Assembly: GCF_000015205.1 (NCBI RefSeq)
Contig: NC_008701.1
Location: forward strand, 1,553,436 to 1,617,435
Origin: Pyrobaculum islandicum DSM 4184
Lineage (GTDB): Archaea > Thermoproteota > Thermoprotei > Thermoproteales > Thermoproteaceae
Reading direction: 5' to 3'
Length of the DNA stretch: 64,000 bases
In this document: positions 1 through 64,000 of the stretch, one piece after another
Position numbering within the stretch: position 1 is the stretch's first letter
Layout of the letters: every line of letters begins with the position of its first letter
The notes under the pieces: model-generated
Told to the model about the DNA's origin: nothing
The model's input: the letters and a program-made list of their open reading frames with translations, nothing else
Database searches by the model: none
Translations under genes and position numbers: made by a program

Positions 1-938
1 ATTCCTCTATCAAGTGCCAATTTGGCGAGTCTTATGGCGTCTGTTACAACTGCTGCGCTATTCCAAGCATCGTGAACATCTAGAGTGACATCAATTCTGA
101 TGGGAAGACCGCCAAAAATTTCGGCCTCTATAAGCATATGTGCTATCTTTCTATCGCCGAGGAATTCTATATAAGCCACTGGCGAGATATACGCATCAAA
201 CTCTTGTCCCACGGCCATCATTTTAACTGCAGCCGTCTTTGTCTTCTCTTTATCGCCGCGTCTATACATAAGATTTACAAAGTCAGGAGTGCCCCCTACA
301 TTTATCTGATAGGTGTGTTTTATTTTTACGCCTCTCAGCGCCAGCAACCTCACTAAAGTCTTATGAAGCACTGTTGCGCCTATTTGATTCTGCGTATCGT
401 CGCCTAACAACGGCAAGTTTCTCTCTGCAAACCTCTTTTGCCAATACTCGCTCGTAGCCACCGGAGCTGGCATGGCGTTTATAAACGCGACGCCGGCTCT
501 TAATGCCGCCTCTGCATACGCCTCTGCAGCTTTTTTTGCGCCTGTTGGCAAATAGTTTACTAAAATCTCTGTATTCGTAGAATTAAGCTCTTTCACAACA
601 TCTTCCACAGAACCCTCGACAACCTTTGTAACGAGACCCCCCTCTGGAACCCCATCAAGAACTGGGCCTGGGCGTACTATCACCCCTAGTTTCGGCGGCT
701 TAAAAACCACTGTCGCGTTGTTTGGAGGTTGAAATATAGCATCAGCTAAGTCTACGTGAACTTTTCTAGCATCGATATCAAAAGCCGATGTAAACACTAT
801 GTCGTGAGGCCTGTATCTACCTATCTCTCTAAAAGCAACTATTGGTTCTAGATTTGGATTATGTTTATACATCTCGATGCCTTGGACAAGAGCAGAGGCA
901 CAGTTTCCCACTCCTACAATACCGACTCTGATAGGCAT
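1..938 (-). CDS. ino1: myo-inositol-1-phosphate synthase (3' end outside window)
   Basis: The reverse-strand reading frame runs off the left edge, so the C-terminus is missing (about 312 residues visible). It begins MPIRVGIVGVGNCASALVQG, a Rossmann nucleotide-binding start, and contains the family segment NYLPTGAKKAAEAYAEAA followed by FINAMPAPVA. The family converts glucose 6-phosphate to L-myo-inositol 1-phosphate with NAD; in archaea the product feeds inositol phospholipids and compatible solutes. The ATG at 938 is supported by a TATA-like TTTATTAACA on the minus strand at 957-967, about 24 bp upstream, which implies a leaderless mRNA. The next feature upstream is a decayed tnpB, not a related gene. 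Confidence 0.9.
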   Translation of the reverse strand, partial: MPIRVGIVGVGNCASALVQGIEMYKHNPNLEPIVAFREIGRYRPHDIVFTSAFDIDARKVHVDLADAIFQPPNNATVVFKPPKLGVIVRPGPVLDGVPEGGLVTKVVEGSVEDVVKELNSTNTEILVNYLPTGAKKAAEAYAEAALRAGVAFINAMPAPVATSEYWQKRFAERNLPLLGDDTQNQIGATVLHKTLVRLLALRGVKIKHTYQINVGGTPDFVNLMYRRGDKEKTKTAAVKMMAVGQEFDAYISPVAYIEFLGDRKIAHMLIEAEIFGGLPIRIDVTLDVHDAWNSAAVVTDAIRLAKLALDRG

Positions 939-1104
939 ATCTACCTAAACAAATGTGTTAATAAACAATTCTGTAAGCATAGGACGTTAAATTAGGCCAA
1001 GCTTCTTAGTGGTTATCCTCCGGCTTCCGGCCTTGAGCCGGTCTCTAAATTAGCGCCTTTATCAGCTACTCTCATGAAGCAACAGGAATATCTTGAGGAT
1101 CGAG

Positions 1105-1519
1105 ACCTTAGCGGGTTATGGGTTGCGTCAATAGCCCTGGGCTCTGTCAACTTGACGACCGCCTTACCTGTGTCTCTTTCGTTTTCGACCCTCAGCTAGG
1201 TGTTCAACGGAACTACCCGTTGAAACACTATATCACGCCAGAGGAACTTGGCGTAATCCACAAAAGCTTTCCCAAGCCCATATTGGAGAAACACCTCCTC
1301 GATTATCCGGTGTGCCAACTCACGCCTGTCTGGCGTGAGGAGTCTGTCCAACTCCTCCGCCGTGAGTCTGGGCTCCTCCTGTCCCGTCAACTCTTTCAAC
1401 AGCCTTCTGGCGTACTCCTCTGCCGCTAGGTGCATCCTTACGGCGAGGTTTAGGACGTCTGGCCTCTCTTCTACCAACTGCCAGGGGATTTCTATCTTTA
1501 ACGTTCTGTATGCGTACAT
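1105..1519 (-). pseudogene. tnpB N-terminal fragment, 'B-type' start (cassette 1)
   Basis: From ATG at 1519 the minus strand encodes about 107 residues closely matching the N-terminus of the intact TnpB at 2151-3416 (e.g. LVEERPDVLNL, KELTGQEEPRLTAEELDRLL). An in-frame TAG follows PLNT, and the homology resumes with LRVENERD and then a short piece resembling the TEPRAI region before the RuvC motif. The nuclease half is missing, so the gene is dead. It faces away from the intact copy across a conserved spacer. The reading frame is open upstream of the ATG into the spacer, but homology to the other B-type copies supports the start MYAYRTLK. Confidence 0.8.
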
Positions 1520-1765
1520 GTGTGTATATGTGGATGGGCTGAAATATCTGCTTATAGAAGACACACGGGGGCAAGCCGGAAGTTTCACAAGACAAACCCA
1601 CGGCGCCGTGCCCCGCCTCTCCTCAGAGCTGGTGAAACCCGCCCCTCTCCCCTGGCGCCGTCGTGAAGGCGGCGTTGAGAGACGCGTGTCGGCCATGTTG
1701 TTGACCTTCGCCGCCACTAGGGCTGTTGCCGTCGTGAGCTATTGATACCCGCCGGCGTCATACAC

Positions 1766-1915
1766 ATGCCGCCCCTCGCGTTGTTCATACTGGCGATACC
1801 CACCGCGGCGTTGGCGGCGCTCACGGCGATAGCCGCCGTAAACCCGTTTTTCAACCCACCCACACCTCTAACGCAGTCCCCCACCACTTTCTACTACCTC
1901 GGTTCACCTGCCTGA
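1766..1915 (+). CDS. Small hydrophobic ORF in the tnpB spacer (49 aa)
   Basis: The reading frame starts MPPLALFILAIPTAAL, continues with an alanine/leucine-rich segment that could form one membrane helix, and then has AVNPFFNPP. The second cassette carries the homologous frame (14462-14641, minus), which keeps MPP-ALFI, IP/FP-A, AVNPFFNPP and has many changes between these blocks. In the third cassette the frame is damaged. Its stop lies inside the spacer palindrome. It points the same way as the A-type tnpB. It may be a real small membrane protein or merely conserved DNA; no function is known to me. Confidence 0.35.
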   Translation: MPPLALFILAIPTAALAALTAIAAVNPFFNPPTPLTQSPTTFYYLGSPA

Positions 1916-1938
1916 CAGCGACGACGTCAGGCAAGTGT
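1904..1938. repeat. Spacer palindrome, cassette 1
   Basis: GCCTGAC at 1910-1916 is the exact inverse complement of GTCAGGC at 1926-1932, with partial extension outward (CACCTG / CAAGTG). Similar palindromes sit at the same place in the other three cassettes (14459-14482, 50030-50062, 55232-55268). In IS200/IS605 elements hairpins near the ends are recognised by TnpA. No tnpA is present here, so this is only a candidate end structure or binding site. Confidence 0.55.
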
Positions 1939-2150
1939 GTGAAAGGAGTTGAAAGGACGTTTCAGACTTTTTGTGCATGTGGCGGGGGAGGTATGAAGTT
2001 GTCGCATACATCGCAAACGCCGCCGGGCAGATACTAACCGCAATTTCCCCCTATATCCAACAATAGCCTTTTTTCCAAGGCCGACGTCCTACTTGCTCAA
2101 CAACGAGGGATCTCAACACCTAGCTTTTCTCCCCCACGCCCTTTACGCAT

Positions 2151-3416
2151 ATGAGCCAAGTCTACAGGACGCTGAAGATCAGAATCCCATGGCGCGTCGT
2201 TGAGGAGCGTCCAGACGTCCTAGACCTAGCGACGAGGATGCACTTGGCCGTTGAGGAGTACGCCAGAAGGCTGTTGAAAGAGTTGACGGGACAGGAGGAG
2301 CCCAGACTCACGGCGGAGGAGTTGGACAGACTCCTCACGCCAGACAGGCGTGAGTTGGCACACCGGATAATCGAGGAGACGTTCCCCAAGTATGGTCTCA
2401 AGAAGTATTTCTCAGAGTGGGCTAAGTTCTTCTGGCGCGACGTGGCGTTCTACCGGGCAATCCCCCTCGACGTCCAACTGAGAGTGGAAAATGAGAGAGA
2501 TGTGAGTACGGCGGTCTTTGTCGACCTAAAGAGCGACGTAGTCAGAGTGCGTAAGCTCGGCATACCGCCTTTCGCCGTCAAGTTGAAGAAGAGCGACATC
2601 TCTTGGATTAGGCGGAGGTTGGAGGAGGGCGCCAAGTTGAAACTGGCGCTTCTCGGCGTTGAGAAGAGAGATGGTGAGAAGGATCCTACTTACGGCGGTT
2701 TATATGTCGCTCTCGTATTCGCTAGAGAGGTGACGCAAATAGAGCCCAAGGCGCTTGTCGTTGTCGACGTGAACCGGTTGGACCACTACATAAAGGTCGG
2801 CCTCGTGGCCGACGGCAGAGTCTTGGAGTTGTGGAAGTTCCCCAAGAAAGAACGGATACGGAAGCTTGAGAAGATCCACGCCCACATAAGCCAACTGAGC
2901 AGAGCCCTAGCGCGCATAGACGAGGACAGAGGCCCGCGTAGGGCGTTGGATCTCCAGAGGCAACTGTGGAAGCTAGAGAAAAAACGCTTTGGCATAATCC
3001 GCGACGTCGTTATAAACGCCGCCCGCGAGATCATAAAACTGGCCAGAGAACACCAAGCCGCCATAGTCGTCGACACGATGGAAGACGGCACGTACCGGGA
3101 GTTAAAGGAGAGGGGCGGAAACGGCGTGAGGAAGCACTTCCTAGACGGTTTGGGACAACTGAGGAGACGCTTGCAAGCGCTTGCGCGGTGGTACGGCATT
3201 CCATATGTGGAGGAGCGGCTGTACTCAACCATCTGCCCCAGATGCGGAGTCAAGATGGCGATGGAGGACGGCCGCTTCATGCGTTGCCCCACCTGCGGCT
3301 TCAGAGCACATAGAGACAACGTGCCGGTGATATGGGCAGAAAAACGCTACTGGGAAATCCTCCAGAAAACAAAACAACCCACTTTTTCGGCGACCATCAC
3401 ATTTTTAACTTCGTAA
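2151..3416 (+). CDS. tnpB: TnpB-family RNA-guided nuclease (IS605/IS1341 type), intact copy
   Basis: The 421-aa protein has the order expected for TnpB: a helical N-terminal half, then a split RuvC domain with a zinc ribbon. The candidate catalytic residues are D206 in VVVDVNRLDH, E311 in VVDTMEDGTYRELK and D389 in AHRDNVPVIWA. The zinc ligands are C362, C365, C379 and C382 (CPRCG...CPTCG). The first RuvC motif lacks the usual Gly after Asp, so this is a divergent subfamily. TnpB proteins cut DNA using an RNA made from the 3' end of their element. The start MSQVYRTLK is shared with the minus-strand A-type fragments at 14393 and 55172. No TnpA is encoded nearby. This is the only uninterrupted copy in the window. 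Confidence 0.9.
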   Translation: MSQVYRTLKIRIPWRVVEERPDVLDLATRMHLAVEEYARRLLKELTGQEEPRLTAEELDRLLTPDRRELAHRIIEETFPKYGLKKYFSEWAKFFWRDVAFYRAIPLDVQLRVENERDVSTAVFVDLKSDVVRVRKLGIPPFAVKLKKSDISWIRRRLEEGAKLKLALLGVEKRDGEKDPTYGGLYVALVFAREVTQIEPKALVVVDVNRLDHYIKVGLVADGRVLELWKFPKKERIRKLEKIHAHISQLSRALARIDEDRGPRRALDLQRQLWKLEKKRFGIIRDVVINAAREIIKLAREHQAAIVVDTMEDGTYRELKERGGNGVRKHFLDGLGQLRRRLQALARWYGIPYVEERLYSTICPRCGVKMAMEDGRFMRCPTCGFRAHRDNVPVIWAEKRYWEILQKTKQPTFSATITFLTS

Positions 3417-3430
3417 GTTTTCTTATTTCA

Positions 3431-3590
3431 TGAACGGCGTTTGGCCCCTGGGGCGGCAGACGGGGGCGCCAGACTGTTGCAATATAAACAATCAGCGGCC
3501 GGCCCCCGCATGACCCGCCCCCTCGCCCCGGTGCACCCGGGGCGGGCCCTTAAGTCCCCCGGGGAGGGGCCAAGAGAAAGATAGGGGACG
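3431..3590 (+). ncRNA. Candidate omega-RNA scaffold downstream of intact tnpB (copy 1)
   Basis: The GC-rich tail begins 14 bases after the tnpB stop. TTGGCCCCT (3441-3449) is the exact complement of AGGGGCCAA (3565-3573). That second strand lies inside the loop of a stem GTCCCC (3554-3559) / GGGGAC (3584-3589), which makes a pseudoknot. A central hairpin CGCCCCGG (3524-3531) / CCGGGGCG (3537-3544) has a 5-nt loop. The same pairings with different bases occur after the other three tnpB copies. If it is an omega RNA, the guide would start just after GGGGAC, around 3590. The boundaries are inferred. Confidence 0.7.
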
Positions 3591-3672
3591 TATGGGTTGC
3601 ATATTTAATAACAAAACGTTGTCTAATTAGCTAGGTCGCTAAAATATGTGTAGAAGATACTCGTTTACTACT

Positions 3673-5481
3673 TTAACTTATTTTCGAACTCGCTCCTTTA
3701 TCCCCTGGTGTATTTTCGATAAGTCTCTCTTCTTTTAGACTTTCTAAAACAACCTCAGCTATATCTTTGACCTCTACAGAGCTTTCCTTAGTTCTTTTAG
3801 CATCTAACAACATGGCATTACAGAAGGGGCATAACGTTACTATTGTAGAGGCGCCAGTAGAGACTAGCTCCTCGAATCTTATGTGGCTAATCCTCTTTTC
3901 CTCTGGGACATCATACCAGTAGTTTGCTCCACCCGCGCCACAACAGAAGGTTCTCTCGCCGTGTCTCGGCGGCTCTTTAATATCGCCAAGCTTAACTAAG
4001 ATCCTCCTCTGCGGCTTGACCACTCTGTTATAGCGAGCTAAGTAACAAGGGTCATGTATTGTAAATACAGTATCTCCCCTCTTTACAACTATCCTACCCT
4101 CCTCAATTAATTGCTGAATTATCTGGACATGGTGATAAACATCAAGATTTATGCCAAATTCTTTATATTCATTTTTAAAGACATTATATCCATGTGGACA
4201 TATTGTTATTAGCTTTTTTATTCCATATTTCTCAAAGAGTTGCTTGTTCTTAAGGACTATTTCCTGAAATCTGCTTTCTTCACCCAATCGTCTTGCTGGA
4301 TCCCCACAACATGTCTCCTCGTCGCCAAGTATCGCAATTTTGTCTAGCATACCAGCTTTCCTTAATATATCAACGAAGGCTTTAATTATCTCTCTAGCTC
4401 TTCCGTCAAAACTTCCCATACAGCCAACCCATAGTAGGTATTCTGCGTCTGGATTTTCGCTTATTGTCTTTACGCCAAGCTCTCTAAGCCAATCGTGTCT
4501 ACCTACATTGGGGCTAGACATCGTATTTCCATATTGTGAAATAGAGAGAAGAACATCTGCAATTTTCCTGTCTACCCTGCCTTGGGCTACTAATGCACGT
4601 CTCACGCCGTATATAACATCAAGGTGGTTTACCCGCACGGGGCAACTATAAACGCACATACCGCATGTTGTACATGCCCAAGCTTGGTGCTCAAGTTTTA
4701 TAGCTAGTTCAAAACCCGGGTTGTTGGAGTTTAGAGAAACCGTTCTCACCACAAATCTCGGTGAGAGAAGACGGCCAGCGGCGACGGCAGGACAGCCCTC
4801 GTCGCATGCGCCTATCTCGCCACAAGACTGACAAGATAGCAAAACTTCGCGATCTACGTCCGAGATCTTCTCATACCCAAATTTTACATTTTCAATGTCT
4901 GAAACCTCGTCTAGCCTAAAGGGAATCTTAAAAGAGGTTAGCTCTCTGTCGTAATTTATTATCAGGTTAGCAGCTGGCTTTACGTAGAAGAGGGCAAGGA
5001 AAACATTTCTTACAGTACCTATTAATAACGAAAGCTTAGGAATAAACACCGATAGTAATATATCTAAGAACGTCAGGACAATTATACATAGAAGGATTAT
5101 CTGCATCTTATTAGACTCTCTTATAAACTCTTTATCTGCGTTAAGTCTCTTGTGTATGACATTACTCCTTATAAGCACCCTAGCTCTATATATTGTCGCC
5201 ATAATTAAACCAGCCATTATCGGTAAACTAATGATCCATAAGATAAGAGATAAGGAAAAGATAGAGCTAGAGATTGCCAGAAGTAATGAGAGAATTACAC
5301 CAGAAGCAATTGAGAAATGCATATACCCCACTCCTCCTTTTAGTGCTTCTCTAAATTCGTAAAGTATTAACTTGGTAATATTGATTTTTCTCTTATTATA
5401 TAGCTTTACTCTTCCAAGTAAAAGAATTATAAAGACAACAAAAGTTACTAAGAACAATAACATTAGTAATTCATCTATCAT
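3673..5481 (-). CDS. Membrane-anchored heterodisulfide-reductase-like Fe-S oxidoreductase
   Basis: The 602-aa protein begins with a hydrophobic segment (MIDELLMLLFLVTFVVFIIL) and further membrane helices up to about residue 175. It then has two 4Fe-4S ferredoxin motifs (CQSCGEIGACDEGCP near residue 218 and CTTCGMCVYSCP near 270). Two CCG-type cysteine-rich domains follow: CMGSF...CCGDPARR around 354-397, and HDPCYLARY...CCGAGGANYW...CPFCNAM around 478-560. This is an HdrE-like membrane part fused to an HdrD/DsrK-like part. Such proteins move electrons between the quinone pool and a disulfide or related substrate; the substrate here is unknown. A TATA box (ATTTAAGTAC, 5498-5508) lies about 24 bp before ATG 5481, supporting a single leaderless gene. 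Confidence 0.8.
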   Translation of the reverse strand: MIDELLMLLFLVTFVVFIILLLGRVKLYNKRKINITKLILYEFREALKGGVGYMHFSIASGVILSLLLAISSSIFSLSLILWIISLPIMAGLIMATIYRARVLIRSNVIHKRLNADKEFIRESNKMQIILLCIIVLTFLDILLSVFIPKLSLLIGTVRNVFLALFYVKPAANLIINYDRELTSFKIPFRLDEVSDIENVKFGYEKISDVDREVLLSCQSCGEIGACDEGCPAVAAGRLLSPRFVVRTVSLNSNNPGFELAIKLEHQAWACTTCGMCVYSCPVRVNHLDVIYGVRRALVAQGRVDRKIADVLLSISQYGNTMSSPNVGRHDWLRELGVKTISENPDAEYLLWVGCMGSFDGRAREIIKAFVDILRKAGMLDKIAILGDEETCCGDPARRLGEESRFQEIVLKNKQLFEKYGIKKLITICPHGYNVFKNEYKEFGINLDVYHHVQIIQQLIEEGRIVVKRGDTVFTIHDPCYLARYNRVVKPQRRILVKLGDIKEPPRHGERTFCCGAGGANYWYDVPEEKRISHIRFEELVSTGASTIVTLCPFCNAMLLDAKRTKESSVEVKDIAEVVLESLKEERLIENTPGDKGASSKIS

Positions 5482-5516
5482 AAGTTATAGGGCACCGTAC
5501 TTAAATAAAGATGACC

Positions 5517-6173
5517 TTAGATTTCTCCCAAAATATTCTTACATATTATGTCGAAAACGCAACTATGGCATTTTTTGTTCTCAGGCGGTTTATCCGATTC
5601 CAAAATTTGTCTTATTTCCTTTAAAAGTTTAAGAGCATTATCGTCTCTTTCTACTATTTCTACTCTGTTTCTGTATACTAAGTATCCGTATTTTGCATTT
5701 AAGAGATGTATATATATCTGTAATTGTCTCCTATGCGCCTCCCTTGTCGCTGTACCGGCTTTGATTTCTACTGGGATAAGATTACGGCCTTTCTTAACTA
5801 CGACATCTATAACGCCTACTAAATCGCCTATCTCCACCTTGTATTCTATAATAACGTTGTCAAAAACGGAAACAGCTCTTTCGTATCTTTCATGAAGTAA
5901 TCTTCCACGAATAAGCGATACTGCAGAACCTTTTGTAAATAGTTTCAACCTTAGTTTATGTTGTACCCATAGTAGTCTTGGACAATACTCAAAATCGTTA
6001 ATAACAGAGGGCGATATGCGCTTGAAATCATACCTATATGCATAAATATCGGGAAATAACCTAAAGATCTCTTGCTCTTTTTTCAACTCCTCTAACGCAC
6101 CTTCAGCGTCTAAGTTTTCTAAGTCATCACAATTTATAAGACGACAAATCGGCCTAGGCCGTAGCAATTCCAT
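5517..6173 (-). CDS. Cas4-like PD-(D/E)XK exonuclease with Fe-S cysteines (standalone)
   Basis: The 218-aa protein matches the Cas4/RecB-nuclease layout: N-terminal Cys (SVINDFEYCPRLLW, C64), His motif (GRLLHERYE, H94), GVIDVVV with D123, PVEIKAG with E136 and K138, a QLQIYIHLL helix (motif III), and a C-terminal Cys cluster KKCHSCVFDIICK (C202, C205, C211). These four cysteines would hold a 4Fe-4S cluster. I found no CRISPR repeat or other cas gene in the window, so it is a solo Cas4 homologue, possibly a repair nuclease. Its start overlaps the end of the upstream GTPase gene by 20 bases, indicating co-transcription. Confidence 0.8.
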   Translation of the reverse strand: MELLRPRPICRLINCDDLENLDAEGALEELKKEQEIFRLFPDIYAYRYDFKRISPSVINDFEYCPRLLWVQHKLRLKLFTKGSAVSLIRGRLLHERYERAVSVFDNVIIEYKVEIGDLVGVIDVVVKKGRNLIPVEIKAGTATREAHRRQLQIYIHLLNAKYGYLVYRNRVEIVERDDNALKLLKEIRQILESDKPPENKKCHSCVFDIICKNILGEI

Positions 6174-7713
6174 CTCCTACTCTCAAAATTCTGCCAAATA
6201 TTCTAGTGGGGCCATTTCTAAAGATAAAAACGCCGCTGTCTATATGCCATGGCCTCACAAACTCTATTTTAACTACGCCGCTATCGCCGACCATGAGCTC
6301 CCCTTTATCAATCTCCTTTATATACGCATTTGTCCTAACAGCCTTGTAGTGAAAAACTCCGGAAAATCCGGCTTTAATTACTGTCGGATGTCTCAATACA
6401 AGAACCTCGGCGAGCACCTCCCTACTTGCCCCAAGAGGTTTGCTAGATAAAACCATGCCTTTTTCTACTTTATCTACCTTGTCTAGCCCCAGAGTAATAA
6501 AGCTGCCGGCTTTTGCAGATTCTACAGGCGTTCTATTAAGATGGATAGATTTTATAGACGTGGAAATCCACCTCCCATCACTATAGGGGCCTATCCAAAG
6601 TTTGTCCCCTACCCTTACAATTCCCCTCTCTATTAACCCACCGACTACAACGCCCACTCCCTTTACTAAGTAAATATCAGATATATACATCAAGAAGTCT
6701 CCTCTATAATCCCACGTCTTTCTCTTAGGCAACAGAGAGAGAAACTTCAGAAGTAGATCTAGCCCATGGCCTGTCACGTTGGAGGTAAAAAATATAGGGG
6801 CTACACGTCCTGAAGACAAGGCTCTTGCCGCTAATACGACATCGCCCACCTCTTTTATGACATAGGGTATCTTGCTAACTCCCGGCATTTTTAAAATCCT
6901 AGTGACGTCTTCTAAAGTCCTTTGAAAAACCTCTTGAGGCGCTACATCTACCCTGGTAATTACAACAAATACAGGCACGCCAAGGGCAACTGCTATGCCT
7001 AAGTGTTCTTTTGTCATTTTCTGTACGCCCGAGTTCGCCGCCACGACTAACATAACGTAATCCGGTTGCGAACTAAAGAGACCTCTAAGCGCCGTCCTTA
7101 AATACCTCTCGTGCCCTCCTACGTCGACTAGGAGAACTAATTTGTCAGACCTTTTATATACCTCAGCTTCGTCAAGCGGATCGAGTAAACTATGGTTAAC
7201 TACAACATCGCCGTTAAAACCCAGAAGTCTCATAGATACAGAGGAAGTACGCCCAGTTAACACCTCGTGTTTATACCTAGACGCATATGACCTAGCCAGA
7301 CCTCTTCCATCGTCTAACCTCCCCGTAGTTAAAACTCCCACTAACGTAGATTTTCCAGCATCTACATTACCAAGAACAACCACTGTGACTGTAGGAGGCG
7401 GCTCCTCCCTAACGGCCGCTCTTAACAAGACCTCAGCGACCTTCCCCTTGATACCCTCGGAAATCCTCAATATGTATACAGAGGCGCTTGCTCGTTTGGC
7501 AACCTCTCGCAGTATGTCAAGCGCCTTGATTAGCTCCTCGTCAGAGAGTCCCTCAGGTCTCCCGTCATCTGACACACCTATGAGATATACCGCCTCTCCT
7601 CCTCCCTCATATAGACGTCGTTTCAATTGGCCTGCTAGCCTATCTATATCATCGGCATTAAGCATGAGTTTATATTCGACATTCCCATCTTCGCTCTCAG
7701 GAGGAAAACCCAC
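6154..7713 (-). CDS. GTPBP1-like translational GTPase (EF-Tu family)
   Basis: The GTP-binding motifs are clear: P-loop GNVDAGKSTLVGVL, G3 DVGGHERYLRTALRG and G4 TRVD. A C-terminal half follows with EF-Tu-like beta-barrel domains (e.g. VVVGGLIERGIVRVGDKLWI). The long stretch before the P-loop (about 125 residues) and overall length fit the archaeal GTPBP1/GTPBP2-like group, whose cellular role is poorly defined. The frame is open back to 7776, but I place the start at GTG 7713 because TTTTTAAAAA (7730-7740) lies about 22 bp upstream and would give a leaderless mRNA; this yields 519 aa. The Cas4-like gene follows with a 20-base overlap. Confidence 0.8.
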   Translation of the reverse strand: MGFPPESEDGNVEYKLMLNADDIDRLAGQLKRRLYEGGGEAVYLIGVSDDGRPEGLSDEELIKALDILREVAKRASASVYILRISEGIKGKVAEVLLRAAVREEPPPTVTVVVLGNVDAGKSTLVGVLTTGRLDDGRGLARSYASRYKHEVLTGRTSSVSMRLLGFNGDVVVNHSLLDPLDEAEVYKRSDKLVLLVDVGGHERYLRTALRGLFSSQPDYVMLVVAANSGVQKMTKEHLGIAVALGVPVFVVITRVDVAPQEVFQRTLEDVTRILKMPGVSKIPYVIKEVGDVVLAARALSSGRVAPIFFTSNVTGHGLDLLLKFLSLLPKRKTWDYRGDFLMYISDIYLVKGVGVVVGGLIERGIVRVGDKLWIGPYSDGRWISTSIKSIHLNRTPVESAKAGSFITLGLDKVDKVEKGMVLSSKPLGASREVLAEVLVLRHPTVIKAGFSGVFHYKAVRTNAYIKEIDKGELMVGDSGVVKIEFVRPWHIDSGVFIFRNGPTRIFGRILRVGDGIATA

Positions 7714-7741
7714 GTAAAAAAGCCAAAAGTTTTTAAAAACC

Positions 7742-9901
7742 TTAAAGAGGCAGTAGTCCAAATGGATATATACCAATTGCTACGTTAGCCAACACTATGG
7801 CATATGCAAAAACTACAGACAGCGTGTTTAAGACCTTTATTAACGGGTTCAGCGAGGGACCTGAGGTGTCCTTAAACGGATCTCCTACGGTATCGCCTAT
7901 TACCGCCGCCTTGTGCATATCTGTCTTTTTAAGGCCTTGGAGCTCGATGTACTTCTTGGCGTTGTCCCAAGCGCCGCCTGCATTAGCCATAAGTAAAGCT
8001 CTGGGAACGCCGGCGACAATAGCGCCCATTATGAGACCCGCCAACGCGTTCCAACCAAGGACAAGGCCTGTTAACAACGGCACTATTATAGCGGCTAGAC
8101 CCGGTATCAGAAACTCGCCAAGCGCTCTCCTGGTCGCTATGTCGACAACTCTGGCGTAGTCGGGCTGCTCCTTCCACTCCAAAATACCCGGCCTCTCTCT
8201 AAACTGCCTTCTTATCTCTTCCACAATTTCCATAGCGGTCTTACCTACAGCCTCAAGCGTGCGGCTTGTGAAGAAGTAGACCAGCGAAACGCCTATAAAC
8301 GCGCCTATCAATACATTGGGATTTATAACTTGTAAAACGCCTAAGTTCTTCTCCATAATCTCTATGATGTTTTCACCGGGGATGATCTTATGTACGGCAT
8401 ATACAATTTCGAATATCAAAGCGATAAATAGCACGAGCGCAGCTAGCGCGGCGCTCGCAATAGCATAGCCCTTTGTAGTCGCCTTAGTGGTATTGCCGAT
8501 AGAATCTAAAACGTCGGTAACCTCTCTTACATTGTCAGGCAACCCAGCCATTTCCACTACGCCGTTGGCGTTGTCAGAGACAGGACCGTAGGAGTCGGCG
8601 GTAATTATTATACCTGCAATCACTAGTAGACCTACGCTAGCCATAGCAGTGCCGAAAATACCCGCTAGATACTTTGAATATTCGCCAAAGGTTTGAACAG
8701 GTACGGCATGGTAGCCGATCATATAAGATATACCGAGCACTGCGGCTATAACTGCTATGACAGGTATAGCGCTCATCAGACCTACACCGTAGCCGGTGAT
8801 GATTACAGTTGCCGGACTTATCTTTGCTTGTTCAGCTATCCTCCTCACCGGACTGTAATTGTAAGAAGTGTAATAGTCGGTTATCTTAACTACAAGCGGT
8901 GCAATAATAGCCCCGAGAGATGTAGCCGTTGCAAGGGCTAGAGCTCTCCAAAGCTCGATACCAAGTAGAAAAGATCCTGCGAAAAACAAGATGATAGATA
9001 GCGCTATAGTGGCATAAATAGCAACACTTATGGAAGACAGTGGGTTTTTGACGCCAGATGTCTTTAATAGGTTTACGCCTACAAATGTCGCTAACAGAGC
9101 CAGTGTTGCATATAATATAATGGCTTCAATGTATTGAGCCGGAAGACCTAATATCGCGGCGAGAAAAATAGCTGCTGTGACAGTGACAATATAAGACTCA
9201 TAAACGTCTGCCGCCATCCCTGCCACGTCCCCCACGTTATCCCCTACGTTATCTGCTATAACGCCTGGGTTTCTAGGGTCGTCCTCAGGAATGCCTGCCT
9301 CTATCTTACCCACGAGGTCAGCGCCGAGATCTGCAGCCTTTGTGTATATACCACCGCCAACTCTCATAAAGAGCGTAACTAGACTGGCTCCAAAACCTAG
9401 AGCCACCAGAGGCACTGCCCATTCGTTCGTCATTTGTTTAAAAACTAGGTAGAAGGCTGATATTAAAAGCAAAGCCACGCTTGCAAGAGATACACCCATG
9501 ACAGCGCCGGCGCGCCATGAAATTAATAACGCCTTGCCCATACCGCTAGTCGCGGCGGCTTGTGCAACACGGGAAGCAGATCTCGTAGTTACATACATGC
9601 CGAGATAACCAGCTAACATAGAGCCCAATGCGCCAACTATAAAACCTAAAGCCGTAAGCCCATATGTGCCTCTCGGTATGTCAATAGCTATGGCTATTAA
9701 TATTGCAAGTATTACCAAAAGTAAAGCTAGCGTTCGGTATTGCCTAAAAAGATAAGCCCTAGCGCCAGTAGCTATTGCTTGTGAAATAAATTGCATCTTC
9801 TCACTTCCGGGATCTTGCCTTAAAACCCACCTGGCAAGATATATAGCATATATAACACCTAAAGCCCCCACTATTGTTCCAAAGACGGCAAATTCTACCA
9901 T
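7742..9901 (-). CDS. hppA: K+-independent proton-translocating membrane pyrophosphatase
   Basis: The 719-aa protein is almost entirely hydrophobic with about 16 membrane segments. It carries the family's pyrophosphate/Mg-binding motifs GGGIYTKAADLGADLVGK, IPEDDPRNPGVIADNVGDNV and, near the C-terminus, GDTVGDPFKDTSGPSLN. It uses PPi hydrolysis to pump H+ across the membrane. The residue that separates subfamilies is Lys in GNTTKATTKGYA; K+-dependent enzymes have Ala there, so this one should not need K+. The ATG at 9901 follows a TATA-like CTTTTAAGT around 9921-9930. It is a separate transcription unit just upstream of the GTPase gene. Confidence 0.95.
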   Translation of the reverse strand: MVEFAVFGTIVGALGVIYAIYLARWVLRQDPGSEKMQFISQAIATGARAYLFRQYRTLALLLVILAILIAIAIDIPRGTYGLTALGFIVGALGSMLAGYLGMYVTTRSASRVAQAAATSGMGKALLISWRAGAVMGVSLASVALLLISAFYLVFKQMTNEWAVPLVALGFGASLVTLFMRVGGGIYTKAADLGADLVGKIEAGIPEDDPRNPGVIADNVGDNVGDVAGMAADVYESYIVTVTAAIFLAAILGLPAQYIEAIILYATLALLATFVGVNLLKTSGVKNPLSSISVAIYATIALSIILFFAGSFLLGIELWRALALATATSLGAIIAPLVVKITDYYTSYNYSPVRRIAEQAKISPATVIITGYGVGLMSAIPVIAVIAAVLGISYMIGYHAVPVQTFGEYSKYLAGIFGTAMASVGLLVIAGIIITADSYGPVSDNANGVVEMAGLPDNVREVTDVLDSIGNTTKATTKGYAIASAALAALVLFIALIFEIVYAVHKIIPGENIIEIMEKNLGVLQVINPNVLIGAFIGVSLVYFFTSRTLEAVGKTAMEIVEEIRRQFRERPGILEWKEQPDYARVVDIATRRALGEFLIPGLAAIIVPLLTGLVLGWNALAGLIMGAIVAGVPRALLMANAGGAWDNAKKYIELQGLKKTDMHKAAVIGDTVGDPFKDTSGPSLNPLIKVLNTLSVVFAYAIVLANVAIGIYPFGLLPL

Positions 9902-10012
9902 AGCCGACCAGATCTATATTACTTAAAAGTTTTTCAAGAGCTATGGCTAGCGTATACGTAAACTATACGTATACATAAAAATATTTTAAAAAGCTACGAA
10001 ATCGATTGCCAT

Positions 10013-12316
10013 ATGCCTCTTGAGCGCGTTGTAGAATTCAGAATAGCAGGAGACATTGATATAATTCCTGAACTGATATATTTCATAGGCAAGGCAGGAG
10101 TAGCTATGTTTGAGGAAAGACCTGAGAAACTTCCAAAACCACACGATCCTATTCTTTTTCAAAAAGCTAAGAAAATAGACGAATTTCTTAACCAATTAAT
10201 GCTGTATATACAGCCACAGCAAGTAAAGTTGCCTCTCGAAAACCTAGAACAACAGGTAAATGCTGTTTTGGAAAAACTGGAGTCTATTTACAAAGATGTT
10301 TTATATCGTGTCCGCTTGGCAGACGAGCTAAGGACTAAGTTAGCTATCTCAAGAGAAATTTTTTCACTTAAGACAGTTAGTATTCCTAAAACAGAATCAA
10401 TAGACATATTTATAGTATTGCCAGGTAAAGCCATAAGGGAAACTATAGAGTTAGCAAAATCATTTAACGCCTCTGTTATACAACAGGGTAATATCCTTAT
10501 TGTAGCTATAGAGCGTAGAAGCGCATCACAATTAAAAACTGCGTTGGAAAAACTCGGGGTAAAAATCTTCACGCCACAAGAGGTCGCAGAGGTGGATCCT
10601 CCTGACGTAATTGAGGATAAGCTAAAAAAAGTAGAGGAGGAGCTCAGAGCTATAGTCCTAAGACACAAGGACTTGATAGACTATGCATATACCCTCAGAG
10701 GCGCTATAGCTACTGTTATAGATACTTTTAATAAATCTGCAATAGATGAGGGGCTAGAGGTCGGCCGTCTTTTTGAATCGTACGAGAGAGAAATAAACAG
10801 GTTGGAATACCAACTAGCAAGTCTGAGCAAAATCAGAAAGGTCTTGAGCGCTCTCTCAGAAAAAGAAAGTCTAAAAATTCCAGAGGGCTACAAACTAGTT
10901 ATAGACCCAGAGACTCCTATAGAGGCGCCCCACGTAATTCAGGAAATAGACGGGATTAAGATAGCTCTTGTGAGAGGAGGTGCCAAAGGTTTAGAGATTC
11001 CACGCGAGTATTTAACAGATATAAAAACTGGGAGAGAGCTCGTCGAAAACGCTATAAGATCTACAGAGGTATCGCTACAAAAATTGAAGAAAGAGTTGGA
11101 GACTTTAGAAAAGCTATACGGCGAATATTCTTTATACGGGGATAAAAATTGGGAGGGGCATAGAAATACTGCATCAGTGATATTTTACACGTTGGAAAAA
11201 GATGTGAAGAAAATAGATGACATACTTACAGAATTTATAAGGAGGAACTTAGTTAAACTAGATGTAGTTAAAAAGATACGCTATAAATATTTTGATAAAG
11301 TGCCTGTAGAGAGAAGACCCACGTTGGAGAAATATCCAACGCCAATTAGACAATTTACAAAAATTGTATATATGTATGGAGTTCCTAAAGCTGATGAATT
11401 AAGTCCTGTTCCCTTGGTGGCGTTGATCTTTCCTGTATTTTTCGGCTGGATGTACGGCGACTTAGGCCACGGCTTCCTCCTATTTCTCCTGGGGGTACTC
11501 CTAATGACTAAGTTATATGGAGGAAGACATAGAGATTGGGGCGTGATATGGACTCTCACAGGCCTGGTGTCTATGTTTTTTGGCGCTTTTGTATATCAAG
11601 AGGCCTTTGGATTTGGCCTAAAAGAGCTCGGTATAAAAATGCCGACACTTCCGCTGTTGCACATATTCGGGGTACACACCCTGGTAGAGTCTGAGGGTGT
11701 GATAATTGCCCTAAGGGCTGCGTTTTTACTCGGCTTTCTGTTGTTACTTCTCGCCTTTATTTCAAAAATCATAAACACGGTACTCAAGGGAGAGCCCGAC
11801 GTAGCAATAGCAGTAGTGCTACCACAAGCTCTACTCTTCTTTTCATTAGGTATGGTGTTTTTCAGCCTTATAAAAGACGCGTTTCATATGGAGTTTCTAA
11901 CCCCGTTGATGCAACTCCCCTGGATATATGTATTTCTGCTTGCGTTTATCTGGAGCGCGACAGGGGCTCTAGTACTCAAAGCTAGATATAAACACCATGA
12001 GGAAGCCCCGCCTATAACTGAGGAGTTTATCATGGGATTTGTGGAGGGATCTCTAGCGGCACTTGCAAATATACCAAGCTTCTCTCGTCTGGTAATACTC
12101 ATACTTATACATGGCGTGTTGACAAAGTTGGCAAACGGCGTCGCCATAGCCCTAGGCCCCGCTGGGCTACTCTTTGCAGTGTTTGCCCACGCCCTAATAG
12201 CCGCGGCGGAGGGCCTCTTCTCGACGGTACAATCGCTACGTCTGACGTTCTACGAGATATTTTCTAAGTTCTACGAGGGCAGAGGCCGCCTCTTTACACC
12301 CTTGGCGCTTCCATAA
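10013..12316 (+). CDS. atpI: A/V-type ATP synthase subunit I (a-subunit homologue)
   Basis: The 767-aa protein has the two-part form of subunit I: a soluble, coiled-coil-rich N-terminal half (about 1-445, with charged heptads such as KKVEEELRAIVLRHKDL) and a membrane half starting at VPLVALIFPVFFGWMYGDLG. That motif and the C-terminal AAEGLFSTVQSLRLTFYEIF, with the essential arginine region, form part of the proton path against the K ring. No other ATPase subunit genes are adjacent. A TATA element (TATTTTAAAAA) precedes ATG 10013 by about 25 bp. The stop overlaps the next ATG (TAATG), so the two genes form an operon. Confidence 0.92.
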   Translation: MPLERVVEFRIAGDIDIIPELIYFIGKAGVAMFEERPEKLPKPHDPILFQKAKKIDEFLNQLMLYIQPQQVKLPLENLEQQVNAVLEKLESIYKDVLYRVRLADELRTKLAISREIFSLKTVSIPKTESIDIFIVLPGKAIRETIELAKSFNASVIQQGNILIVAIERRSASQLKTALEKLGVKIFTPQEVAEVDPPDVIEDKLKKVEEELRAIVLRHKDLIDYAYTLRGAIATVIDTFNKSAIDEGLEVGRLFESYEREINRLEYQLASLSKIRKVLSALSEKESLKIPEGYKLVIDPETPIEAPHVIQEIDGIKIALVRGGAKGLEIPREYLTDIKTGRELVENAIRSTEVSLQKLKKELETLEKLYGEYSLYGDKNWEGHRNTASVIFYTLEKDVKKIDDILTEFIRRNLVKLDVVKKIRYKYFDKVPVERRPTLEKYPTPIRQFTKIVYMYGVPKADELSPVPLVALIFPVFFGWMYGDLGHGFLLFLLGVLLMTKLYGGRHRDWGVIWTLTGLVSMFFGAFVYQEAFGFGLKELGIKMPTLPLLHIFGVHTLVESEGVIIALRAAFLLGFLLLLLAFISKIINTVLKGEPDVAIAVVLPQALLFFSLGMVFFSLIKDAFHMEFLTPLMQLPWIYVFLLAFIWSATGALVLKARYKHHEEAPPITEEFIMGFVEGSLAALANIPSFSRLVILILIHGVLTKLANGVAIALGPAGLLFAVFAHALIAAAEGLFSTVQSLRLTFYEIFSKFYEGRGRLFTPLALP

Positions 12317-12993
12317 TGGAGATAATTGCGGAGATTACGCCACTTAGAGATAGAGACAAAGTACTCAGAAAGTTGGAGTCCATAAAGCCCTATGTGGAGA
12401 AGGTAGATATCCCAGAGTCGCCGGGTGGTAAACCGACAGCGCACTCCCTGGCGGTGGGCGCTTTAGCAAAGCAGTTGGGGCTGGAGCCCATAGTCCACAT
12501 AAGGCTTCTCGACGTAAACAAGACAGGGTTTAAATCCCTCCTAGGCGGCGCCTACATACTCGGCGTAAGATATGTTGTGGTTTTACAGGGCGATCCGCCG
12601 GCAGAGGGCGAGCCCGTTGGTGAAGTCACTACGGAGGAGGCGGTGGCAGAGGCAAAGAAGATGGGCTTTGTGACAGGCGCTCTTCTTAGTTTCAGAAGAG
12701 ACTACATAGAGCGAATAAGACGGTTGGGAGCCGACTTTTATCTAGCGCTACATCTAACTGACGTTAAACAGTTAGAGGGTTTGCCACCAATAATATATCC
12801 CTATATTATGATTAAAACAGGGAACAACATCGCGTTGCTCGAGAGACTAAGACAGACAGCTGTTGAACTGCCGCAAGCGCTAGGGTTAATAGAGAAGCTC
12901 AGAGGAGTAGTTCCAGGCATTGTCTTGTCTGTACCTGGAGATTTTGAGACGCTACTTCAGATTCTAAGAAAAATCAAAACATGCCGCAGTTAA
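12316..12993 (+). CDS. MetF-like methylenetetrahydrofolate-reductase family protein
   Basis: The 225-aa TIM-barrel-like protein has features of the methylenetetrahydrofolate reductase family: a first strand with VEKVDIPESPGGKPTAHS, then IVHIRLLDVNKTGFKSLL and YVVVLQGDPPAEGEP. The last resembles the LRGD(P) segment that contacts FAD/folate. It is shorter than bacterial MetF (about 290 aa). It would act in C1 transfer with a modified folate; the exact substrate in this organism is unknown. It begins inside the stop codon of atpI. Its last 20 bases overlap the convergent rpp29 candidate. Confidence 0.7.
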   Translation: MEIIAEITPLRDRDKVLRKLESIKPYVEKVDIPESPGGKPTAHSLAVGALAKQLGLEPIVHIRLLDVNKTGFKSLLGGAYILGVRYVVVLQGDPPAEGEPVGEVTTEEAVAEAKKMGFVTGALLSFRRDYIERIRRLGADFYLALHLTDVKQLEGLPPIIYPYIMIKTGNNIALLERLRQTAVELPQALGLIEKLRGVVPGIVLSVPGDFETLLQILRKIKTCRS

Positions 12994-13213
12994 AAAGTCT
13001 TCTGTCGCGGTAACCAACAAGATATATACCGTTTATCAAAACTCCTAAGTCATATACATAGAAGCGACAGGGGTACTTCGGTATTGTGACAACTCGACCG
13101 CCGGCGAGAATTAGAAAAGTGTTGTTCGTCTCTCCCACAACAACCCCCCTCACCCTATAGGAGCATTTGTACGTGGAGACCTCTCTTCCTAAAAGATCTA
13201 TACATATGGGCAT
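12974..13213 (-). CDS. rnp1: Candidate RNase P protein Rpp29 (component 1)
   Basis: This 79-aa protein follows rpl29 with no gap (TAA directly followed by ATG). That is the position of the Rpp29/Pop4 gene in most archaeal rpl22-rps3-rpl29 clusters. The sequence fits the Sm-like Rpp29 barrel: DLLGREVSTYKCSYRV, then RGVVVGETNNTFLIL, GRVVTIPKYPCRFYVY and LINGIYLVGYRDRR. These match the family's G-V-E-NT, PK--C-F and G--L-G-P--R pattern. Rpp29 binds RNase P RNA with Rpp21. As I recall, work on the minimal RNase P RNA of Pyrobaculum relatives recognised only Pop5 and Rpp30, so this assignment matters. The alternative is an unrelated small protein. Confidence 0.7.
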   Translation of the reverse strand: MPICIDLLGREVSTYKCSYRVRGVVVGETNNTFLILAGGRVVTIPKYPCRFYVYDLGVLINGIYLVGYRDRRLFNCGMF

Positions 13214-13447
13214 TTAGGAAGACTTCTGCTGGCCCGCTTTCCTAGATTCCTCTTTTTCAATAGTTAAAATTCTAGCAATTGCCCTTTTGATCACTCTTAT
13301 CCTACCCGGATTTTCTACAAAACCCCTAGACCTTTGAGTCTCAAGTTTTACAAGCTCTGCCCTAAGCTGGTTTAATAACTCTCTCCTCTCCTCTGGCTTC
13401 ATTTCGCGTAGAACTCTGGCTTTAAGTCTCTTGTTATCTAGAGACAT
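13214..13447 (-). CDS. rpl29: 50S ribosomal protein L29 (uL29)
   Basis: The 77-aa basic helical protein contains the L29 signature: KARVLREMKPEERRELLNQL, then LVKLETQRSRGFVENPGRI and RVIKRAIARIL. It binds 23S rRNA near the peptide exit tunnel. It lies between rps3 and the rpp29 candidate on the same strand. The next ATG follows its stop directly and 30 bases separate it from rps3, consistent with one transcript. Confidence 0.93.
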   Translation of the reverse strand: MSLDNKRLKARVLREMKPEERRELLNQLRAELVKLETQRSRGFVENPGRIRVIKRAIARILTIEKEESRKAGQQKSS

Positions 13448-13477
13448 GAGAACTGCGAAAGCAGCGGCTTTTTAAAA

Positions 13478-14131
13478 TTATTGTTGTGAAGTAGTCTCAG
13501 GTTTCACCGGCGGCTTTATTTTGTATTCGTCTGAATATTGCAAAGAGGCTGGCGCGATCCTTACCTCTATGCCATATATACCAGGCTTAAGAAGCACATG
13601 GACAACAGCTCTTCTAACCCTGTTCTTTGCGTCGTACCCGATCTTATAGAGCTTGCCATATGTAAGTTTCTCAAAACGGGCCCTCTCTGTCGAGAGCTTT
13701 CCGCTCACCACAATCTCAAACCCCTTGGCCCCAGCCTCCATAAGCTGTCTCACAGCTACAAACATAACGCGTCTAAACCTCACTCCTTTAGCCATGGCGT
13801 TGGCAATACGGTAGGCGATAACCTTGGGGAACATCTCAGGCGCCTCTATCTTAGAAACGTCAATAACATCGATTTGTGGGTTTTCTACGCCGAGTTTGTT
13901 TACCAGTATATTACTAATCTCCTTGACAATTACGCCCTTCTTGCCGATAATCCTAGAAGGCCTCTCTGCATATATCACAATACGTGTGCCAAGCGGGGTT
14001 TTCAAAATTTCAGAGTCTATATAGCCATATTTACTAAGTTTATACTCGAGAAACTCCTTAATCATCCACTTCTTCTTATTTTCCTCCAGTATTTTCTTAT
14101 AGACGGGCAACCTCCTCTGTACAGCAGACAT
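13478..14131 (-). CDS. rps3: 30S ribosomal protein S3 (uS3)
   Basis: The protein has an N-terminal KH domain (TRIVIYAERPSRIIGKKGVI) and the S3 C-terminal domain (AKGFEIVVSGKLSTERARFE, then KPGIYGIEVRI). It lines the mRNA entry channel of the small subunit. The frame is open to 14200, but ATG 14131 (MSAVQRRLPVYKK, 217 aa) is the better start: it matches archaeal S3 N-termini, and TATATTTAAAG at 14149-14160 lies about 24 bp upstream. The gene therefore has its own promoter. The expected upstream neighbour rpl22 is about 2.1 kb away, beyond a tnpB cassette. Confidence 0.95.
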   Translation of the reverse strand: MSAVQRRLPVYKKILEENKKKWMIKEFLEYKLSKYGYIDSEILKTPLGTRIVIYAERPSRIIGKKGVIVKEISNILVNKLGVENPQIDVIDVSKIEAPEMFPKVIAYRIANAMAKGVRFRRVMFVAVRQLMEAGAKGFEIVVSGKLSTERARFEKLTYGKLYKIGYDAKNRVRRAVVHVLLKPGIYGIEVRIAPASLQYSDEYKIKPPVKPETTSQQ

Positions 14132-14249
14132 CACACCCACTATAGGCGCTATATTTAAAGTTTTCCCTAATCCAAGGCGCTCAACGCCTTGTATCAGCAA
14201 GGGGTGAATCGGTCACCGCTCTCCATAAAGGAATTTCCATCATCACATC

Positions 14250-14393
14250 TTGTCCTGTCAATTCCTTTAATAGTTTCCTCACATATTCCTCCGCCGCTAG
14301 GTGCATCCTCGTCGCTAGGTCTAAGACGTCTGGACGTTCCTCGATGAGTTTCCAAGGGATTCTGATTTTCAACGTCCTGTACGTTTGGCTCAT
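14250..14393 (-). pseudogene. tnpB N-terminal fragment, 'A-type' start (cassette 2)
   Basis: ATG at 14393 starts about 47 residues matching the intact TnpB (MSQTYRTLKIRIPWKLIEER, then EEYVRKLLKELTGQ). Homology ends abruptly near 14250. The remaining frame (DVMMEIPLWRAV...) is unrelated host sequence running towards rps3. Only about 11% of the gene remains. It faces away from the B-type copy at 14845 across the conserved spacer and marks one edge of the cassette between rps3 and rpl22. Confidence 0.8.
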
Positions 14394-14844
14394 ATGCATA
14401 CAGGGCGTAGGGGAGAAAAGCTAGTTGAAGAGACTCTCTTTCTACTCTCTTACACACTTGCCTAACGGCGCGCCGTCAGGCAGGCGAAGCGTTGGATAAC
14501 GTGGGAGGTGTGAGTCTGTGGCGTCTTCGCGATGTTTAGAAGTCTGGGTGGGTTGAAAAACGGGTTTACGGCGGTTTTTACCGCGAGCGCCGTCAACACG
14601 GCGATGGGGAATATCGGTATGAACAGGGCTTGGGGCGGCATCAGCGGCGTATGACGCCGGCGAGGGTCGGCAAGTTGCTAGCAACGACGACCGCCCTAGT
14701 GGCGGCGAAGATTAACAACATGGCCAGCACGCGTCTCTCAACGCCGCCTTCACGTCGGCGCCGTGGGTTTGTCTTGTGAAACTTTTGGCTTGCCCCCGTG
14801 TGTCTTCTATAAGCAGATATTTCAGCCCATCCACATACAAGGCC
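14394..14844. other. Conserved spacer between head-to-head tnpB genes (cassette 2)
   Basis: This is the best preserved of the three spacers. From the A-type side it holds: the A-type upstream region (GGGGAGAAAAGCTAG); a palindrome at 14459-14482 (TGCCTAACGGCG joined to CGCCGTCAGGCA, one mismatch in 12 pairs, no loop); a minus-strand hydrophobic frame at 14462-14641; a plus-strand 42-aa frame at 14651-14779 containing VAAKINNMASTRLSTPPSRR; and the B-type upstream block. The peptide AAK(V/I)NNMA-TRL-TP recurs in the spacers of cassettes 1 and 4. Confidence 0.7.
14462..14641 (-). CDS. Small hydrophobic ORF in the tnpB spacer (59 aa)
   Basis: This is the homologue of the 49-aa frame at 1766-1915. 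It begins MPPQALFIPIFPIAVLTAL and has AVNPFFNPP at the same position, then a longer polar tail (KTPQTHTSHVIQRF). The conserved hydrophobic N-terminus followed by NPFFNPP suggests one membrane helix. It points the same way as the A-type tnpB fragment and ends inside the palindrome. Whether it is translated is unknown. Confidence 0.35.
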   Translation of the reverse strand: MPPQALFIPIFPIAVLTALAVKTAVNPFFNPPRLLNIAKTPQTHTSHVIQRFACLTARR

Positions 14845-16099
14845 ATGTACACATACAGAACGCTGAAGTTGGAGATACCTTGGCGCCTTGTCGAAGAGAG
14901 ACCGGACGTCCTCGGCCTCGCCATGAGGGTGCTAGCGGCGGAGGAGTACGTGAGGAGACTGCTAAAGGAATTAACGGGGCAAGAAGAGTTGAAACTCACG
15001 GCGCCACATACTTACTTCCAACAAATGCGAGTTAGCTGTCAGGATAATAGAAGAGGTGTTCGCCAGATACGGCCTTGGGAAGAGCCTTGCGAATTATGCT
15101 AAATTCCTCTGGCGAGACGTGGTGTTCCACCGGGCGGTCCCACTCGACGCTCAACTTAGGGTTGAGAACGAGAGAGACGTGGGCAATGCGGTATTCGTCG
15201 ACCTCAAGAGCGGCGTTGTCAAAGTGCGGAGGTTGCAAGAGACGTTAATAATTCATCTCAAGAGACAGAGCGCCGAGTGGATAAGGAGGAGAGTTGAGGA
15301 AGGCGCCAAGTTGAAACTTGCCTTCCTCGGTATTGAGAGACGAAAGAGCAAGAAACCAACATACGGAAAGCTCTACGTCGCCCCCGTCTTCGCTCGTGAA
15401 ATGACGCCGGCGGAGCCCAAGACAATAATCACTGTTGATATTAACCGCCTTGATCACGGCGTCATGGTGGGTCTCCTAGTGGATGGAAAACTGAGACAGA
15501 CATTGAGACTCCCAGACAAAGACGCGATTAAGACGTTAAAGAGACTCCACGAGGAGATAAGCAAGTTAGAAAAACAAGCCACTAGGGAGACAGACCTTGC
15601 GAGAAGGAAACGACTCGAGGAGAGAGTCCGCTATCTCAAGTCCAAACGATATAGGAAGATACGTGGCGTTATAACACAGATCGCGGGCGAGATCATAAAG
15701 TTGGCGAGAGAGCACAAAGCCGCTATCGTTGTTGATACAATCGAAGACGGGAATTACAGAATGTTGAAAGAGGGAAACGGTAGCGGAGAGAAGAAGCACT
15801 TCCTCGACGGCCTTGGGCAGTTGAGGAGACGCCTACAAGCGCTCGCGCATTGGTACGACATTCCGTATCTAGAGGAGCGGCTGTATTCAACTGTTTGCCC
15901 GAAATGCGGCGCCAATATGGCGGAGGAAAGAGGACACATAATGCGTTGCCCTGCCTGCGGCTTCACTGACCATAGGGATAGAATTCCGTTGCTCTGGGCA
16001 AAGAGGAGGTACTGGGAACTACTCCAGAAGACAAAACAACCCCGCTCTCCCCACTCCGGCGACCACCTCACTTTTAATCGTAAGTCCGCTCACTCATGA
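14845..16099 (+). pseudogene. tnpB, 'B-type', frameshifted near residue 55 (cassette 2)
   Basis: The N-terminal part (MYTYRTLKLEIPWRLVEER to EELKLTA) ends at a small deletion around 15000-15025 that removes most of the EELDRLLTPDRR segment and shifts the frame. The rest is then open to 16099: CELAVRIIEEVFARYGLGKS and onward, 347 aa from the GTG at 15056. The nuclease half is intact: Asp in TVDINRLDHG, Glu in VVDTIEDGNYR, CPKCG...CPACG and Asp in DHRDRIPLLWA. A shortened protein from 15056 would lack about 70 N-terminal residues, so activity is doubtful. An omega-RNA-like tail follows. Confidence 0.85.
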
Positions 16100-16252
16100 A
16101 CCCACCGGCCTTGGGGACCCGGCCGGCTGTTGCATCTGCCGAGCCCGTCCGCCCAGGCACGGCCGGACCCCCGCGCGCCTGGGTTGCCCCTGTGCGGCTC
16201 GGGCGCGCGCCCCGAGCTCCCCCGAGGAAGGCCGGTTATACAAAGGGGAGCC
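16100..16252 (+). ncRNA. Candidate omega-RNA scaffold (copy 2)
   Basis: ACCGGCCTT (16104-16112) is exactly complementary to AAGGCCGGT (16228-16236). That strand sits inside the stem GCTCCCC (16216-16222) / GGGGAGC (16245-16251). A central GCGCGCC / GGGCGCGC arm lies between. Compared with copy 1, both helices differ in several base pairs yet remain fully paired, which is compensatory change. The tail starts with ATGAACC, as in copies 1 and 4. Sequence after 16252 (CGTATACAAACC) differs from the other copies, as expected for a site-specific guide. Confidence 0.7.
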
Positions 16253-16283
16253 GTATACAAACCTATTTTTATGCCTTTAACGA

Positions 16284-16841
16284 CTAGCGCTTTACGAGAT
16301 TTAGTTTGTAACGCTTCGGCACAACCTCTTTAGGCAATTCGGCGGCTATCACCTCGACGTTGACAGTCTGCTCATCAAATCTTGTAGCTCTGCCAAAAGC
16401 CCTAGGCATTATGTTGGGTATTCTATACCCCTTGTGAGCAGCGGCGTGGACAATCACAACTCTCTCGACATCCAACCCTCTAAACTTGGCGTTATTCTCC
16501 AAATTCTCTAACAGATCTAGGAACCTCTTCGCCACCTTTACAGGCCACTTAGCCACAGGCCACCCACTCCAGGGAACTGCGTGGTGAGCTTGTTTCTTCT
16601 TAAAAGTCTTAATGGGGATAGGTCTCTTCATCTTAACCACGTCCTCTAGCCACGACTTGGCTTGCCTAAGGGTCATGCCCTTTATAAACCTGGCCACTTC
16701 GACGCTCTTTTTCCAAGACATCTTTTGCTCCGGGGCATACGCCCTGACGATTTGTTCAGACGTTATCTTAACGCCATACTTCCTAAATACCAACTGGATG
16801 ACGTCCTCCTCGCTTAGTGAATAGTTCTGATGCTGAGGCAC
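16284..16841 (-). CDS. rpl22: 50S ribosomal protein L22 (uL22)
   Basis: The protein shows the archaeal L22 pattern: [19 protein letters not shown], then [34 protein letters not shown] and [15 protein letters not shown]. The last segments form the loop reaching into the exit tunnel. The frame is open to ATG 16880. I prefer GTG 16841 ([13 protein letters not shown], 185 aa) because the TATA element at 16883-16893 would put the transcript start near 16863, downstream of the ATG. The start is uncertain. rps3, its usual next neighbour, is separated from it by cassette 2. Confidence 0.9.
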
Positions 16842-16880
16842 AGAGGCCGTGAAATAGACGTTTATAAAATTTCCCATCAT

Positions 16881-16892
16881 AGTTTTAAAGAG
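16881..16892. promoter_or_regulatory. Shared TATA element of divergent rpl22 and ubiA-type genes
   Basis: AGTTTTAAAG is near-palindromic and reads as a TATA box on both strands. On the plus strand it lies about 22 bp before the GTG at 16909. On the minus strand it would start transcription near 16863, ahead of rpl22. Only 67 bp separate the two chosen starts, so the genes must share this core promoter region. Confidence 0.5.
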
Positions 16893-16908
16893 GGGCGGTA
16901 CACCCCAT

Positions 16909-17739
16909 GTGTCACTTTGGCGTTTAATAAGAGGCGAACATGGAGTGTTGGCGGCGCTGGCCTCAGCATCCTCTTACGTAGTGGCAGGAGACGCCGATAT
17001 AAACAAACTCATGCTCCTCGCCATATCAACCTTCCTTGCAGAAGCTGGCCTCTTTGCTCACAATGATCTATCTAACATAGAGGAAGATAGAGTAAATAGG
17101 CCAAACGCGCCGTTAGTTACAGGGGCTGTAAGCATAAACACAGCACGGGTCGTAGCCTACGGCACTTTGGCGACGGGCGTCGTTCTTGCCGCCTTTTTAG
17201 GTCTCACGCCGCTGGCCGTATATGCCGTAGCCGTGGCCCTCGGCTTGTTATACAACGCCAAGTTAAAACGCGTGCCCGTGGTTGGTAACTTAATAGTGGC
17301 CTTTCTTACGTCAATGACATATATATACGGCATGACAACAGCGGGGAATATGTCGACTGTTTTACTTCTACTCTTTACTTCATCTCTCGTGGCAAACCTC
17401 GGACGGGAGTTTGTAAAAACGGCGATAGATTATGAGGGCGATATGAAATCTGGCATAAAGACGCTTGCAGTCATAACCGGCCCCTACACAACGGCTAAAC
17501 TAGGCGCCGCCATTACTCTGGCCTCCACAGCCTTTGGTTGGGCTCTGGCCTATGTAGCGGCCTTTGAAAAATTCTATGTCCTAGCGGCCGGCGCTGCGGC
17601 AACAAGCCTCACGCTGGTCTATCTGTCACTAGAGGCGGCGAGAGGCCGGTGGAAAAAATATAGAGACGGCACGCTAGCCGCCTTCGGAATTACGCTACTG
17701 GCTTTAGTCATAGAGGCCCTATGGCGACTATACTCATAG
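16909..17739 (+). CDS. UbiA-family prenyltransferase, probable digeranylgeranylglyceryl phosphate synthase
   Basis: The 276-aa membrane protein has about eight hydrophobic helices and the two Asp-rich UbiA motifs: [20 protein letters not shown] (residues 51-70) and the second, [20 protein letters not shown], near 170-190. The second motif with Gly-Arg-Glu before it fits the archaeal DGGGP synthase group, which adds the second geranylgeranyl chain in ether-lipid synthesis. Other UbiA enzymes remain possible. The start is GTG 16909 with a TATA element 22 bp upstream; an overlapping ATG at 16907 is in another frame. Its 3' end overlaps the HAD gene by 19 bases. Confidence 0.8.
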
Positions 17740-18419
17740 ACCTAGACGGCACATTAATACCTTTAAGCGCCTGGAGACCTATATTTATCGAGCTATGCGA
17801 AAAAATTGCAGAAGAGACAGGAGTTCGGCCTGAGGAGGTGTGGAGAAGAGCCAGACAGAAAAACCTAGAGTTGTTACGCGCCTTAGATTGGAAAGCCTTT
17901 GATTGGCAAGAGATTTTTACAGAGGTGGCGAGGGAGTTTGGCTTAAGCCAAGCGCCAGACATTGTTGTATCTCTACAGAGACACCTCCACACCTTCGCCC
18001 TCAACGAGGGGGCGGCGGAGGCGCTGGTAAAGCTAAAGGAGATGGGACACCGGGTCGAGATCGCAACAAACGGCCACGCGCGGTACCAACTTCCCGTCAT
18101 ACGCCGCCTGGGTCTAGATCGGCTAGTAGACGGCGTGAGAACCTCAGACACGTACCAATGCCCAAAGACGTGCCCAGAATACTTCAAAAACGCAGATGTG
18201 ATTATAGGCGACAACCCCGTTTTTGATGTGTATTTCCCAAAGAAGCACGGGCTAATTACAGTTTTCTATGGAGACTGGAAAAAAGAATCTATAGAACATT
18301 CGCAAAGGATGTCTATAGACTTAACAACGACAGAGCCAGACGCAGTAGTAAATACGTTAAGAGATATACCAGATGTAGTGGAGAGACTGTTGGAGAAAAA
18401 GACCGCCTTTCCCATGTGA
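17721..18419 (+). CDS. HAD-superfamily hydrolase
   Basis: The 232-aa protein has the HAD motifs in order: [13 protein letters not shown] (nucleophile Asp and acid/base Asp); II, EIATNGHARYQ; a Lys-containing region TSDTYQCPKTCPEYF; and IV, VIIGDNPVFDVYF. An alpha-helical cap lies between motifs I and II. This is the form of small phosphatases such as phosphoglycolate phosphatases; the substrate cannot be told. It starts within the end of the prenyltransferase gene, so they share a transcript. Confidence 0.8.
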   Translation: MATILIDLDGTLIPLSAWRPIFIELCEKIAEETGVRPEEVWRRARQKNLELLRALDWKAFDWQEIFTEVAREFGLSQAPDIVVSLQRHLHTFALNEGAAEALVKLKEMGHRVEIATNGHARYQLPVIRRLGLDRLVDGVRTSDTYQCPKTCPEYFKNADVIIGDNPVFDVYFPKKHGLITVFYGDWKKESIEHSQRMSIDLTTTEPDAVVNTLRDIPDVVERLLEKKTAFPM

Positions 18420-18443
18420 TTATGCAATATTTAAAACAAAGAC

Positions 18444-18917
18444 TTACTGACCAACTTCCCTAGGCCAACACCAAACCCCCCTCTCTTTCTGTATGAACCC
18501 CTTCTTTCGCAACATCACGCTGTTTAAGTTCTTGCCGTAGTACTTCCTAATCTCAGCAAAGGTGAGACATCCGTCAGGCCTTTTCATAGCCTCTCTAATA
18601 ACCGCATCCCACCCGCCCCCTACTTCAACCGCTCCTATCTGAACATAGCGTAAGGCCTCTTTAACAGCCCTCTCTACAGAGTGGGCCATCTTCTTGTCAA
18701 GGTCTCCTAAGATGCGGCTTAGAGTCTCTTCTACAGCCCGCGCTACACGGGCGTCCCAATTTGTAGCAACAATAACCTCCTCTACTATCTCCTTCAACCT
18801 AAGCTTACAAGGTTGCTCCAGAAGCTTAACGATGACGTCGTCAAAGGGGGCGTCCGGCCTAGGCAACAGCCGCCTCAGCCGCTCCACCAGGGAGGGATCC
18901 CTAATCTCAATATGCAT
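18444..18917 (-). CDS. Uncharacterised protein with possible C-terminal winged helix
   Basis: I do not recognise the family. The 157-aa protein has an N-terminal segment DPSLVERLRRLLPRPDAPFD that looks like a small dimerisation module, a charged helical middle (ARAVEETLSRILGDLDKKMA), and a C-terminal part (TFAEIRKYYGKNLNSVMLRK, then GVWCWPREV) that could fold as a winged helix. ATG 18917 follows a TATA element (TTTATATAG, 18936-18945) by about 24 bp. A DNA-binding role is only a guess. Confidence 0.55.
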   Translation of the reverse strand: MHIEIRDPSLVERLRRLLPRPDAPFDDVIVKLLEQPCKLRLKEIVEEVIVATNWDARVARAVEETLSRILGDLDKKMAHSVERAVKEALRYVQIGAVEVGGGWDAVIREAMKRPDGCLTFAEIRKYYGKNLNSVMLRKKGFIQKERGVWCWPREVGQ

Positions 18918-18956
18918 GGCGGAGAGTATGTAAAACTATATAAAGATTGTGAAAAA

Positions 18957-19796
18957 CTAGTCCTTTACCTCCTTCGCCATCCGTTTAGCAAGCATGTACA
19001 CCACAGGCGCCAGGAGGATACCCACCGCGATAGCCACCCCCCACGCCACGTTCTGCACCACCTGCGCGGTGGCGGGGAAGTTGGCAAATATAGCCCCAAG
19101 CCCAACCATCAGGAATATCAGATACAGGAGGAATTTAGCATAGGGTGCCGCGTTGGCAAACTCGGGGTGGTCTTCCACGATATTCCTCACAATAGTGTGG
19201 CCAATGAAGATGCCGGCCCCAATAATGACAGTGCCTAGAATAAGCGGATACACCAGAGGCCCGGTGAACAGCATCAAGTCAAGCGCTATAGATACAACAA
19301 GCGCGATCAAGCCTATCAGAAGCAGATTCCTCAACATCTCGCCGATTTCCACAAACTGTTTTGGAAACAGACTTACGAGCAACTTGCCTATGTAGTCTGT
19401 CAAAAGAGCGACGAGAATTAAGCCAGCCGTAAGCAGGATGATACCCCCTATGAGCCTCGGGAGATACTGCGCCACTTGAGCTACCAGAACCCCTGCCTCT
19501 CCACTAATCCTCAGATAGCCGAGGGCAATAACGATACCAATCACCACTACAAAAGCCGTAATCAACATGCCGATGAGGTTAGAAAGGTCGATCCCAGCCG
19601 CCCTGAAGGCCTTACCTACATCAGTCCGATCAAACGCCCTCTCCAACCCCGTCTTTTCAATTAATCTATTCACGGCTTTACCTACAAGAGAGCCCACTGC
19701 CCAAGCCACAACGACTATCAACACCGCAATCACGCCCTGTATGCCATAGGTGATGAAATCCTGCCAAAGTTGGTCCCAGTTCAACACCAGGTACAT
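18957..19796 (-). CDS. MscS-related membrane protein (conserved TM-helix repeats)
   Basis: The 279-aa protein has about six or seven hydrophobic helices, with repeated segments like GIQGVIAVLIVVVAWAVGSL and YLPRLIGGIILLTAGLILVA, each followed by an amphipathic stretch. This is the pattern of the 'conserved TM helix' family related to small mechanosensitive channels. It lacks the large soluble MscS C-terminus. The frame begins at a TTG at 19802, but ATG 19796 fits the TATA box (CTTAAATATC, 19815-19825) 24 bp upstream. It may act in osmotic protection; this is inferred from family only. Confidence 0.7.
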   Translation of the reverse strand: MYLVLNWDQLWQDFITYGIQGVIAVLIVVVAWAVGSLVGKAVNRLIEKTGLERAFDRTDVGKAFRAAGIDLSNLIGMLITAFVVVIGIVIALGYLRISGEAGVLVAQVAQYLPRLIGGIILLTAGLILVALLTDYIGKLLVSLFPKQFVEIGEMLRNLLLIGLIALVVSIALDLMLFTGPLVYPLILGTVIIGAGIFIGHTIVRNIVEDHPEFANAAPYAKFLLYLIFLMVGLGAIFANFPATAQVVQNVAWGVAIAVGILLAPVVYMLAKRMAKEVKD

Positions 19797-19845
19797 AACC
19801 AATAAATAGCTCTAGATATTTAAGCATGACGATCAATTAACACTG

Positions 19846-19925
19846 TTAACGGCGGGGCTACGGCGGGTTGGGCTCGCAGTGTTAGTTCGGGCAAACTAAC
19901 ACGGCGCGGAGCGTGAGGCGCACAA
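19846..19925 (+). other. Possible structured RNA or hairpin site
   Basis: The intergenic region holds a perfect 9-bp hairpin GTGTTAGTT (19879-19887) / AACTAACAC (19894-19902) with a 6-nt loop, followed by GC-rich sequence. A near-palindromic TATA-like sequence (GATATTTAAGC, about 19815-19825) could start a plus-strand transcript near 19846. No known RNA family was recognised. From 19926 to 20035 I see nothing. Confidence 0.25.
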
Positions 19926-20035
19926 AACCGGCTGGAGACGCGTGTCACAGGCTAGCAACGAAGATTTTCTAAATGATATTTCATGGATATGACTGATGTA
20001 TGAAATGGACAGAATAACTATTTGTAAAGATATGG

Positions 20036-20560
20036 TTATTTTTCTTCTATTTTATCTAGCCTGAAAACTCTTCCAGTGCAGTGGTAGAATTTTGTCAGTG
20101 TCTCATAGTATACAAGACGTAGCGATTGTATGGTTGTTAGTTTGCCTTCGCTTAAGACGACGAGGAGCTGTAGTAGGATCGTGATCACTATGCCGCCGGA
20201 TAGCGACGCGGCTCGTAGCGTGAGGTGTGTAAGAGTGCCGTGTGTGTCGTGGACGATCTCCAGCCGCATGAAGCTGAACAAGTCTGCCGTAGTCCCTAGA
20301 AGGTCTCTATAAAATAGCTCTCCGAGACTCCGGAGGGCTTTGTCCTATAGCGGCGGATCGCGTATGCCAGAGACGCCGTCAACCACGTGCTTGAGAATAT
20401 GGCTACGTGTGGAATCAATGTCAATGAGACCGGCTAGAAGCCACGTCTCCGGCCGTCCCGAGAGGGCGCCTATTGAGACGTAGAGCGCCAACAGGCCTAT
20501 ATATGGGCCGAGAGCCGTAAAAGTACTCTCCCGAGAGGAGCAGATTGAGGATATTAAGGA
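20036..20560 (-). pseudogene. Degenerate second copy of V-ATPase subunit I (C-terminal part)
   Basis: The minus strand ends with VLSEGKLTTIQSLRLVYYET, then LTKFYHCTGRVFRLDK, which aligns with AAEGLFSTVQSLRLTFYEIF, SKFYEGRGRLFTPL at the end of the intact atpI (10013-12316). Upstream on the same strand, in a different frame, is a hydrophobic stretch IGPYIGLLALYVSIGAL and beyond it further broken frames to about 20560. The soluble N-terminal half is absent. The remnant is too diverged to be a recent duplication. Confidence 0.6.
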
Positions 20561-20816
20561 GGAAAGTCGCTAGAACTATCAATAGCCGAATACAGTTGCG
20601 GCGCCCTAGTGGCCGTACTTGACATAAAAAACACGCACTCGAAGAGGGTCACGTGTCGCCTAACTCCATGCACGACGATCCAGGGAATCTCGGATATCTA
20701 TGACGGCGTGGGCGAGGAGAAGCCCGTCCCTCAGGACAGCGGAGATGTCCCATTTTAAAAAAGGGCGATTTTTCAAAAGGCACACTTAATTATTATTAAT
20801 TGAGTTAATATCTCTT

Positions 20817-21029
20817 GTGGACGTCCCAATAAATGCTGTGTGGACTTCCAGGAGGAGAACGCCCGACGGCTACTACGTCGTCGTCCTAGGCTTGTATGCC
20901 CAAGAGGTTTTGAGGGTAGTGGGGGCCGAGCGCGCCGGTAAGTTCTACATATACCGGACGAGGTCGTGGACTGAGGTGCAGAGGATTGTGAGGAGGGCGG
21001 AGGCTCTGGGCCTAGACGTGAGAGCTTAG
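20817..21029 (+). CDS. Uncharacterised small protein (70 aa)
   Basis: The frame starts at GTG 20817 and encodes MDVPINAVWTSRRRTPDGYY, then VVVLGLYAQEVLRVV and a basic C-terminus (TRSWTEVQRIVRRAEALGL). The mixture of beta-like and helical segments and normal codon use for this genome suggest a real protein, but I do not recognise it. AT-rich sequence at 20787-20810 could supply the promoter. Its last four bases overlap the convergent RNase HI gene. Confidence 0.5.
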   Translation: MDVPINAVWTSRRRTPDGYYVVVLGLYAQEVLRVVGAERAGKFYIYRTRSWTEVQRIVRRAEALGLDVRA

Positions 21030-21589
21030 CGCCTTTTCAGTATCTTCTCTATCAGCTTGGAGGCCTCTCTCTTTGAGAGACAGTCGGCCTCTATGCCGAA
21101 CTTGCCTAGGAGCGCCTTCTGTCTATCAGTGGCGAGCCACGCCGCGTATCTCTCCCTCAGCTCTGGGTGCGTCTTTAGGAAGTCGCAGTAGGCCTTCTTG
21201 GAGTAGTAGTCAGCTCTGGCGTTGCGCTCCCGCGGGACCCAGCCTATGGAGAACTTCGCGAAGCGTTGGGAGAGCTCCACGGCGTGTTTATACAACGGCT
21301 TGAGGTGTTCTGCCTTTACCTGATACACGCCGAGCATCTGCCTAACCACTAGCTGGCTGTCTCCATACACATTGAGACAGCTCTCGCCGGCGGCCAGAGC
21401 CCACTCAAGCCCCTTGATGAGGCCCATGTACTCCGCATAGTTATTTGTGCACCACCTCTCTCCGGCGCAGACTACGCCCCCCTCGCCGTATACCTCCTCG
21501 CCGTTTTTAAAGGCGGCAAAGCCGTAGCTACCCACGCCTCCCGGATTCACGGGCTCACAAGCCCCGTCGAAGAAAAGGTCAAGACACAT
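21026..21589 (-). CDS. rnhA: Ribonuclease HI
   Basis: The 187-aa protein has the four acidic residues of RNase H1 in order: LFFDGACEPVNPGGVG, then CTNNYAEYMGLIKGLEW, NVYGDSQLVVRQM and RERNARADYYSKKA. It cuts RNA in RNA-DNA hybrids. A C-terminal extension of about 50 residues (after YCDFLKTHPEL) goes beyond the minimal domain. The frame is open upstream, but only across the tRNA gene, so the start is ATG 21589, three bases after the tRNA 3' end. Its promoter would have to lie inside the tRNA gene, or the two are co-transcribed. Confidence 0.9.
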   Translation of the reverse strand: MCLDLFFDGACEPVNPGGVGSYGFAAFKNGEEVYGEGGVVCAGERWCTNNYAEYMGLIKGLEWALAAGESCLNVYGDSQLVVRQMLGVYQVKAEHLKPLYKHAVELSQRFAKFSIGWVPRERNARADYYSKKAYCDFLKTHPELRERYAAWLATDRQKALLGKFGIEADCLSKREASKLIEKILKRR

Positions 21590-21592
21590 GAT

Positions 21593-21681
21593 GGGCCCGC
21601 CGGGATTTGAACCCGGGACCACCCGCGCTCTCAGGCGAGAAGCCGCGTGAGGCGGGCATCATACCGCTAGACTACGGGCCC
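21593..21681 (-). tRNA. tRNA-Val (CAC) with an 18-nt intron
   Basis: Read on the minus strand, the gene has a 7-bp acceptor stem (GGGCCCG / CGGGCCC), a T arm with CCGGG-TTCAAAT-CCCGG and an anticodon stem CCCGC / GCGGG. The anticodon loop reads CT-CAC-G, then an 18-nt insert at 21628-21645, then C, i.e. the standard archaeal intron place after position 37. The mature tRNA is 71 nt without CCA. A TATA-like GTTTAAAAAACG lies at about 21703-21714. The isotype follows from the CAC anticodon and Val-like acceptor stem. Confidence 0.9.
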
Positions 21682-21726
21682 TCTTTTTTACTATAAAGAA
21701 CACGTTTTTTAAACTTTCGTGACGTG

Positions 21727-22107
21727 TTACTGGAGGGGCGCTTGTACCTCCACTTCTACCTCGGGTGGGCTTTGTTTTGTATCAACCTTGATGTATATTT
21801 CTCTAGTTGGTGTGCCCAACGTTTTCCCCTCCTTTAGAGCCCAGAAGAGGAGAGTGGCATATGCGTTGTCTACTTTCTCAGCGCTTCCGGTAAATTTAGT
21901 GGAGGCGGCTGTGATAGCTGGTAGAACTTTGTCGCCGTTGGGATCTGGGGTAAAAATTTCGACGAGCATTTCTTGTCCCTCTTTCCCATGGAATACGAGG
22001 ATAGTATTTTGTTTAATTTCACTAAGTAACGCCCCTCTGTTAGGTACTTTTTTGAAGGTGCTGAAGCCTCTTAACTCTCCTACTTCTTTAACTTCTACCT
22101 TAGCCAT
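21727..22107 (-). CDS. Uncharacterised protein (126 aa)
   Basis: I do not recognise the family. The chosen start, ATG 22107 (MAKVEVKEVGELRGFST), has a TATA element (TATATTAAACTTT on the plus strand, about 22126-22138) 22-25 bp upstream. The longer frame to 22368 would run through the opposite-strand nucS gene. The protein is largely beta-like and hydrophilic (FTPDPNGDKVLPAITAAST; REIYIKVDTKQSPPEVEVEV), with no membrane segment or obvious catalytic motif. It is divergent from nucS with overlapping promoter regions. Confidence 0.6.
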   Translation of the reverse strand: MAKVEVKEVGELRGFSTFKKVPNRGALLSEIKQNTILVFHGKEGQEMLVEIFTPDPNGDKVLPAITAASTKFTGSAEKVDNAYATLLFWALKEGKTLGTPTREIYIKVDTKQSPPEVEVEVQAPLQ

Positions 22108-22170
22108 GGTGCGGCAGAATGGCCTATATATTAAACTTTTGTCTTTAAACCCGCTGTGGGTAATTATGCC

Positions 22171-22896
22171 ATGTTTGTACAAAATCCGTCGATAGATGAA
22201 GCGGTGCGTATCATAAACTCTGGCAGAAAGAGAGGCGTTGTAGTTGTTGTAGGAATTTGCGAGGTAGTATACAGCGGTAGGGCGGCCGCAACGCTTAAGC
22301 CAGGACGCCGCTTGGTCATAGTTAAGAGAGACGGCACTCTCCTCGTCCACGAGGCCGAGAAGGCCCAACCGAAGATCTGGAACCCACCAGGCTCTTCGAC
22401 AGCCGCCTATGTCGAAGGCGGGAGGCTGGTGATAAAGAGCGTGAGGTCCCGGCCCTTCGAGAGCGTCAGGGTGTACTTCTCATCTCTGGATTTCGTAGCG
22501 GCATTTGACGTAGAGACGTCTGAGCTAGAGCTCGTGGGGAGCGAGAAAGACGTCGTCGAGGCCCTGGTGAAGGCGCCTTGGTTGATCGAGGAGGGCTTAG
22601 AGGTGGTGGGCGTCGAGGTGCCCACAGACGTAGGCCATATCGACATCTTGGCGAGAGATAGAGAGGGGAGACATGTGGTTGTGGAGGTCAAGAGGGACGT
22701 TGCTACACACGACGCCGTTTTCCAACTGGCCAGGTATGTAGAGTTGTATAGAAAAAGAGGCGAGAGGGCAAGAGGGATACTTGTGGCAAGCGATATCACG
22801 GCGGCGGCGCTTGAATATCTTAGAAGATATGGCCTAGAATTTGTAAAGGTAAACCCAAGGGAGTTGATGGCTTCAATAAATAAAAAGGTGGGATAA
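22171..22896 (+). CDS. nucS: Endonuclease NucS / EndoMS (mismatch or branched-DNA nuclease)
   Basis: The 241-aa protein has an N-terminal DNA-binding/dimerisation part and a C-terminal PD-(D/E)XK nuclease with [20 protein letters not shown], followed by [14 protein letters not shown], as in archaeal NucS. The family cuts both strands at mismatches with PCNA. The frame opens at GTG 22156, but ATG 22171 ([14 protein letters not shown]) lies 25 bp after CTTTAAAC (22143-22150), which fits a leaderless start. Confidence 0.88.
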
Positions 22897-23071
22897 TACG
22901 AAATCAACCTTGGCTGAAAGAGGTAGTCCACAGTATACACAGTATATAAATTGTTATATATAAAAATCTTTATGTTATATAACAAGTTTAATTTGTCCCA
23001 ATATATAGTTATACTATTTTCTTGTGTCATCTTTAAGGTAATATGTTGAAAATGCTGGGTGTCTTTTAAAT

Positions 23072-23311
23072 ATGTATACGTATACGTCTGTGTATAGAGT
23101 GCTTGTAAACAGGAAAGAGGGTAGGATATTGGTGACAGGAAAAGAAGAAGATTTAGAGCTGTTGGCAAAGGGGTGGGAGCTCCTTCTGGAGTCTCTAGAC
23201 TGGGAGGAGGCTTTCGAGTACGCCCTAGAGATAGCAGGCGACGACATTGTGGAGTGGTACTACGACGAGGCTGTGAAAAAGAGGTATTTGACAAGCTTAG
23301 TAGCTTCTTAA
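23072..23311 (+). CDS. Uncharacterised small acidic protein (79 aa or less)
   Basis: The sequence (VYRVLVNRKEGRILVTGKEE, then WELLLESLDWEEAFEYALEI) is acidic and probably beta-hairpin plus helices; I do not recognise it. ATG 23072 opens the frame, but CTTTTAAAT at 23063-23071 is too close to it. GTG 23090 is 24 bp from that TATA box and may be the true start (73 aa). The 3' end overlaps the convergent aminotransferase by 15 bases. An AT-rich, gene-free stretch precedes it (22897-23071). Confidence 0.5.
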   Translation: MYTYTSVYRVLVNRKEGRILVTGKEEDLELLAKGWELLLESLDWEEAFEYALEIAGDDIVEWYYDEAVKKRYLTSLVAS

Positions 23312-24640
23312 AACGTCGAGGATTATTTCGGCGGCTTTAAAAGCCATATCGCGTGGAATAACCAGCGGCGGGGCTATCCTGACTGTGGAGAGCCCTGCCC
23401 CGATCACCGCGACGCCGCGTTTAAACGCCTTTATTAGTACCTCCTCTAGGTACTTCGCCGGTTTTTTCTTCTCGTCTAGTAGCTCTATGCCTATCATCAA
23501 GCCTAGGCCTCTGACGTCGTGTCTATGGCCCACCTCGTCTCTAAACAGTTTTTTCAACTCCTCGCCGAGGGTCTCCGCGTGGTTTAACAAGCCCTCCTCC
23601 TCTATGACCTCCAGCGACGCGAGCGCCGCGGCAGCCGCCACGGGGTTTCCGCCGAAGGTGTTGGCGTGGGCGCCCCGGGGGAGAGACATGACCTCCGCCC
23701 TGCCGATTATTGCGCCGAGGGGGAGACCGGCCGCTATGGCCTTGGCTGTTGCTATGAGGTCTGGCTCAACGCCGAAGTGCTCGACGGCGAACCACTTGCC
23801 GGTTCTGCCGAAGCCCGTCTGGACTTCGTCGACGGCGAAGAGTATGCCGTGTTCCTGCGTCATCTTTCTAAGGCCCTGGACGAAGTTTCTGGGGGGCACC
23901 ACGTAGCCTCCCTCGCCCTGGACTGGCTCTATCAGAACCAAGGCCACCTCGGAGGGGTCCACAAGCCGCCTGAAGATCCAGTCCTCTAGGAAGGCTAGGG
24001 CGTATTCGCCGCACTCCTCGGGGGTTTCTGCCTTGAAGGGGCAGTGGACGGGGTGGGGGAATGGCGCGTGTATGACGTTGGGGACCATGGGCGAGAAGTG
24101 TCTCCTGTGCACCGGCTTGGAGGCGGTTAAGCTCATGGAGCCGTAGGTTCTGCCGTGGAAAGCGCCTAGGAAGGCGATGACGTACGGCCTCTGCCCTTTG
24201 AAATAGCCACGCGCGATCTTTAGAACCCCCTCTATCGACTCAGTCCCGCTGTTTGTGAAAAAGACCTTTTTTCTCCCGGAGATCGGCGCTATGGAGATCA
24301 GCCTCTCTGCCAGCTTAACCGCCACCTCGTAGTAGAAGTCGGTTAGAGAGTAGTGGAGGAAGAGCTCTGCCTGCCTCTTTATAGCCTCTACCACCTTCGG
24401 GTGGGCGTGGCCTACGTTGGCCACCGCGATGCCCGCGTTGTAGTCTATGTACAAATTGCCGTCTACGTCTTCAACGACTGGGCCGTAGCCCCTGGCAACC
24501 ACGAGGGGATACCACCGCGTAAAAGACTGCATTAAAACCTCCTCATCTCGCTTAATTATACTCAATGCCCGAGGGCCAGGAGGCTCAACTACTATCCTAG
24601 GCACTTTGTCTGGGTCTATTGGCCAATGCCACTGTGGCAT
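23297..24640 (-). CDS. Class III aminotransferase (4-aminobutyrate/ornithine type)
   Basis: The 447-aa PLP enzyme shows the class III signature FAVDEVQTGFGRTGKWFAVE, then DLIATAKAIAAGLPLGAIIG with the PLP-binding Lys. Earlier are FTNSGTESIEGVLKIARGYF (phosphate-binding) and FLGAFHGRTYGSMSLTASKP. Length and motifs fit the GABA/ornithine aminotransferase group; some archaeal members are amino-acid racemases, so the substrate is open. No biosynthetic partner is adjacent. ATG 24640 has a TATATATAG-like box about 22 bp upstream. Confidence 0.85.
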   Translation of the reverse strand: MPQWHWPIDPDKVPRIVVEPPGPRALSIIKRDEEVLMQSFTRWYPLVVARGYGPVVEDVDGNLYIDYNAGIAVANVGHAHPKVVEAIKRQAELFLHYSLTDFYYEVAVKLAERLISIAPISGRKKVFFTNSGTESIEGVLKIARGYFKGQRPYVIAFLGAFHGRTYGSMSLTASKPVHRRHFSPMVPNVIHAPFPHPVHCPFKAETPEECGEYALAFLEDWIFRRLVDPSEVALVLIEPVQGEGGYVVPPRNFVQGLRKMTQEHGILFAVDEVQTGFGRTGKWFAVEHFGVEPDLIATAKAIAAGLPLGAIIGRAEVMSLPRGAHANTFGGNPVAAAAALASLEVIEEEGLLNHAETLGEELKKLFRDEVGHRHDVRGLGLMIGIELLDEKKKPAKYLEEVLIKAFKRGVAVIGAGLSTVRIAPPLVIPRDMAFKAAEIILDVLRSY

Positions 24641-24707
24641 AAGTATACTAAATTGATCTATATATAACGCTATCTGTCTTAGATTTTTAACCTTGTATCA
24701 TTATTAA

Positions 24708-24764
24708 ACAAGGTGATGAGGGCTGGGTTGTTGATAGATGATAAGTTAGGAGCCAGCTGACTGT
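24708..24764 (+). ncRNA. Dual-guide C/D-box sRNA
   Basis: All four boxes occur in order: C GTGATGA (24713-24719), an 11-nt guide, D' TTGA (24731-24734), a 3-nt spacer, C' ATGATAA (24738-24744), a 12-nt guide GTTAGGAGCCAG (24745-24756) and D CTGA (24757-24760). This spacing is exactly that of archaeal 2'-O-methylation guides. A TATA-like ATTTTTAACC at 24682-24691 would start transcription about 22 nt before box C. I could not match either guide convincingly to the rRNAs here, so the targets are unknown (tRNA is possible). Confidence 0.8.
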
Positions 24765-24810
24765 CTGTCTATAGGCGCCACTGCCTAGGAGCAGGCAGAC
24801 AAACGGATGA

Positions 24811-25575
24811 CTACAGTGCGAGTTCTTTCTGTATTTCTCTGAAGTAATTCTGGTAGCCCACTTCCTCTATCCTCTTTATCACCCCCTCGTCCCCCTCTAG
24901 TATTACTCTACCCTCCGCCATGACGTATACCCTGGTGGGCTTGATGAACCTGAGGACTCTTGCGTAGTGTGTCGAGAGGAGCACCCCACTGCCTGAGGCG
25001 CTTAGCTCCATTATGGCTTTGCCGACGGCGGCGATGCCATCGATGTCGAGGCCGCTGTCTGGCTCATCTAGAACGACGATCTTCGGCCGGAGGAGTAGCG
25101 CTTGGAGAACCTCGGCCCTCTTGAACTCGCCTCCGCTGAAGCCAACTCCAACGCCCCGGCTGAAGACGTCTGGCTTAAGGCCTAGCTCAGCCGCTATCTT
25201 CTGGGCCTGCGCCAGCGCCTGGGGGTTAGGGTCGGTCAGCTTCTTGCCAGCCCTTATGTTCAACATTGCTTGGAGCATGAAGGCGAACCTAACCTCTGGG
25301 ACTGCGACCGGCGACTGGAAACCCACGAATACCCCCCTTGCAAAGCGGTCCTCCGGAGGCAGATCTTTTATAGACTCGCCATCAAGCAATATGTCGCCAT
25401 CAAGAACTTCGTACTTAGGGTTGCCAGCTATTGTCTGGAACAGCGTAGATTTACCGCTGCCGTTAGGGCCCATAAGTACGACAACTTCGCCGCTGGATAC
25501 TGTTAGACTTACGCCTTTTAGAATTTCTTTCCCTCCTGCGGCAACTCTGAGATTTCTAATCTCAAGTTTTGCCAT
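24811..25575 (-). CDS. sufC: Fe-S cluster assembly ATPase SufC
   Basis: The 254-aa ABC ATPase has Walker A LMGPNGSGKSTLFQTIAG, the signature VGFSGGEFKRAEVLQALL, Walker B KIVVLDEPDSGLDIDG and the switch His (LLSTHYARVL). The short FSGGE(F)KR signature is typical of SufC rather than transporters. It works with SufB to assemble Fe-S clusters. ATG 25575 lies 24 bp after TCTTTAAAACTG (25593-25604). It is divergent from sufB; no sufD is in the window, as in other minimal archaeal SufBC systems. Confidence 0.92.
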   Translation of the reverse strand: MAKLEIRNLRVAAGGKEILKGVSLTVSSGEVVVLMGPNGSGKSTLFQTIAGNPKYEVLDGDILLDGESIKDLPPEDRFARGVFVGFQSPVAVPEVRFAFMLQAMLNIRAGKKLTDPNPQALAQAQKIAAELGLKPDVFSRGVGVGFSGGEFKRAEVLQALLLRPKIVVLDEPDSGLDIDGIAAVGKAIMELSASGSGVLLSTHYARVLRFIKPTRVYVMAEGRVILEGDEGVIKRIEEVGYQNYFREIQKELAL

Positions 25576-25647
25576 GTTCCTAATATCGATTGGCAGTTTT
25601 AAAGATAGACTTAGAAAGTCTTTTAACTAGCATTCGCGGGTTTTCCT

Positions 25648-27072
25648 ATGCAAGAGTTTGAGTCTCTACGTTCCACGATCAGCCACGTTGAGTTTGTAGA
25701 GGAGATGCTAGGCGTGGAGAGGAGATTTAACTACCAGGTGGAACTGAAGGGTCGCATCACCAGGGATATGATAGAGGAAATTAGTCGCCTAAAGGGCGAG
25801 CCAGACTGGATGAGGAGACTCAGGCTGAGGATGCTTGAGCTTTTTGAGAAACTGCCGATGCCGAGGTGGGTGAGGGCGGTGGAGGAGATAGACTTAGAGA
25901 CCCTCGTCCACTATGCAAAACCTCAGGTAGAGACTGTGTCGAGCTGGGATCAAGTGCCCAAGGAGATTAGGGAGTACTACGAGAAGCTTGGTATCCCCGA
26001 GATTGAGGCTAAGGCACTTCTCGGGCTAGGTGCACAGTTCGACAGCGAGATAATATACTTCAACTTGAAGAAGAAGTTGCAGGAGCTCGGCGTGGTGATG
26101 TTGCCCATGGAGGAGGCCGTCAAAAGGTATCCGGAGCTTGTCCAGAGGTACTTCATGAGGGTATTCCCCCCCGAGCATAAGTTCGCCGCTTTACACGGCG
26201 CCCTATGGTCGGGAGGTGTCTTCATATACGTGCCCCCAGGCGTGAGGATAGAGCAGCCTCTGGAGACCTTCTTCTTCATTGGACAGTCCATGGAGAGCCA
26301 GATGGAGCACTCCATCGTGGTGGCGGACAAGGGGGCCTACGTCCACTGGATCGAGGGCTGCTCGGCGCCCCGCCTCCTGAAGTACTCCTTCCACAACGGC
26401 ATGGTGGAGGGGTACGCCCACGAGGGGGCGACTCTTAAGATAACCACGGTGCAGAACTGGTCGCGTAACGTGGTAAACTTCAACAACAAGAGGGCTGTGG
26501 CGGAGGCCGGCGCCAAGGTGCATTGGGTAGAGGGCTCGATAGGGAGCAAGACCACATACACCTTCCCCTCCACCGTGCTCAAGGGGGAGGGGGCCTCCAC
26601 GGAGATCGTGGGGATAACCGCGGCGAAGGGGCCGTATTGGAAAGAAAACGGGGCTAAGGTGTGGCATCTGGCGCCTCGCACCAGTAGCAGAGTTGTAAAC
26701 AAGAGCATCTCCGCTGAGGGGGGCGTCGCCGTGTATAGAGGCGTTGTACACGTCCAGAGGGGGGCGAAATACGCCAGATCCCACGTCCAGTGCGACTCCC
26801 TGGTGCTCGACAAGAAGTCGGCCACGCTGACTGTGCCCCACGACCAAGTGTTCGAGGAGACGGCGGTGGTGACACACGAGGCGACGGCTTCCACGATCTC
26901 CGAGGAGAAGATCATGTACCTCCGAGCCAGAGGCTTCACAGAGGACGACGCCAAGGCCTCCATAGTTCTAGGCTTCGTAGGAGACATACTAAAAGACCTC
27001 CCCTTTGAATACGCGGTTGTGTTAAGCAGAGTGATAGAGCTGGAGTTCGGCCGCCTCTCCAAGGTTGGATAG
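25648..27072 (+). CDS. sufB: Fe-S cluster scaffold protein SufB
   Basis: The 474-aa protein has the SufB core of right-handed parallel beta-helix, with GAYVHWIEGCSAP, then VNFNNKRAVAEAGAKVHWVE and the conserved C-terminal HEATASTISEEKIMYLRARG. The Cys in EGCSAP and Glu/His residues near the end are the expected cluster-building positions. ATG 25648 follows GTCTTTTAACTAG (25619-25630) by about 23 bp, so it has its own promoter opposite sufC. Confidence 0.92.
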   Translation: MQEFESLRSTISHVEFVEEMLGVERRFNYQVELKGRITRDMIEEISRLKGEPDWMRRLRLRMLELFEKLPMPRWVRAVEEIDLETLVHYAKPQVETVSSWDQVPKEIREYYEKLGIPEIEAKALLGLGAQFDSEIIYFNLKKKLQELGVVMLPMEEAVKRYPELVQRYFMRVFPPEHKFAALHGALWSGGVFIYVPPGVRIEQPLETFFFIGQSMESQMEHSIVVADKGAYVHWIEGCSAPRLLKYSFHNGMVEGYAHEGATLKITTVQNWSRNVVNFNNKRAVAEAGAKVHWVEGSIGSKTTYTFPSTVLKGEGASTEIVGITAAKGPYWKENGAKVWHLAPRTSSRVVNKSISAEGGVAVYRGVVHVQRGAKYARSHVQCDSLVLDKKSATLTVPHDQVFEETAVVTHEATASTISEEKIMYLRARGFTEDDAKASIVLGFVGDILKDLPFEYAVVLSRVIELEFGRLSKVG

Positions 27073-27108
27073 CAGATACACTTTAAATACCCAACAGTAA
27101 GTTAAAGC

Positions 27109-27705
27109 ATGCCCTCTTGTATTTCTGACAAATTCGCCGTCTGCAACCCAGAGGTCGATAAAAACAAAGTGTTGGCAGTAGCGCTTGAGTTGGCAAAATC
27201 TCTTTCTATATCGCCATATGACTTAATTGGCGTGGTAATAGCCTTCGGGGCGGACCCCGCCGAGGCCAAGAAAGTACTTGCGACAGAAATCTCCGGCCAC
27301 AGAAGGAAGCCTATAGCTACCTTCCTTGCAACATACGGGAAGATATATGGCTACGAAAAGATAGAGGGAGAATTACTCAAGTTTTATCAGGGGCAGAGAG
27401 GCTCTTGTATCTGTCCTGTGGGTCCTATTACCCCACTGGAGGACGGCCGCTATATAGTTCAGAGACCCGGCGGAATATATATTTGTGAAGGAGGAGGGTG
27501 TAAAGAAGTTGCGTCTGAGCCGCTTGTTGTATATGAACATCCAAGTGGCTGTATGTTTTACACACCGCCATTAGTTTTAACAGATCAGCCGATATCAGCT
27601 GTGACAAACGCTTTGAAACAACTGAAGGTATCAGAGCCTGAAGTCGTTGCCAGGTATCTACTCCCAGGTCTCTGTAGAGATCTCTGGGGTGTTTACATAC
27701 CGTAG
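27109..27705 (+). CDS. Uncharacterised cysteine-containing protein downstream of sufB
   Basis: I do not recognise this 198-aa protein. It has nine cysteines, several in close pairs (GSCICPVGP, YICEGGGCKEV, SGCMF), which suggests metal or Fe-S binding. The N-terminal half is helical (VLAVALELAKSLSISPYDLI). It has its own TATA box (CTTTAAATAC at about 27080-27090) before ATG 27109. Its place behind sufB and before an ATP-grasp ligase gene gives no firm role; an Fe-S-related function is a guess. Confidence 0.6.
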   Translation: MPSCISDKFAVCNPEVDKNKVLAVALELAKSLSISPYDLIGVVIAFGADPAEAKKVLATEISGHRRKPIATFLATYGKIYGYEKIEGELLKFYQGQRGSCICPVGPITPLEDGRYIVQRPGGIYICEGGGCKEVASEPLVVYEHPSGCMFYTPPLVLTDQPISAVTNALKQLKVSEPEVVARYLLPGLCRDLWGVYIP

Positions 27706-27719
27706 GCTAACGCCACGTG

Positions 27720-28619
27720 ATGGAAATAGGCATAATTAGGCCCTACGAAGTGGAGTTTAACCCCAGCGATGTTATAGACTTAGAAAATGCTATAAAAAAG
27801 AGAGGTCATACGCCTATTAGGATATATGTGGATATGCTAGAGGTGCGGATTAAAGGCGGCGGCTTAGAAGTTAAGCAGTCTATTGGGAAAAGCCCTTCTG
27901 TTGATATTACAACACCTGGCGCAGTTTTGCGACATCTGGGAATTTTTCGAGATTTTGAACAGTTTTTATATAGAGTGTGGGCAGTCAAGGCGCTAGAGGA
28001 AGTTGGGACGTATGTAATGAACCCAGTGGAGCGATGGGTTGTGGCTGGAGATAAAATGGCGGCTCTTATAAAGCTGGCAAAGGCCGGTCTCCCCGTGCCC
28101 TCCACCGTGGTCACAGAGAATATGTTTGTGGGCTATAGGGCGGTGGGCGAGTTTAAGAGGGCTGTGGTTAAACAGATGAGGGGGGCCATGGGCTACGGCG
28201 TGTTTCTAGTGGAGGATCCAGACGTGGCCTTCCACATATTTTCAATGCTGGCAAACATAAACAAGCCTATATACGTCCAAGAGTTCCTTGAAAAGGGGCC
28301 CGGCGACTACAGGGTGGTAGTCGTGGGAGGCCGTGCGATAGGGGCTGAATACAGAAGGGCAGGGGGGTGGAAGACAAATGTGGCGCAGGGAGCGACCCCA
28401 GAGCCCGCGAAGCTGACACCACAACTAGAGGAGCTGGCTATCAAGGCAGTAGAGACGCTAGGCCTAGACTACGGGGGCGTAGACATCGCAGAGACGAGAG
28501 AGGGCTACTACATATTGGAGGTAAACCCCACCATGAGCTGGCAGGGCTTTAAAATAGCCACGGGCATAAACCCCGCAGAACACATTGTAGACTACCTCAT
28601 AGAGAAGATAAAGAAATAA
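27720..28619 (+). CDS. RimK-like ATP-grasp ligase
   Basis: The 299-aa protein has the ATP-grasp layout: AGDKMAALIKLAKAGLPVPS, then RAVVKQMRGAMGYGVFLVED (ATP-binding loop), YVQEFLEKGPGDYRVVVVGG and LEVNPTMSWQGF (Mg/ATP Glu and Asn). It belongs near RimK/MptN/CofF, which add glutamate to a protein or cofactor; LysX is less likely without lysine genes nearby. The frame opens with GTG 27717 directly followed by ATG 27720, which I prefer. Only 14 bases separate it from the preceding gene. Confidence 0.78.
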   Translation: MEIGIIRPYEVEFNPSDVIDLENAIKKRGHTPIRIYVDMLEVRIKGGGLEVKQSIGKSPSVDITTPGAVLRHLGIFRDFEQFLYRVWAVKALEEVGTYVMNPVERWVVAGDKMAALIKLAKAGLPVPSTVVTENMFVGYRAVGEFKRAVVKQMRGAMGYGVFLVEDPDVAFHIFSMLANINKPIYVQEFLEKGPGDYRVVVVGGRAIGAEYRRAGGWKTNVAQGATPEPAKLTPQLEELAIKAVETLGLDYGGVDIAETREGYYILEVNPTMSWQGFKIATGINPAEHIVDYLIEKIKK

Positions 28620-28744
28620 CTGTCCCTCTTTTCACATCGGCTATTATCTTGTGGCGAATCTCCGATCTAGTTTTACTGTGCTTGGGGGTTGCTATTAAAA
28701 GTCGCCGAACATCAATAGTTAAGCACTAGGCGGTCACTTCCCCT

Positions 28745-29042
28745 ATCTTTTTCTCGACCCCTTCCCGGGGACTTCTGCAACTTCACAACTCTGCCGTCGG
28801 CCACGAGGCCGGCCTTTATGGAGTGATCCAATCGGTTGACATCGACGACAACAAGCGCCCTGGGCTCTATCGGCGTTATCTCCCTAGCGAAGACAAGTGC
28901 GACGTATAAACCGTCTTTTTGTCATCGAGCTGAAGAAGGACAATCGATTGGATCAGAAAGCGGTTGGAGGAGGGCACCAAGCTAAAGTTGGCGTTTCTTG
29001 GCATCGACGTGGGGAGGGGCAGAGAGCTAACTTACGGCGGTC
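28745..29042. pseudogene. tnpB relic broken into two oppositely oriented pieces
   Basis: The plus strand at about 28925-29042 encodes, with one frameshift, a piece like KLKLAFLGIDVGRGRELTYGG, which matches TnpB residues 145-183. The minus strand from 28920 back to 28745 encodes GLYVALVFAREITPIEPRAL, then VVVDVNRLDHSIKAGLVADG, the directly following part of TnpB (residues 183-223). The two pieces abut in opposite directions, so an inversion broke the gene exactly between TYGG and GLYV. No ends, zinc ribbon or omega tail remain. 28620-28744 shows no feature. Confidence 0.7.
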
Positions 29043-29123
29043 AGTCCGTCGCGAGTCCATCACGAATCATTGCTTTGATACCCATCATCACAAAAAGTCC
29101 TGTAGATACAACTTAAAAATATT

Positions 29124-29411
29124 TTATATAGATCGTTGTGCCTTTCTGATTGACGCGGCAATAGCCTTTGCCCTCTTTGACGTCCCTGCAACTTTTACCG
29201 TGCGGCATCCGTTTAACAACGCAACGACGGCTCTCACGGTGCGGAGCGCCTCTCTAGGCACACCGACGACTAATACGTCGTCGTATATAGCGACAAACTT
29301 AGGCCTATAAATTAATGAGATAAAACCCGTGAGTTGATACATTTCAAGTATTTGTATATAACATGCGGCTGGTTCTTCGCTTTTAATAATAAGATACCGA
29401 TATTTAACCAT
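29124..29411 (-). CDS. rnp2: RNase P protein Pop5 (component 2)
   Basis: The 95-aa protein has the Pop5 outline: [13 protein letters not shown], then a beta strand with [30 protein letters not shown], and a C-terminal [20 protein letters not shown]. This corresponds to the archaeal consensus of a strand, R-x-ALV and G-(S/T)GT-KA. It starts inside the end of the rpp30 gene (8-base overlap), which is the usual archaeal pairing. Pop5 and Rpp30 form the heterotetramer that activates the RNase P RNA catalytic domain. Confidence 0.75.
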
Positions 29412-29934
29412 CTTTTTCCAAAATCAGCTCTGTTAATACACCTAGAGAATTCACTATGGCATCTCTCCAACTCGAATCTCCACTTATTTCGATAAGCAAT
29501 GCCGCGATATCAAGCGGCGCTTTTACATCACTCAAGCTTTCTACAGGCGTTGAAAAAATGGTTATTTCCGGCTCTAAAACCTCAAGCCACCTTGCTAGTA
29601 GAGATAAATCCTTGAGGAGAGGCCTAAGTGGGAGTTCTATATATTTTCCATATTTCGCTGCGGTTTTCACTTGGTCATGTGTAAGAGGTGTGAGAGGATT
29701 TACGCGAATTATCTGAACTTCTTCTCTATATACATACACATTAAATTTTTCGCGGCCTTTAGCCTCTGTCCACCTCACGTCAACCCCCCGCACCACGGGG
29801 GCTAAGAGAGAGGTCTCTACCTCCTCTCGGAGAAGCGCCGCCCGCACACCCACCTCCCACAGCGCCCTCTCTATCTCCGGCGTAACCACAGCTAAATCCC
29901 ACTCGACAAAACCCCGCCTAATTACAAAGGCCAT
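29404..29934 (-). CDS. rnp3: RNase P protein Rpp30 (component 3)
   Basis: The 176-aa protein resembles the TIM-barrel-like Rpp30: [36 protein letters not shown], and the conserved end segment [20 protein letters not shown]. It is shorter than typical archaeal Rpp30 (about 200-230 aa). It overlaps the upstream RNA-binding gene by 17 bases and the downstream pop5 by 8. This order, RNA-binding protein - rpp30 - pop5 next to rpl15e, is conserved in many archaea and supports the call. Confidence 0.78.
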
Positions 29935-30274
29935 TTTTTGTCCTAATCTTAAGTCTTATAACGTCGTCGTGTGTTACAGCCTTTACAATCCCCATGGCTA
30001 ACGCCTGTTTATCTAGACGTAGGTAGTAAAGACCCTCCGCTTCGCCTTTTGAAGCTGGCACCTCTCCACCAAACGTCTCACAGAGTTTCTTCAATAGTGG
30101 GTCACAGTCATCTAAAAAAGACGTAATTAGATATATGGGATTGCCATGATGTCCCTCATATTTTTCAACCACTAGAGGTATATCGCCGAAAAACTTACGG
30201 AGTGTCTCAACTACCCTATCTAAACTTTCTGTAGCGTGAACTATAACGCTGATCTCTATATATCTGCAGCGCAC
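29918..30274 (-). CDS. Exosome-associated/RNA-binding family protein (DUF54 type)
   Basis: The 118-aa protein ([20 protein letters not shown], then [19 protein letters not shown]) matches the archaeal RNA-binding family that is encoded between rpl15e and rpp30. GTG 30274 is supported by a TATA box (GTTTTAAAAGAT, 30294-30304) 25 bp upstream. It heads a three-gene operon with rpp30 and pop5. The molecular function is not firmly known; linkage to RNase P and ribosome genes suggests RNA processing. Confidence 0.7.
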
Positions 30275-30347
30275 GTAGTTGTCGCTAGCTATCTTTTAAA
30301 ACATGTAGGCGTGGGAAAAGCTTAAAAAGACGTCATAGAGAGGTGCC

Positions 30348-30920
30348 GTGGCTCGGTCGGCGTATAGTTATATGGCGATGTGGTATAGGAAAATCGGCAG
30401 AGAGGTCCACGAGAGGTTGATGAGAAAGATCCTCATAGAGTGGAGAAAGGCGCCCTCCATCGTGAGAGTTGAGAGGCCGTTTAGACTTGAGAGAGCGAGA
30501 AAGCTGGGCTACAAGGCCAAGCAGGGGGTAGTCGTAGTAAGAGTTAGACTGATAAGAGGTCCCTTCAACAGGAGGAGGCCGGACTCCGGTAGAAGACCAA
30601 AGAGGATGGGAGTCTATGGCATAACTGCGTGGAAGTCTTGGCGCCAAGTGGCAGAGGAGAGAGCTGCCAGGAAGTATCCCAATTTGGAGGTTTTAAACAG
30701 CTACTGGGTAGCAGACGACGGTATGTACCGCTACTTTGAGGTAATACTAATAGACTGTAATTTACCAACGATAAGAAACGACCCGCTTTACTCAAGTATT
30801 TGTGGTAGAGAGGTTCCTAGGAGGAGAATAATTAGGAGACTAAGGGAGAAACAGAGAAGGGTAATTGAATATCTAAAGAAGACATTGCTGCCAAAGCTAA
30901 AGGGAGAGCAACAAAGCTAA
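30348..30920 (+). CDS. rpl15e: 50S ribosomal protein L15e (eL15)
   Basis: The 190-aa basic protein matches archaeal/eukaryotic L15e: [20 protein letters not shown], then [39 protein letters not shown] and [23 protein letters not shown] 30348 lies about 22 bp after AAGCTTAAAAAGACG. It is divergent from the RNA-binding/rpp30/pop5 operon. Confidence 0.95.
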
Positions 30921-30947
30921 AGTTTTTAAGTCCGTAAACACAAAAAT

Positions 30948-31030
30948 TCTAGATGGGCTACAGAGAGCCGCTTACGCGGCACTGTGATGTAGCCTGACGG
31001 TGTCTGGGGACATCCTCCTATAGCGTTTTT
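30948..31030 (+). ncRNA. Candidate structured RNA downstream of rpl15e
   Basis: A TATA-like AGTTTTTAAGT directly after the rpl15e stop (about 30919-30929) could start a transcript near 30948. The sequence then forms a nested hairpin: GGCTACA / TGTAGCC closing an inner GCCGC-TTAC-GCGGC stem, then a short GTGTC / GACAT hairpin. It ends near GTTTTTG at 31025, a possible T-run terminator. CTGTGATGTAG inside resembles a C box but the D box spacing is wrong, so I do not call a C/D RNA. 31031-31186 shows no other feature. Confidence 0.35.
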
Positions 31031-31186
31031 GCTTCAAATAACGGACCTCTTGGCGTGGTTCTCCGATGCAATATTTCTTTGCGTCTTGTACAACGAAGTT
31101 ATACAGAAATGTTTAAAAATCATATAATTATGGGCGACTCTCAAGATGCCAAACGGCTGGTAAGAAGAGGAGGGGGCTTGAGACAT

Positions 31187-32047
31187 CTATTTATCTCTTA
31201 CTCCTCTAAACAAATGGCCAACATATGCTAGGTTCAAAGCGCCTCTACCCCCCAGCCCGAAGTCTAAGAGAAAGGCAAGTTCTGTAGCCCTAGCTAGATT
31301 ATACATAGCTAAAGCCCAAGAGGAGTCTTCAACTCTCCCCTGGATAAATACATATTTGGGGCGCCCCCCTTCTCCATACATCCACACTTGGAGACTTTCT
31401 AGATTTATTTTTGACGCTTTTCCCTCCGGCCTACAGCCAATTGCCGCATAGAACCTATCTTTTCCAACGGCGTATTCAAGCTTAAGCCTCCTCCTGGGAG
31501 CCTCCATCCCCATGATGGCGGCGTAGATATCCACGGCGGCGTATATCCTCTCCAGGGCGCGCATAGGCGTATAGAGACAGCCGCCCCAGGCGTCCCTCGC
31601 GCTACAGAGACTGTAGTCGCCGCCCACGTAGGGCCTATATTTCACCGATATCTCCACAAATTGGTCCGTTTTCTCCACGGGGATATCCACGTCTACGTCT
31701 GGCACAGGGAGGGATCTATACAAGGAGAGAGATGCCGACAGCCACCCGTCTCCCACCACATACACTACCTTGTCGCTAGCGAGGGCTCTCTTCACCTCCT
31801 CAAAGCCAAAGACATCGCAGGAGTCCACCACCACGTCGTACCTCCCCTCCGGCTCTTGCACAAGCCGGACCGCTAAGACATCCCTTATAAAATCCAGTGT
31901 AAACAGTGGCTCAAAAGGCGGGACGTCCAAGAGGGGGTCCGCCGGGTTGGCAGTCAAGAGGTCTACCTCAACCCCGCTCTCCCGGAGGAGATACGCCAGG
32001 TAGGCGGAACCCGCCTCAAGCCCCCTAATCAAAACCCTCTTAGCCAT
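31187..32047 (-). CDS. Uncharacterised protein with Rossmann-like N-terminus
   Basis: The 286-aa protein starts MAKRVLIRGLEAGSAYLAYL, like a dinucleotide-binding beta-alpha-beta unit (GxxxGS), and has DVVVDSCDVFGFEE and KVVYVVGDGWLSASLSLYRS downstream. The C-terminal half does not match a family I know. Its start overlaps the end of thyX by 8 bases, so the two are co-expressed, which may hint at a link to flavin or folate metabolism; this is speculative. Confidence 0.6.
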   Translation of the reverse strand: MAKRVLIRGLEAGSAYLAYLLRESGVEVDLLTANPADPLLDVPPFEPLFTLDFIRDVLAVRLVQEPEGRYDVVVDSCDVFGFEEVKRALASDKVVYVVGDGWLSASLSLYRSLPVPDVDVDIPVEKTDQFVEISVKYRPYVGGDYSLCSARDAWGGCLYTPMRALERIYAAVDIYAAIMGMEAPRRRLKLEYAVGKDRFYAAIGCRPEGKASKINLESLQVWMYGEGGRPKYVFIQGRVEDSSWALAMYNLARATELAFLLDFGLGGRGALNLAYVGHLFRGVRDK

Positions 32048-32774
32048 TTACCGCCAGAGCCAACCAAGGCTTCTCTGGGAGCGGGCCGTGTTTCTCCTCG
32101 GCGTCTCTTATGGCATATAGGCGGCAGTCCTCGCCCTTCGGCACCTTGGTGCAGAAGTCCCTATGGAGGCTGGGCAAGTCGTCCCAGACGAGACGGGACA
32201 GCGTGGGCCAGAGCCTCCAAGCGTGGGCGTACATCTGCCAACAGACGTGTCTAATCTCGGCCTGGGCGGCGTAGGCACACCTCAGGGGGACGAAGTTCAG
32301 CAGGAGCTCCCTGGCGTTCATCTGGACGGCGAAGAGGACAGCGGTGGCGTTGGGAAGGACCATCCTGGCGTACTCCGGCCTCCAGCCCTCCCTAAGTCTC
32401 ACGTAGTCCTCGTAGGCCCTCTTGAGGAGGTCGGCGGGGAAGCCCCTGGGCACTATGAACCTAACCTCCCTCCGCGCGTAGTCGACGTAGCGTTGCGACT
32501 CAGACCAGTAGGAGGCGAGCCTGTGTCTTATGAACTGGGTGTGGCAGGCGCGGGAGCACTCCACGAGGAACTGAGCCCCCATGAACTCGAAGACAGACCA
32601 GTGGCCCTGCCTGTAGAAAGCCGAGATGCGCCTCGCTACGACGTCGCCGCCCTGCTTAAGCGCCTCCTCTAGGGGGACGCCCCGGTAGAGCACATCTGTG
32701 AGAGCTGAGACCAATGACTCTGACCCCCAGCTACCTACCAGAACAACTCTAGGTGTTGTAAAGATAATGACCAC
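32040..32774 (-). CDS. thyX: Flavin-dependent thymidylate synthase ThyX
   Basis: The 244-aa protein carries the ThyX motif RHRLASYWSESQRY (RHRxxSxxxxSxRY). It makes dTMP from dUMP with FAD and methylenetetrahydrofolate. Further conserved segments are ISAFYRQGHWSVFEF and LPNATAVLFAVQMNARELL. The frame opens at 32807, but GTG 32774 is 24 bp after the TATA element AAGTTTTAAAATA (32792-32804 plus-strand coordinates), so I use that start. No thyA is visible. Confidence 0.93.
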   Translation of the reverse strand: MVIIFTTPRVVLVGSWGSESLVSALTDVLYRGVPLEEALKQGGDVVARRISAFYRQGHWSVFEFMGAQFLVECSRACHTQFIRHRLASYWSESQRYVDYARREVRFIVPRGFPADLLKRAYEDYVRLREGWRPEYARMVLPNATAVLFAVQMNARELLLNFVPLRCAYAAQAEIRHVCWQMYAHAWRLWPTLSRLVWDDLPSLHRDFCTKVPKGEDCRLYAIRDAEEKHGPLPEKPWLALAVNG

Positions 32775-32988
32775 GTTATTCACTACCTGATAAGTTTTAA
32801 AATACAATCATATTATTCATATAAAGCCCTCTGCTTGTGTAACCATGTTGGTTAGCTCACTTCAGCAGATTGTCAGGCTTGCAATGATCACCGTTATGTA
32901 TAGGACTGGCTAATAACAAGCCTTATGTACTCTTAACGCCCATAAGACTTCCGCCTTCAAAAACTTTTGTACTAGTCTCATTTATTAC

Positions 32989-34506
32989 GTGACCAACATC
33001 ACTTTTTTGAATGTATCCATCGCCAAGAATTTCCTAAATGAGACACTCCAAGTGTTAAATAAAACTAGAGAGGGGCCGGTTACAGTTTCAAACGCCCCTG
33101 AGGTGCCCCTCTGGCTACAACATGCAATGTTAACTCTCTACCTCACCCTCTTAGCTCTTACAATCTTGTTAATAGCACACTATATTTATTACGCAAGACA
33201 CGCCAGAGTTGTCGAGGGCACTTTGGGAGACCCTCCTGTCGATACCCCCCTCTCGATAATTATACCAGTTAAAAACGAGTCTATAGAGACTATTATAAAC
33301 GCGGTAAGAAGACTGGCCGAGTTACAGTGCTCTAATGCAGAGGTGATTATCGTATCTGACGATCCTCCCGAAAAGGTGACTGAGATGGAGAAGGCACTGG
33401 CGGGACTGCCCGTCAGAGTGCTTAGGAGGCCAAACCCCACTGGCTACAAGGGGACTGCCTTAAACTGGGCGGCGGAGTACGCCAAGGGGGAGATCCTCCT
33501 CTTCTTAGATGTAGACAGCGTACCTCCGCCAGATTTGTGCTCTAGAGCCCGAGCTGTGGGCGAGAGAGAGATCGTATTTTTAGGCTGGGACGGCTACGCC
33601 GCTGTTAAAACCCCCATCGCCGCTCTTCAGTTGTTTCTCTACAAGTACCTCTTGTACTATGTCGCAATCCTCGGCCGCCATAACACAAGACATCCAGTTT
33701 TTGCCCTGGGGTCAGGAATCGCCTTGAGAAAGAGTTTTCTAAAGGAGATAGGCGGTTTTTGCAACTGTACAGCAGACGACTACGACATATCTATGAAGGC
33801 GTATCTCAACGGCGGACGCGTCGTTTACCTTCCCGGACCTCCCGTATATGTCGAAGTTCCAGCGGGTTATGGCGCGTTTAAGAGACAGTACGCCAGGTGG
33901 ACCTACAACTCTGCCTACCTCTTGGCCCAATACGCAAGTAAGATACCTAAGTTAAAGATGCCGTTTATACACAAACTAAGCGTGTTCCTAAATATTATAA
34001 CACACCCACTTATGATAATTACAACTTTTGCGCTGACTGTGGCGTCTTTAGCGATGAGCTATATGGGGATACTCCTACCCCCGTTCCATATTTTGATATT
34101 ACAAATGGCGCTATCTCTATTGGCGCTAGTCCAAGTATTCTACGTGTATAAACTAGCTAAACAAGATGGCCACAGCTTCGCCGAGGTAGCCGGCATGCTC
34201 GCAAAGTCTGCAGCCCTCCTCCTAGCCCTCAGCCCATACCTAACGTTCTATGTGATATTAGGTCTCTTGAAGAGGAGGATAAGATGGTATGTAACGCCTA
34301 AAGGCCTGGCCGTTTTAAAAAGCGGAGCTCTAGGACTTTATGAAATATCTATTTTGGCCACACTTGCCATAATTCTAACGGCCGCTCTCTATGTGGCAAA
34401 TTGGCTACTTGCAATAAATGCCGCGATGCTACTCGCAATAGCGTCTTATGTCTTCTTCCGTATAGCTATGCCCTCTTCACAATTGGGTAGGGTATTACGT
34501 CTTTGA
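32989..34506 (+). CDS. Membrane-bound GT2 glycosyltransferase (cellulose-synthase-like)
   Basis: The 505-aa protein has a membrane helix at about 48-68 (ML TLYLTLLALTILL region), then a GT2 domain: SIIIPVKNESIETII, LLFLDVDSVPPPD, CTADDYDISMKAY and QYARWTYNSAYLLAQ (the QxxRW-like acceptor motif). Four or more membrane helices follow. Such enzymes polymerise or transfer sugars from nucleotide-sugars at the membrane. The N-terminus (NITFLNVSIAKN) has several N-x-S/T sites and may face outside. GTG 32989 has a TATA element about 25 bp upstream. The last 41 bases overlap convergent lysS. Confidence 0.82.
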   Translation: MTNITFLNVSIAKNFLNETLQVLNKTREGPVTVSNAPEVPLWLQHAMLTLYLTLLALTILLIAHYIYYARHARVVEGTLGDPPVDTPLSIIIPVKNESIETIINAVRRLAELQCSNAEVIIVSDDPPEKVTEMEKALAGLPVRVLRRPNPTGYKGTALNWAAEYAKGEILLFLDVDSVPPPDLCSRARAVGEREIVFLGWDGYAAVKTPIAALQLFLYKYLLYYVAILGRHNTRHPVFALGSGIALRKSFLKEIGGFCNCTADDYDISMKAYLNGGRVVYLPGPPVYVEVPAGYGAFKRQYARWTYNSAYLLAQYASKIPKLKMPFIHKLSVFLNIITHPLMIITTFALTVASLAMSYMGILLPPFHILILQMALSLLALVQVFYVYKLAKQDGHSFAEVAGMLAKSAALLLALSPYLTFYVILGLLKRRIRWYVTPKGLAVLKSGALGLYEISILATLAIILTAALYVANWLLAINAAMLLAIASYVFFRIAMPSSQLGRVLRL

Positions 34507-35914
34507 TAGACTCGGCGTTTGTAATAACCATCGCCAGCCTATCAATGCCTATGCCCACCCCGCCTGTGGGAGGCATGCCAAACGACAGCTCTTCGACGAA
34601 ATCCCAGTCGAGGGGGTGCGCCTCCTCCTTTGGAAACAGCTCCTCCTCTCTCACGAAGTATTCATACTGACGCACCGGGTCGTTCAACTCCGTGTAGGCG
34701 TTAGCCACCTCGTGCCCCCCCACGAAGGCCTCGAACCTCTCCACGAGGCCCCTCTTCTCCCTATGGGGTTTACAAAGCGGCGTGGACTCCTCGGGGTAGT
34801 CCAGCACAAAGGTGGGCTCTACCAGCTTCTTCTCCACCAGCTTCTCGAAGAGCTTCACCAGGGCGATACCCCTGTTGTAGACCTTGACCGGGACCTGCAG
34901 CTCCCTGAGCTTCTCCTTTATCTGGTCGTCCGTAAGTCTATCCGGGTCGACGCCCCCGTACTCCCTAAGAGCGTCGTGGAGGGTGATCCTGCGCCAGGGC
35001 GGGGAGAAGTTTATGGTCTGGTCTCTATACTTCACAACGCCTGTGCCTAAGACGGCGGACACGGCCTCGTACACCACCTCCTCCGTCAGCTTCATCATGT
35101 CGTTGTAGTCAGCATAGGCTTGATATGCCTCGAGAGACCAGAACTCGGGGTTGTGAAGCGCGTCGATATCCTCGTTGCGGAACTGAGGCCCCACCTCGAA
35201 CACCTTGGGAAAACCGGCGATGATGTAGCGCTTTAGGTACAGCTCGGGGGATATACGGAGGTACCACTCCTCATCTATAGCCCAGATCTTCGTCGTAAAG
35301 GGGCGCGCGGCGGCGCCGCCGTAGATCGGCTGGAGAACCGGCGTGGGGATCTCTATAAAGCCGCGTTTCCACATGGCCTCTCTCAGCGCCTGTATAAACT
35401 TAGCCCTCGCCGCGATCCTCCACCGGAGCTGGAGATCCAAGACCATAGCCACCGAGCGGTATCTCATGTAAAACGGCGAATCCCGGTCCACCTTCCCCCA
35501 CTCCGGCAGAGGCTGAACCGCCTTAGCCAAGAGGACTAGGGAGGAGGCCCTCACTGCATAGTCACCCCGTTGCGTCTTAACTATTACCCCCTCTACGCCG
35601 ATGTAATCTCCCCGCCATATGTAGTCTAGGAGTGAGTGTCTCGGATCTGCCATGACTTGAAACCTTGCCCCGTCTTCATAAAGGTCTATAAAAACAACGT
35701 TAGGATGTCTCCTTATGTCAGTTACCCTACCAGCAGTTCTTATCACAAGGCCAACCCAAGGCTCTAGAAGCGCCTGCCTCCTCAGCTCGTTAAGAGCCCT
35801 AACGCTGTGGGTTATGCGGAAGGAGTGGGGATAGGGCTCTACTCCAGCCTCTCTCAGAGAATTCACGATCTTCCGCCACTCCTCCACCTTTTCAAGACTC
35901 TGTCTCACAGCCAT
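34466..35914 (-). CDS. lysS: Lysyl-tRNA synthetase, class II
   Basis: The 482-aa protein has an N-terminal OB-fold anticodon domain (GLVIRTAGRVTDIRRHPNVV) and the class II catalytic motifs: motif 2 FEVGPQFRNEDIDALHNPEF and motif 3 GVGIGIDRLAMV. It charges tRNA-Lys. The frame is open to 36055, but ATG 35914 (MAVRQSLEKVEEW) fits the family and lies about 24 bp after TTTTTATAGGT (around 35933-35943). It is the last gene of a same-strand run beginning at the wHTH regulator. Confidence 0.93.
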   Translation of the reverse strand: MAVRQSLEKVEEWRKIVNSLREAGVEPYPHSFRITHSVRALNELRRQALLEPWVGLVIRTAGRVTDIRRHPNVVFIDLYEDGARFQVMADPRHSLLDYIWRGDYIGVEGVIVKTQRGDYAVRASSLVLLAKAVQPLPEWGKVDRDSPFYMRYRSVAMVLDLQLRWRIAARAKFIQALREAMWKRGFIEIPTPVLQPIYGGAAARPFTTKIWAIDEEWYLRISPELYLKRYIIAGFPKVFEVGPQFRNEDIDALHNPEFWSLEAYQAYADYNDMMKLTEEVVYEAVSAVLGTGVVKYRDQTINFSPPWRRITLHDALREYGGVDPDRLTDDQIKEKLRELQVPVKVYNRGIALVKLFEKLVEKKLVEPTFVLDYPEESTPLCKPHREKRGLVERFEAFVGGHEVANAYTELNDPVRQYEYFVREEELFPKEEAHPLDWDFVEELSFGMPPTGGVGIGIDRLAMVITNAESIKDVIPYPIVKRA

Positions 35915-35942
35915 TGCGACAACAAACCAACACCTATAAAAA

Positions 35943-36572
35943 CTAGTCAACCAAGACAATACCCCAACCTCCAAAAGACACCTCTCTAACCACGGGAATT
36001 CCAAGGCGGACCTTAAGCTCAGCCGCCCTACGGAGAGCCCAGCGAGAGGGCACATCTACAAATCGCACAACGGCATTTCCAACTACATCCACGAGGCGCG
36101 ACACTGCCACCGCCACGCCAGAGCCCACTGCGGCTCCCTGAAGGGCTATCCTCCAGCGGGAGGGCCCCACCTCCGCCAAGCGCTCCACCGCGACGCGACG
36201 GGGGTCGCCCCCCACGACTTCGACTCGCCTCAGCCTCGGCACCCGGCCAAGCGCCTCTACCACATAGGCTAGGGGGGCCACCTCCAAGCGGGAGGGGTCC
36301 CCCCCGTCTACATACACAAAGCGGTTTGAGGCGGCGTACTGCGCGGCGGCGTTGTCCACATAGGCCACCACATACCTCCCCACCTCGCCCCCCGACACCA
36401 CCACCCCCAGTGCCCAGCGGGAGAAGGGCCCCCACCCCCTCCGCAGAGCCCACAGAGAGAAGTCGTCTATGAGGAAGGCCTTAACCTTAATGCCCACGTG
36501 CCCCCTCGGCACCACGACAGCCGGCTCCTCCACCCTCCTCACCTCGCCCCCCTCCAGTACCAGCCTCCACAT
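35943..36572 (-). CDS. Uncharacterised protein, weakly MDR-like, coupled to ubiD
   Basis: The 209-aa protein (GHVGIKVKAFLIDDFSLWAL, then WALGVVVSGGEVGRYVVAYV) resembles the GroES-like half of medium-chain dehydrogenases, but it lacks Zn-binding Cys/His residues and a clear Rossmann motif. ATG 36572 overlaps the ubiD stop (TGATG), which shows tight coupling. A GTG one codon earlier is the alternative start. The composition is very Gly/Val/Arg-rich. The function is unknown; a partner or accessory role for the decarboxylase is possible. Confidence 0.5.
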   Translation of the reverse strand: MWRLVLEGGEVRRVEEPAVVVPRGHVGIKVKAFLIDDFSLWALRRGWGPFSRWALGVVVSGGEVGRYVVAYVDNAAAQYAASNRFVYVDGGDPSRLEVAPLAYVVEALGRVPRLRRVEVVGGDPRRVAVERLAEVGPSRWRIALQGAAVGSGVAVAVSRLVDVVGNAVVRFVDVPSRWALRRAAELKVRLGIPVVREVSFGGWGIVLVD

Positions 36573-38005
36573 CACCGCCCCAGAAGCCTACGCACCACCT
36601 CCTCCACGCGCGCCGCTACGTCGGGGTCGGGGGCTACCTCCTCAGGCCACGGCCTCCCCCCGTACTCCTCCGGGAGCTTCCTCGTTGCGTCTATCCCAAG
36701 CTTAGAGCCGTAGCCGGGGACTGGCGAGCCCGTGTCTAAGACGTCGACGTGCGCCCCCGGCACCACCACCACATCTCGCTGGGGGTCAACCCGCTGCGCT
36801 ATGGCGAACACAACCTCGTTAAGGTCGTGGACGTTAACGTCGTGATCCACCACGACCACAACCTTGGTCAAAGACAGCATGTGGCCGAGTCCCCAAAGCG
36901 CAAACATGACCTTCTTCCCCTGGCCGGGATACCGCTTACGGATAGAGACGATGGCGACGCCTTGGAAAAGGCCGTACATGGGCAAGTTCAGATCCACCAC
37001 CTCCGGCATGAGGAACTGGAGCACCGGGAGGAAGACCCTCTCAACCGCCTTGCCCATGTACGCGTCCTCAAGAGGCGGCCGGCCCACCACCGTGCCGTAG
37101 TAGATGGGGTCCTCCCTCCTAAGCAGAGCCTTGGCCTTGAAGACGGGGTAGAGACCTCCCCGGTCGTACACGCCGTAGTGATCGCCGAAGGGCCCCTCCT
37201 TCCTCAGATTTCCAACGTCTACACAGCCCTCCACCACGGCCTCGGCCCGCGCCGGGATGTGGAGGTCCGTGGCGACGCCTTTCGTCACCTCCAGCCCGCC
37301 GCCCCTGAGCACCCCCACGAATAGGTATTCGTCGAGGGGGTAGGGCGTTGGCATCATGCCGCTGAGGAGAAAGGCGGGGTCCCCCCCGATGACAATCGCC
37401 GCATCTACACAGCCTTGGGAAGAGCCGAAGAGGTCGGCCGCCCTTTTGTGGATCTGGGCGTGGACAACAGCCTCCCTCTCTCCCAGGATCTGAATCCGGT
37501 ACACCCCCAGGTTATATACACCTCGGACATCTCTCGTGACCAAGACGCCGTATGTTATATAGCGGCCGGCGTCTTTAGGCCAGTTCTTAAAAGCCGGGAT
37601 AGAGAGTAGGTTAGGCTCCTCTACTACCTCCTTCACCGGCCCCCCACGCACGACCCTAGGCGCGTAGCGGCCTAGCTCGAAAAGACCAACAGCAGCCCTA
37701 AACTTGTCTAGGAGAGAAAGGGGAGGCGGAGTGGCGAAGGGCTCCACAAGTCGCTTGCCTACATCCTCAAGCCGCTCAACGCCAAGGGCCAGCTTAATTC
37801 TATCAAGAGACCCGAAGAGGTTCCCCACCACCCGCCATCCCGGGAACCCCCTAACCGACTCAAATAAGACGGCGGGCCCCCCGCCGTACATAACCCTCCT
37901 CAACACCTCGGGGATCTCAAGCTCGGGGGAGAGGGGGTCGGAAACCCTCCTCAGCCACCCTCTCTCCTCCAGAGCAGACAGAAACTCCCGCAAGTCAGAA
38001 AACAC
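36572..38005 (-). CDS. ubiD: UbiD-family decarboxylase (prenylated-FMN type)
   Basis: The 477-aa protein follows the UbiD plan: MFSDLREFLSALEERGWLRR, FESVRGFPGWRVVGNLFGS, YRIQILGEREAVVHAQIHKR, and EGPFGDHYGVYDRGGLYPVF with the catalytic E-x-D region. Archaeal relatives include trans-anhydromevalonate 5-phosphate decarboxylase of the modified mevalonate pathway, so a role in isoprenoid precursor synthesis is a good candidate. No ubiX-like prenyltransferase is nearby. GTG 38005 follows a TATA-like GTTATTTAGCC about 23 bp upstream. Confidence 0.85.
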   Translation of the reverse strand: MFSDLREFLSALEERGWLRRVSDPLSPELEIPEVLRRVMYGGGPAVLFESVRGFPGWRVVGNLFGSLDRIKLALGVERLEDVGKRLVEPFATPPPLSLLDKFRAAVGLFELGRYAPRVVRGGPVKEVVEEPNLLSIPAFKNWPKDAGRYITYGVLVTRDVRGVYNLGVYRIQILGEREAVVHAQIHKRAADLFGSSQGCVDAAIVIGGDPAFLLSGMMPTPYPLDEYLFVGVLRGGGLEVTKGVATDLHIPARAEAVVEGCVDVGNLRKEGPFGDHYGVYDRGGLYPVFKAKALLRREDPIYYGTVVGRPPLEDAYMGKAVERVFLPVLQFLMPEVVDLNLPMYGLFQGVAIVSIRKRYPGQGKKVMFALWGLGHMLSLTKVVVVVDHDVNVHDLNEVVFAIAQRVDPQRDVVVVPGAHVDVLDTGSPVPGYGSKLGIDATRKLPEEYGGRPWPEEVAPDPDVAARVEEVVRRLLGR

Positions 38006-38023
38006 AATTGGGCAGAGACCGGG

Positions 38024-38917
38024 CTAAATAACTCTAACGCCGAAGAGACGCCCCAGCCATTCGCCCAACATATAGGTCAGGGCGGCGGTCCCCAGCAGAA
38101 GACCCACCGTCTGCAGAAACTCGTACTTGAAATCTCTCCCCGTGTATACAGACCCCTGGAAGGTCAACATGAAGCTCAGCAGAACCCCCACGGCGATAGA
38201 GGCGGCGAAGGCGAGGTAGATGTCGTGGGTAAGGAAGTAGGGAAGCGACATGAGAGACACAGCCGCAATGTAGCCCACGCCAGTAACCAAGGCCGCCACT
38301 GCGGGGGATTTCCCAACCTCGTGGCGCGTCTGGAGGTAGGAGGCAGACGCCATGGAGATGGCGGCACCTATCCCCACAATAAGGCCGATGACCCCCGCCA
38401 CAACGGTGCTGTTGGTGGTGCCCAGAGTCCCCGCGTGGGCCCCAGTGATCTCGATCACCGCGTCCGCCAGACCCAACACCAGAGACCCCATGTACCTCAC
38501 GATAGTCTCGTCGATTTGCTCCACAAGCGCCACCTCGTGCTCCTCCTCATCCCTAATAATGCGGCGGAGGGCCTCCAGATCCTCCCCCCGGAGCACCCCC
38601 AGGAGGGACTTGTACCGCGCCACCGCCTCCACCTCCCCACGCTCCAGAAGCTTAGCCACGAAGGTAACCCCAAAGACAAACCGCAGGAGAACCATAAACA
38701 AGGCGTAGAGCCGCGTCCGCCACACCGGCGGCCTCACGCCGGCGATACGGCTCCAGAACCTGAAGTGGTCCAGCTCAGCTGCCGCCAAAGTCTCCAAAAC
38801 CCCCCTCCGCCCCGCGTTTCTCTCCACCCGCGCCAAGGCGCTGTACACTATATATTCTTTATACTCGTCCAGCGCCGCCTCCCGCGCGATTTTGTACAAA
38901 CTAGAATCTACTTCCAT
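38024..38917 (-). CDS. Ferritin-like - VIT1/CCC1 fusion membrane protein
   Basis: The N-terminal about 130 residues look like a ferritin/rubrerythrin four-helix domain (LDEYKEYIVYSALARVER, LETLAAAELDHFRFWSRI, IIRDEEEHEVALVEQID, with E and E-x-x-H ligand patterns). The C-terminal part has five membrane helices of the VIT1/CCC1 iron/manganese transporter family (GLADAVIEITGAHAGTLG, SMASASYLQTRHE). This fusion likely senses or oxidises iron and exports it. ATG 38917 has a TATA element (TTTATAAAC) about 25 bp upstream. A wHTH gene lies 23 bp upstream. Confidence 0.82.
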   Translation of the reverse strand: MEVDSSLYKIAREAALDEYKEYIVYSALARVERNAGRRGVLETLAAAELDHFRFWSRIAGVRPPVWRTRLYALFMVLLRFVFGVTFVAKLLERGEVEAVARYKSLLGVLRGEDLEALRRIIRDEEEHEVALVEQIDETIVRYMGSLVLGLADAVIEITGAHAGTLGTTNSTVVAGVIGLIVGIGAAISMASASYLQTRHEVGKSPAVAALVTGVGYIAAVSLMSLPYFLTHDIYLAFAASIAVGVLLSFMLTFQGSVYTGRDFKYEFLQTVGLLLGTAALTYMLGEWLGRLFGVRVI

Positions 38918-38940
38918 CAAGAAACAAGTTGGAATGTAGT

Positions 38941-39345
38941 TTATAAACCTTGGCTCTTCTTCCAGTGGTAGAGATTCCTCGCGATAGAGAGGAGAGAGAG
39001 GCCCACCTCCCTTCTATCCTCCTGTAGCGAAAGCACTGCCTCCATAAACGGCGTATTTCCATCGACCCCCCGAGACCTAAGATACGCCCAGAGATCTCTA
39101 AAGAAATCAGTCATCTTAAGTGAGTTGAGATAGGCGTCAAGAGTATCTCTCAAAACGGCAATCCGCTTCCTTCCCTGGACCACAGTGAAAATAACACCAT
39201 CTCGCTCTAATACATAGAGATGCCACTGCGCGGCCCCATAGGAGATGCCCAAAGCCTTAGCGATCTGGTAGACAGACGCGCTGCCCCGCTCCTTTAGAAA
39301 CTCCACGATACGTCTCCTAATCTCAGAAGGCTCCACAAGAGACAT
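38941..39345 (-). CDS. Winged-helix transcriptional regulator
   Basis: The 134-aa protein has an N-terminal winged helix: EIRRRIVEFLKERGSASVYQ, then IAKALGISYGAAQWHLYVLE and the wing VIFTVVQGRKRIAVL, followed by a helical C-terminal part (TDFFRDLWAYLRSRG). This is the ArsR/MarR-like form. It directly precedes the ferritin-VIT gene and may control it, and perhaps metal homeostasis. ATG 39345 fits a TATA box (TTTTATAGG) about 20-25 bp upstream; a GTG three codons earlier is possible. Confidence 0.75.
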   Translation of the reverse strand: MSLVEPSEIRRRIVEFLKERGSASVYQIAKALGISYGAAQWHLYVLERDGVIFTVVQGRKRIAVLRDTLDAYLNSLKMTDFFRDLWAYLRSRGVDGNTPFMEAVLSLQEDRREVGLSLLSIARNLYHWKKSQGL

Positions 39346-39387
39346 AAAAGCCACCTATAAAACCTTAAACTGAAGAGAGAGGGGAGA

Positions 39388-39402
39388 AAAACTTTTAAAC
39401 AT
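39388..39402 (+). promoter_or_regulatory. rRNA operon promoter (BRE/TATA)
   Basis: GAAAAACTTTTAAAC is a purine-rich BRE followed by a strong archaeal TATA box. Transcription would start near 39424, giving a leader of about 165 nt before 16S. That leader holds a GCCGGGC-AAAA-GCCCGGC hairpin (39441-39458 region) and GC-rich sequence that probably forms the 16S processing stem. Confidence 0.6.
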
Positions 39403-39587
39403 CCATGTTCAAGAGAAGACGCGCCCTTATGATGTGAAGCCGGGCAAAAGCCCGGCAGACTAACCCTCATGTTCCCCGGACGTCCCCCCCTGGAAACCCC
39501 AGGCCGGGGCGCCGGGGAGAAAACCCCACGCCGCCGCCAAGGAGAAGCCCGGACAAACCCACCCCCCGGGCGGCCTTGCGGCCGTCC

Positions 39588-41088
<1,501 letters not shown>

Positions 41089-41137
41089 CCCGGGGGTGGG
41101 TAGTCCAAAGGGCTTCTCCTTGGCCCCGCAAGCCGCC

Positions 41138-44200
<3,063 letters not shown>

Positions 44201-44242
44201 CGGCGTGGGGGTTGCCGTAACATACATATACCCCCTTCCGGT

Positions 44243-44311
44243 ATGGGTAGGTGGGTATTTGTCCTCCTGTTGGCTGGCCTGGCGCTTGGCTATAGTGTGT
44301 TTTGGGGGTGA
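44243..44311 (+). CDS. Very small hydrophobic ORF after 23S rRNA (22 aa)
   Basis: MGRWVFVLLLAGLALGYSVF is a single hydrophobic helix with a basic start, 12 bp after an AT-rich CATACATATA. It may be chance. The rest of 44201-44601 holds a CCGCC-TAA-GGCGG hairpin near 44550 and an inverted repeat CAGTT-GCGT-AACTG near 44440, with no recognisable gene. Confidence 0.2.
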   Translation: MGRWVFVLLLAGLALGYSVFWG

Positions 44312-44601
44312 TCTTATTCACTGTGACGTCGGCTCGTACCGCCATCTCCGCTCTCCTTTCCTGGCTCTGGGGTGGTAGATGGAGACGTCGACAGTTGCAT
44401 AAACTGGCGTCTTAGTGCCGTCCTTGTGTGGGGTGGCCTGCAGTTGCGTAACTGTTGCAAGCCCGGAGGGTTGTCTACGCTATTTGCAGATGTCTGGGGT
44501 TTGCTCTCAAGCTCCACGCGTCTTAGCCTTCGCTAATCTCTGGGGACAACAGGCCGCCTAAGGCGGAGTTTAGCAATAAGTTTTTTATAGTGTAGATTTA
44601 T

Positions 44602-44994
44602 GTGTGGTCTCTTGTCTTTTTGGCGGGCGGCGCCTTGGCGCTGGCTTTTGGGCTTAGGGAAGTTGCTCTTCTGGTGGCTGTGGCTGGGGGGCTTTTTCAT
44701 ACTCTTGTGCTTAAGCCGGCTGGAGCATGTGTAAGAGGGAGGTTTTCCGGTTGTGAGGTAGTTTTGGCCTCGCCTTATGCAGCCCCCCTGGGGGTGCCTC
44801 TTCAATATCTGGGAGCTCTCTGGTTTGTTGTAGCGCCACTTGCGCACTGGTTTGGTTTTGGCTTGTTTTGGGCCGTCGTGGGTCTTGTGGGCATTGCCGC
44901 ATTGGTGGGGCTTGAGGTGAAGCTTAGGGCTTTCTGTCTCTACTGTACCATAGCCCACGGGCTTGGGCTTGTGGTTATCCTAGCCCTAGTATAA
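44602..44994 (+). CDS. Vitamin K epoxide reductase (VKOR) family protein
   Basis: The 130-aa membrane protein has four hydrophobic helices. It carries the VKOR loop cysteines (ACVRGRFSGCEVVLASPY), the conserved Ser/Gly (GVPLQYLGALWF) and the active-site CxxC in RAFCLYCTIAHGLG. In prokaryotes VKOR reoxidises DsbA-like proteins to form disulfides, using quinone. This suits a lineage known for disulfide-rich proteins. The start is GTG 44602 with TTTTTTATAG about 20 bp upstream; an ATG at 44600 is out of frame. Confidence 0.88.
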   Translation: MWSLVFLAGGALALAFGLREVALLVAVAGGLFHTLVLKPAGACVRGRFSGCEVVLASPYAAPLGVPLQYLGALWFVVAPLAHWFGFGLFWAVVGLVGIAALVGLEVKLRAFCLYCTIAHGLGLVVILALV

Positions 44995-45181
44995 GCGAGC
45001 CTATTTCCCTTCAGTCCGGTTTCTGGTTCTTAGAGGGGCCGCATATCTGGCTTGGTGCTGTGACCCCCTTCTCGCCCTGGAGGGTGAGGCTTTCTGTATA
45101 AGGCGTAACGGGCGGAGGTAGGCGGATGTTGTGTGCAAAATTTGCTTGCTAAGGTTTTTTATTTAATGTGGGGAAAGAGCT

Positions 45182-46360
45182 ATGGTTTGGTTAGAGAACA
45201 TAGAGTTTGTAAAGTCTGATGTTTTTTATAAACTTTCAGATTTACTTAGCGTTGCTGGAGATATCCTTAGGCAGGGTGGCGTTGTTAAATCTATCGGCGT
45301 AGATGACGCGTTGAGAGTGGTAGAGGGACATGAGGTTTTTCACGCGCTTAAGTTATTGGGAGTTAGGAGAGTGCCTATTTCTAGAGGCCGATCTAAGGAG
45401 GTGTACGTCCCGTTGGAGACATTGGGTTTTTATGACGATGTGGCATGTCCCGGCCTTAGGGTGTTTGACAACACTGTGGAGCTTCTCTATAAAAACTGGC
45501 CTACTCCACTTTTTAAGCTGAGATCTCTGTCGCGTAGAGGTCTGACTGTATGGGCTAAGTGGGAGGCGTATAATCCCTTTAGTTGGAGTATAAAAGATAG
45601 AGTTGGTTGGTATATGTTTACAAAGGCGCTTGAAGAGGGGAGAGTTTCTCAGTTATTATACGAGGCCACATCGACAAACACCGGCATGACTCTAGCCGCA
45701 ATGGCGGCAATCCACGGCGTAAGAGCTAGGCTCTACCTCCCCTCTACGGCGCAGAAGTCAAGCGATGTTTGGCTAAAAACGCTGGGCGCAGAGGTGGTTA
45801 GAGTGTCTAAGCCTTTAACGGTGGATTTCGTTGGCGATGTAGAGAGGGAGGCCGCAAGAGATGGTGCTATTCATCTGAACCAGTTTGAAAACGACAGAAA
45901 CTTCGAGGTGCATCTGAAATACACCGCTAAGGAGCTAGATCTACAGCTGAGACACACTGGGGTTTTTCCCAGGGCTATAATCGGCGGTTTAGGTACTTCG
46001 GGACATATGTCAGCTCTCTCGTTTTATTTCAAAAATAGGTATCGCGGCTCTGTCAAAATATACGGCGTACAACCAGCTGTTGGACATGTGATTCCAGGTA
46101 TTAGACGTATAGAGACGGGGATGAAGTGGGTTCATTTAGTGGAGCTAGACGGCGTAGTAGATATAACTAGAGAAGATGCTGTCAACGCGGCGATTGAAGT
46201 GGCACGTAAAGACGGAATTTTAATAGGCTTAAGTAGCGGCGCAGTGGCAAGCGCCTTCTTAAAAATAGCCGACCGCCTAGAGGAGGGACATTACATCTTA
46301 ATATTTCCAGACAACGGCCTTAAATATGCCGAAATTTACTCAACATATGTAAAAGACTAG
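45182..46360 (+). CDS. Cysteine synthase family enzyme, probable O-phosphoserine sulfhydrylase
   Basis: The 392-aa PLP enzyme has the fold-type II motifs: PFSWSIKDRVGWYMFTKALE with the PLP Lys, ATSTNTGMTLAAMAAIHGVR, and GGLGTSGHMSALSFYF (phosphate loop). An N-terminal extension of about 110 residues before the catalytic part is like that of Aeropyrum O-phosphoserine sulfhydrylase, which accepts O-phosphoserine or O-acetylserine. ATG 45182 follows TTTTTTATTTAATG by about 22 bp. It is a stand-alone gene. Confidence 0.8.
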   Translation: MVWLENIEFVKSDVFYKLSDLLSVAGDILRQGGVVKSIGVDDALRVVEGHEVFHALKLLGVRRVPISRGRSKEVYVPLETLGFYDDVACPGLRVFDNTVELLYKNWPTPLFKLRSLSRRGLTVWAKWEAYNPFSWSIKDRVGWYMFTKALEEGRVSQLLYEATSTNTGMTLAAMAAIHGVRARLYLPSTAQKSSDVWLKTLGAEVVRVSKPLTVDFVGDVEREAARDGAIHLNQFENDRNFEVHLKYTAKELDLQLRHTGVFPRAIIGGLGTSGHMSALSFYFKNRYRGSVKIYGVQPAVGHVIPGIRRIETGMKWVHLVELDGVVDITREDAVNAAIEVARKDGILIGLSSGAVASAFLKIADRLEEGHYILIFPDNGLKYAEIYSTYVKD

Positions 46361-46680
46361 CGTTTTCTTATGGTGGCGTAGAGGAGGTATCCGAGGGCTA
46401 GCCATAGGGGCGGGGAACCATGGGTAGATAGTTTTTGACGGCTGTGGATATTATTCTTATGGCTGTGAGCACTATGGCGGCGGTTGAGGTTGTGGGAATC
46501 CGCATATGCACGACGACTAAAGGCGTTGTATAAAACGCCGCGTTTCGTGACTAGGCTAAGGAGAAAGCTATCATCAAGTAGTTTTATTAGGGACTCCACT
46601 GCGTAGACGGCCCGTGCGCTGGCCTTCTCTTCAACCGCTTGCAGAAGGTTGCCTCGCCGGTTGTACACCATAAACATCAA
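46357..46680 (-). pseudogene. Decayed small membrane-protein gene next to the ABC relic
   Basis: The first 53 residues (NRRGNLLQAVEEKASARAVY, then AVESLIKLLDDSFLLSLVTK) look like real coding sequence. The following stretch is a poor frame (ADSHNLNRRHSAHSHK), while the next frame over reads hydrophobically (TSTAAIVLTAIRIISTAV). The original frame then resumes with LWLALGYLLYATIRKR. Two compensating frameshifts would restore a protein with a C-terminal membrane region. It starts at the stop of the ABC relic, so the two probably formed an operon. Confidence 0.35.
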
Positions 46681-47926
46681 CGCCGGGGCTTGCAGGTCAA
46701 TACGCCGTCTTCCAGCCTGCAGACTGTGTCTACGTGTCTAAGGGCGGCGCTTTTGTGCGTTACCACGACCACGGTCTTGTCCATCTCCCTAAGCCTTCTG
46801 AGGATGGCAGTCTCTGTCTCCTCGTCCACGCCGTTTAAGGCCTCGTCTAGTAGTAGGACGTCTGGGTCTAGGAGGAGGGCTCTGGCGAGGGCCATCCTCT
46901 GCCTCTGTCAGAGAGCTTGTCTGCGTCAATTTCATCGCCTAGGCCGGCGAAGTCGATGGCTGCGGCCTCCAGCGCCTTCTTAATCGCCTCGGGCGGAGCG
47001 TCGAGACCCAGCGCCACGTTTTCCCTCAGCGTCCCCCTGAAGAGGAATGGGGTCTGCCCCACGTACAAAACCCTCCTCCTCAGAGAGGCGACGAAGAACT
47101 CCCTGTAGTCTACCCCGTTTATCAAGACTCGGCCTTTCGAGGGGGTGTAGACTCTCGCCAGGGTGAGCAAGAGGGTGGTTTTGCCAGAGCCGCTTGGGCC
47201 TACCACGGCGTATATCCCGCCTCTCTTAAACTCTGCGTCTGTCCTCTTCACCACCGCCCTCCCGTCGACCTCCACCGACACCTCCTCCAGCTTGACGACC
47301 TCCACCGGCGGCGCCTCTCTGCCAGTCTCCTCCTCGACCTCGAGGTTTAAAACCTCTTCAACCCTTCTGACGTATGGGCTCAGCTGGCCCAAGCCAGCGC
47401 GGCCGACGTGTGTCTAAAGAGCAACTAGTAGACGGGCAGAAAAGACGCGACTGTCGCGAAGAGTATGGGGTTCAAAAAGTAGAGCATATAAGCCCCTACA
47501 GAGACCTTGATGAACTGTATCAGGTTTGAAAGCATCACCGTGCCTAAGTCCGACGCTTGGTTTAAGTCCGAGATATATCTGCTGAACACATCGCCTTTTT
47601 CAAGCGCCAACCTAGGCCTCGCCGCTGTCAGCCTTGACACAAACTCAGCTACAAGCGACCTAGTCACGTAGATCTTGACCAGTTTTATGGAGTACTCACC
47701 GAAAGTGTTAAAAGAGGTAGGTGGCTAGCCAAAGAAGGAGGAGCGTCGTGACAAGGGTCAACATTCTGCTCCGCTCTACGCCGCCGGCTATGCCAGCTAT
47801 GAGATCTATGAAATCCCTATAGACAAGGACGTAGAAGAAATAAGCCGCCTCTAGAGCTATAAACAGCGTAAGAGTTACAACTGTGCACCTAAGGCGTAGC
47901 GCCTTAGCTGTGACAAAGACAACTTA
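46677..47926 (-). pseudogene. ABC exporter (type-1, CydC/MsbA-like) with multiple frameshifts
   Basis: Pieces of one half-transporter appear in order on the minus strand. There are membrane helices (VTLTLFIALEAAYFFYVLVY, then LVTTLLLLWLATYLF); a break near 47715; VTRSLVAEFVSRLTAARPRL and LIQFIKVSVGAYMLYFLNPI; a break near 47410; then the ATPase with Walker A AVVGPSGSGKTTLLLTLARV and a break near 46905 inside the signature LSGGQRQR. Walker B follows as LLLDPDVLLLDEALNGVDEE and the switch His as VVVVTHKSAALRHVD. At least three independent breaks make sequencing error unlikely. Confidence 0.8.
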
Positions 47927-48025
47927 ACCAACCTACCTAACGGCGGCCTCTGGCTTATACATAATTTCAGCTTTTTGTTATTAAAAACTATGGCATATGA
48001 GGGGCGGAGACGGAGTTAGCCAGTA

Positions 48026-49123
48026 TTATTTCTCTAGTGGCTTGTCTCTTCTTATGAGCCCTGCCCTGAGTAGGTGGTCGGCGAGTGTTACCGCCGTGAT
48101 GGCCTCTAGCGCTACGAGGGCTTTGGGGACTATGGACACGTCGTATCTCCCCTTGAACTCTATCGTCGTCGGCTCCATCTTGGCTAGATCTACGGTCTGC
48201 TGTGGCTTTCTGACGGAGGGGGTGGGCTTGAACCAGACTCTGAAGTATATGGGGGTTCCCACAGTTATTCCGCCGAGGACGCCGCCGATTTTGTTTGTGG
48301 CGAGGGTTGGTCTGCCGTTGGCGACTGTTATCGGGTCGTTGGCCTCGCTTCCCCACATCTTTGCCAGTGCTCTGCCCATGCCCCAGTCGAGCGCTATGGC
48401 GCCTGGTATGGAGAAGGCGGCGGCGGCTATGTCGGCTTTTATCTTGCCGAAGTGGGGTTCTCCCAGGCCGGGCGGCACCCCGACGGCCCAGACCTCCACC
48501 CCGCCGCCTATGCTGTCTCCTCTTGCCGCCGCCTCTTGGATTTTTTCCAACATCTTGTCTAGGGCTTGTTGGTCTACCACGGGGAGGGGCCTTTCCCAGC
48601 TTTTTTTGACGTCTTCGTAGGTGTAGCTGGCGTTTATCTCGACGCCGCCTAGCTCGACTATGTGGCCGGCTACCTCGGCGCCGGCTAGGGCGAGTATCTT
48701 CTTGGCCACTGCCCCCGCCGCTACCACCGCCGCAGTTGTTCTACCGGAGGCTCTGCCTCCTCCCCTGTGGTCGTAGTATCTGCCGTATTTGAGGTAGTAG
48801 GCGAAGTCGGCGTGGCCCGGCCTGGGCTTCATCCAGAGCTCCTCGTAGTAGCTGGAGATGACGCGTCTGTTCCATATCACGACGGCTATGGGGGTGCCCT
48901 GGGTGTAGCCCTCCTTCACGCCGGATAGTATCTCCACCTCCTCCGGCTCGCACCTCGGGTTGAGGACTGGTATGTGACAGAACATCCTCCTCTCTAGCTC
49001 CCTCTTGATGTCTTCCTCCGTCAGCTCCAGCCCAGCCGGCACGCCGTCTATCACCACGCCTATGGCCTTGCCGTGGGATTCGCCGAAGGTGGTTATCCGG
49101 AACTCTCTTCCAAAGGTGTTCAT
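48026..49123 (-). CDS. aroC: Chorismate synthase
   Basis: The 365-aa protein has the chorismate synthase signatures [18 protein letters not shown] at the N-terminus, [40 protein letters not shown] and, near the C-terminus, [18 protein letters not shown]. It converts EPSP to chorismate with reduced FMN. Its ATG overlaps the aroE stop (ATGA), so the two are translationally coupled. Confidence 0.96.
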
Positions 49124-49902
49124 ATTCCTAGGAACTCGAGGACGGCCCTCTTCATAACTGTTCTGTCCGGCTCTACTCCGAGCCAGATCTTCTCGGCTTG
49201 AGCCCCCTGCTCCACCAACAGATCTACCCCGTCTATCACCTTTATCCCGAGCCTCTGGGCCTCCTCCACCATCTTTGTCCTGGGGGTTGGTATGTAGGCG
49301 AAGTCCACGTAGAGAGAAGCGCCGCTGAGATCTGCCACCACGGCGTCGTAGACGGGAGTCGCGTTTATGACCACGTCCGCCTTGACGGGGCCTCTCACGG
49401 CTTTTACCTCCCTCTTGAACTTCTCGGCGAACTCCCTGGCGAGGGCTTCGGCCCTCTCGTAAGTCCTGTTGGTGATGTAGACGGCCCTAGCCTCGGCCTT
49501 TATCGCGGCGAAGAGGGCGGCTCTCGCGGCGCCTCCAGCGCCCACTATCAACACGTCTGCTCCCTTCATGTGGGAGCTTGCCAGCTGGTAGAGGGCCGAG
49601 GCGTCTGTATTGTAGCCGACTAGGAGGTTCCTCTCCACCAGCACCGTGTTCACAGCGCCTATGGCTCTGGCGTCTGCCGCAACGCTGTCGAGATACTTCA
49701 CCACCTCCTCCTTGTGGGGGATAGTGACGTTGAAACCTCTTAGGTTTAGCCTGGCGAGTTGCAGAAAGCAGGGTAGCTCCTCTCTAGGCACGTCGAGGGC
49801 TATATACACTGCGTTGATCCCTAGGGTTTTGAAAGAGGCGTTGTGCATGGCGGGGCTCGCCGACTTCCCCCTCACGTGTGTGCCTATTACTGCAAAGTAC
49901 AT
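49120..49902 (-). CDS. aroE: Shikimate dehydrogenase
   Basis: The 260-aa protein has [20 protein letters not shown] (shikimate-binding Ser-x-Ser region), [16 protein letters not shown] with the catalytic Lys, and an NADP-binding loop [17 protein letters not shown] followed by [13 protein letters not shown]. It reduces dehydroshikimate. ATG 49902 lies about 22 bp after a TATA-like ACTAAATAACC. A tnpB cassette begins within 30-130 bp upstream. Confidence 0.95.
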
Positions 49903-50029
49903 ACTAGGGGAGGAAAAAGGGGTTATTTAGTCTGTGTCTGCTTTTCGCTGTCCTACTGATATTTGCCGAGGACGGCGGGCGGAGTGCAAAGTCACGCCGC
50001 CGATAGCCCGTCGGCGAAGAGATACGACA

Positions 50030-50062
50030 CACCTGACTTTCAGCGGTGCCGAAAGGCAGGTG
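50030..50062. repeat. Palindrome upstream of tnpB copy 3
   Basis: CACCTG-A-CTTTC, a 9-nt loop and GAAAG-G-CAGGTG form an 11-bp stem with one mismatch bulge. It corresponds to the palindromes of the other cassettes, but here it lies only about 150 bp from the B-type tnpB start and the A-type gene is absent. The sequence 49934-50029 on its left has a second inverted repeat around CGCCG / TCGGCG and may be the truncated cassette end. Confidence 0.5.
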
Positions 50063-50213
50063 AAGTGGGAGACGGAGAGAAAAGAAATGGGGGTCGTTCC
50101 ACAACGTCGGGGCTGATGACACGAGGACGTGGTTTGCCTGGCTGAAACTTTCGGCCTGCCCCCGTGTGTCTTTTATAGCCATCAGAGATTTCAGCCACTC
50201 CACATACAAGGCC

Positions 50214-51451
50214 ATGTACGCATACAAAACGCTAAAGATAGAAATCCCCTGGCAGTTGGTAGAAGAGAGGCCGGACGTCCTAAACCTCGTCACGAGGATG
50301 CACTTGGCGGCGGAGGAGTACGTCAAAAGACTGTTGAAAGAGTTGACGGGGCAAGAGGAGCCGAAGCTAACTACGGAGGAGTTGGACAGACACCTCACGC
50401 CAGACAAGCGGGAGTTAGCGCACCGGATAATCGAGGAGGTGTTCCCCAAGTACGGTCTTAGGAAGTATTTCGCAAATCAAGCCAAAGTGTTTTGGCGCGA
50501 TGTCGTGTTCCACAGGGCGGTTCCGTTAAACGCCCAGCTTAGAGTTGAGGACGAGAGAGACGTCGGCAGGGCAGTCTTCGTCGACCTAAAGAGCGGCGTC
50601 CTCAAAGTGCGGAGATTGCAAAATACGTTCACCGTCCGCCTAAAGAGGCAGACTGTCGAGTGGATAAGAAAGAGAATTAAGGAAGGGGCCAAACTCAAGT
50701 TAGCATTTCTCAGCATAGAGAAGCGGAGGGGAAAGGAGCCGACCTACGGTAGACTTTACATTGCTCTTGTCTTTGCCCGCGAGGTGGCGCCGGTAGAGCC
50801 CAAGGCCATTGTCGCCGTTGACGTGAATCGTCTCGACCACGGCATCATGGTGGGGCTCATCGTGGACGGAAAACTGAGACAGACGCTGAGACTACCCGAC
50901 GAGGGTGTGATAAGGGAGTTGGAGAGGCTCCACGAGGAGATAAGCCGCCTTGACGAGCAAGCCGCGAGGGAGGCGGACCCCGCCAGAAGGAGACGGCTTG
51001 AGGAGAGGGCGCGCCACCTTCATCGAAGCGGTTTAGGAAGATAAGAGGCGTCGTTAAGGACGTTGTAAGCGAGATAATTAAGTTGGCCAGAGAGAACAAC
51101 GCCGCCGTCGTGGTAGACACAATAGAAGACGAAAGCTATCGGGAGTTGAAAGAGGGGATCAGTAGCGGCGTGAAAAAGCATTATCTCGACGGGTTGGGCC
51201 AACTGAGGAGACGTTTGCAAGCGCTCGCGCAATGGTATGGTTTGTCGTATCTAGAGGAGAGGTTGTACAGCACGATTTGTCCCAGATGTGGTGCGAAGAT
51301 GAAAGAGCTGAATAACAGACGGATACAATGCCCCATTTGCGGCTTCAACGACAACCGAGACAACGTGCCGCTGATATGGGCCAAAAAGAGGTACTGGGAG
51401 ATCCTCCAGAAACAACCCGTTTTTTCGCCCATCACACTTTTAAGTTCGTAA
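50214..51451 (+). pseudogene. tnpB, 'B-type', near full length with one single-base frameshift (copy 3)
   Basis: From ATG 50214 (MYAYKTLKIEIPWQL) the gene is open for 276 residues, including Asp in VAVDVNRLDHG, and then loses frame around 51019-51022 at ARHL|SSKRFRKIRGVV. The other frame continues to 51451 with Glu in VVDTIEDESYREL, CPRCG...CPICG and Asp in NDNRDNVPLIWA. Adding one base would restore a complete protein of about 412 aa. It is therefore recently inactivated, or a sequencing error, or a site of recoding. A full omega-RNA-like tail follows. Confidence 0.85.
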
Positions 51452-51464
51452 CTATTTCGTACTC

Positions 51465-51606
51465 ATGAGCCACATCCCCGGCCCTGGGGCCCGGCGACTA
51501 GGGGGCACAGCCAGCCCCCAACGACCCGGGCCCCCTCGCCCGCGGCCGCCCAAAAGGCGTCGCGGGCCCCAGCCCCCGGAGAGGGCCGGGCGCCGCGAAG
51601 GGGGCT
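51465..51606 (+). ncRNA. Candidate omega-RNA scaffold (copy 3)
   Basis: CCCGGCCCT (51477-51485) is exactly complementary to AGGGCCGGG (51582-51590), which lies inside the stem AGCCCCC (51571-51577) / GGGGGCT (51600-51606). A central CCCGCG...CGCGGG arm with CGCC / GGCG lies between. Relative to copies 1 and 2 the paired strands differ but remain complementary. The downstream bases (ACATACTACGTC) are the putative guide and run directly into the proC promoter. Confidence 0.7.
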
Positions 51607-51652
51607 ACATACTACGTCAATTAAGTATTTAAATAAGTGTTATCTTCTCTCT

Positions 51653-52382
51653 ATGCGTCCCCCATTTAACAGTCGGGGTTATTGGCGCTGGTAAATTAGG
51701 TAGTCAAATTGCACTCCGCCTACGTGGCAATGGGGTTAGAGTCCTCGCGTCTGTAAAAACAGAGAGGTCTAGGCAGAGGCTTCAAGCGCTTGGTCTAGAG
51801 GTGTATACAGATAACAAGTCTGTGGTAGAGAGTAGCGATTTACTTATTCTTGCCGTAAAGCCTGCCAATCTGCCAGAGTTGGATTTCTACGCCGATAAGC
51901 CTCTTGTCTCTTTTGTAGCAGGCGCTACGGTAGACGTTTTAAGAAAGCTCTCGTCTAGGCCCTACAGAGCTATGACTAACGTCGGTCTTACGGCTATCGC
52001 TGTGGCAGGCCCCTACGACGAGGAGGTAAATGCCGTGTTATCACATATAGCGCCCACCTTCTGGGTCGAGGAGCGTCTCATAGACCCCCTCACTGTGTTG
52101 TTGGGCTCGGGGCCGGCTATCGTGGCCGAGCTCGCGCTTGCCCTTGTGAGAGCAGGCGTAAACATCGGCATCCCCTGGGATCTCTCCAGGGAGATCGTCT
52201 TATCTCTCATGGCCTCTCTTCCCCACCTCGACGAGAGGTTTACCTTGGAGAAGCTGGCGCAGTATGTGGCCACTCCCGGCGGCACGACGATAAAGGCGCT
52301 GGTCGAGCTCTACCCCGCTGAGGCCCAGCTGAGCAGAGCTGTGGAGGAGGCCTATAGGAGGATCCTAGAGATGAGACGGTAG
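51653..52382 (+). CDS. proC: Pyrroline-5-carboxylate reductase, frameshift at a five-C run
   Basis: The family's NADP-binding start VGVIGAGKLGSQIALRL lies in a frame with no ATG, GTG or TTG codon. The only plausible start is ATG 51653, about 24 bp after a TATA element (AGTATTTAAATAAG), but it is out of frame. Removing one C from the run at 51659-51663 gives MRPHLTVGVIGAGKLG and a 242-aa protein, with LLILAVKPANLPEL, ALPL-type SGPAIVAELALALV and TPGGTTIKALVEL. It makes proline. Sequencing error, real mutation or slippage cannot be separated here. It ends 18 bases into the convergent Nudix gene. Confidence 0.8.
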
Positions 52383-52775
52383 GCTCTCGATAACCTCTCT
52401 CGTAGTTTTTGTGAGATCCATCTCCAGTGCCTTTTCTATGGGCACGAAGGCGGCGTCCTCTGCGTCGTCTGAGGCCTTCGGTTGCGCGTTGCCAGCTACC
52501 TCCACTAGATATACTAAGATGACGAAGTGATATTTAACACGTCCCCCCTCCCATTCGATATATTCCACAGGCCTTAGGAAACTCCTCACTGTGCCGTCTA
52601 GACCTGTCTCCTCCTTTAGCTCTCGGAGGACGGCGTCTTCAAGTCTCTCGCCCAGCTCCACGTGCCCCCCTGGCAGACTCCACTTGCCGGCGCTGGGTGG
52701 ATACCTCCTCTTTATTAACAACACTTTTCTATCTCTTACGACAAGTGCCGCCACTGCGATAGTTGGCTTCTCCAT
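52365..52775 (-). CDS. Nudix hydrolase
   Basis: The 136-aa protein contains a complete Nudix box, GGHVELGERLEDAVLRELKE followed by ETGL (GX5EX7REUXEEXGU). The preceding KRRYPPSAGKWSLPGGHVEL is typical of ADP-ribose or nucleoside-diphosphate-sugar pyrophosphatases and MutT-like enzymes; the substrate is unknown. ATG 52775 lies 22 bp after a TATA box (TTTTTAAACAC on the minus strand). Confidence 0.88.
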   Translation of the reverse strand: MEKPTIAVAALVVRDRKVLLIKRRYPPSAGKWSLPGGHVELGERLEDAVLRELKEETGLDGTVRSFLRPVEYIEWEGGRVKYHFVILVYLVEVAGNAQPKASDDAEDAAFVPIEKALEMDLTKTTREVIESLPSHL

Positions 52776-52841
52776 GTGTATTGTTTTAGATGTGTTTAAA
52801 AATGCGTGGAAGGTTTATAAGGGTTTTTCTACTTCTAGGCT

Positions 52842-53957
52842 ATGTTTGACAAGCTTAAGCCTATGACTGTCGGCCAGGAGAGGGCTGTCAACGTGTTAAA
52901 AGACCCAGAGAATGAGCTTGTTGGTTTGTTTGGGCCTACTGGGACTGGAAAATCTCTGCTTAGTATTGCCTATGGTATTTGGGCTGTGGAAAACGGCAAG
53001 GCGAAGAGGTTTATAATTGCGAGGCCTATTGTAGATGTCGCCACAGGCGAGGTGTTGACGCCAGAGAGGTTGGGAGAGATGTACTATAAGATAGCCGCGG
53101 TGTATCTAGGGGATATCTTAGGCCCCTACGCCGATAGGGAGTATATAGAAAAACTTTTGAAAGAGGAGAAGATTATAGTGACAGACGTCTCCTATTTGAG
53201 AGGCAGGACGTTTGACGACAGTGTAATATTTTTAGACGATGCGCAAAACGTCCGGCCTGAGAGCGCCGCGGAAATACTCATAAGACTTGGGAGGGGGGGT
53301 AGGCTAATTGTGGCGGGAGACCCAATATTTCAAAAACCAGTTGATGTGGAAAAAGACGGCGCCACTCTTTTAAGAGAGGCGCTTCTTGGGGAGGAGAAGG
53401 CGGAGGTTGTTGACTTAGGTATTAAAGATATCGTAAGGCCGGGGGCTAGAAGAGGTATTAGATTGGCTCTTGAGCTTAGGATGAGAAAGAGACAGCTTTC
53501 TGAGACTGAGAAATATATCTACGAGACGGCTAGGATTTTTGCCCCAGACGCAGATATTATTACAGCAGTTGAGTTTAGGACAGACAAAGACTCTCTGGGT
53601 ATAAAGAGCGAGAATGTTCCAGACGCCTTGATAATAGTTAAAGAGGGGCAGTTGGGGAGAGTCGTGGGGAGGGGCGGCGAAAGGATTAAAACTATTGAGG
53701 GAGAGACGGGGGTTCGTCTCAGGGTGTTAGAGATGTCGCTCGACTTTAAACAGTGGGTAAGAGCTGTCCACCCCGTCGGTTGGATTTCGAAACATATAGT
53801 AGATGCCGACTTCGCAGGGCCTGAGCTCATGGTGCAAGTTAGAAAAAGCGAATTTGGGGCCTTTATAGGACAGAGAGGGGCCTACGTCAGACTCATAGAT
53901 AGAGTTTTTAGACGGTTGTTAGGCATCGGCGTGAGAGCGGTAGAGGCAGAGGAATAA
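52842..53957 (+). CDS. PhoH-like ATPase with C-terminal KH domains
   Basis: The 371-aa protein has a PhoH ATPase domain (Walker A LFGPTGTGKSLLSIAYG, Walker B VIFLDDAQNVRPESAAEILI, RLIVAGDPIFQK) followed by two KH-like RNA-binding modules. The first has LGRVVGRGGERIKTIEGETG and the second GAFIGQRGAYVRLIDRVF (GxxG loops). This domain pair suggests an RNA-directed ATPase, perhaps in RNA decay or ribosome maturation. ATG 52842 follows AGGTTTATAAGG by about 25 bp. Confidence 0.87.
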   Translation: MFDKLKPMTVGQERAVNVLKDPENELVGLFGPTGTGKSLLSIAYGIWAVENGKAKRFIIARPIVDVATGEVLTPERLGEMYYKIAAVYLGDILGPYADREYIEKLLKEEKIIVTDVSYLRGRTFDDSVIFLDDAQNVRPESAAEILIRLGRGGRLIVAGDPIFQKPVDVEKDGATLLREALLGEEKAEVVDLGIKDIVRPGARRGIRLALELRMRKRQLSETEKYIYETARIFAPDADIITAVEFRTDKDSLGIKSENVPDALIIVKEGQLGRVVGRGGERIKTIEGETGVRLRVLEMSLDFKQWVRAVHPVGWISKHIVDADFAGPELMVQVRKSEFGAFIGQRGAYVRLIDRVFRRLLGIGVRAVEAEE

Positions 53958-53983
53958 ATATAAAGATCTAAAAACATATCTTA

Positions 53984-54979
53984 ATGAAGGCGTATATTCT
54001 CAATAGATTTAAGGAGTCTCCAGTTCTTTCTGATATAGAGAAACCCAGGGCGGCGCCTGGCAGAGTAGTTGTTAAAGTGGCGGCAGCTGGCGTGTGTTTT
54101 AGAGATTACCTAGCTTGGCAAGGCTTTCAACGAGTTAAACTGCCGACGGTGCCGGGGCATGAGTTCGCCGGCGTTGTTGAAGAAGTGGGGGAGGGGGTTG
54201 TAGAGTTTAAACCAAACGACGCAGTGGCAGGTATGATGTTTGAATACTGTGGTGAATGTGAATACTGCAGGTCGGGTAGAGAGTATTTATGTAAAAATAG
54301 GAAGATATATGGCGAAGATCTGCCAGGGGCCTTCGCCGAGTATATATCAGTCGATCGTAAATCTCTTGTGAAAATTCCGCCAGGAGTCTCCTTTGAGGCT
54401 GCCTCTTTTGCTGCATGCGTTCTTTCGACTATTGTGAGGGGAGTTAAGAAAATTGGCGTGGCGCCCGGCATGCGCATATTAGTGACTGGAGCGGGCGGCG
54501 GCGTGGGGATACATGCAGTTCAAATAGCCAAGGCCTACGGGGCGAAGGTCATAGCTGTGACGAGCCACGGCAAGGCAGAAGCGGTGGGCAAATACGCCGA
54601 TTATGTAATCACAGAGAAGGCCTTCTCAGAGGAGGTCAAGAAACTTGGCGGCGCAGATGGCGCCATAGAGGCTGTCGGAGGGCCCACCCTGGAGCAGACT
54701 GTGAGATCCCTCAACTGGGGTGCCCGCATAGCTTTGATAGGAAACGTCGACCCGCAACCGACACCTCTCCTACTGGGCCTTCTAATACTAAAGGAGGTGG
54801 AGATACTGCCAGTAATTCAGGGGAGTAGAAAAGACTTAGAAGAGGCGTTAAAACTTCTTGCCTCCGGCGCTGTAAAGCCAGTATATAGCGTACATAGCTT
54901 TTCGGATCTGCCCAAGCTTCTGGCAGAGACACCAAATGCATCACATATAGGCAGGAGAGTTGTTAAGATCGGCATTTAG
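53984..54979 (+). CDS. Zn-dependent medium-chain dehydrogenase (acryloyl-CoA reductase-like)
   Basis: The 331-aa protein has the MDR catalytic domain with GVCFRDYLAWQGF, LPTVPGHEFAGVVEEVGEGV and a structural-zinc loop CGECEYCRSGREYLC. The cofactor domain has ILVTGAGGGVGIHAVQIAKA. The catalytic segment CFRD, instead of CHTD, and the overall sequence resemble the acryloyl-CoA reductase of Sulfolobales more than classical alcohol dehydrogenases. The substrate is therefore open. ATG 53984 follows an ATAAATATAAAG box. Confidence 0.8.
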   Translation: MKAYILNRFKESPVLSDIEKPRAAPGRVVVKVAAAGVCFRDYLAWQGFQRVKLPTVPGHEFAGVVEEVGEGVVEFKPNDAVAGMMFEYCGECEYCRSGREYLCKNRKIYGEDLPGAFAEYISVDRKSLVKIPPGVSFEAASFAACVLSTIVRGVKKIGVAPGMRILVTGAGGGVGIHAVQIAKAYGAKVIAVTSHGKAEAVGKYADYVITEKAFSEEVKKLGGADGAIEAVGGPTLEQTVRSLNWGARIALIGNVDPQPTPLLLGLLILKEVEILPVIQGSRKDLEEALKLLASGAVKPVYSVHSFSDLPKLLAETPNASHIGRRVVKIGI

Positions 54980-55055
54980 CGTTTTTACGTCTCAGCCATG
55001 TATAGATAATAACACCGGCAAGCAGAACTATAGTTACAGCGGTGTCTAACCCCAT
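54963..55055 (-). CDS. Possible small single-helix membrane protein (30 aa)
   Basis: The frame MGLDTAVTIVLLAGVIIYTW, then a short basic tail, encodes one membrane helix followed by positive charges (inside). ATG 55055 lies 20-25 bp after an ATAAATAAATAAAC stretch on the minus strand. The stop overlaps the end of the dehydrogenase gene. No homologue is known to me. Confidence 0.35.
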   Translation of the reverse strand: MGLDTAVTIVLLAGVIIYTWLRRKNAKCRS

Positions 55056-55096
55056 ACATGAAACTAAGTTTATTTATTTATCTTTGGTCGTGGCGT

Positions 55097-55172
55097 GGTT
55101 TAAGACGTCTGGACGTTCTTCGACCAACTACCAGGGAATTTCCACCTTCAGCGTTCTATAGACTTGGCCCAT
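55097..55172 (-). pseudogene. tnpB N-terminal fragment, 'A-type' (cassette 4)
   Basis: ATG 55172 starts MGQVYRTLKVEIPW, then a TAG stop replaces the next codon, and LVEERPDVLN follows in frame before homology ends near 55097. It matches the first 25 residues of the intact TnpB. Like the other A-type fragments it faces away from the spacer and has lost everything else. Confidence 0.75.
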
Positions 55173-55632
55173 AGGCGCATGCGGCGCGGGAGAGAAAAAT
55201 TAGCTGAGAGACGCTTCTTTCTACTCTCTCACACACCTGCCTCACGGCGGCGCCGTAAGACAGGTGTGGCGTTGGTCAGCGTAGGGAGCGGGGGAAGTGG
55301 GGATCGCAGACGTCGGGGCGGGGTCTACCAGGTGGGGATGTGGGTTAGAAACGGGTTTGTTTTACGGCGGTTCTCACGGCGTCTACCGCCAACGCCACGA
55401 TGGGTATTGTCAATATGAACAAGACTTGGGGTGGCAACAGCGGCGTATGACGCCGGCGAGGTCGGCAAGTTGCTAGCGACGGCTCTGGCTGCGAAGGTCA
55501 ACAACATGGCCAATACACGTCTCCCAACGCCGCGCCGCCTTTACGACGGCGCCGCTCAGCGCCACCGCTGCCGTGGCCAACACGGCGGGCGTCGCGTATA
55601 TGGCCGTCTCTAGTTGGCTCATACTGGAAGGG
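55173..55632. other. Conserved spacer (cassette 4)
   Basis: The order matches cassette 2: A-type upstream region (GGGAGAGAAAAATTAGCTGA), a palindrome at 55232-55268 (CACCTG..CAGGTG with inner ACGGC / GCCGT), the hydrophobic-ORF region (minus strand, now out of frame near KQTR), and the plus-strand block VGKLLATALAAKVNNMANTR. The B-type upstream block and the N-terminal half of the B-type tnpB have been deleted; the join to the tnpB C-terminal part lies near 55632. Confidence 0.65.
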
Positions 55633-56023
55633 GCAACGCCGCCCGCGAGATCATAAAGCTGGCGAGAGGGCGTCAAGCCGCCATAGTCGTTGACGCAATG
55701 GAGGACGAGACGTACCGAGAGTTGAAGGAGGGGAACGGAGAGAAGAAACACCTCCTAGACGGCCTCGGCCAGCTGAGGAGGCGCAGTGGTACGGCCTTCC
55801 ATACAGAGAGGTGCAACTCTACAGCACAGTGTGTCCCCGTTGTGGAGCAAAGATGAGAGAAGCGGGGGGTAGGCGGATGCAGTGCCCCGCCTGCGGCTTC
55901 TCAGACCACAGAGACAACATACCCATATACTGGGCCAAGAGGAGGTACTGGGAGATCCTCCAGAAACAACCCGCTTTTTCAGCGACCACCACACTTCTAA
56001 CTCGTAAGTTTCTTCACTTATGA
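55633..56023 (+). pseudogene. tnpB C-terminal fragment (cassette 4)
   Basis: The plus strand encodes NAAREIIKLARGRQAAIVVD, then AMEDETYRELKEGNG (RuvC Glu) and HLLDGLGQLRRR. A small deletion shifts the frame near 55785, after which the other frame gives QWYGLPYREVQLYSTVCPRC, GGRRMQCPACGFSDHRDNIP (zinc ribbon and RuvC Asp) and the C-terminal WEILQKQPAFSATTTLL. The N-terminal half and first RuvC motif are gone. Even so, the downstream omega-RNA-like tail is well preserved. Confidence 0.8.
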
Positions 56024-56165
56024 ACCAACCGGCCCTGGCAACCGGCCGTTACGCCGAGCCCGTACGCACAGGCACGGCCGGTCCCCCTCGCCCCCGCGGC
56101 CCCAAAGGCGTCAGCGGGGGCGGGCCCGTAGCCCCCAGAGAGGGTCGGTGTCGCGAAGGGGGGCG
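56020..56165 (+). ncRNA. Candidate omega-RNA scaffold (copy 4)
   Basis: ACCGGCCCT (56028-56036) pairs with AGGGTCGGT (56141-56149) with one G-U pair, and that strand lies inside the stem GCCCCC (56131-56136) / GGGGGC (56159-56164). A central CGCCCCCGC / GCGGGGGCG arm lies between. The tail starts ATGAACC, as in copies 1 and 2. This copy is kept although its tnpB is dead, so it could only act with a TnpB made elsewhere. The putative guide begins around 56165, at the end of galE. Confidence 0.68.
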
Positions 56166-56175
56166 CATTAAAAAG

Positions 56176-57081
56176 CTAGGCCAGCTCTTTCAATAGCTCC
56201 TCTACCGCTTTTCTAACGCTCTCTGTGCTGGAGAGTCTCGGCCTCCACCCGGCGAGTTTTGATATTTTCTCTATAGAGAGAAACGAGTTCATACAGTCAG
56301 AAGGCTCTCTACCCACTTTTATAACTGGCGCCACGCCCATTGTCTCAGTAACTATCTTAGCAACATCTAACATAGTTAAAGAGTCTACATTCCCCACGTT
56401 TAGCGCTAGGTACGGTTCTCCCATCTCTTCGAATTTTCTCCAGGCCCTTAGCGTTGCCTCTACTGCCTCTTCGACGTGTAGGTAGCTCTTCCTCTGTGTG
56501 CCGTCTCCCAGAACCTCCAGCTCCTCTGGCCTCTTCCTCAGCTTCATGACGAAGTCGTATATGGCGCCGTGTCTCATCCTCGGCCCCACCACGTTGGCGT
56601 ACCTCAGCGCCAGGCACCTAACGCCGTAAAGTCTGGCGTACGTTGCACACATCGTCTCGCCAGCCGCCTTAGCCGCGCCGTAGACGCTTATCGGCTCCAG
56701 CGGGTAATCCTCCGGAGTCGGCAGAACCTTCGCGTCTCCATACACCGTTGAAGAAGAGGCAAAGACAACAGTCCTAACGCCAGAGAGACGAGCCCACTCC
56801 AACACGTTAAAAGTCGCCACTACATTCTCCTCAAAATGGACACGAGGCTCCGCCCTAACCTCTGGATTACCCGCAAAGTGGAAAACGATGTCTGCAGAAA
56901 CGCCGACGGCCCAATCTGGGTCTTTGAGGTCTGCTATGTGGAGTCGCGCCTGCGGATTTACATTCTCTCTCCTGCCGGAGGAGAGGTTGTCCACTACGAC
57001 GACCTCATAGCCCTCTTCCACCAGCCGATCCACCAGGTGGCTACCGATAAAGCCAGCTCCGCCTGTGACTAATACTTTCAC
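56176..57081 (-). CDS. galE: NAD-dependent sugar epimerase, UDP-glucose 4-epimerase type
   Basis: The 301-aa short-chain dehydrogenase has VLVTGGAGFIGSHLVDRL at the N-terminus, the catalytic SSSTVYGD and PISVYGAAKAAGETMC (YxxxK) and ALRYANVVGPRMRHGAIYDF. This fits archaeal GalE-like epimerases acting on nucleotide-sugars for glycan synthesis; other nucleotide-sugar epimerases are possible. The start is GTG 57081, 22 bp after GGATAAAAACTAC; an overlapping ATG is out of frame. Confidence 0.85.
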   Translation of the reverse strand: MKVLVTGGAGFIGSHLVDRLVEEGYEVVVVDNLSSGRRENVNPQARLHIADLKDPDWAVGVSADIVFHFAGNPEVRAEPRVHFEENVVATFNVLEWARLSGVRTVVFASSSTVYGDAKVLPTPEDYPLEPISVYGAAKAAGETMCATYARLYGVRCLALRYANVVGPRMRHGAIYDFVMKLRKRPEELEVLGDGTQRKSYLHVEEAVEATLRAWRKFEEMGEPYLALNVGNVDSLTMLDVAKIVTETMGVAPVIKVGREPSDCMNSFLSIEKISKLAGWRPRLSSTESVRKAVEELLKELA

Positions 57082-57103
57082 ATCTGTAGGCGATATGTAG
57101 TTT

Positions 57104-58303
57104 TTATCCTTTGAAGTAGAGGATTGATGAGGGCCAGGACTTGGCTACGGGCGTGAGGTCGTCTACGCATCCGCCCACTATCTTCGCCGCGGCTAGGGCC
57201 ATGAGGCCTATTCTGTGGTCTCCGTGTGTCTGGAAGGCGACTTCCCGCTTGGTGGGAGGCCCCCTTATGTATATAGCGCCTTTGTCGTAGCGCACTTCTA
57301 CGCCGAGGCGTCTCAGTACGTCGAGGACTGTGGCAACTCTGTCGCTTTCTTTATACCGGAGGTGGTCCACCCCCCTGATGGCGCTCTCCTCTTCAACCAT
57401 GGCGGCTGCCAGAGCCACCGGCATGACGAGGTCTGGGTTTCTTCCGAGGTCTACGTCTACGCCTCTTGTGAAGACGCCGCCGACTCTCATGATGCCGTTG
57501 TCTATGGTTATATCAGCGCCCATTTGCCTAAACACGTCGATTGCCCACTTGTCCACTTCGGCGAGCGTCCCCAGAAGCTCGACGTGACCTCCCGTGGCGA
57601 CGCCGGCCACCACGAGAAAAGCTGCTAGGCTGAAGTCGCTGGGGACGTCGACGGCCCTGGGGCTCCTCAGCGGGCCCTCCACCTCTATTGTCTCCCCCAG
57701 CTCCACGTGGGCGCCGAACTTCTTCAAGACCTCGGCGGTGGCTTCCACGAAGCTCCAAGACTTCCTCTCGCCTACAGGCCGCACGATGCCTCTCCCCACG
57801 TGAGCGGCGAGGTACATAAGTCCCGAGATGTACTGCGAGGATATGTCTGCGCGGATTTCGACGTCAAACTCCTCCAAGCGCCTCCCCTCTACGACGATGG
57901 CGCCTGCCGTTTTCTCCACCGCGGTCAACCGCCTTAGAGCTTCCACGAGCTCGTCTATCGGTCGCCCCTTTAAGGTGCCTCCGTAGTATACAGCGGTTAT
58001 CCCGGGCACGCCTGCGTATACTGCCACCGCCGTACGTAGTGTGAAGCCGCTCTCCATGACGTTAAAAGACCTGTAGAAGTCCGGCTCCCTCCTGGAGGCC
58101 TTGACCACGCCGCCTTCGCAGTACAGCCTAGCCAAGGGTTGGACGGCTCTAAACATGGCGGTGAAGTCGTCGCTCCACTCCACCCCCCTGATGACCGTTT
58201 CGCCCTCGGCCAGGGCAGAGGCGAGGAGGAGTCTCTGGGAGTAGGGCTTGGAGGGCGGAGCGGCGAATTTCCCCTCCAGCCTACCCGCCTTGATGCAGAA
58301 CAT
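57104..58303 (-). CDS. aroA: 3-phosphoshikimate 1-carboxyvinyltransferase (EPSP synthase)
   Basis: The 399-aa protein shows EPSP synthase features: [20 protein letters not shown] at the N-terminus (PEP/S3P-binding Lys and Ser), [34 protein letters not shown], and [20 protein letters not shown] near the C-terminus. It joins shikimate 3-phosphate and PEP. Its start overlaps aroB by 23 bases in an operon aroB-aroA following the transketolase pair. The shikimate kinase and dehydroquinase genes are not in the window. Confidence 0.94.
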
Positions 58304-59312
58304 ATCTAACAGCCTTCTCCACCTCTTCCACCGCTATCTTCTCCAGAATCCACCTCCCCGGCCTAACGACCAGGGGGATGTAGATGTGGCCGCCGCGTCT
58401 CTTCTTGTCGAATTTGACGAGGGCTGCCGCCTCCGCCAGCTGTTGCTCAGTCGCCTTCACGCTTGTGGGCAAGCCGAGGGAGCTGAGGACCTCGGCCGCC
58501 TCGGCCACGTGGCTCTCCCGGAGGTAGCCCAGCTCGCTGGAGAGGCGGAGCTCTGCAACTATCCCAACGGCCACTGCCTCCCCATGTAGAAGGCCTAGCA
58601 CTCTCTCTACGGCGTGGCCCACCGTGTGGCCCACGTTTAATACCTGCCTAATGCCCCTCTCCTCGAATTCGTCAACCTCCACAACTCCGGCTTTGAGCTG
58701 GAGGGAGCGGTACACCGCGTACTCCAGAGCCCCCCAGTCTCTGGCCAAGAGGGCCTTGGCGTTCTCTCTCACCCAGCTGTAGAAATCCCCGTCTAGCGCC
58801 AAGCCGTACTTCACTACCTCTGCAAATGCCGACCGGTAGACCCTCTCAGGCAGAGTCTCAAGCCAGGAGAGGTCGCAGAGTATAGCCGCTGGCTGGTAGA
58901 ACACGCCGACTAGGTTCTTGACGGGGCCCCAGTCGACGGCGCCTTTGCCCCCCAGCGCCGCGTCTACCATAGCCAGGAGGGTGGTCGGTATGTGGACGAG
59001 GCGGATACCCCTCATGTAGGTCCCCGCGGCGAAGGTTGCCAGATCCAGTAGAGCCCCCCCGCCGACGGCCACAAGCGTGGTGGATCTATCTGCCCCCACC
59101 TCCTTTAAAAAGCTGTAGACCTTGGTCAAAACCTCAAGGCTTTTGACCTCCTCGCCACCCCTCAGCACGAGGGTGGGAGCGCCGGGTATGGGGGGCCTAA
59201 GCCCTTCCTCCGCCAGAACTACAGGCCGCTCTATGTATTCGCCGTATGGCAGACCCCTTCCCACTACCACCTCAGTGACCCCCCTGGTGTGTCTGTAGAA
59301 AAACCTCCTCAT
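58281..59312 (-). CDS. aroB: 3-dehydroquinate synthase
   Basis: The 343-aa protein has the NAD-dependent AroB pattern: [60 protein letters not shown], and zinc ligands in [31 protein letters not shown] and [10 protein letters not shown]. It converts DAHP to dehydroquinate, the second step of the pathway begun by the DAHP synthase at 62457. Its ATG overlaps the transketolase stop by 4 bases. Confidence 0.95.
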
Positions 59313-60253
59313 CTCAGCCGCACGAGCTCCTCGGCTCTTGCTGCGATGTTTTCGGGAGTGAGGCCGTAGTATTGATACAGCTCCTGGGGGCTCTTCGCAG
59401 TTCTTCCATACGACTTAAGGCCCATAATTGCCATCTTCGTGGGCCTGGTTTGGGAGAGGTGTTCAGCGACGGCTGAGCCGAAGCCGCCGTGTACCATGTG
59501 CTCCTCTACCGTCAACACAGCGCCGGTGGCCGCCGCGTATTTCTCAACGGCGGCGTAGTCGAGGGGCTTCACGGTGGGGAAGTGTACCACTGCCGCAGAG
59601 ATGCCTCTGTCTCTCAATAGCTGAGCTGCCTCTATTGCAAAGGGCAGAGTAACGCCAGTAGTAAATATGGCGACGTCTTTACCCTCTACAGCCACGTAGG
59701 CTCTTCCCACCTCGAACTTGTCGTACATATCACAAGTGGTGGGTATGTGGAAGTCTCTCCCAACTCTGATGTAGACGGGGCCCTTTACGGTGGCTGAGGC
59801 GGTGACCGCCCTATAGACTTCGCAAGAGTCCGCTGGGACCAACACTGTGAAGTTGGGTAAGACTCTGAAGATTGCGATGTCTTCCAGCGCTTGGTGAGAG
59901 GGGCCGTCGTAGGCGTCAGCAAATCCGGCGTGGGTGCCCACGAGTCTCACAGGCAAGGCTAACCTATCTACAGAGTTGCGGGCTTGCTCCCAAGCTCTTG
60001 TCATAAAGGCGGCGAAGGTGAGGGCATATGGCATAAAACCCGCCAGAGCAAGGCCTGCTGCAATCCCAACTAGAGACTGCTCGGCTATGCCCACGTTGAA
60101 AAACCGCTCTGGGTGTCTCTCTGCAAAGAACCTAGCCCGCGTGGTCTCTCCTGTATCTGCCACAAGAACTACTACGTCTTTTCTCAGATCTCCAAGATCT
60201 GCCAACGCGCGGCCCAGCGCCTCTCTCGGCGTCAGCCCCTCGAGGTCTAGCAT
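59309..60253 (-). CDS. Transketolase, C-terminal subunit
   Basis: The 314-aa protein has the pyrimidine-binding half of transketolase: [40 protein letters not shown] (catalytic Glu), [20 protein letters not shown], and the C-terminal [20 protein letters not shown]. It works with the separately encoded N-terminal half just upstream (7-base overlap). The pair makes erythrose 4-phosphate, the substrate of DAHP synthase, which explains its place in the aro cluster. Confidence 0.92.
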
Positions 60254-61050
60254 ATATTCCCCGCGTATTTGAGGGCGTCGTCTCTTGAAAGTCTCTGTTT
60301 TGCGGTGTCCTCTATCGGAGGCACCCCCCTCCCTCTTATAGTCTTTGCAATTATAACAGGCGGCCTAGCGCTTTTTTCAGCTTTTTCAAGCGTCTCCACT
60401 ATTTGACCTATGTCATGTCCATTTATTTCAAAAACTTCAAAGCCGAGAGACCTAAACCTAGCTGCTAGATCTCCCTTGCGTAACACCTCTTCACAGTGCC
60501 CATCAAGCTGGACGCCGTTTAAATCAACGATTGTCACCAGGTTGTTTAAGCCGTAGTGTGCCGCCACGGCGAAAGACTCCCAGCTCTGCCCCTCGTCTAA
60601 TTCTCCATCTCCTGTGACTAGATATACCCGCCCGGGCTCTCCCCTCAGCCTAAGGCCTAGGGCAAGGCCCACCGCCATGCTTATGCCTTGGCCAAGAGAG
60701 CCTGAGTTTGGAACATCTACGAAGGGGGTGTCTACCTCTGGGTGGTTTTGGAGACGGCTGCCGAGGCTACCGGTCTCTCTAAGTTCGTCAATGCTGAGAT
60801 ATCCCATTGCGGCAGCAAGGGCGTATATTGCATGTACAGCATGACCTTTTGACAACACAAAGTAATTTCTATTGTGTGCGCCGTTGGCGACGTTGAATTT
60901 TACTCTTCCAGTGCCGTAGAGAGCTGTAACTATTTCGATGACTGAAAGCGAAGAGCCTAGATGCATGCCTGGGTCGTAGCCCGCCATAAGTACGAGATAT
61001 TTCCTGGCTTTACACGCTAACTGAGCTAGTTCTGAAACCCCTCTTTCCAC
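60247..61050 (-). CDS. Transketolase, N-terminal subunit
   Basis: The 267-aa protein has the thiamine-diphosphate half: GYDPGMHLGSSLSVIEIVTA, FVLSKGHAVHAIYALAAAMG, PNSGSLGQGISMAVGLALGL and VTGDGELDEGQSWESFAVAA, then VDLNGVQLDG (GDG...N motif). The start is GTG 61050; a TATA box GTTTAAATAGGG lies near 61092-61102, so the leader would be about 20-25 nt, unlike most genes here. It heads the operon tktN-tktC-aroB-aroA. Confidence 0.92.
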   Translation of the reverse strand: MERGVSELAQLACKARKYLVLMAGYDPGMHLGSSLSVIEIVTALYGTGRVKFNVANGAHNRNYFVLSKGHAVHAIYALAAAMGYLSIDELRETGSLGSRLQNHPEVDTPFVDVPNSGSLGQGISMAVGLALGLRLRGEPGRVYLVTGDGELDEGQSWESFAVAAHYGLNNLVTIVDLNGVQLDGHCEEVLRKGDLAARFRSLGFEVFEINGHDIGQIVETLEKAEKSARPPVIIAKTIRGRGVPPIEDTAKQRLSRDDALKYAGNIC

Positions 61051-61480
61051 CCCGATAGTAAATACCCCTGTGACATAACACAGAGAAAAAATGCCCTATT
61101 TAAACCTTTACAACCAAAAGTCTCGCCCTTAGGGATGGTCGGCAACCTATAATCTTCCATAGCAGAACTGTGAAGAAAGATATATAGAAATGTATTTCAT
61201 ATGGGTGAGCGGGTCAGTTCGAAGACAGCTCTGGCGGGGATACCCTGTCGTCCATCAACCCTGGCAAGGGCTATGGCGTGGGGACTCTGTTCTGTGGAAC
61301 GCTGGAGGGAGCTGTGTGTCGTTGTCCTCTATAACCCCACGCTGGGGACTGGCTGTCGATAAAGGCACGGGCGGGGAGAAAGCCCCTAGACGTAATCGTC
61401 GAATACCAGCAACGGTCGCCTAGAGACAAACGGCAGAGACGGCGGATTATTTTATATAATATAGCTTTTGCAGTTGCTAT
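61051..61480. other. Intergenic region between divergent tkt operon and tyrS
   Basis: The region has the tkt TATA box (about 61092-61102), the tyrS TATA box (TATTTTATATAATA, about 61448-61461) and, between them, a long inverted repeat: GCGTGGGG (near 61277-61285) with CCCCACGC (near 61336-61344), reinforced by GGAC / GTCC inside. A TATA-like AGATATATAG at about 61177-61187 could drive a plus-strand RNA covering it. The 77-aa frame there has unconvincing composition, and I recognise no gene. Confidence 0.4.
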
Positions 61481-62428
61481 ATGGAACGTCTGTTGAGAAA
61501 TGTAGAAGAGGTTGTGACAAAAGAGGAGTTTCTCAGCCTAAGAGGCGGTTTGGCATATCTCGGGTTTGAGCCTCTGTGGCCTATACACGTGGGGTGGCTC
61601 GTCTGGGCTTACAAACTCGCGGAGCTGAGAGAGGCTGGGTTTGACGTCGTGGTGCTCGTTGCTACATGGCATGCCTGGATAAACGACAAGGGGGCGCTGG
61701 AGGAGCTCCGTAGCCATGGCGAAAAAGTGAAGGCGGTGTTAGACAAGATCGGCAAGTTCAAGTATGTATACGGAGACGAGATTGCGAGGGACCCCCGTTA
61801 CTGGGAGCTGGTGGTGAAGACCGCCAAGGAGACCTCGCTGGCTCGGGTGAGGAGGGCCACCCCGGTCATGGGGAGACGTATGGAGGAGGTGGAGCTCGAC
61901 TTCTCGAAGCTCCTCTACCCAATAATGCAAGTGGCCGACATATTCTACTTGGGCGTAGACGTGGCCGTGGGGGGTATGGACCAGAGGCGGGCCCACATGC
62001 TGGCGCGCGACGTCGCCGAGAAACTCGGCTTTAAAAAGCCCGTTGCTATACACACGCCGATTATAACCTCGCTCTCCGGCACTGGCAGGATGGAGGGCAC
62101 CCACAGAGAGCTAGACGAGGTGTACGCCATGTACAAGATGAGCAAGTCGAAGCCTCAGAGTGCCATATTTATTACAGACTCCGAAGAAGAGGTGCGGAGG
62201 AAGATCTGGGCAGCCTACTGCCCTCCCAGAGAGACTAAGTTCAACCCCGTGTTTGAAATAGCCACATATCTCCTCATACCTTACGGCGGTCCGCTGGAAG
62301 TGGGCGGACGGCGTTATGAAGACGCTGGCGCGTTAGAGAGAGACTATAAAGAGGGAGTTGTAACTCCACAAGCATTAAAAGAGGCAGTGGCAACTGCTCT
62401 AGCGGCTATGCTCACAAAATTGAGATAA
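61481..62428 (+). CDS. tyrS: Tyrosyl-tRNA synthetase
   Basis: The 315-aa class I synthetase has a HIGH-like motif in PLWPIHVGWLVWAYKLAEL, Tyr-binding and dimer segments (YPIMQVADIFYLGVDVAVGG, MDQRRAHMLARDVAEKLG) and the KMSKS loop in AMYKMSKSKPQSAIFI. This is the archaeal TyrRS form with a short C-terminal part. ATG 61481 follows TATTTTATATAATA by about 25 bp. Its place beside aro genes fits aromatic amino-acid supply. Confidence 0.9.
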   Translation: MERLLRNVEEVVTKEEFLSLRGGLAYLGFEPLWPIHVGWLVWAYKLAELREAGFDVVVLVATWHAWINDKGALEELRSHGEKVKAVLDKIGKFKYVYGDEIARDPRYWELVVKTAKETSLARVRRATPVMGRRMEEVELDFSKLLYPIMQVADIFYLGVDVAVGGMDQRRAHMLARDVAEKLGFKKPVAIHTPIITSLSGTGRMEGTHRELDEVYAMYKMSKSKPQSAIFITDSEEEVRRKIWAAYCPPRETKFNPVFEIATYLLIPYGGPLEVGGRRYEDAGALERDYKEGVVTPQALKEAVATALAAMLTKLR

Positions 62429-62456
62429 GCTTATATCTTGGATCTATAGACTTGCC

Positions 62457-63443
62457 ATGTTGTATATAGTCGAGGGGCCTCAACAAGGGAAATCTCTAAA
62501 GGAAGAGATAGAGGCTAGGGGAGTTCCTGCATGGTATGTAGAGCTTTGGGGGAACTATATAGTAGTTACGCCGCCAAATGTCCGACTCCAAGGGTTGAAC
62601 ACGCCAGTTAAAGCCGCCATAGAATTAAAGACAGACAGTCAGCTGGTCTCCAGGGAGTGGAAGAGGGATCCCACGCCTGTCTACATCGGCGGTAGAGAGG
62701 TTAGAGAGGGGAAGATCTTCATAATAGCAGGTCCTTGTTCTGTAGAGACCGAGGACCAGATCATGAAGACAGCGAGGTTTGTAAAAGAGGCTGGGGCAGA
62801 CGCGTTGAGGGGAGGGGCCTTCAAGCCGAGGACAAGCCCATACACTTTCCAAGGCCTAGGGGAGGAGGGGCTGAAGCTACTGGCCAAGGCCAGGGAGGAG
62901 ACGGGCCTCCCCGCCGTCACGGAGCTTATGGACCCGGAGGATATGCCGCTGGTGGTTAGATACGCAGACGCGATACAGGTGGGGGCTAGAAACATGCAGA
63001 ACTTCACTCTTCTGAAGAAGCTCGGCCGAGCGGGCAAGCCGGTGCTTCTCAAGAGAGGCTTTGGAAACACCATAGAGGAGTGGCTACTGGCGGCTGAGTA
63101 CGTGGCTCTCCACGGCAACGGCGGTATAATCCTAGTGGAGAGAGGTATTAGAACCTTCGACAAAACCCTTAGGTTTACGCTCGACGTAGGCGCGATAGCC
63201 TACGCCAAACAACACACCCACTTGCCTGTGATAGGCGACCCCAGCCACCCGGCTGGAGACAGGAGATACGTCATACCGCTGGCCCTCGCCATATTAGCGG
63301 CTGGGGCAGACGGTCTAATCGTGGAGGTGCACCCGGACCCCGACAAGGCGTGGAGCGACGCAAAACAACAACTCACCTTCGACCAGTTCAGAGAGCTTGT
63401 ACAAAAGGCTAGAGAAGTGGCGAGGGCTCTAGGCAAGAGCTAA
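62457..63443 (+). CDS. aroF: 3-deoxy-7-phosphoheptulonate synthase (DAHP synthase, type I-beta)
   Basis: The 328-aa protein has the beta-type (KDOPS-like) DAHP synthase core: IIAGPCSVETEDQIMKTARF, AGADALRGGAFKPRTSPYTF, QVGARNMQNFTLLKKLG, ILVERGIRTF and VIGDPSHPAGDRRYVIPLAL. The N-terminal about 90 residues form a ferredoxin-like regulatory domain as in Thermotoga DAHPS, which mediates feedback inhibition by aromatic amino acids. It condenses PEP with erythrose 4-phosphate. ATG 62457 has a CTTATATC box about 23 bp upstream. Confidence 0.94.
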   Translation: MLYIVEGPQQGKSLKEEIEARGVPAWYVELWGNYIVVTPPNVRLQGLNTPVKAAIELKTDSQLVSREWKRDPTPVYIGGREVREGKIFIIAGPCSVETEDQIMKTARFVKEAGADALRGGAFKPRTSPYTFQGLGEEGLKLLAKAREETGLPAVTELMDPEDMPLVVRYADAIQVGARNMQNFTLLKKLGRAGKPVLLKRGFGNTIEEWLLAAEYVALHGNGGIILVERGIRTFDKTLRFTLDVGAIAYAKQHTHLPVIGDPSHPAGDRRYVIPLALAILAAGADGLIVEVHPDPDKAWSDAKQQLTFDQFRELVQKAREVARALGKS

Positions 63444-63984
63444 GGCTCTCCAGCTCCCCTGGGCTGTCCACGTCAATCAATACCCCTGGGTCGTCCACGG
63501 GGATATATTTCGTCGGGACGGCGTTTATTAAAGCGCGGAGGCCCACGTCGCCGGTAAGACCCATTGCGAGTGGGTAGACGTCTCTACACGACGCCACAGG
63601 ATTTCCCCTGCGGCCGCCATACGTAGGCACGGCCAAGCCAACGTCACACTCTCTGGCAATTTTGAGGTGTGTTTCCGGCCTCACGCAGGGCATATCGCCG
63701 AGAGCCCACAAGATGCAAGGCTTGTCGTAAAGCGCCGCCAGAGCCGACTTCACGCTCGTAGATAGGCCAAACCGCCACCAGGGGTTATATACAACGCCGT
63801 CGACGCCGCCGGCTGCCTTCGCGACCTCCCTCCTGTTTACCACGATGTATATCTCAAGGCCTGCTCTCCTGAGCGACTCGGCGGCCCACCACACCAGAGG
63901 CCGCCCACGCCATGTATGAAGAAGCTTGTCGCCTCCGAAGCGCGTGGAGCTGCCCGCTGCAAGCAACACTGCTACGCACCTCAC
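63409..63984 (-). CDS. MobA/MocA-like nucleotidyltransferase
   Basis: The 191-aa protein starts VAVLLAAGSSTRFGGDKLLH, the nucleotide-binding loop of MobA/MocA/IspD-type transferases, followed by ILWALGDMPCVRPETHLKIA (metal Asp) and VPTYGGRRGNPVASCRDVYP. The GNP(V) motif fits molybdenum cofactor cytidylyl- or guanylyltransferases. The start is GTG 63984, close to the window edge, so an earlier start or upstream partner cannot be excluded. Its 3' end overlaps convergent DAHP synthase by 35 bases. Confidence 0.78.
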   Translation of the reverse strand: MRCVAVLLAAGSSTRFGGDKLLHTWRGRPLVWWAAESLRRAGLEIYIVVNRREVAKAAGGVDGVVYNPWWRFGLSTSVKSALAALYDKPCILWALGDMPCVRPETHLKIARECDVGLAVPTYGGRRGNPVASCRDVYPLAMGLTGDVGLRALINAVPTKYIPVDDPGVLIDVDSPGELESLSSCLEPSPLL

Positions 63985-64000
63985 CTCAACATCCTCCAGA

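Follow-up and report, generated by a model that had tools for sequence, protein, structure and literature searches.

A shortened Rpp29 encoded in the ribosomal-protein operon of Pyrobaculum islandicum, a probable third protein of a minimal RNase P

Introduction

Whether Rpp29 still has a place in an RNase P whose RNA lacks the specificity domain is the question raised by a small gene of Pyrobaculum islandicum DSM 4184. The gene lies in a window of 64,000 nucleotides (NC_008701.1, positions 1,553,436 to 1,617,435), the whole stretch of DNA analyzed here. Among natural forms of this ribozyme, type T RNase P RNA is radically minimal. It is reported to be active alone in vitro without proteins, and the mechanism of type T RNase P was called a mystery in a 2019 structural paper (PMC6565675). 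The initial annotation took the 79-aa product for a short Rpp29 in a lineage "reported to lack" this protein. The identification is correct, the surprise is weaker than earlier claimed, and the question of how so reduced an RNase P assembles becomes sharper.

The premise of a reported absence was not borne out. A 2016 paper from the Gopalan laboratory, citing Lai et al. (2010), states that Thermoproteaceae "also lack RPP21" and names RPP21, not RPP29, as missing (PMC4919917). No statement that Rpp29 is lacking was found in the literature searched, which left out Lai et al. (2010) and Chan et al. (2012). The premise is probably mistaken, and retention of Rpp29 may already have been reported in these two papers.

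Genomic context and coding evidence

The 79-aa protein is encoded on the minus strand at 12974-13213; a plus-strand reading was ruled out by stops in the frame tested. Its ATG (13211-13213) abuts an in-frame TAA (13214-13216), which is the stop codon of rpL29. Because this TAA directly precedes the ATG in the same frame (13211-13216, minus strand), a longer N-terminus is impossible in the rpp29 frame. The L29 gene (13214-13447, minus strand; Pfam Ribosomal_L29, 6.3e-16) is the immediate upstream neighbor and is itself preceded by the S3 gene (13478-14200, minus strand; Pfam S3_C, 6.2e-24), so that the product sits, as the initial annotation had it, at the archaeal rpp29 position. The arrangement is stable: each of the 18 family loci has L29 adjoining rpp29, 17 of them also have S3 (unmatched in the remaining one), and the S3-L29-rpp29 order is also kept in Vulcanisaeta-type loci. 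A ribosomal operon is the ancestral location of rpp29 (PMC4919917). At its 3′ end the gene is overlapped by 20 bases of an opposite-strand ORF (12316-12993) with an MTHFR-like Pfam match.

The next upstream gene in the ancestral order, encoding L22 (16284-16880, minus strand; Pfam Ribosomal_L22, 3.4e-23), is split from S3 in the window and adjoins it in Pyrobaculum sp. WP30. A TnpB-like ORF (15056-16099, plus strand; Pfam Cas12f1-like_TNB, 1e-7) lies between the two genes, and the S3-L22 gap is ~2.1 kb in the window versus ~0.1 kb in WP30. Thus, a mobile element seems to have been inserted into the ribosomal-protein operon. Beside the element lie two ORFs in opposite orientation, 14181-14399 (minus strand) and 14776-15102 (plus strand), which have a similar stretch in common (YRTLKIRIPWKLIEERPDVLDLA / YRTLKLEIPWRLVEERPDVLGLA) and returned no match in a Pfam search.

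Homologues of the 79-aa protein were found in 31 of 61 relatives (E<=1e-3), including every Pyrobaculum genome searched (11/11); a search of virus contigs for a relative returned none. Among the Pyrobaculum pairs printed, one nearly identical pair being left out, pN ranges from 0.13 to 0.23 and pS from 0.65 to 0.93. Variation falls mostly on third codon positions (72 of 73 variable, versus 39 first and 30 second positions). The homologues in relatives, the pN/pS ratios and the codon-position pattern show that the ORF did not arise by chance, and rpp29 is a genuine gene under strong purifying selection. The truncation of both ends and the loss of a partner protein, described below, are what would be expected of a decaying relic without function. 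This reading is hardly credible, since pN is far below a near-saturated pS, residues are invariant across the Thermoproteaceae and the gene is present in 40 of 44 genomes of the lineage; it was rejected on the codon-position pattern.

Identification as Rpp29

Against Pfam PF01868 the window protein gave E=1.4e-5. The profile check proposed in the initial annotation was positive in this sense, but the score of 25.3 bits lies slightly below the curated cut-off of 27 bits, which is reached by some Pyrobaculum copies. The Pfam model matches 12 of 13 family members. The family signal is clear when the comparison is turned around: with a profile built from 13 Thermoproteaceae sequences and searched against the PDB, archaeal Rpp29 chains rank first (6k0a_E, 8.8e-8). 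The two peptides offered earlier as an Sm-like Rpp29 pattern, GVVVGETNNTFLI then VVTIPKYPCRFYV, are both in the translation, which carries the motifs GVVVGET, PKxxCxF and GYRDRRL. The GX4ET motif, an E-K salt bridge and a conserved F have been described as the Rpp29 core (PMC4919917), and the window protein keeps this core as G23, the E28-K46 pair, T29 and F51.

An AlphaFold model computed from 12 sequences (mean pLDDT 88) predicts a Sm-like twisted beta barrel. Searched with Foldseek against the PDB, this predicted structure matched archaeal Rpp29 in all eight cases with E<=1e-3 (TM 0.71-0.81 on the query), the outcome anticipated when such a comparison was suggested. If the product were instead an RNA-binding protein of the Sm-like, KOW or Hfq type with no more than a resemblance to Rpp29, it would also be a small beta barrel, and DSIF KOW and Hfq chains do appear in the structure search. 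They are weaker and ranked below the Rpp29 chains, the sequence profile places Rpp29 first, and the gene order points the same way, which makes a generic barrel of this kind a very remote prospect; it was rejected on fold ranking and synteny.

Sequence, synteny and predicted fold therefore agree that the product is a short Rpp29, and the 79-aa gene is a true orthologue of archaeal rpp29 at its ancestral operon place. It shares with known archaeal Rpp29 (PF01868; 1tsf, 1v76, 2zae, 2ki7, 6k0a) the predicted Sm-like core and fold, the GxxxxET and K/F motifs and the position after L29. It differs in having neither the N-terminal ITPRNIxRHE segment nor the basic/aromatic C-terminal tail, in the fixed residues C17 and C49, and in the GYRD that replaces GRPED in Thermoproteaceae.

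Type T RNase P RNA and its proteins

We surveyed 91 relatives, 44 of which belong to two families (19 in f1, the Thermoproteaceae, and 25 in f2) and 47 to other lineages. The type T lineage as used here is f1 plus f2, comprising the Pyrobaculum, Thermoproteus and Vulcanisaeta/Caldivirga types. RNaseP-T (Rfam RF02357) scored over its cut-off in 43 genomes, every one in f1 or f2. In the genome from which the window comes, a full type T RNA was located at C1:1063576-1063783 (minus strand, 221.5 bits); rnpB of P. islandicum DSM 4184 has been given at 1063572-1063783, minus strand (PMC7191817). The earlier statement that RNase P RNA of this lineage is without its specificity domain is thus sound. 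In the Rfam type T model, P1 is kept and two hairpins lie inside P7, one of them with a GNRA-type loop; either hairpin may be P9.

Rpp29 was found in 40 of the 44 type T-lineage genomes (18/19 in f1 with the window protein as query; 22/25 in f2 with Pfam). Three of the four genomes without a match are 54-84% complete, and the fourth, G025, is 97% complete. The persistence of a short Rpp29 without an RNA specificity domain, as first proposed, fits these data.

The initial annotation also placed genes for Pop5 and Rpp30 at 29124-29934, and two genes are there. The first, at 29404-29934 (minus strand), encodes a short Rpp30 (176 aa) that lacks the Rpp29-docking C-terminal tail known from other archaea. 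Against Pfam p30 this protein gave E=0.024, and support came through Vulcanisaeta-type profiles: profile comparison linked f1 to f2 at 98% and f2 to canonical Rpp30 at 98.9%. The assignment of the f1 protein as Rpp30 is thus supported by chaining of sequence profiles via the f2 intermediate. A single-sequence AlphaFold model of the window Rpp30 (pLDDT 42) was set aside. The second gene, at 29124-29411 (minus strand), overlaps the Rpp30 gene and encodes a 95-aa Pop5 candidate, assigned by its position; Pfam and NCBIfam gave no Pop5 match. Adjacency of Pop5 and Rpp30 genes is known in archaea (PMC4919917). The Rpp30 half of the earlier claim therefore stands on profiles, and the Pop5 half on location.

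Pfam p30 missed Rpp30 in all 19 Thermoproteaceae genomes, 18 of which have a homologue of the window gene when the window protein, rather than the Pfam model, is the query. Surveys based on Pfam would thus wrongly call Rpp30 absent from the family. Within ~1 kb of the Rpp30 and Pop5 genes, a Pyrobac-1 sRNA (Rfam RF01722, 67.2 bits) was observed at 30944-31003 (plus strand), inside the frame of the 3′ flank of ORF 30348-30920 (plus strand).

Loss of Rpp21 and of the docking segments

Rpp21 scored over the family cut-off in none of the 44 type T-lineage genomes versus 42 of the 47 others. Given that a Pfam model overlooks Rpp30 throughout the Thermoproteaceae, it is conceivable that an Rpp21 too diverged to detect has been missed likewise. 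The protein set would then be less reduced, a matter that touches the mechanism and not the identity of Rpp29. A custom Rpp21 profile made from relatives gave at most 14 bits in the 44 type T-lineage genomes versus 63-124 bits in all nine others searched. Some of these nine had fed the profile; G020 and G050 had not, and G020, which belongs to the same order as the type T lineage, scores with it. RPP21 is also stated to be absent in PMC4919917, and the segment of Rpp29 at the Rpp21 contact has been deleted in parallel. A hidden Rpp21 is consequently quite improbable, and it was rejected on the custom-profile result.

For Rpp29, we aligned 20 sequences from the type T lineage with 16 others. 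An ITPRNIxRHE-type N-terminal segment, which lies at the Rpp21 contact and is customary in the family without being a condition of membership, is present in 0/20 and 16/16, respectively, and the residues before the first conserved G number 0-9 in the type T lineage versus 13-17 in the others. In Pyrococcus Rpp29, H46 and E47 make salt bridges with Rpp21 (PMC4919917); these residues form the end of the N-terminal segment that type T-lineage Rpp29s have lost. For some relatives the start codon was our own choice. In several, however, the frame is bounded by an in-frame stop like that of P. islandicum, and none of the open frames contains the motif. At the other end, the KKxxRRW-type basic/aromatic C-terminal tail occurs in 0/20 type T-lineage sequences versus 15/16 others. 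C17 is fixed in the type T lineage (20/20) and found in none of the 16 others, and C49 is in 20/20 versus 7/16.

Trimming extends to Rpp30. In Methanocaldococcus the Rpp29 barrel gains an extra strand from the C-terminal tail of Rpp30, and the C-terminal tail of Rpp29 fits into an Rpp30 groove (PMC6565675). In f1 and f2, the Rpp30 sequences examined stop before the PGVxI-type region of canonical sequences. This region was taken to correspond to the Methanocaldococcus tail from its position and from the description in PMC6565675; the phmmer alignment to 6k0a_C ends short of it. One f1 Rpp30 (L162) is cut by a contig end and uninformative on the tail. The tail is also missing in two other lineages (L130 and L142) that have Rpp21, which shows that its loss occurs outside type T too.

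No description of the trimmed ends, the cysteine pair or their coupling to Rpp21 and Rpp30 was found in the literature searched. The system corresponds to the type T RNase P known from Thermoproteaceae (RF02357) in its full type T RNA and in that Rpp21 was not found. Where the literature searched names RPP21 as absent, the present analysis describes the Rpp29 that remains, a candidate subunit trimmed at both ends.

Implications for a minimal RNase P

A short Rpp29 persists in these hot-spring archaea, in which the RNA is largely reduced and Rpp21, the usual partner of Rpp29, has been lost; the protein has thus probably been retained as a component of the minimal enzyme. We consider it probable that the shortened rpp29 orthologue continues to serve RNase P and is its third protein subunit, next to Pop5 and Rpp30. 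The trimmed protein would contact the catalytic domain that the RNA has kept, the likeliest sites being the end of P1 and the region around P9, as in the Methanocaldococcus Rpp29 complex. There, the Rpp29-Rpp21-L7Ae trimer touches the P1 and P9 ends, and the specificity domain is contacted mainly via Rpp21 (PMC6565675). Once bound, Rpp29 could steady the type T RNA while pre-tRNA is cleaved, in the absence of both Rpp21 and a T-loop anchor. If so, the role of Rpp29 would not be only specificity-domain binding.

Several points count against a third subunit: the lost docking points, the protein-free activity of type T RNA, and the footprint of the Pyrococcus Rpp21/Rpp29 pair, which is found only on the specificity domain (PMC2858038). 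With Rpp21 and the Rpp30 tail gone, both of them known docking points of Rpp29, the canonical architecture no longer guarantees its place in the enzyme. One tentative possibility is that Rpp29 of the type T lineage has been re-wired as a self-sufficient barrel, perhaps stapled by a C17/C49 disulfide, that binds catalytic-domain RNA or pre-tRNA directly. If true, the result would be an archaeal RNase P of very small size, put together on principles that differ from those of the Methanocaldococcus and human enzymes.

The same losses could mean that the Rpp29 core has left RNase P and, once Rpp21 and the specificity domain had gone, was kept for a second role elsewhere, for example on the ribosome or as an independent Sm-like protein that binds RNA. 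The Rpp21-side and Rpp30-side docking elements have gone together, rpp29 is tightly retained in a ribosomal operon, and new residues are fixed (C17/C49, and GYRD in Thermoproteaceae). However, the RNA-facing core residues G, E, T, K and F are conserved, and an operon position that is ancestral calls for no new role. We regard such a departure as unlikely and favor retention of Rpp29 in RNase P. The joint loss of the specificity domain, Rpp21, both Rpp29 ends and the Rpp30 tail suggests mutually dependent contacts. The kept set, consisting of the Rpp29 core, the short Rpp30 and the probable Pop5, offers a concrete protein set for reconstitution.

Additional RNase P-like RNA matches

A second RNaseP-T match (84.8 bits) was observed in one Pyrobaculum genome at L177:469-648, plus strand (G004:C1:567368-567547). 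Its 3′ half is near the consensus and its 5′ half is divergent and shorter; the locus represents either an incomplete duplication or a hybrid RNA. In two related Pyrobaculum genomes (G003/G004), weak RNaseP-T-like matches of 133 nt (27-28 bits) lie ~10 kb from rpp29, at L179:300-432 (minus strand) and L180:247-379 (plus strand); a search of positions 1-12500 of the window for a similar RNA found none. The two weak matches share P1 and the 3′ terminal parts.
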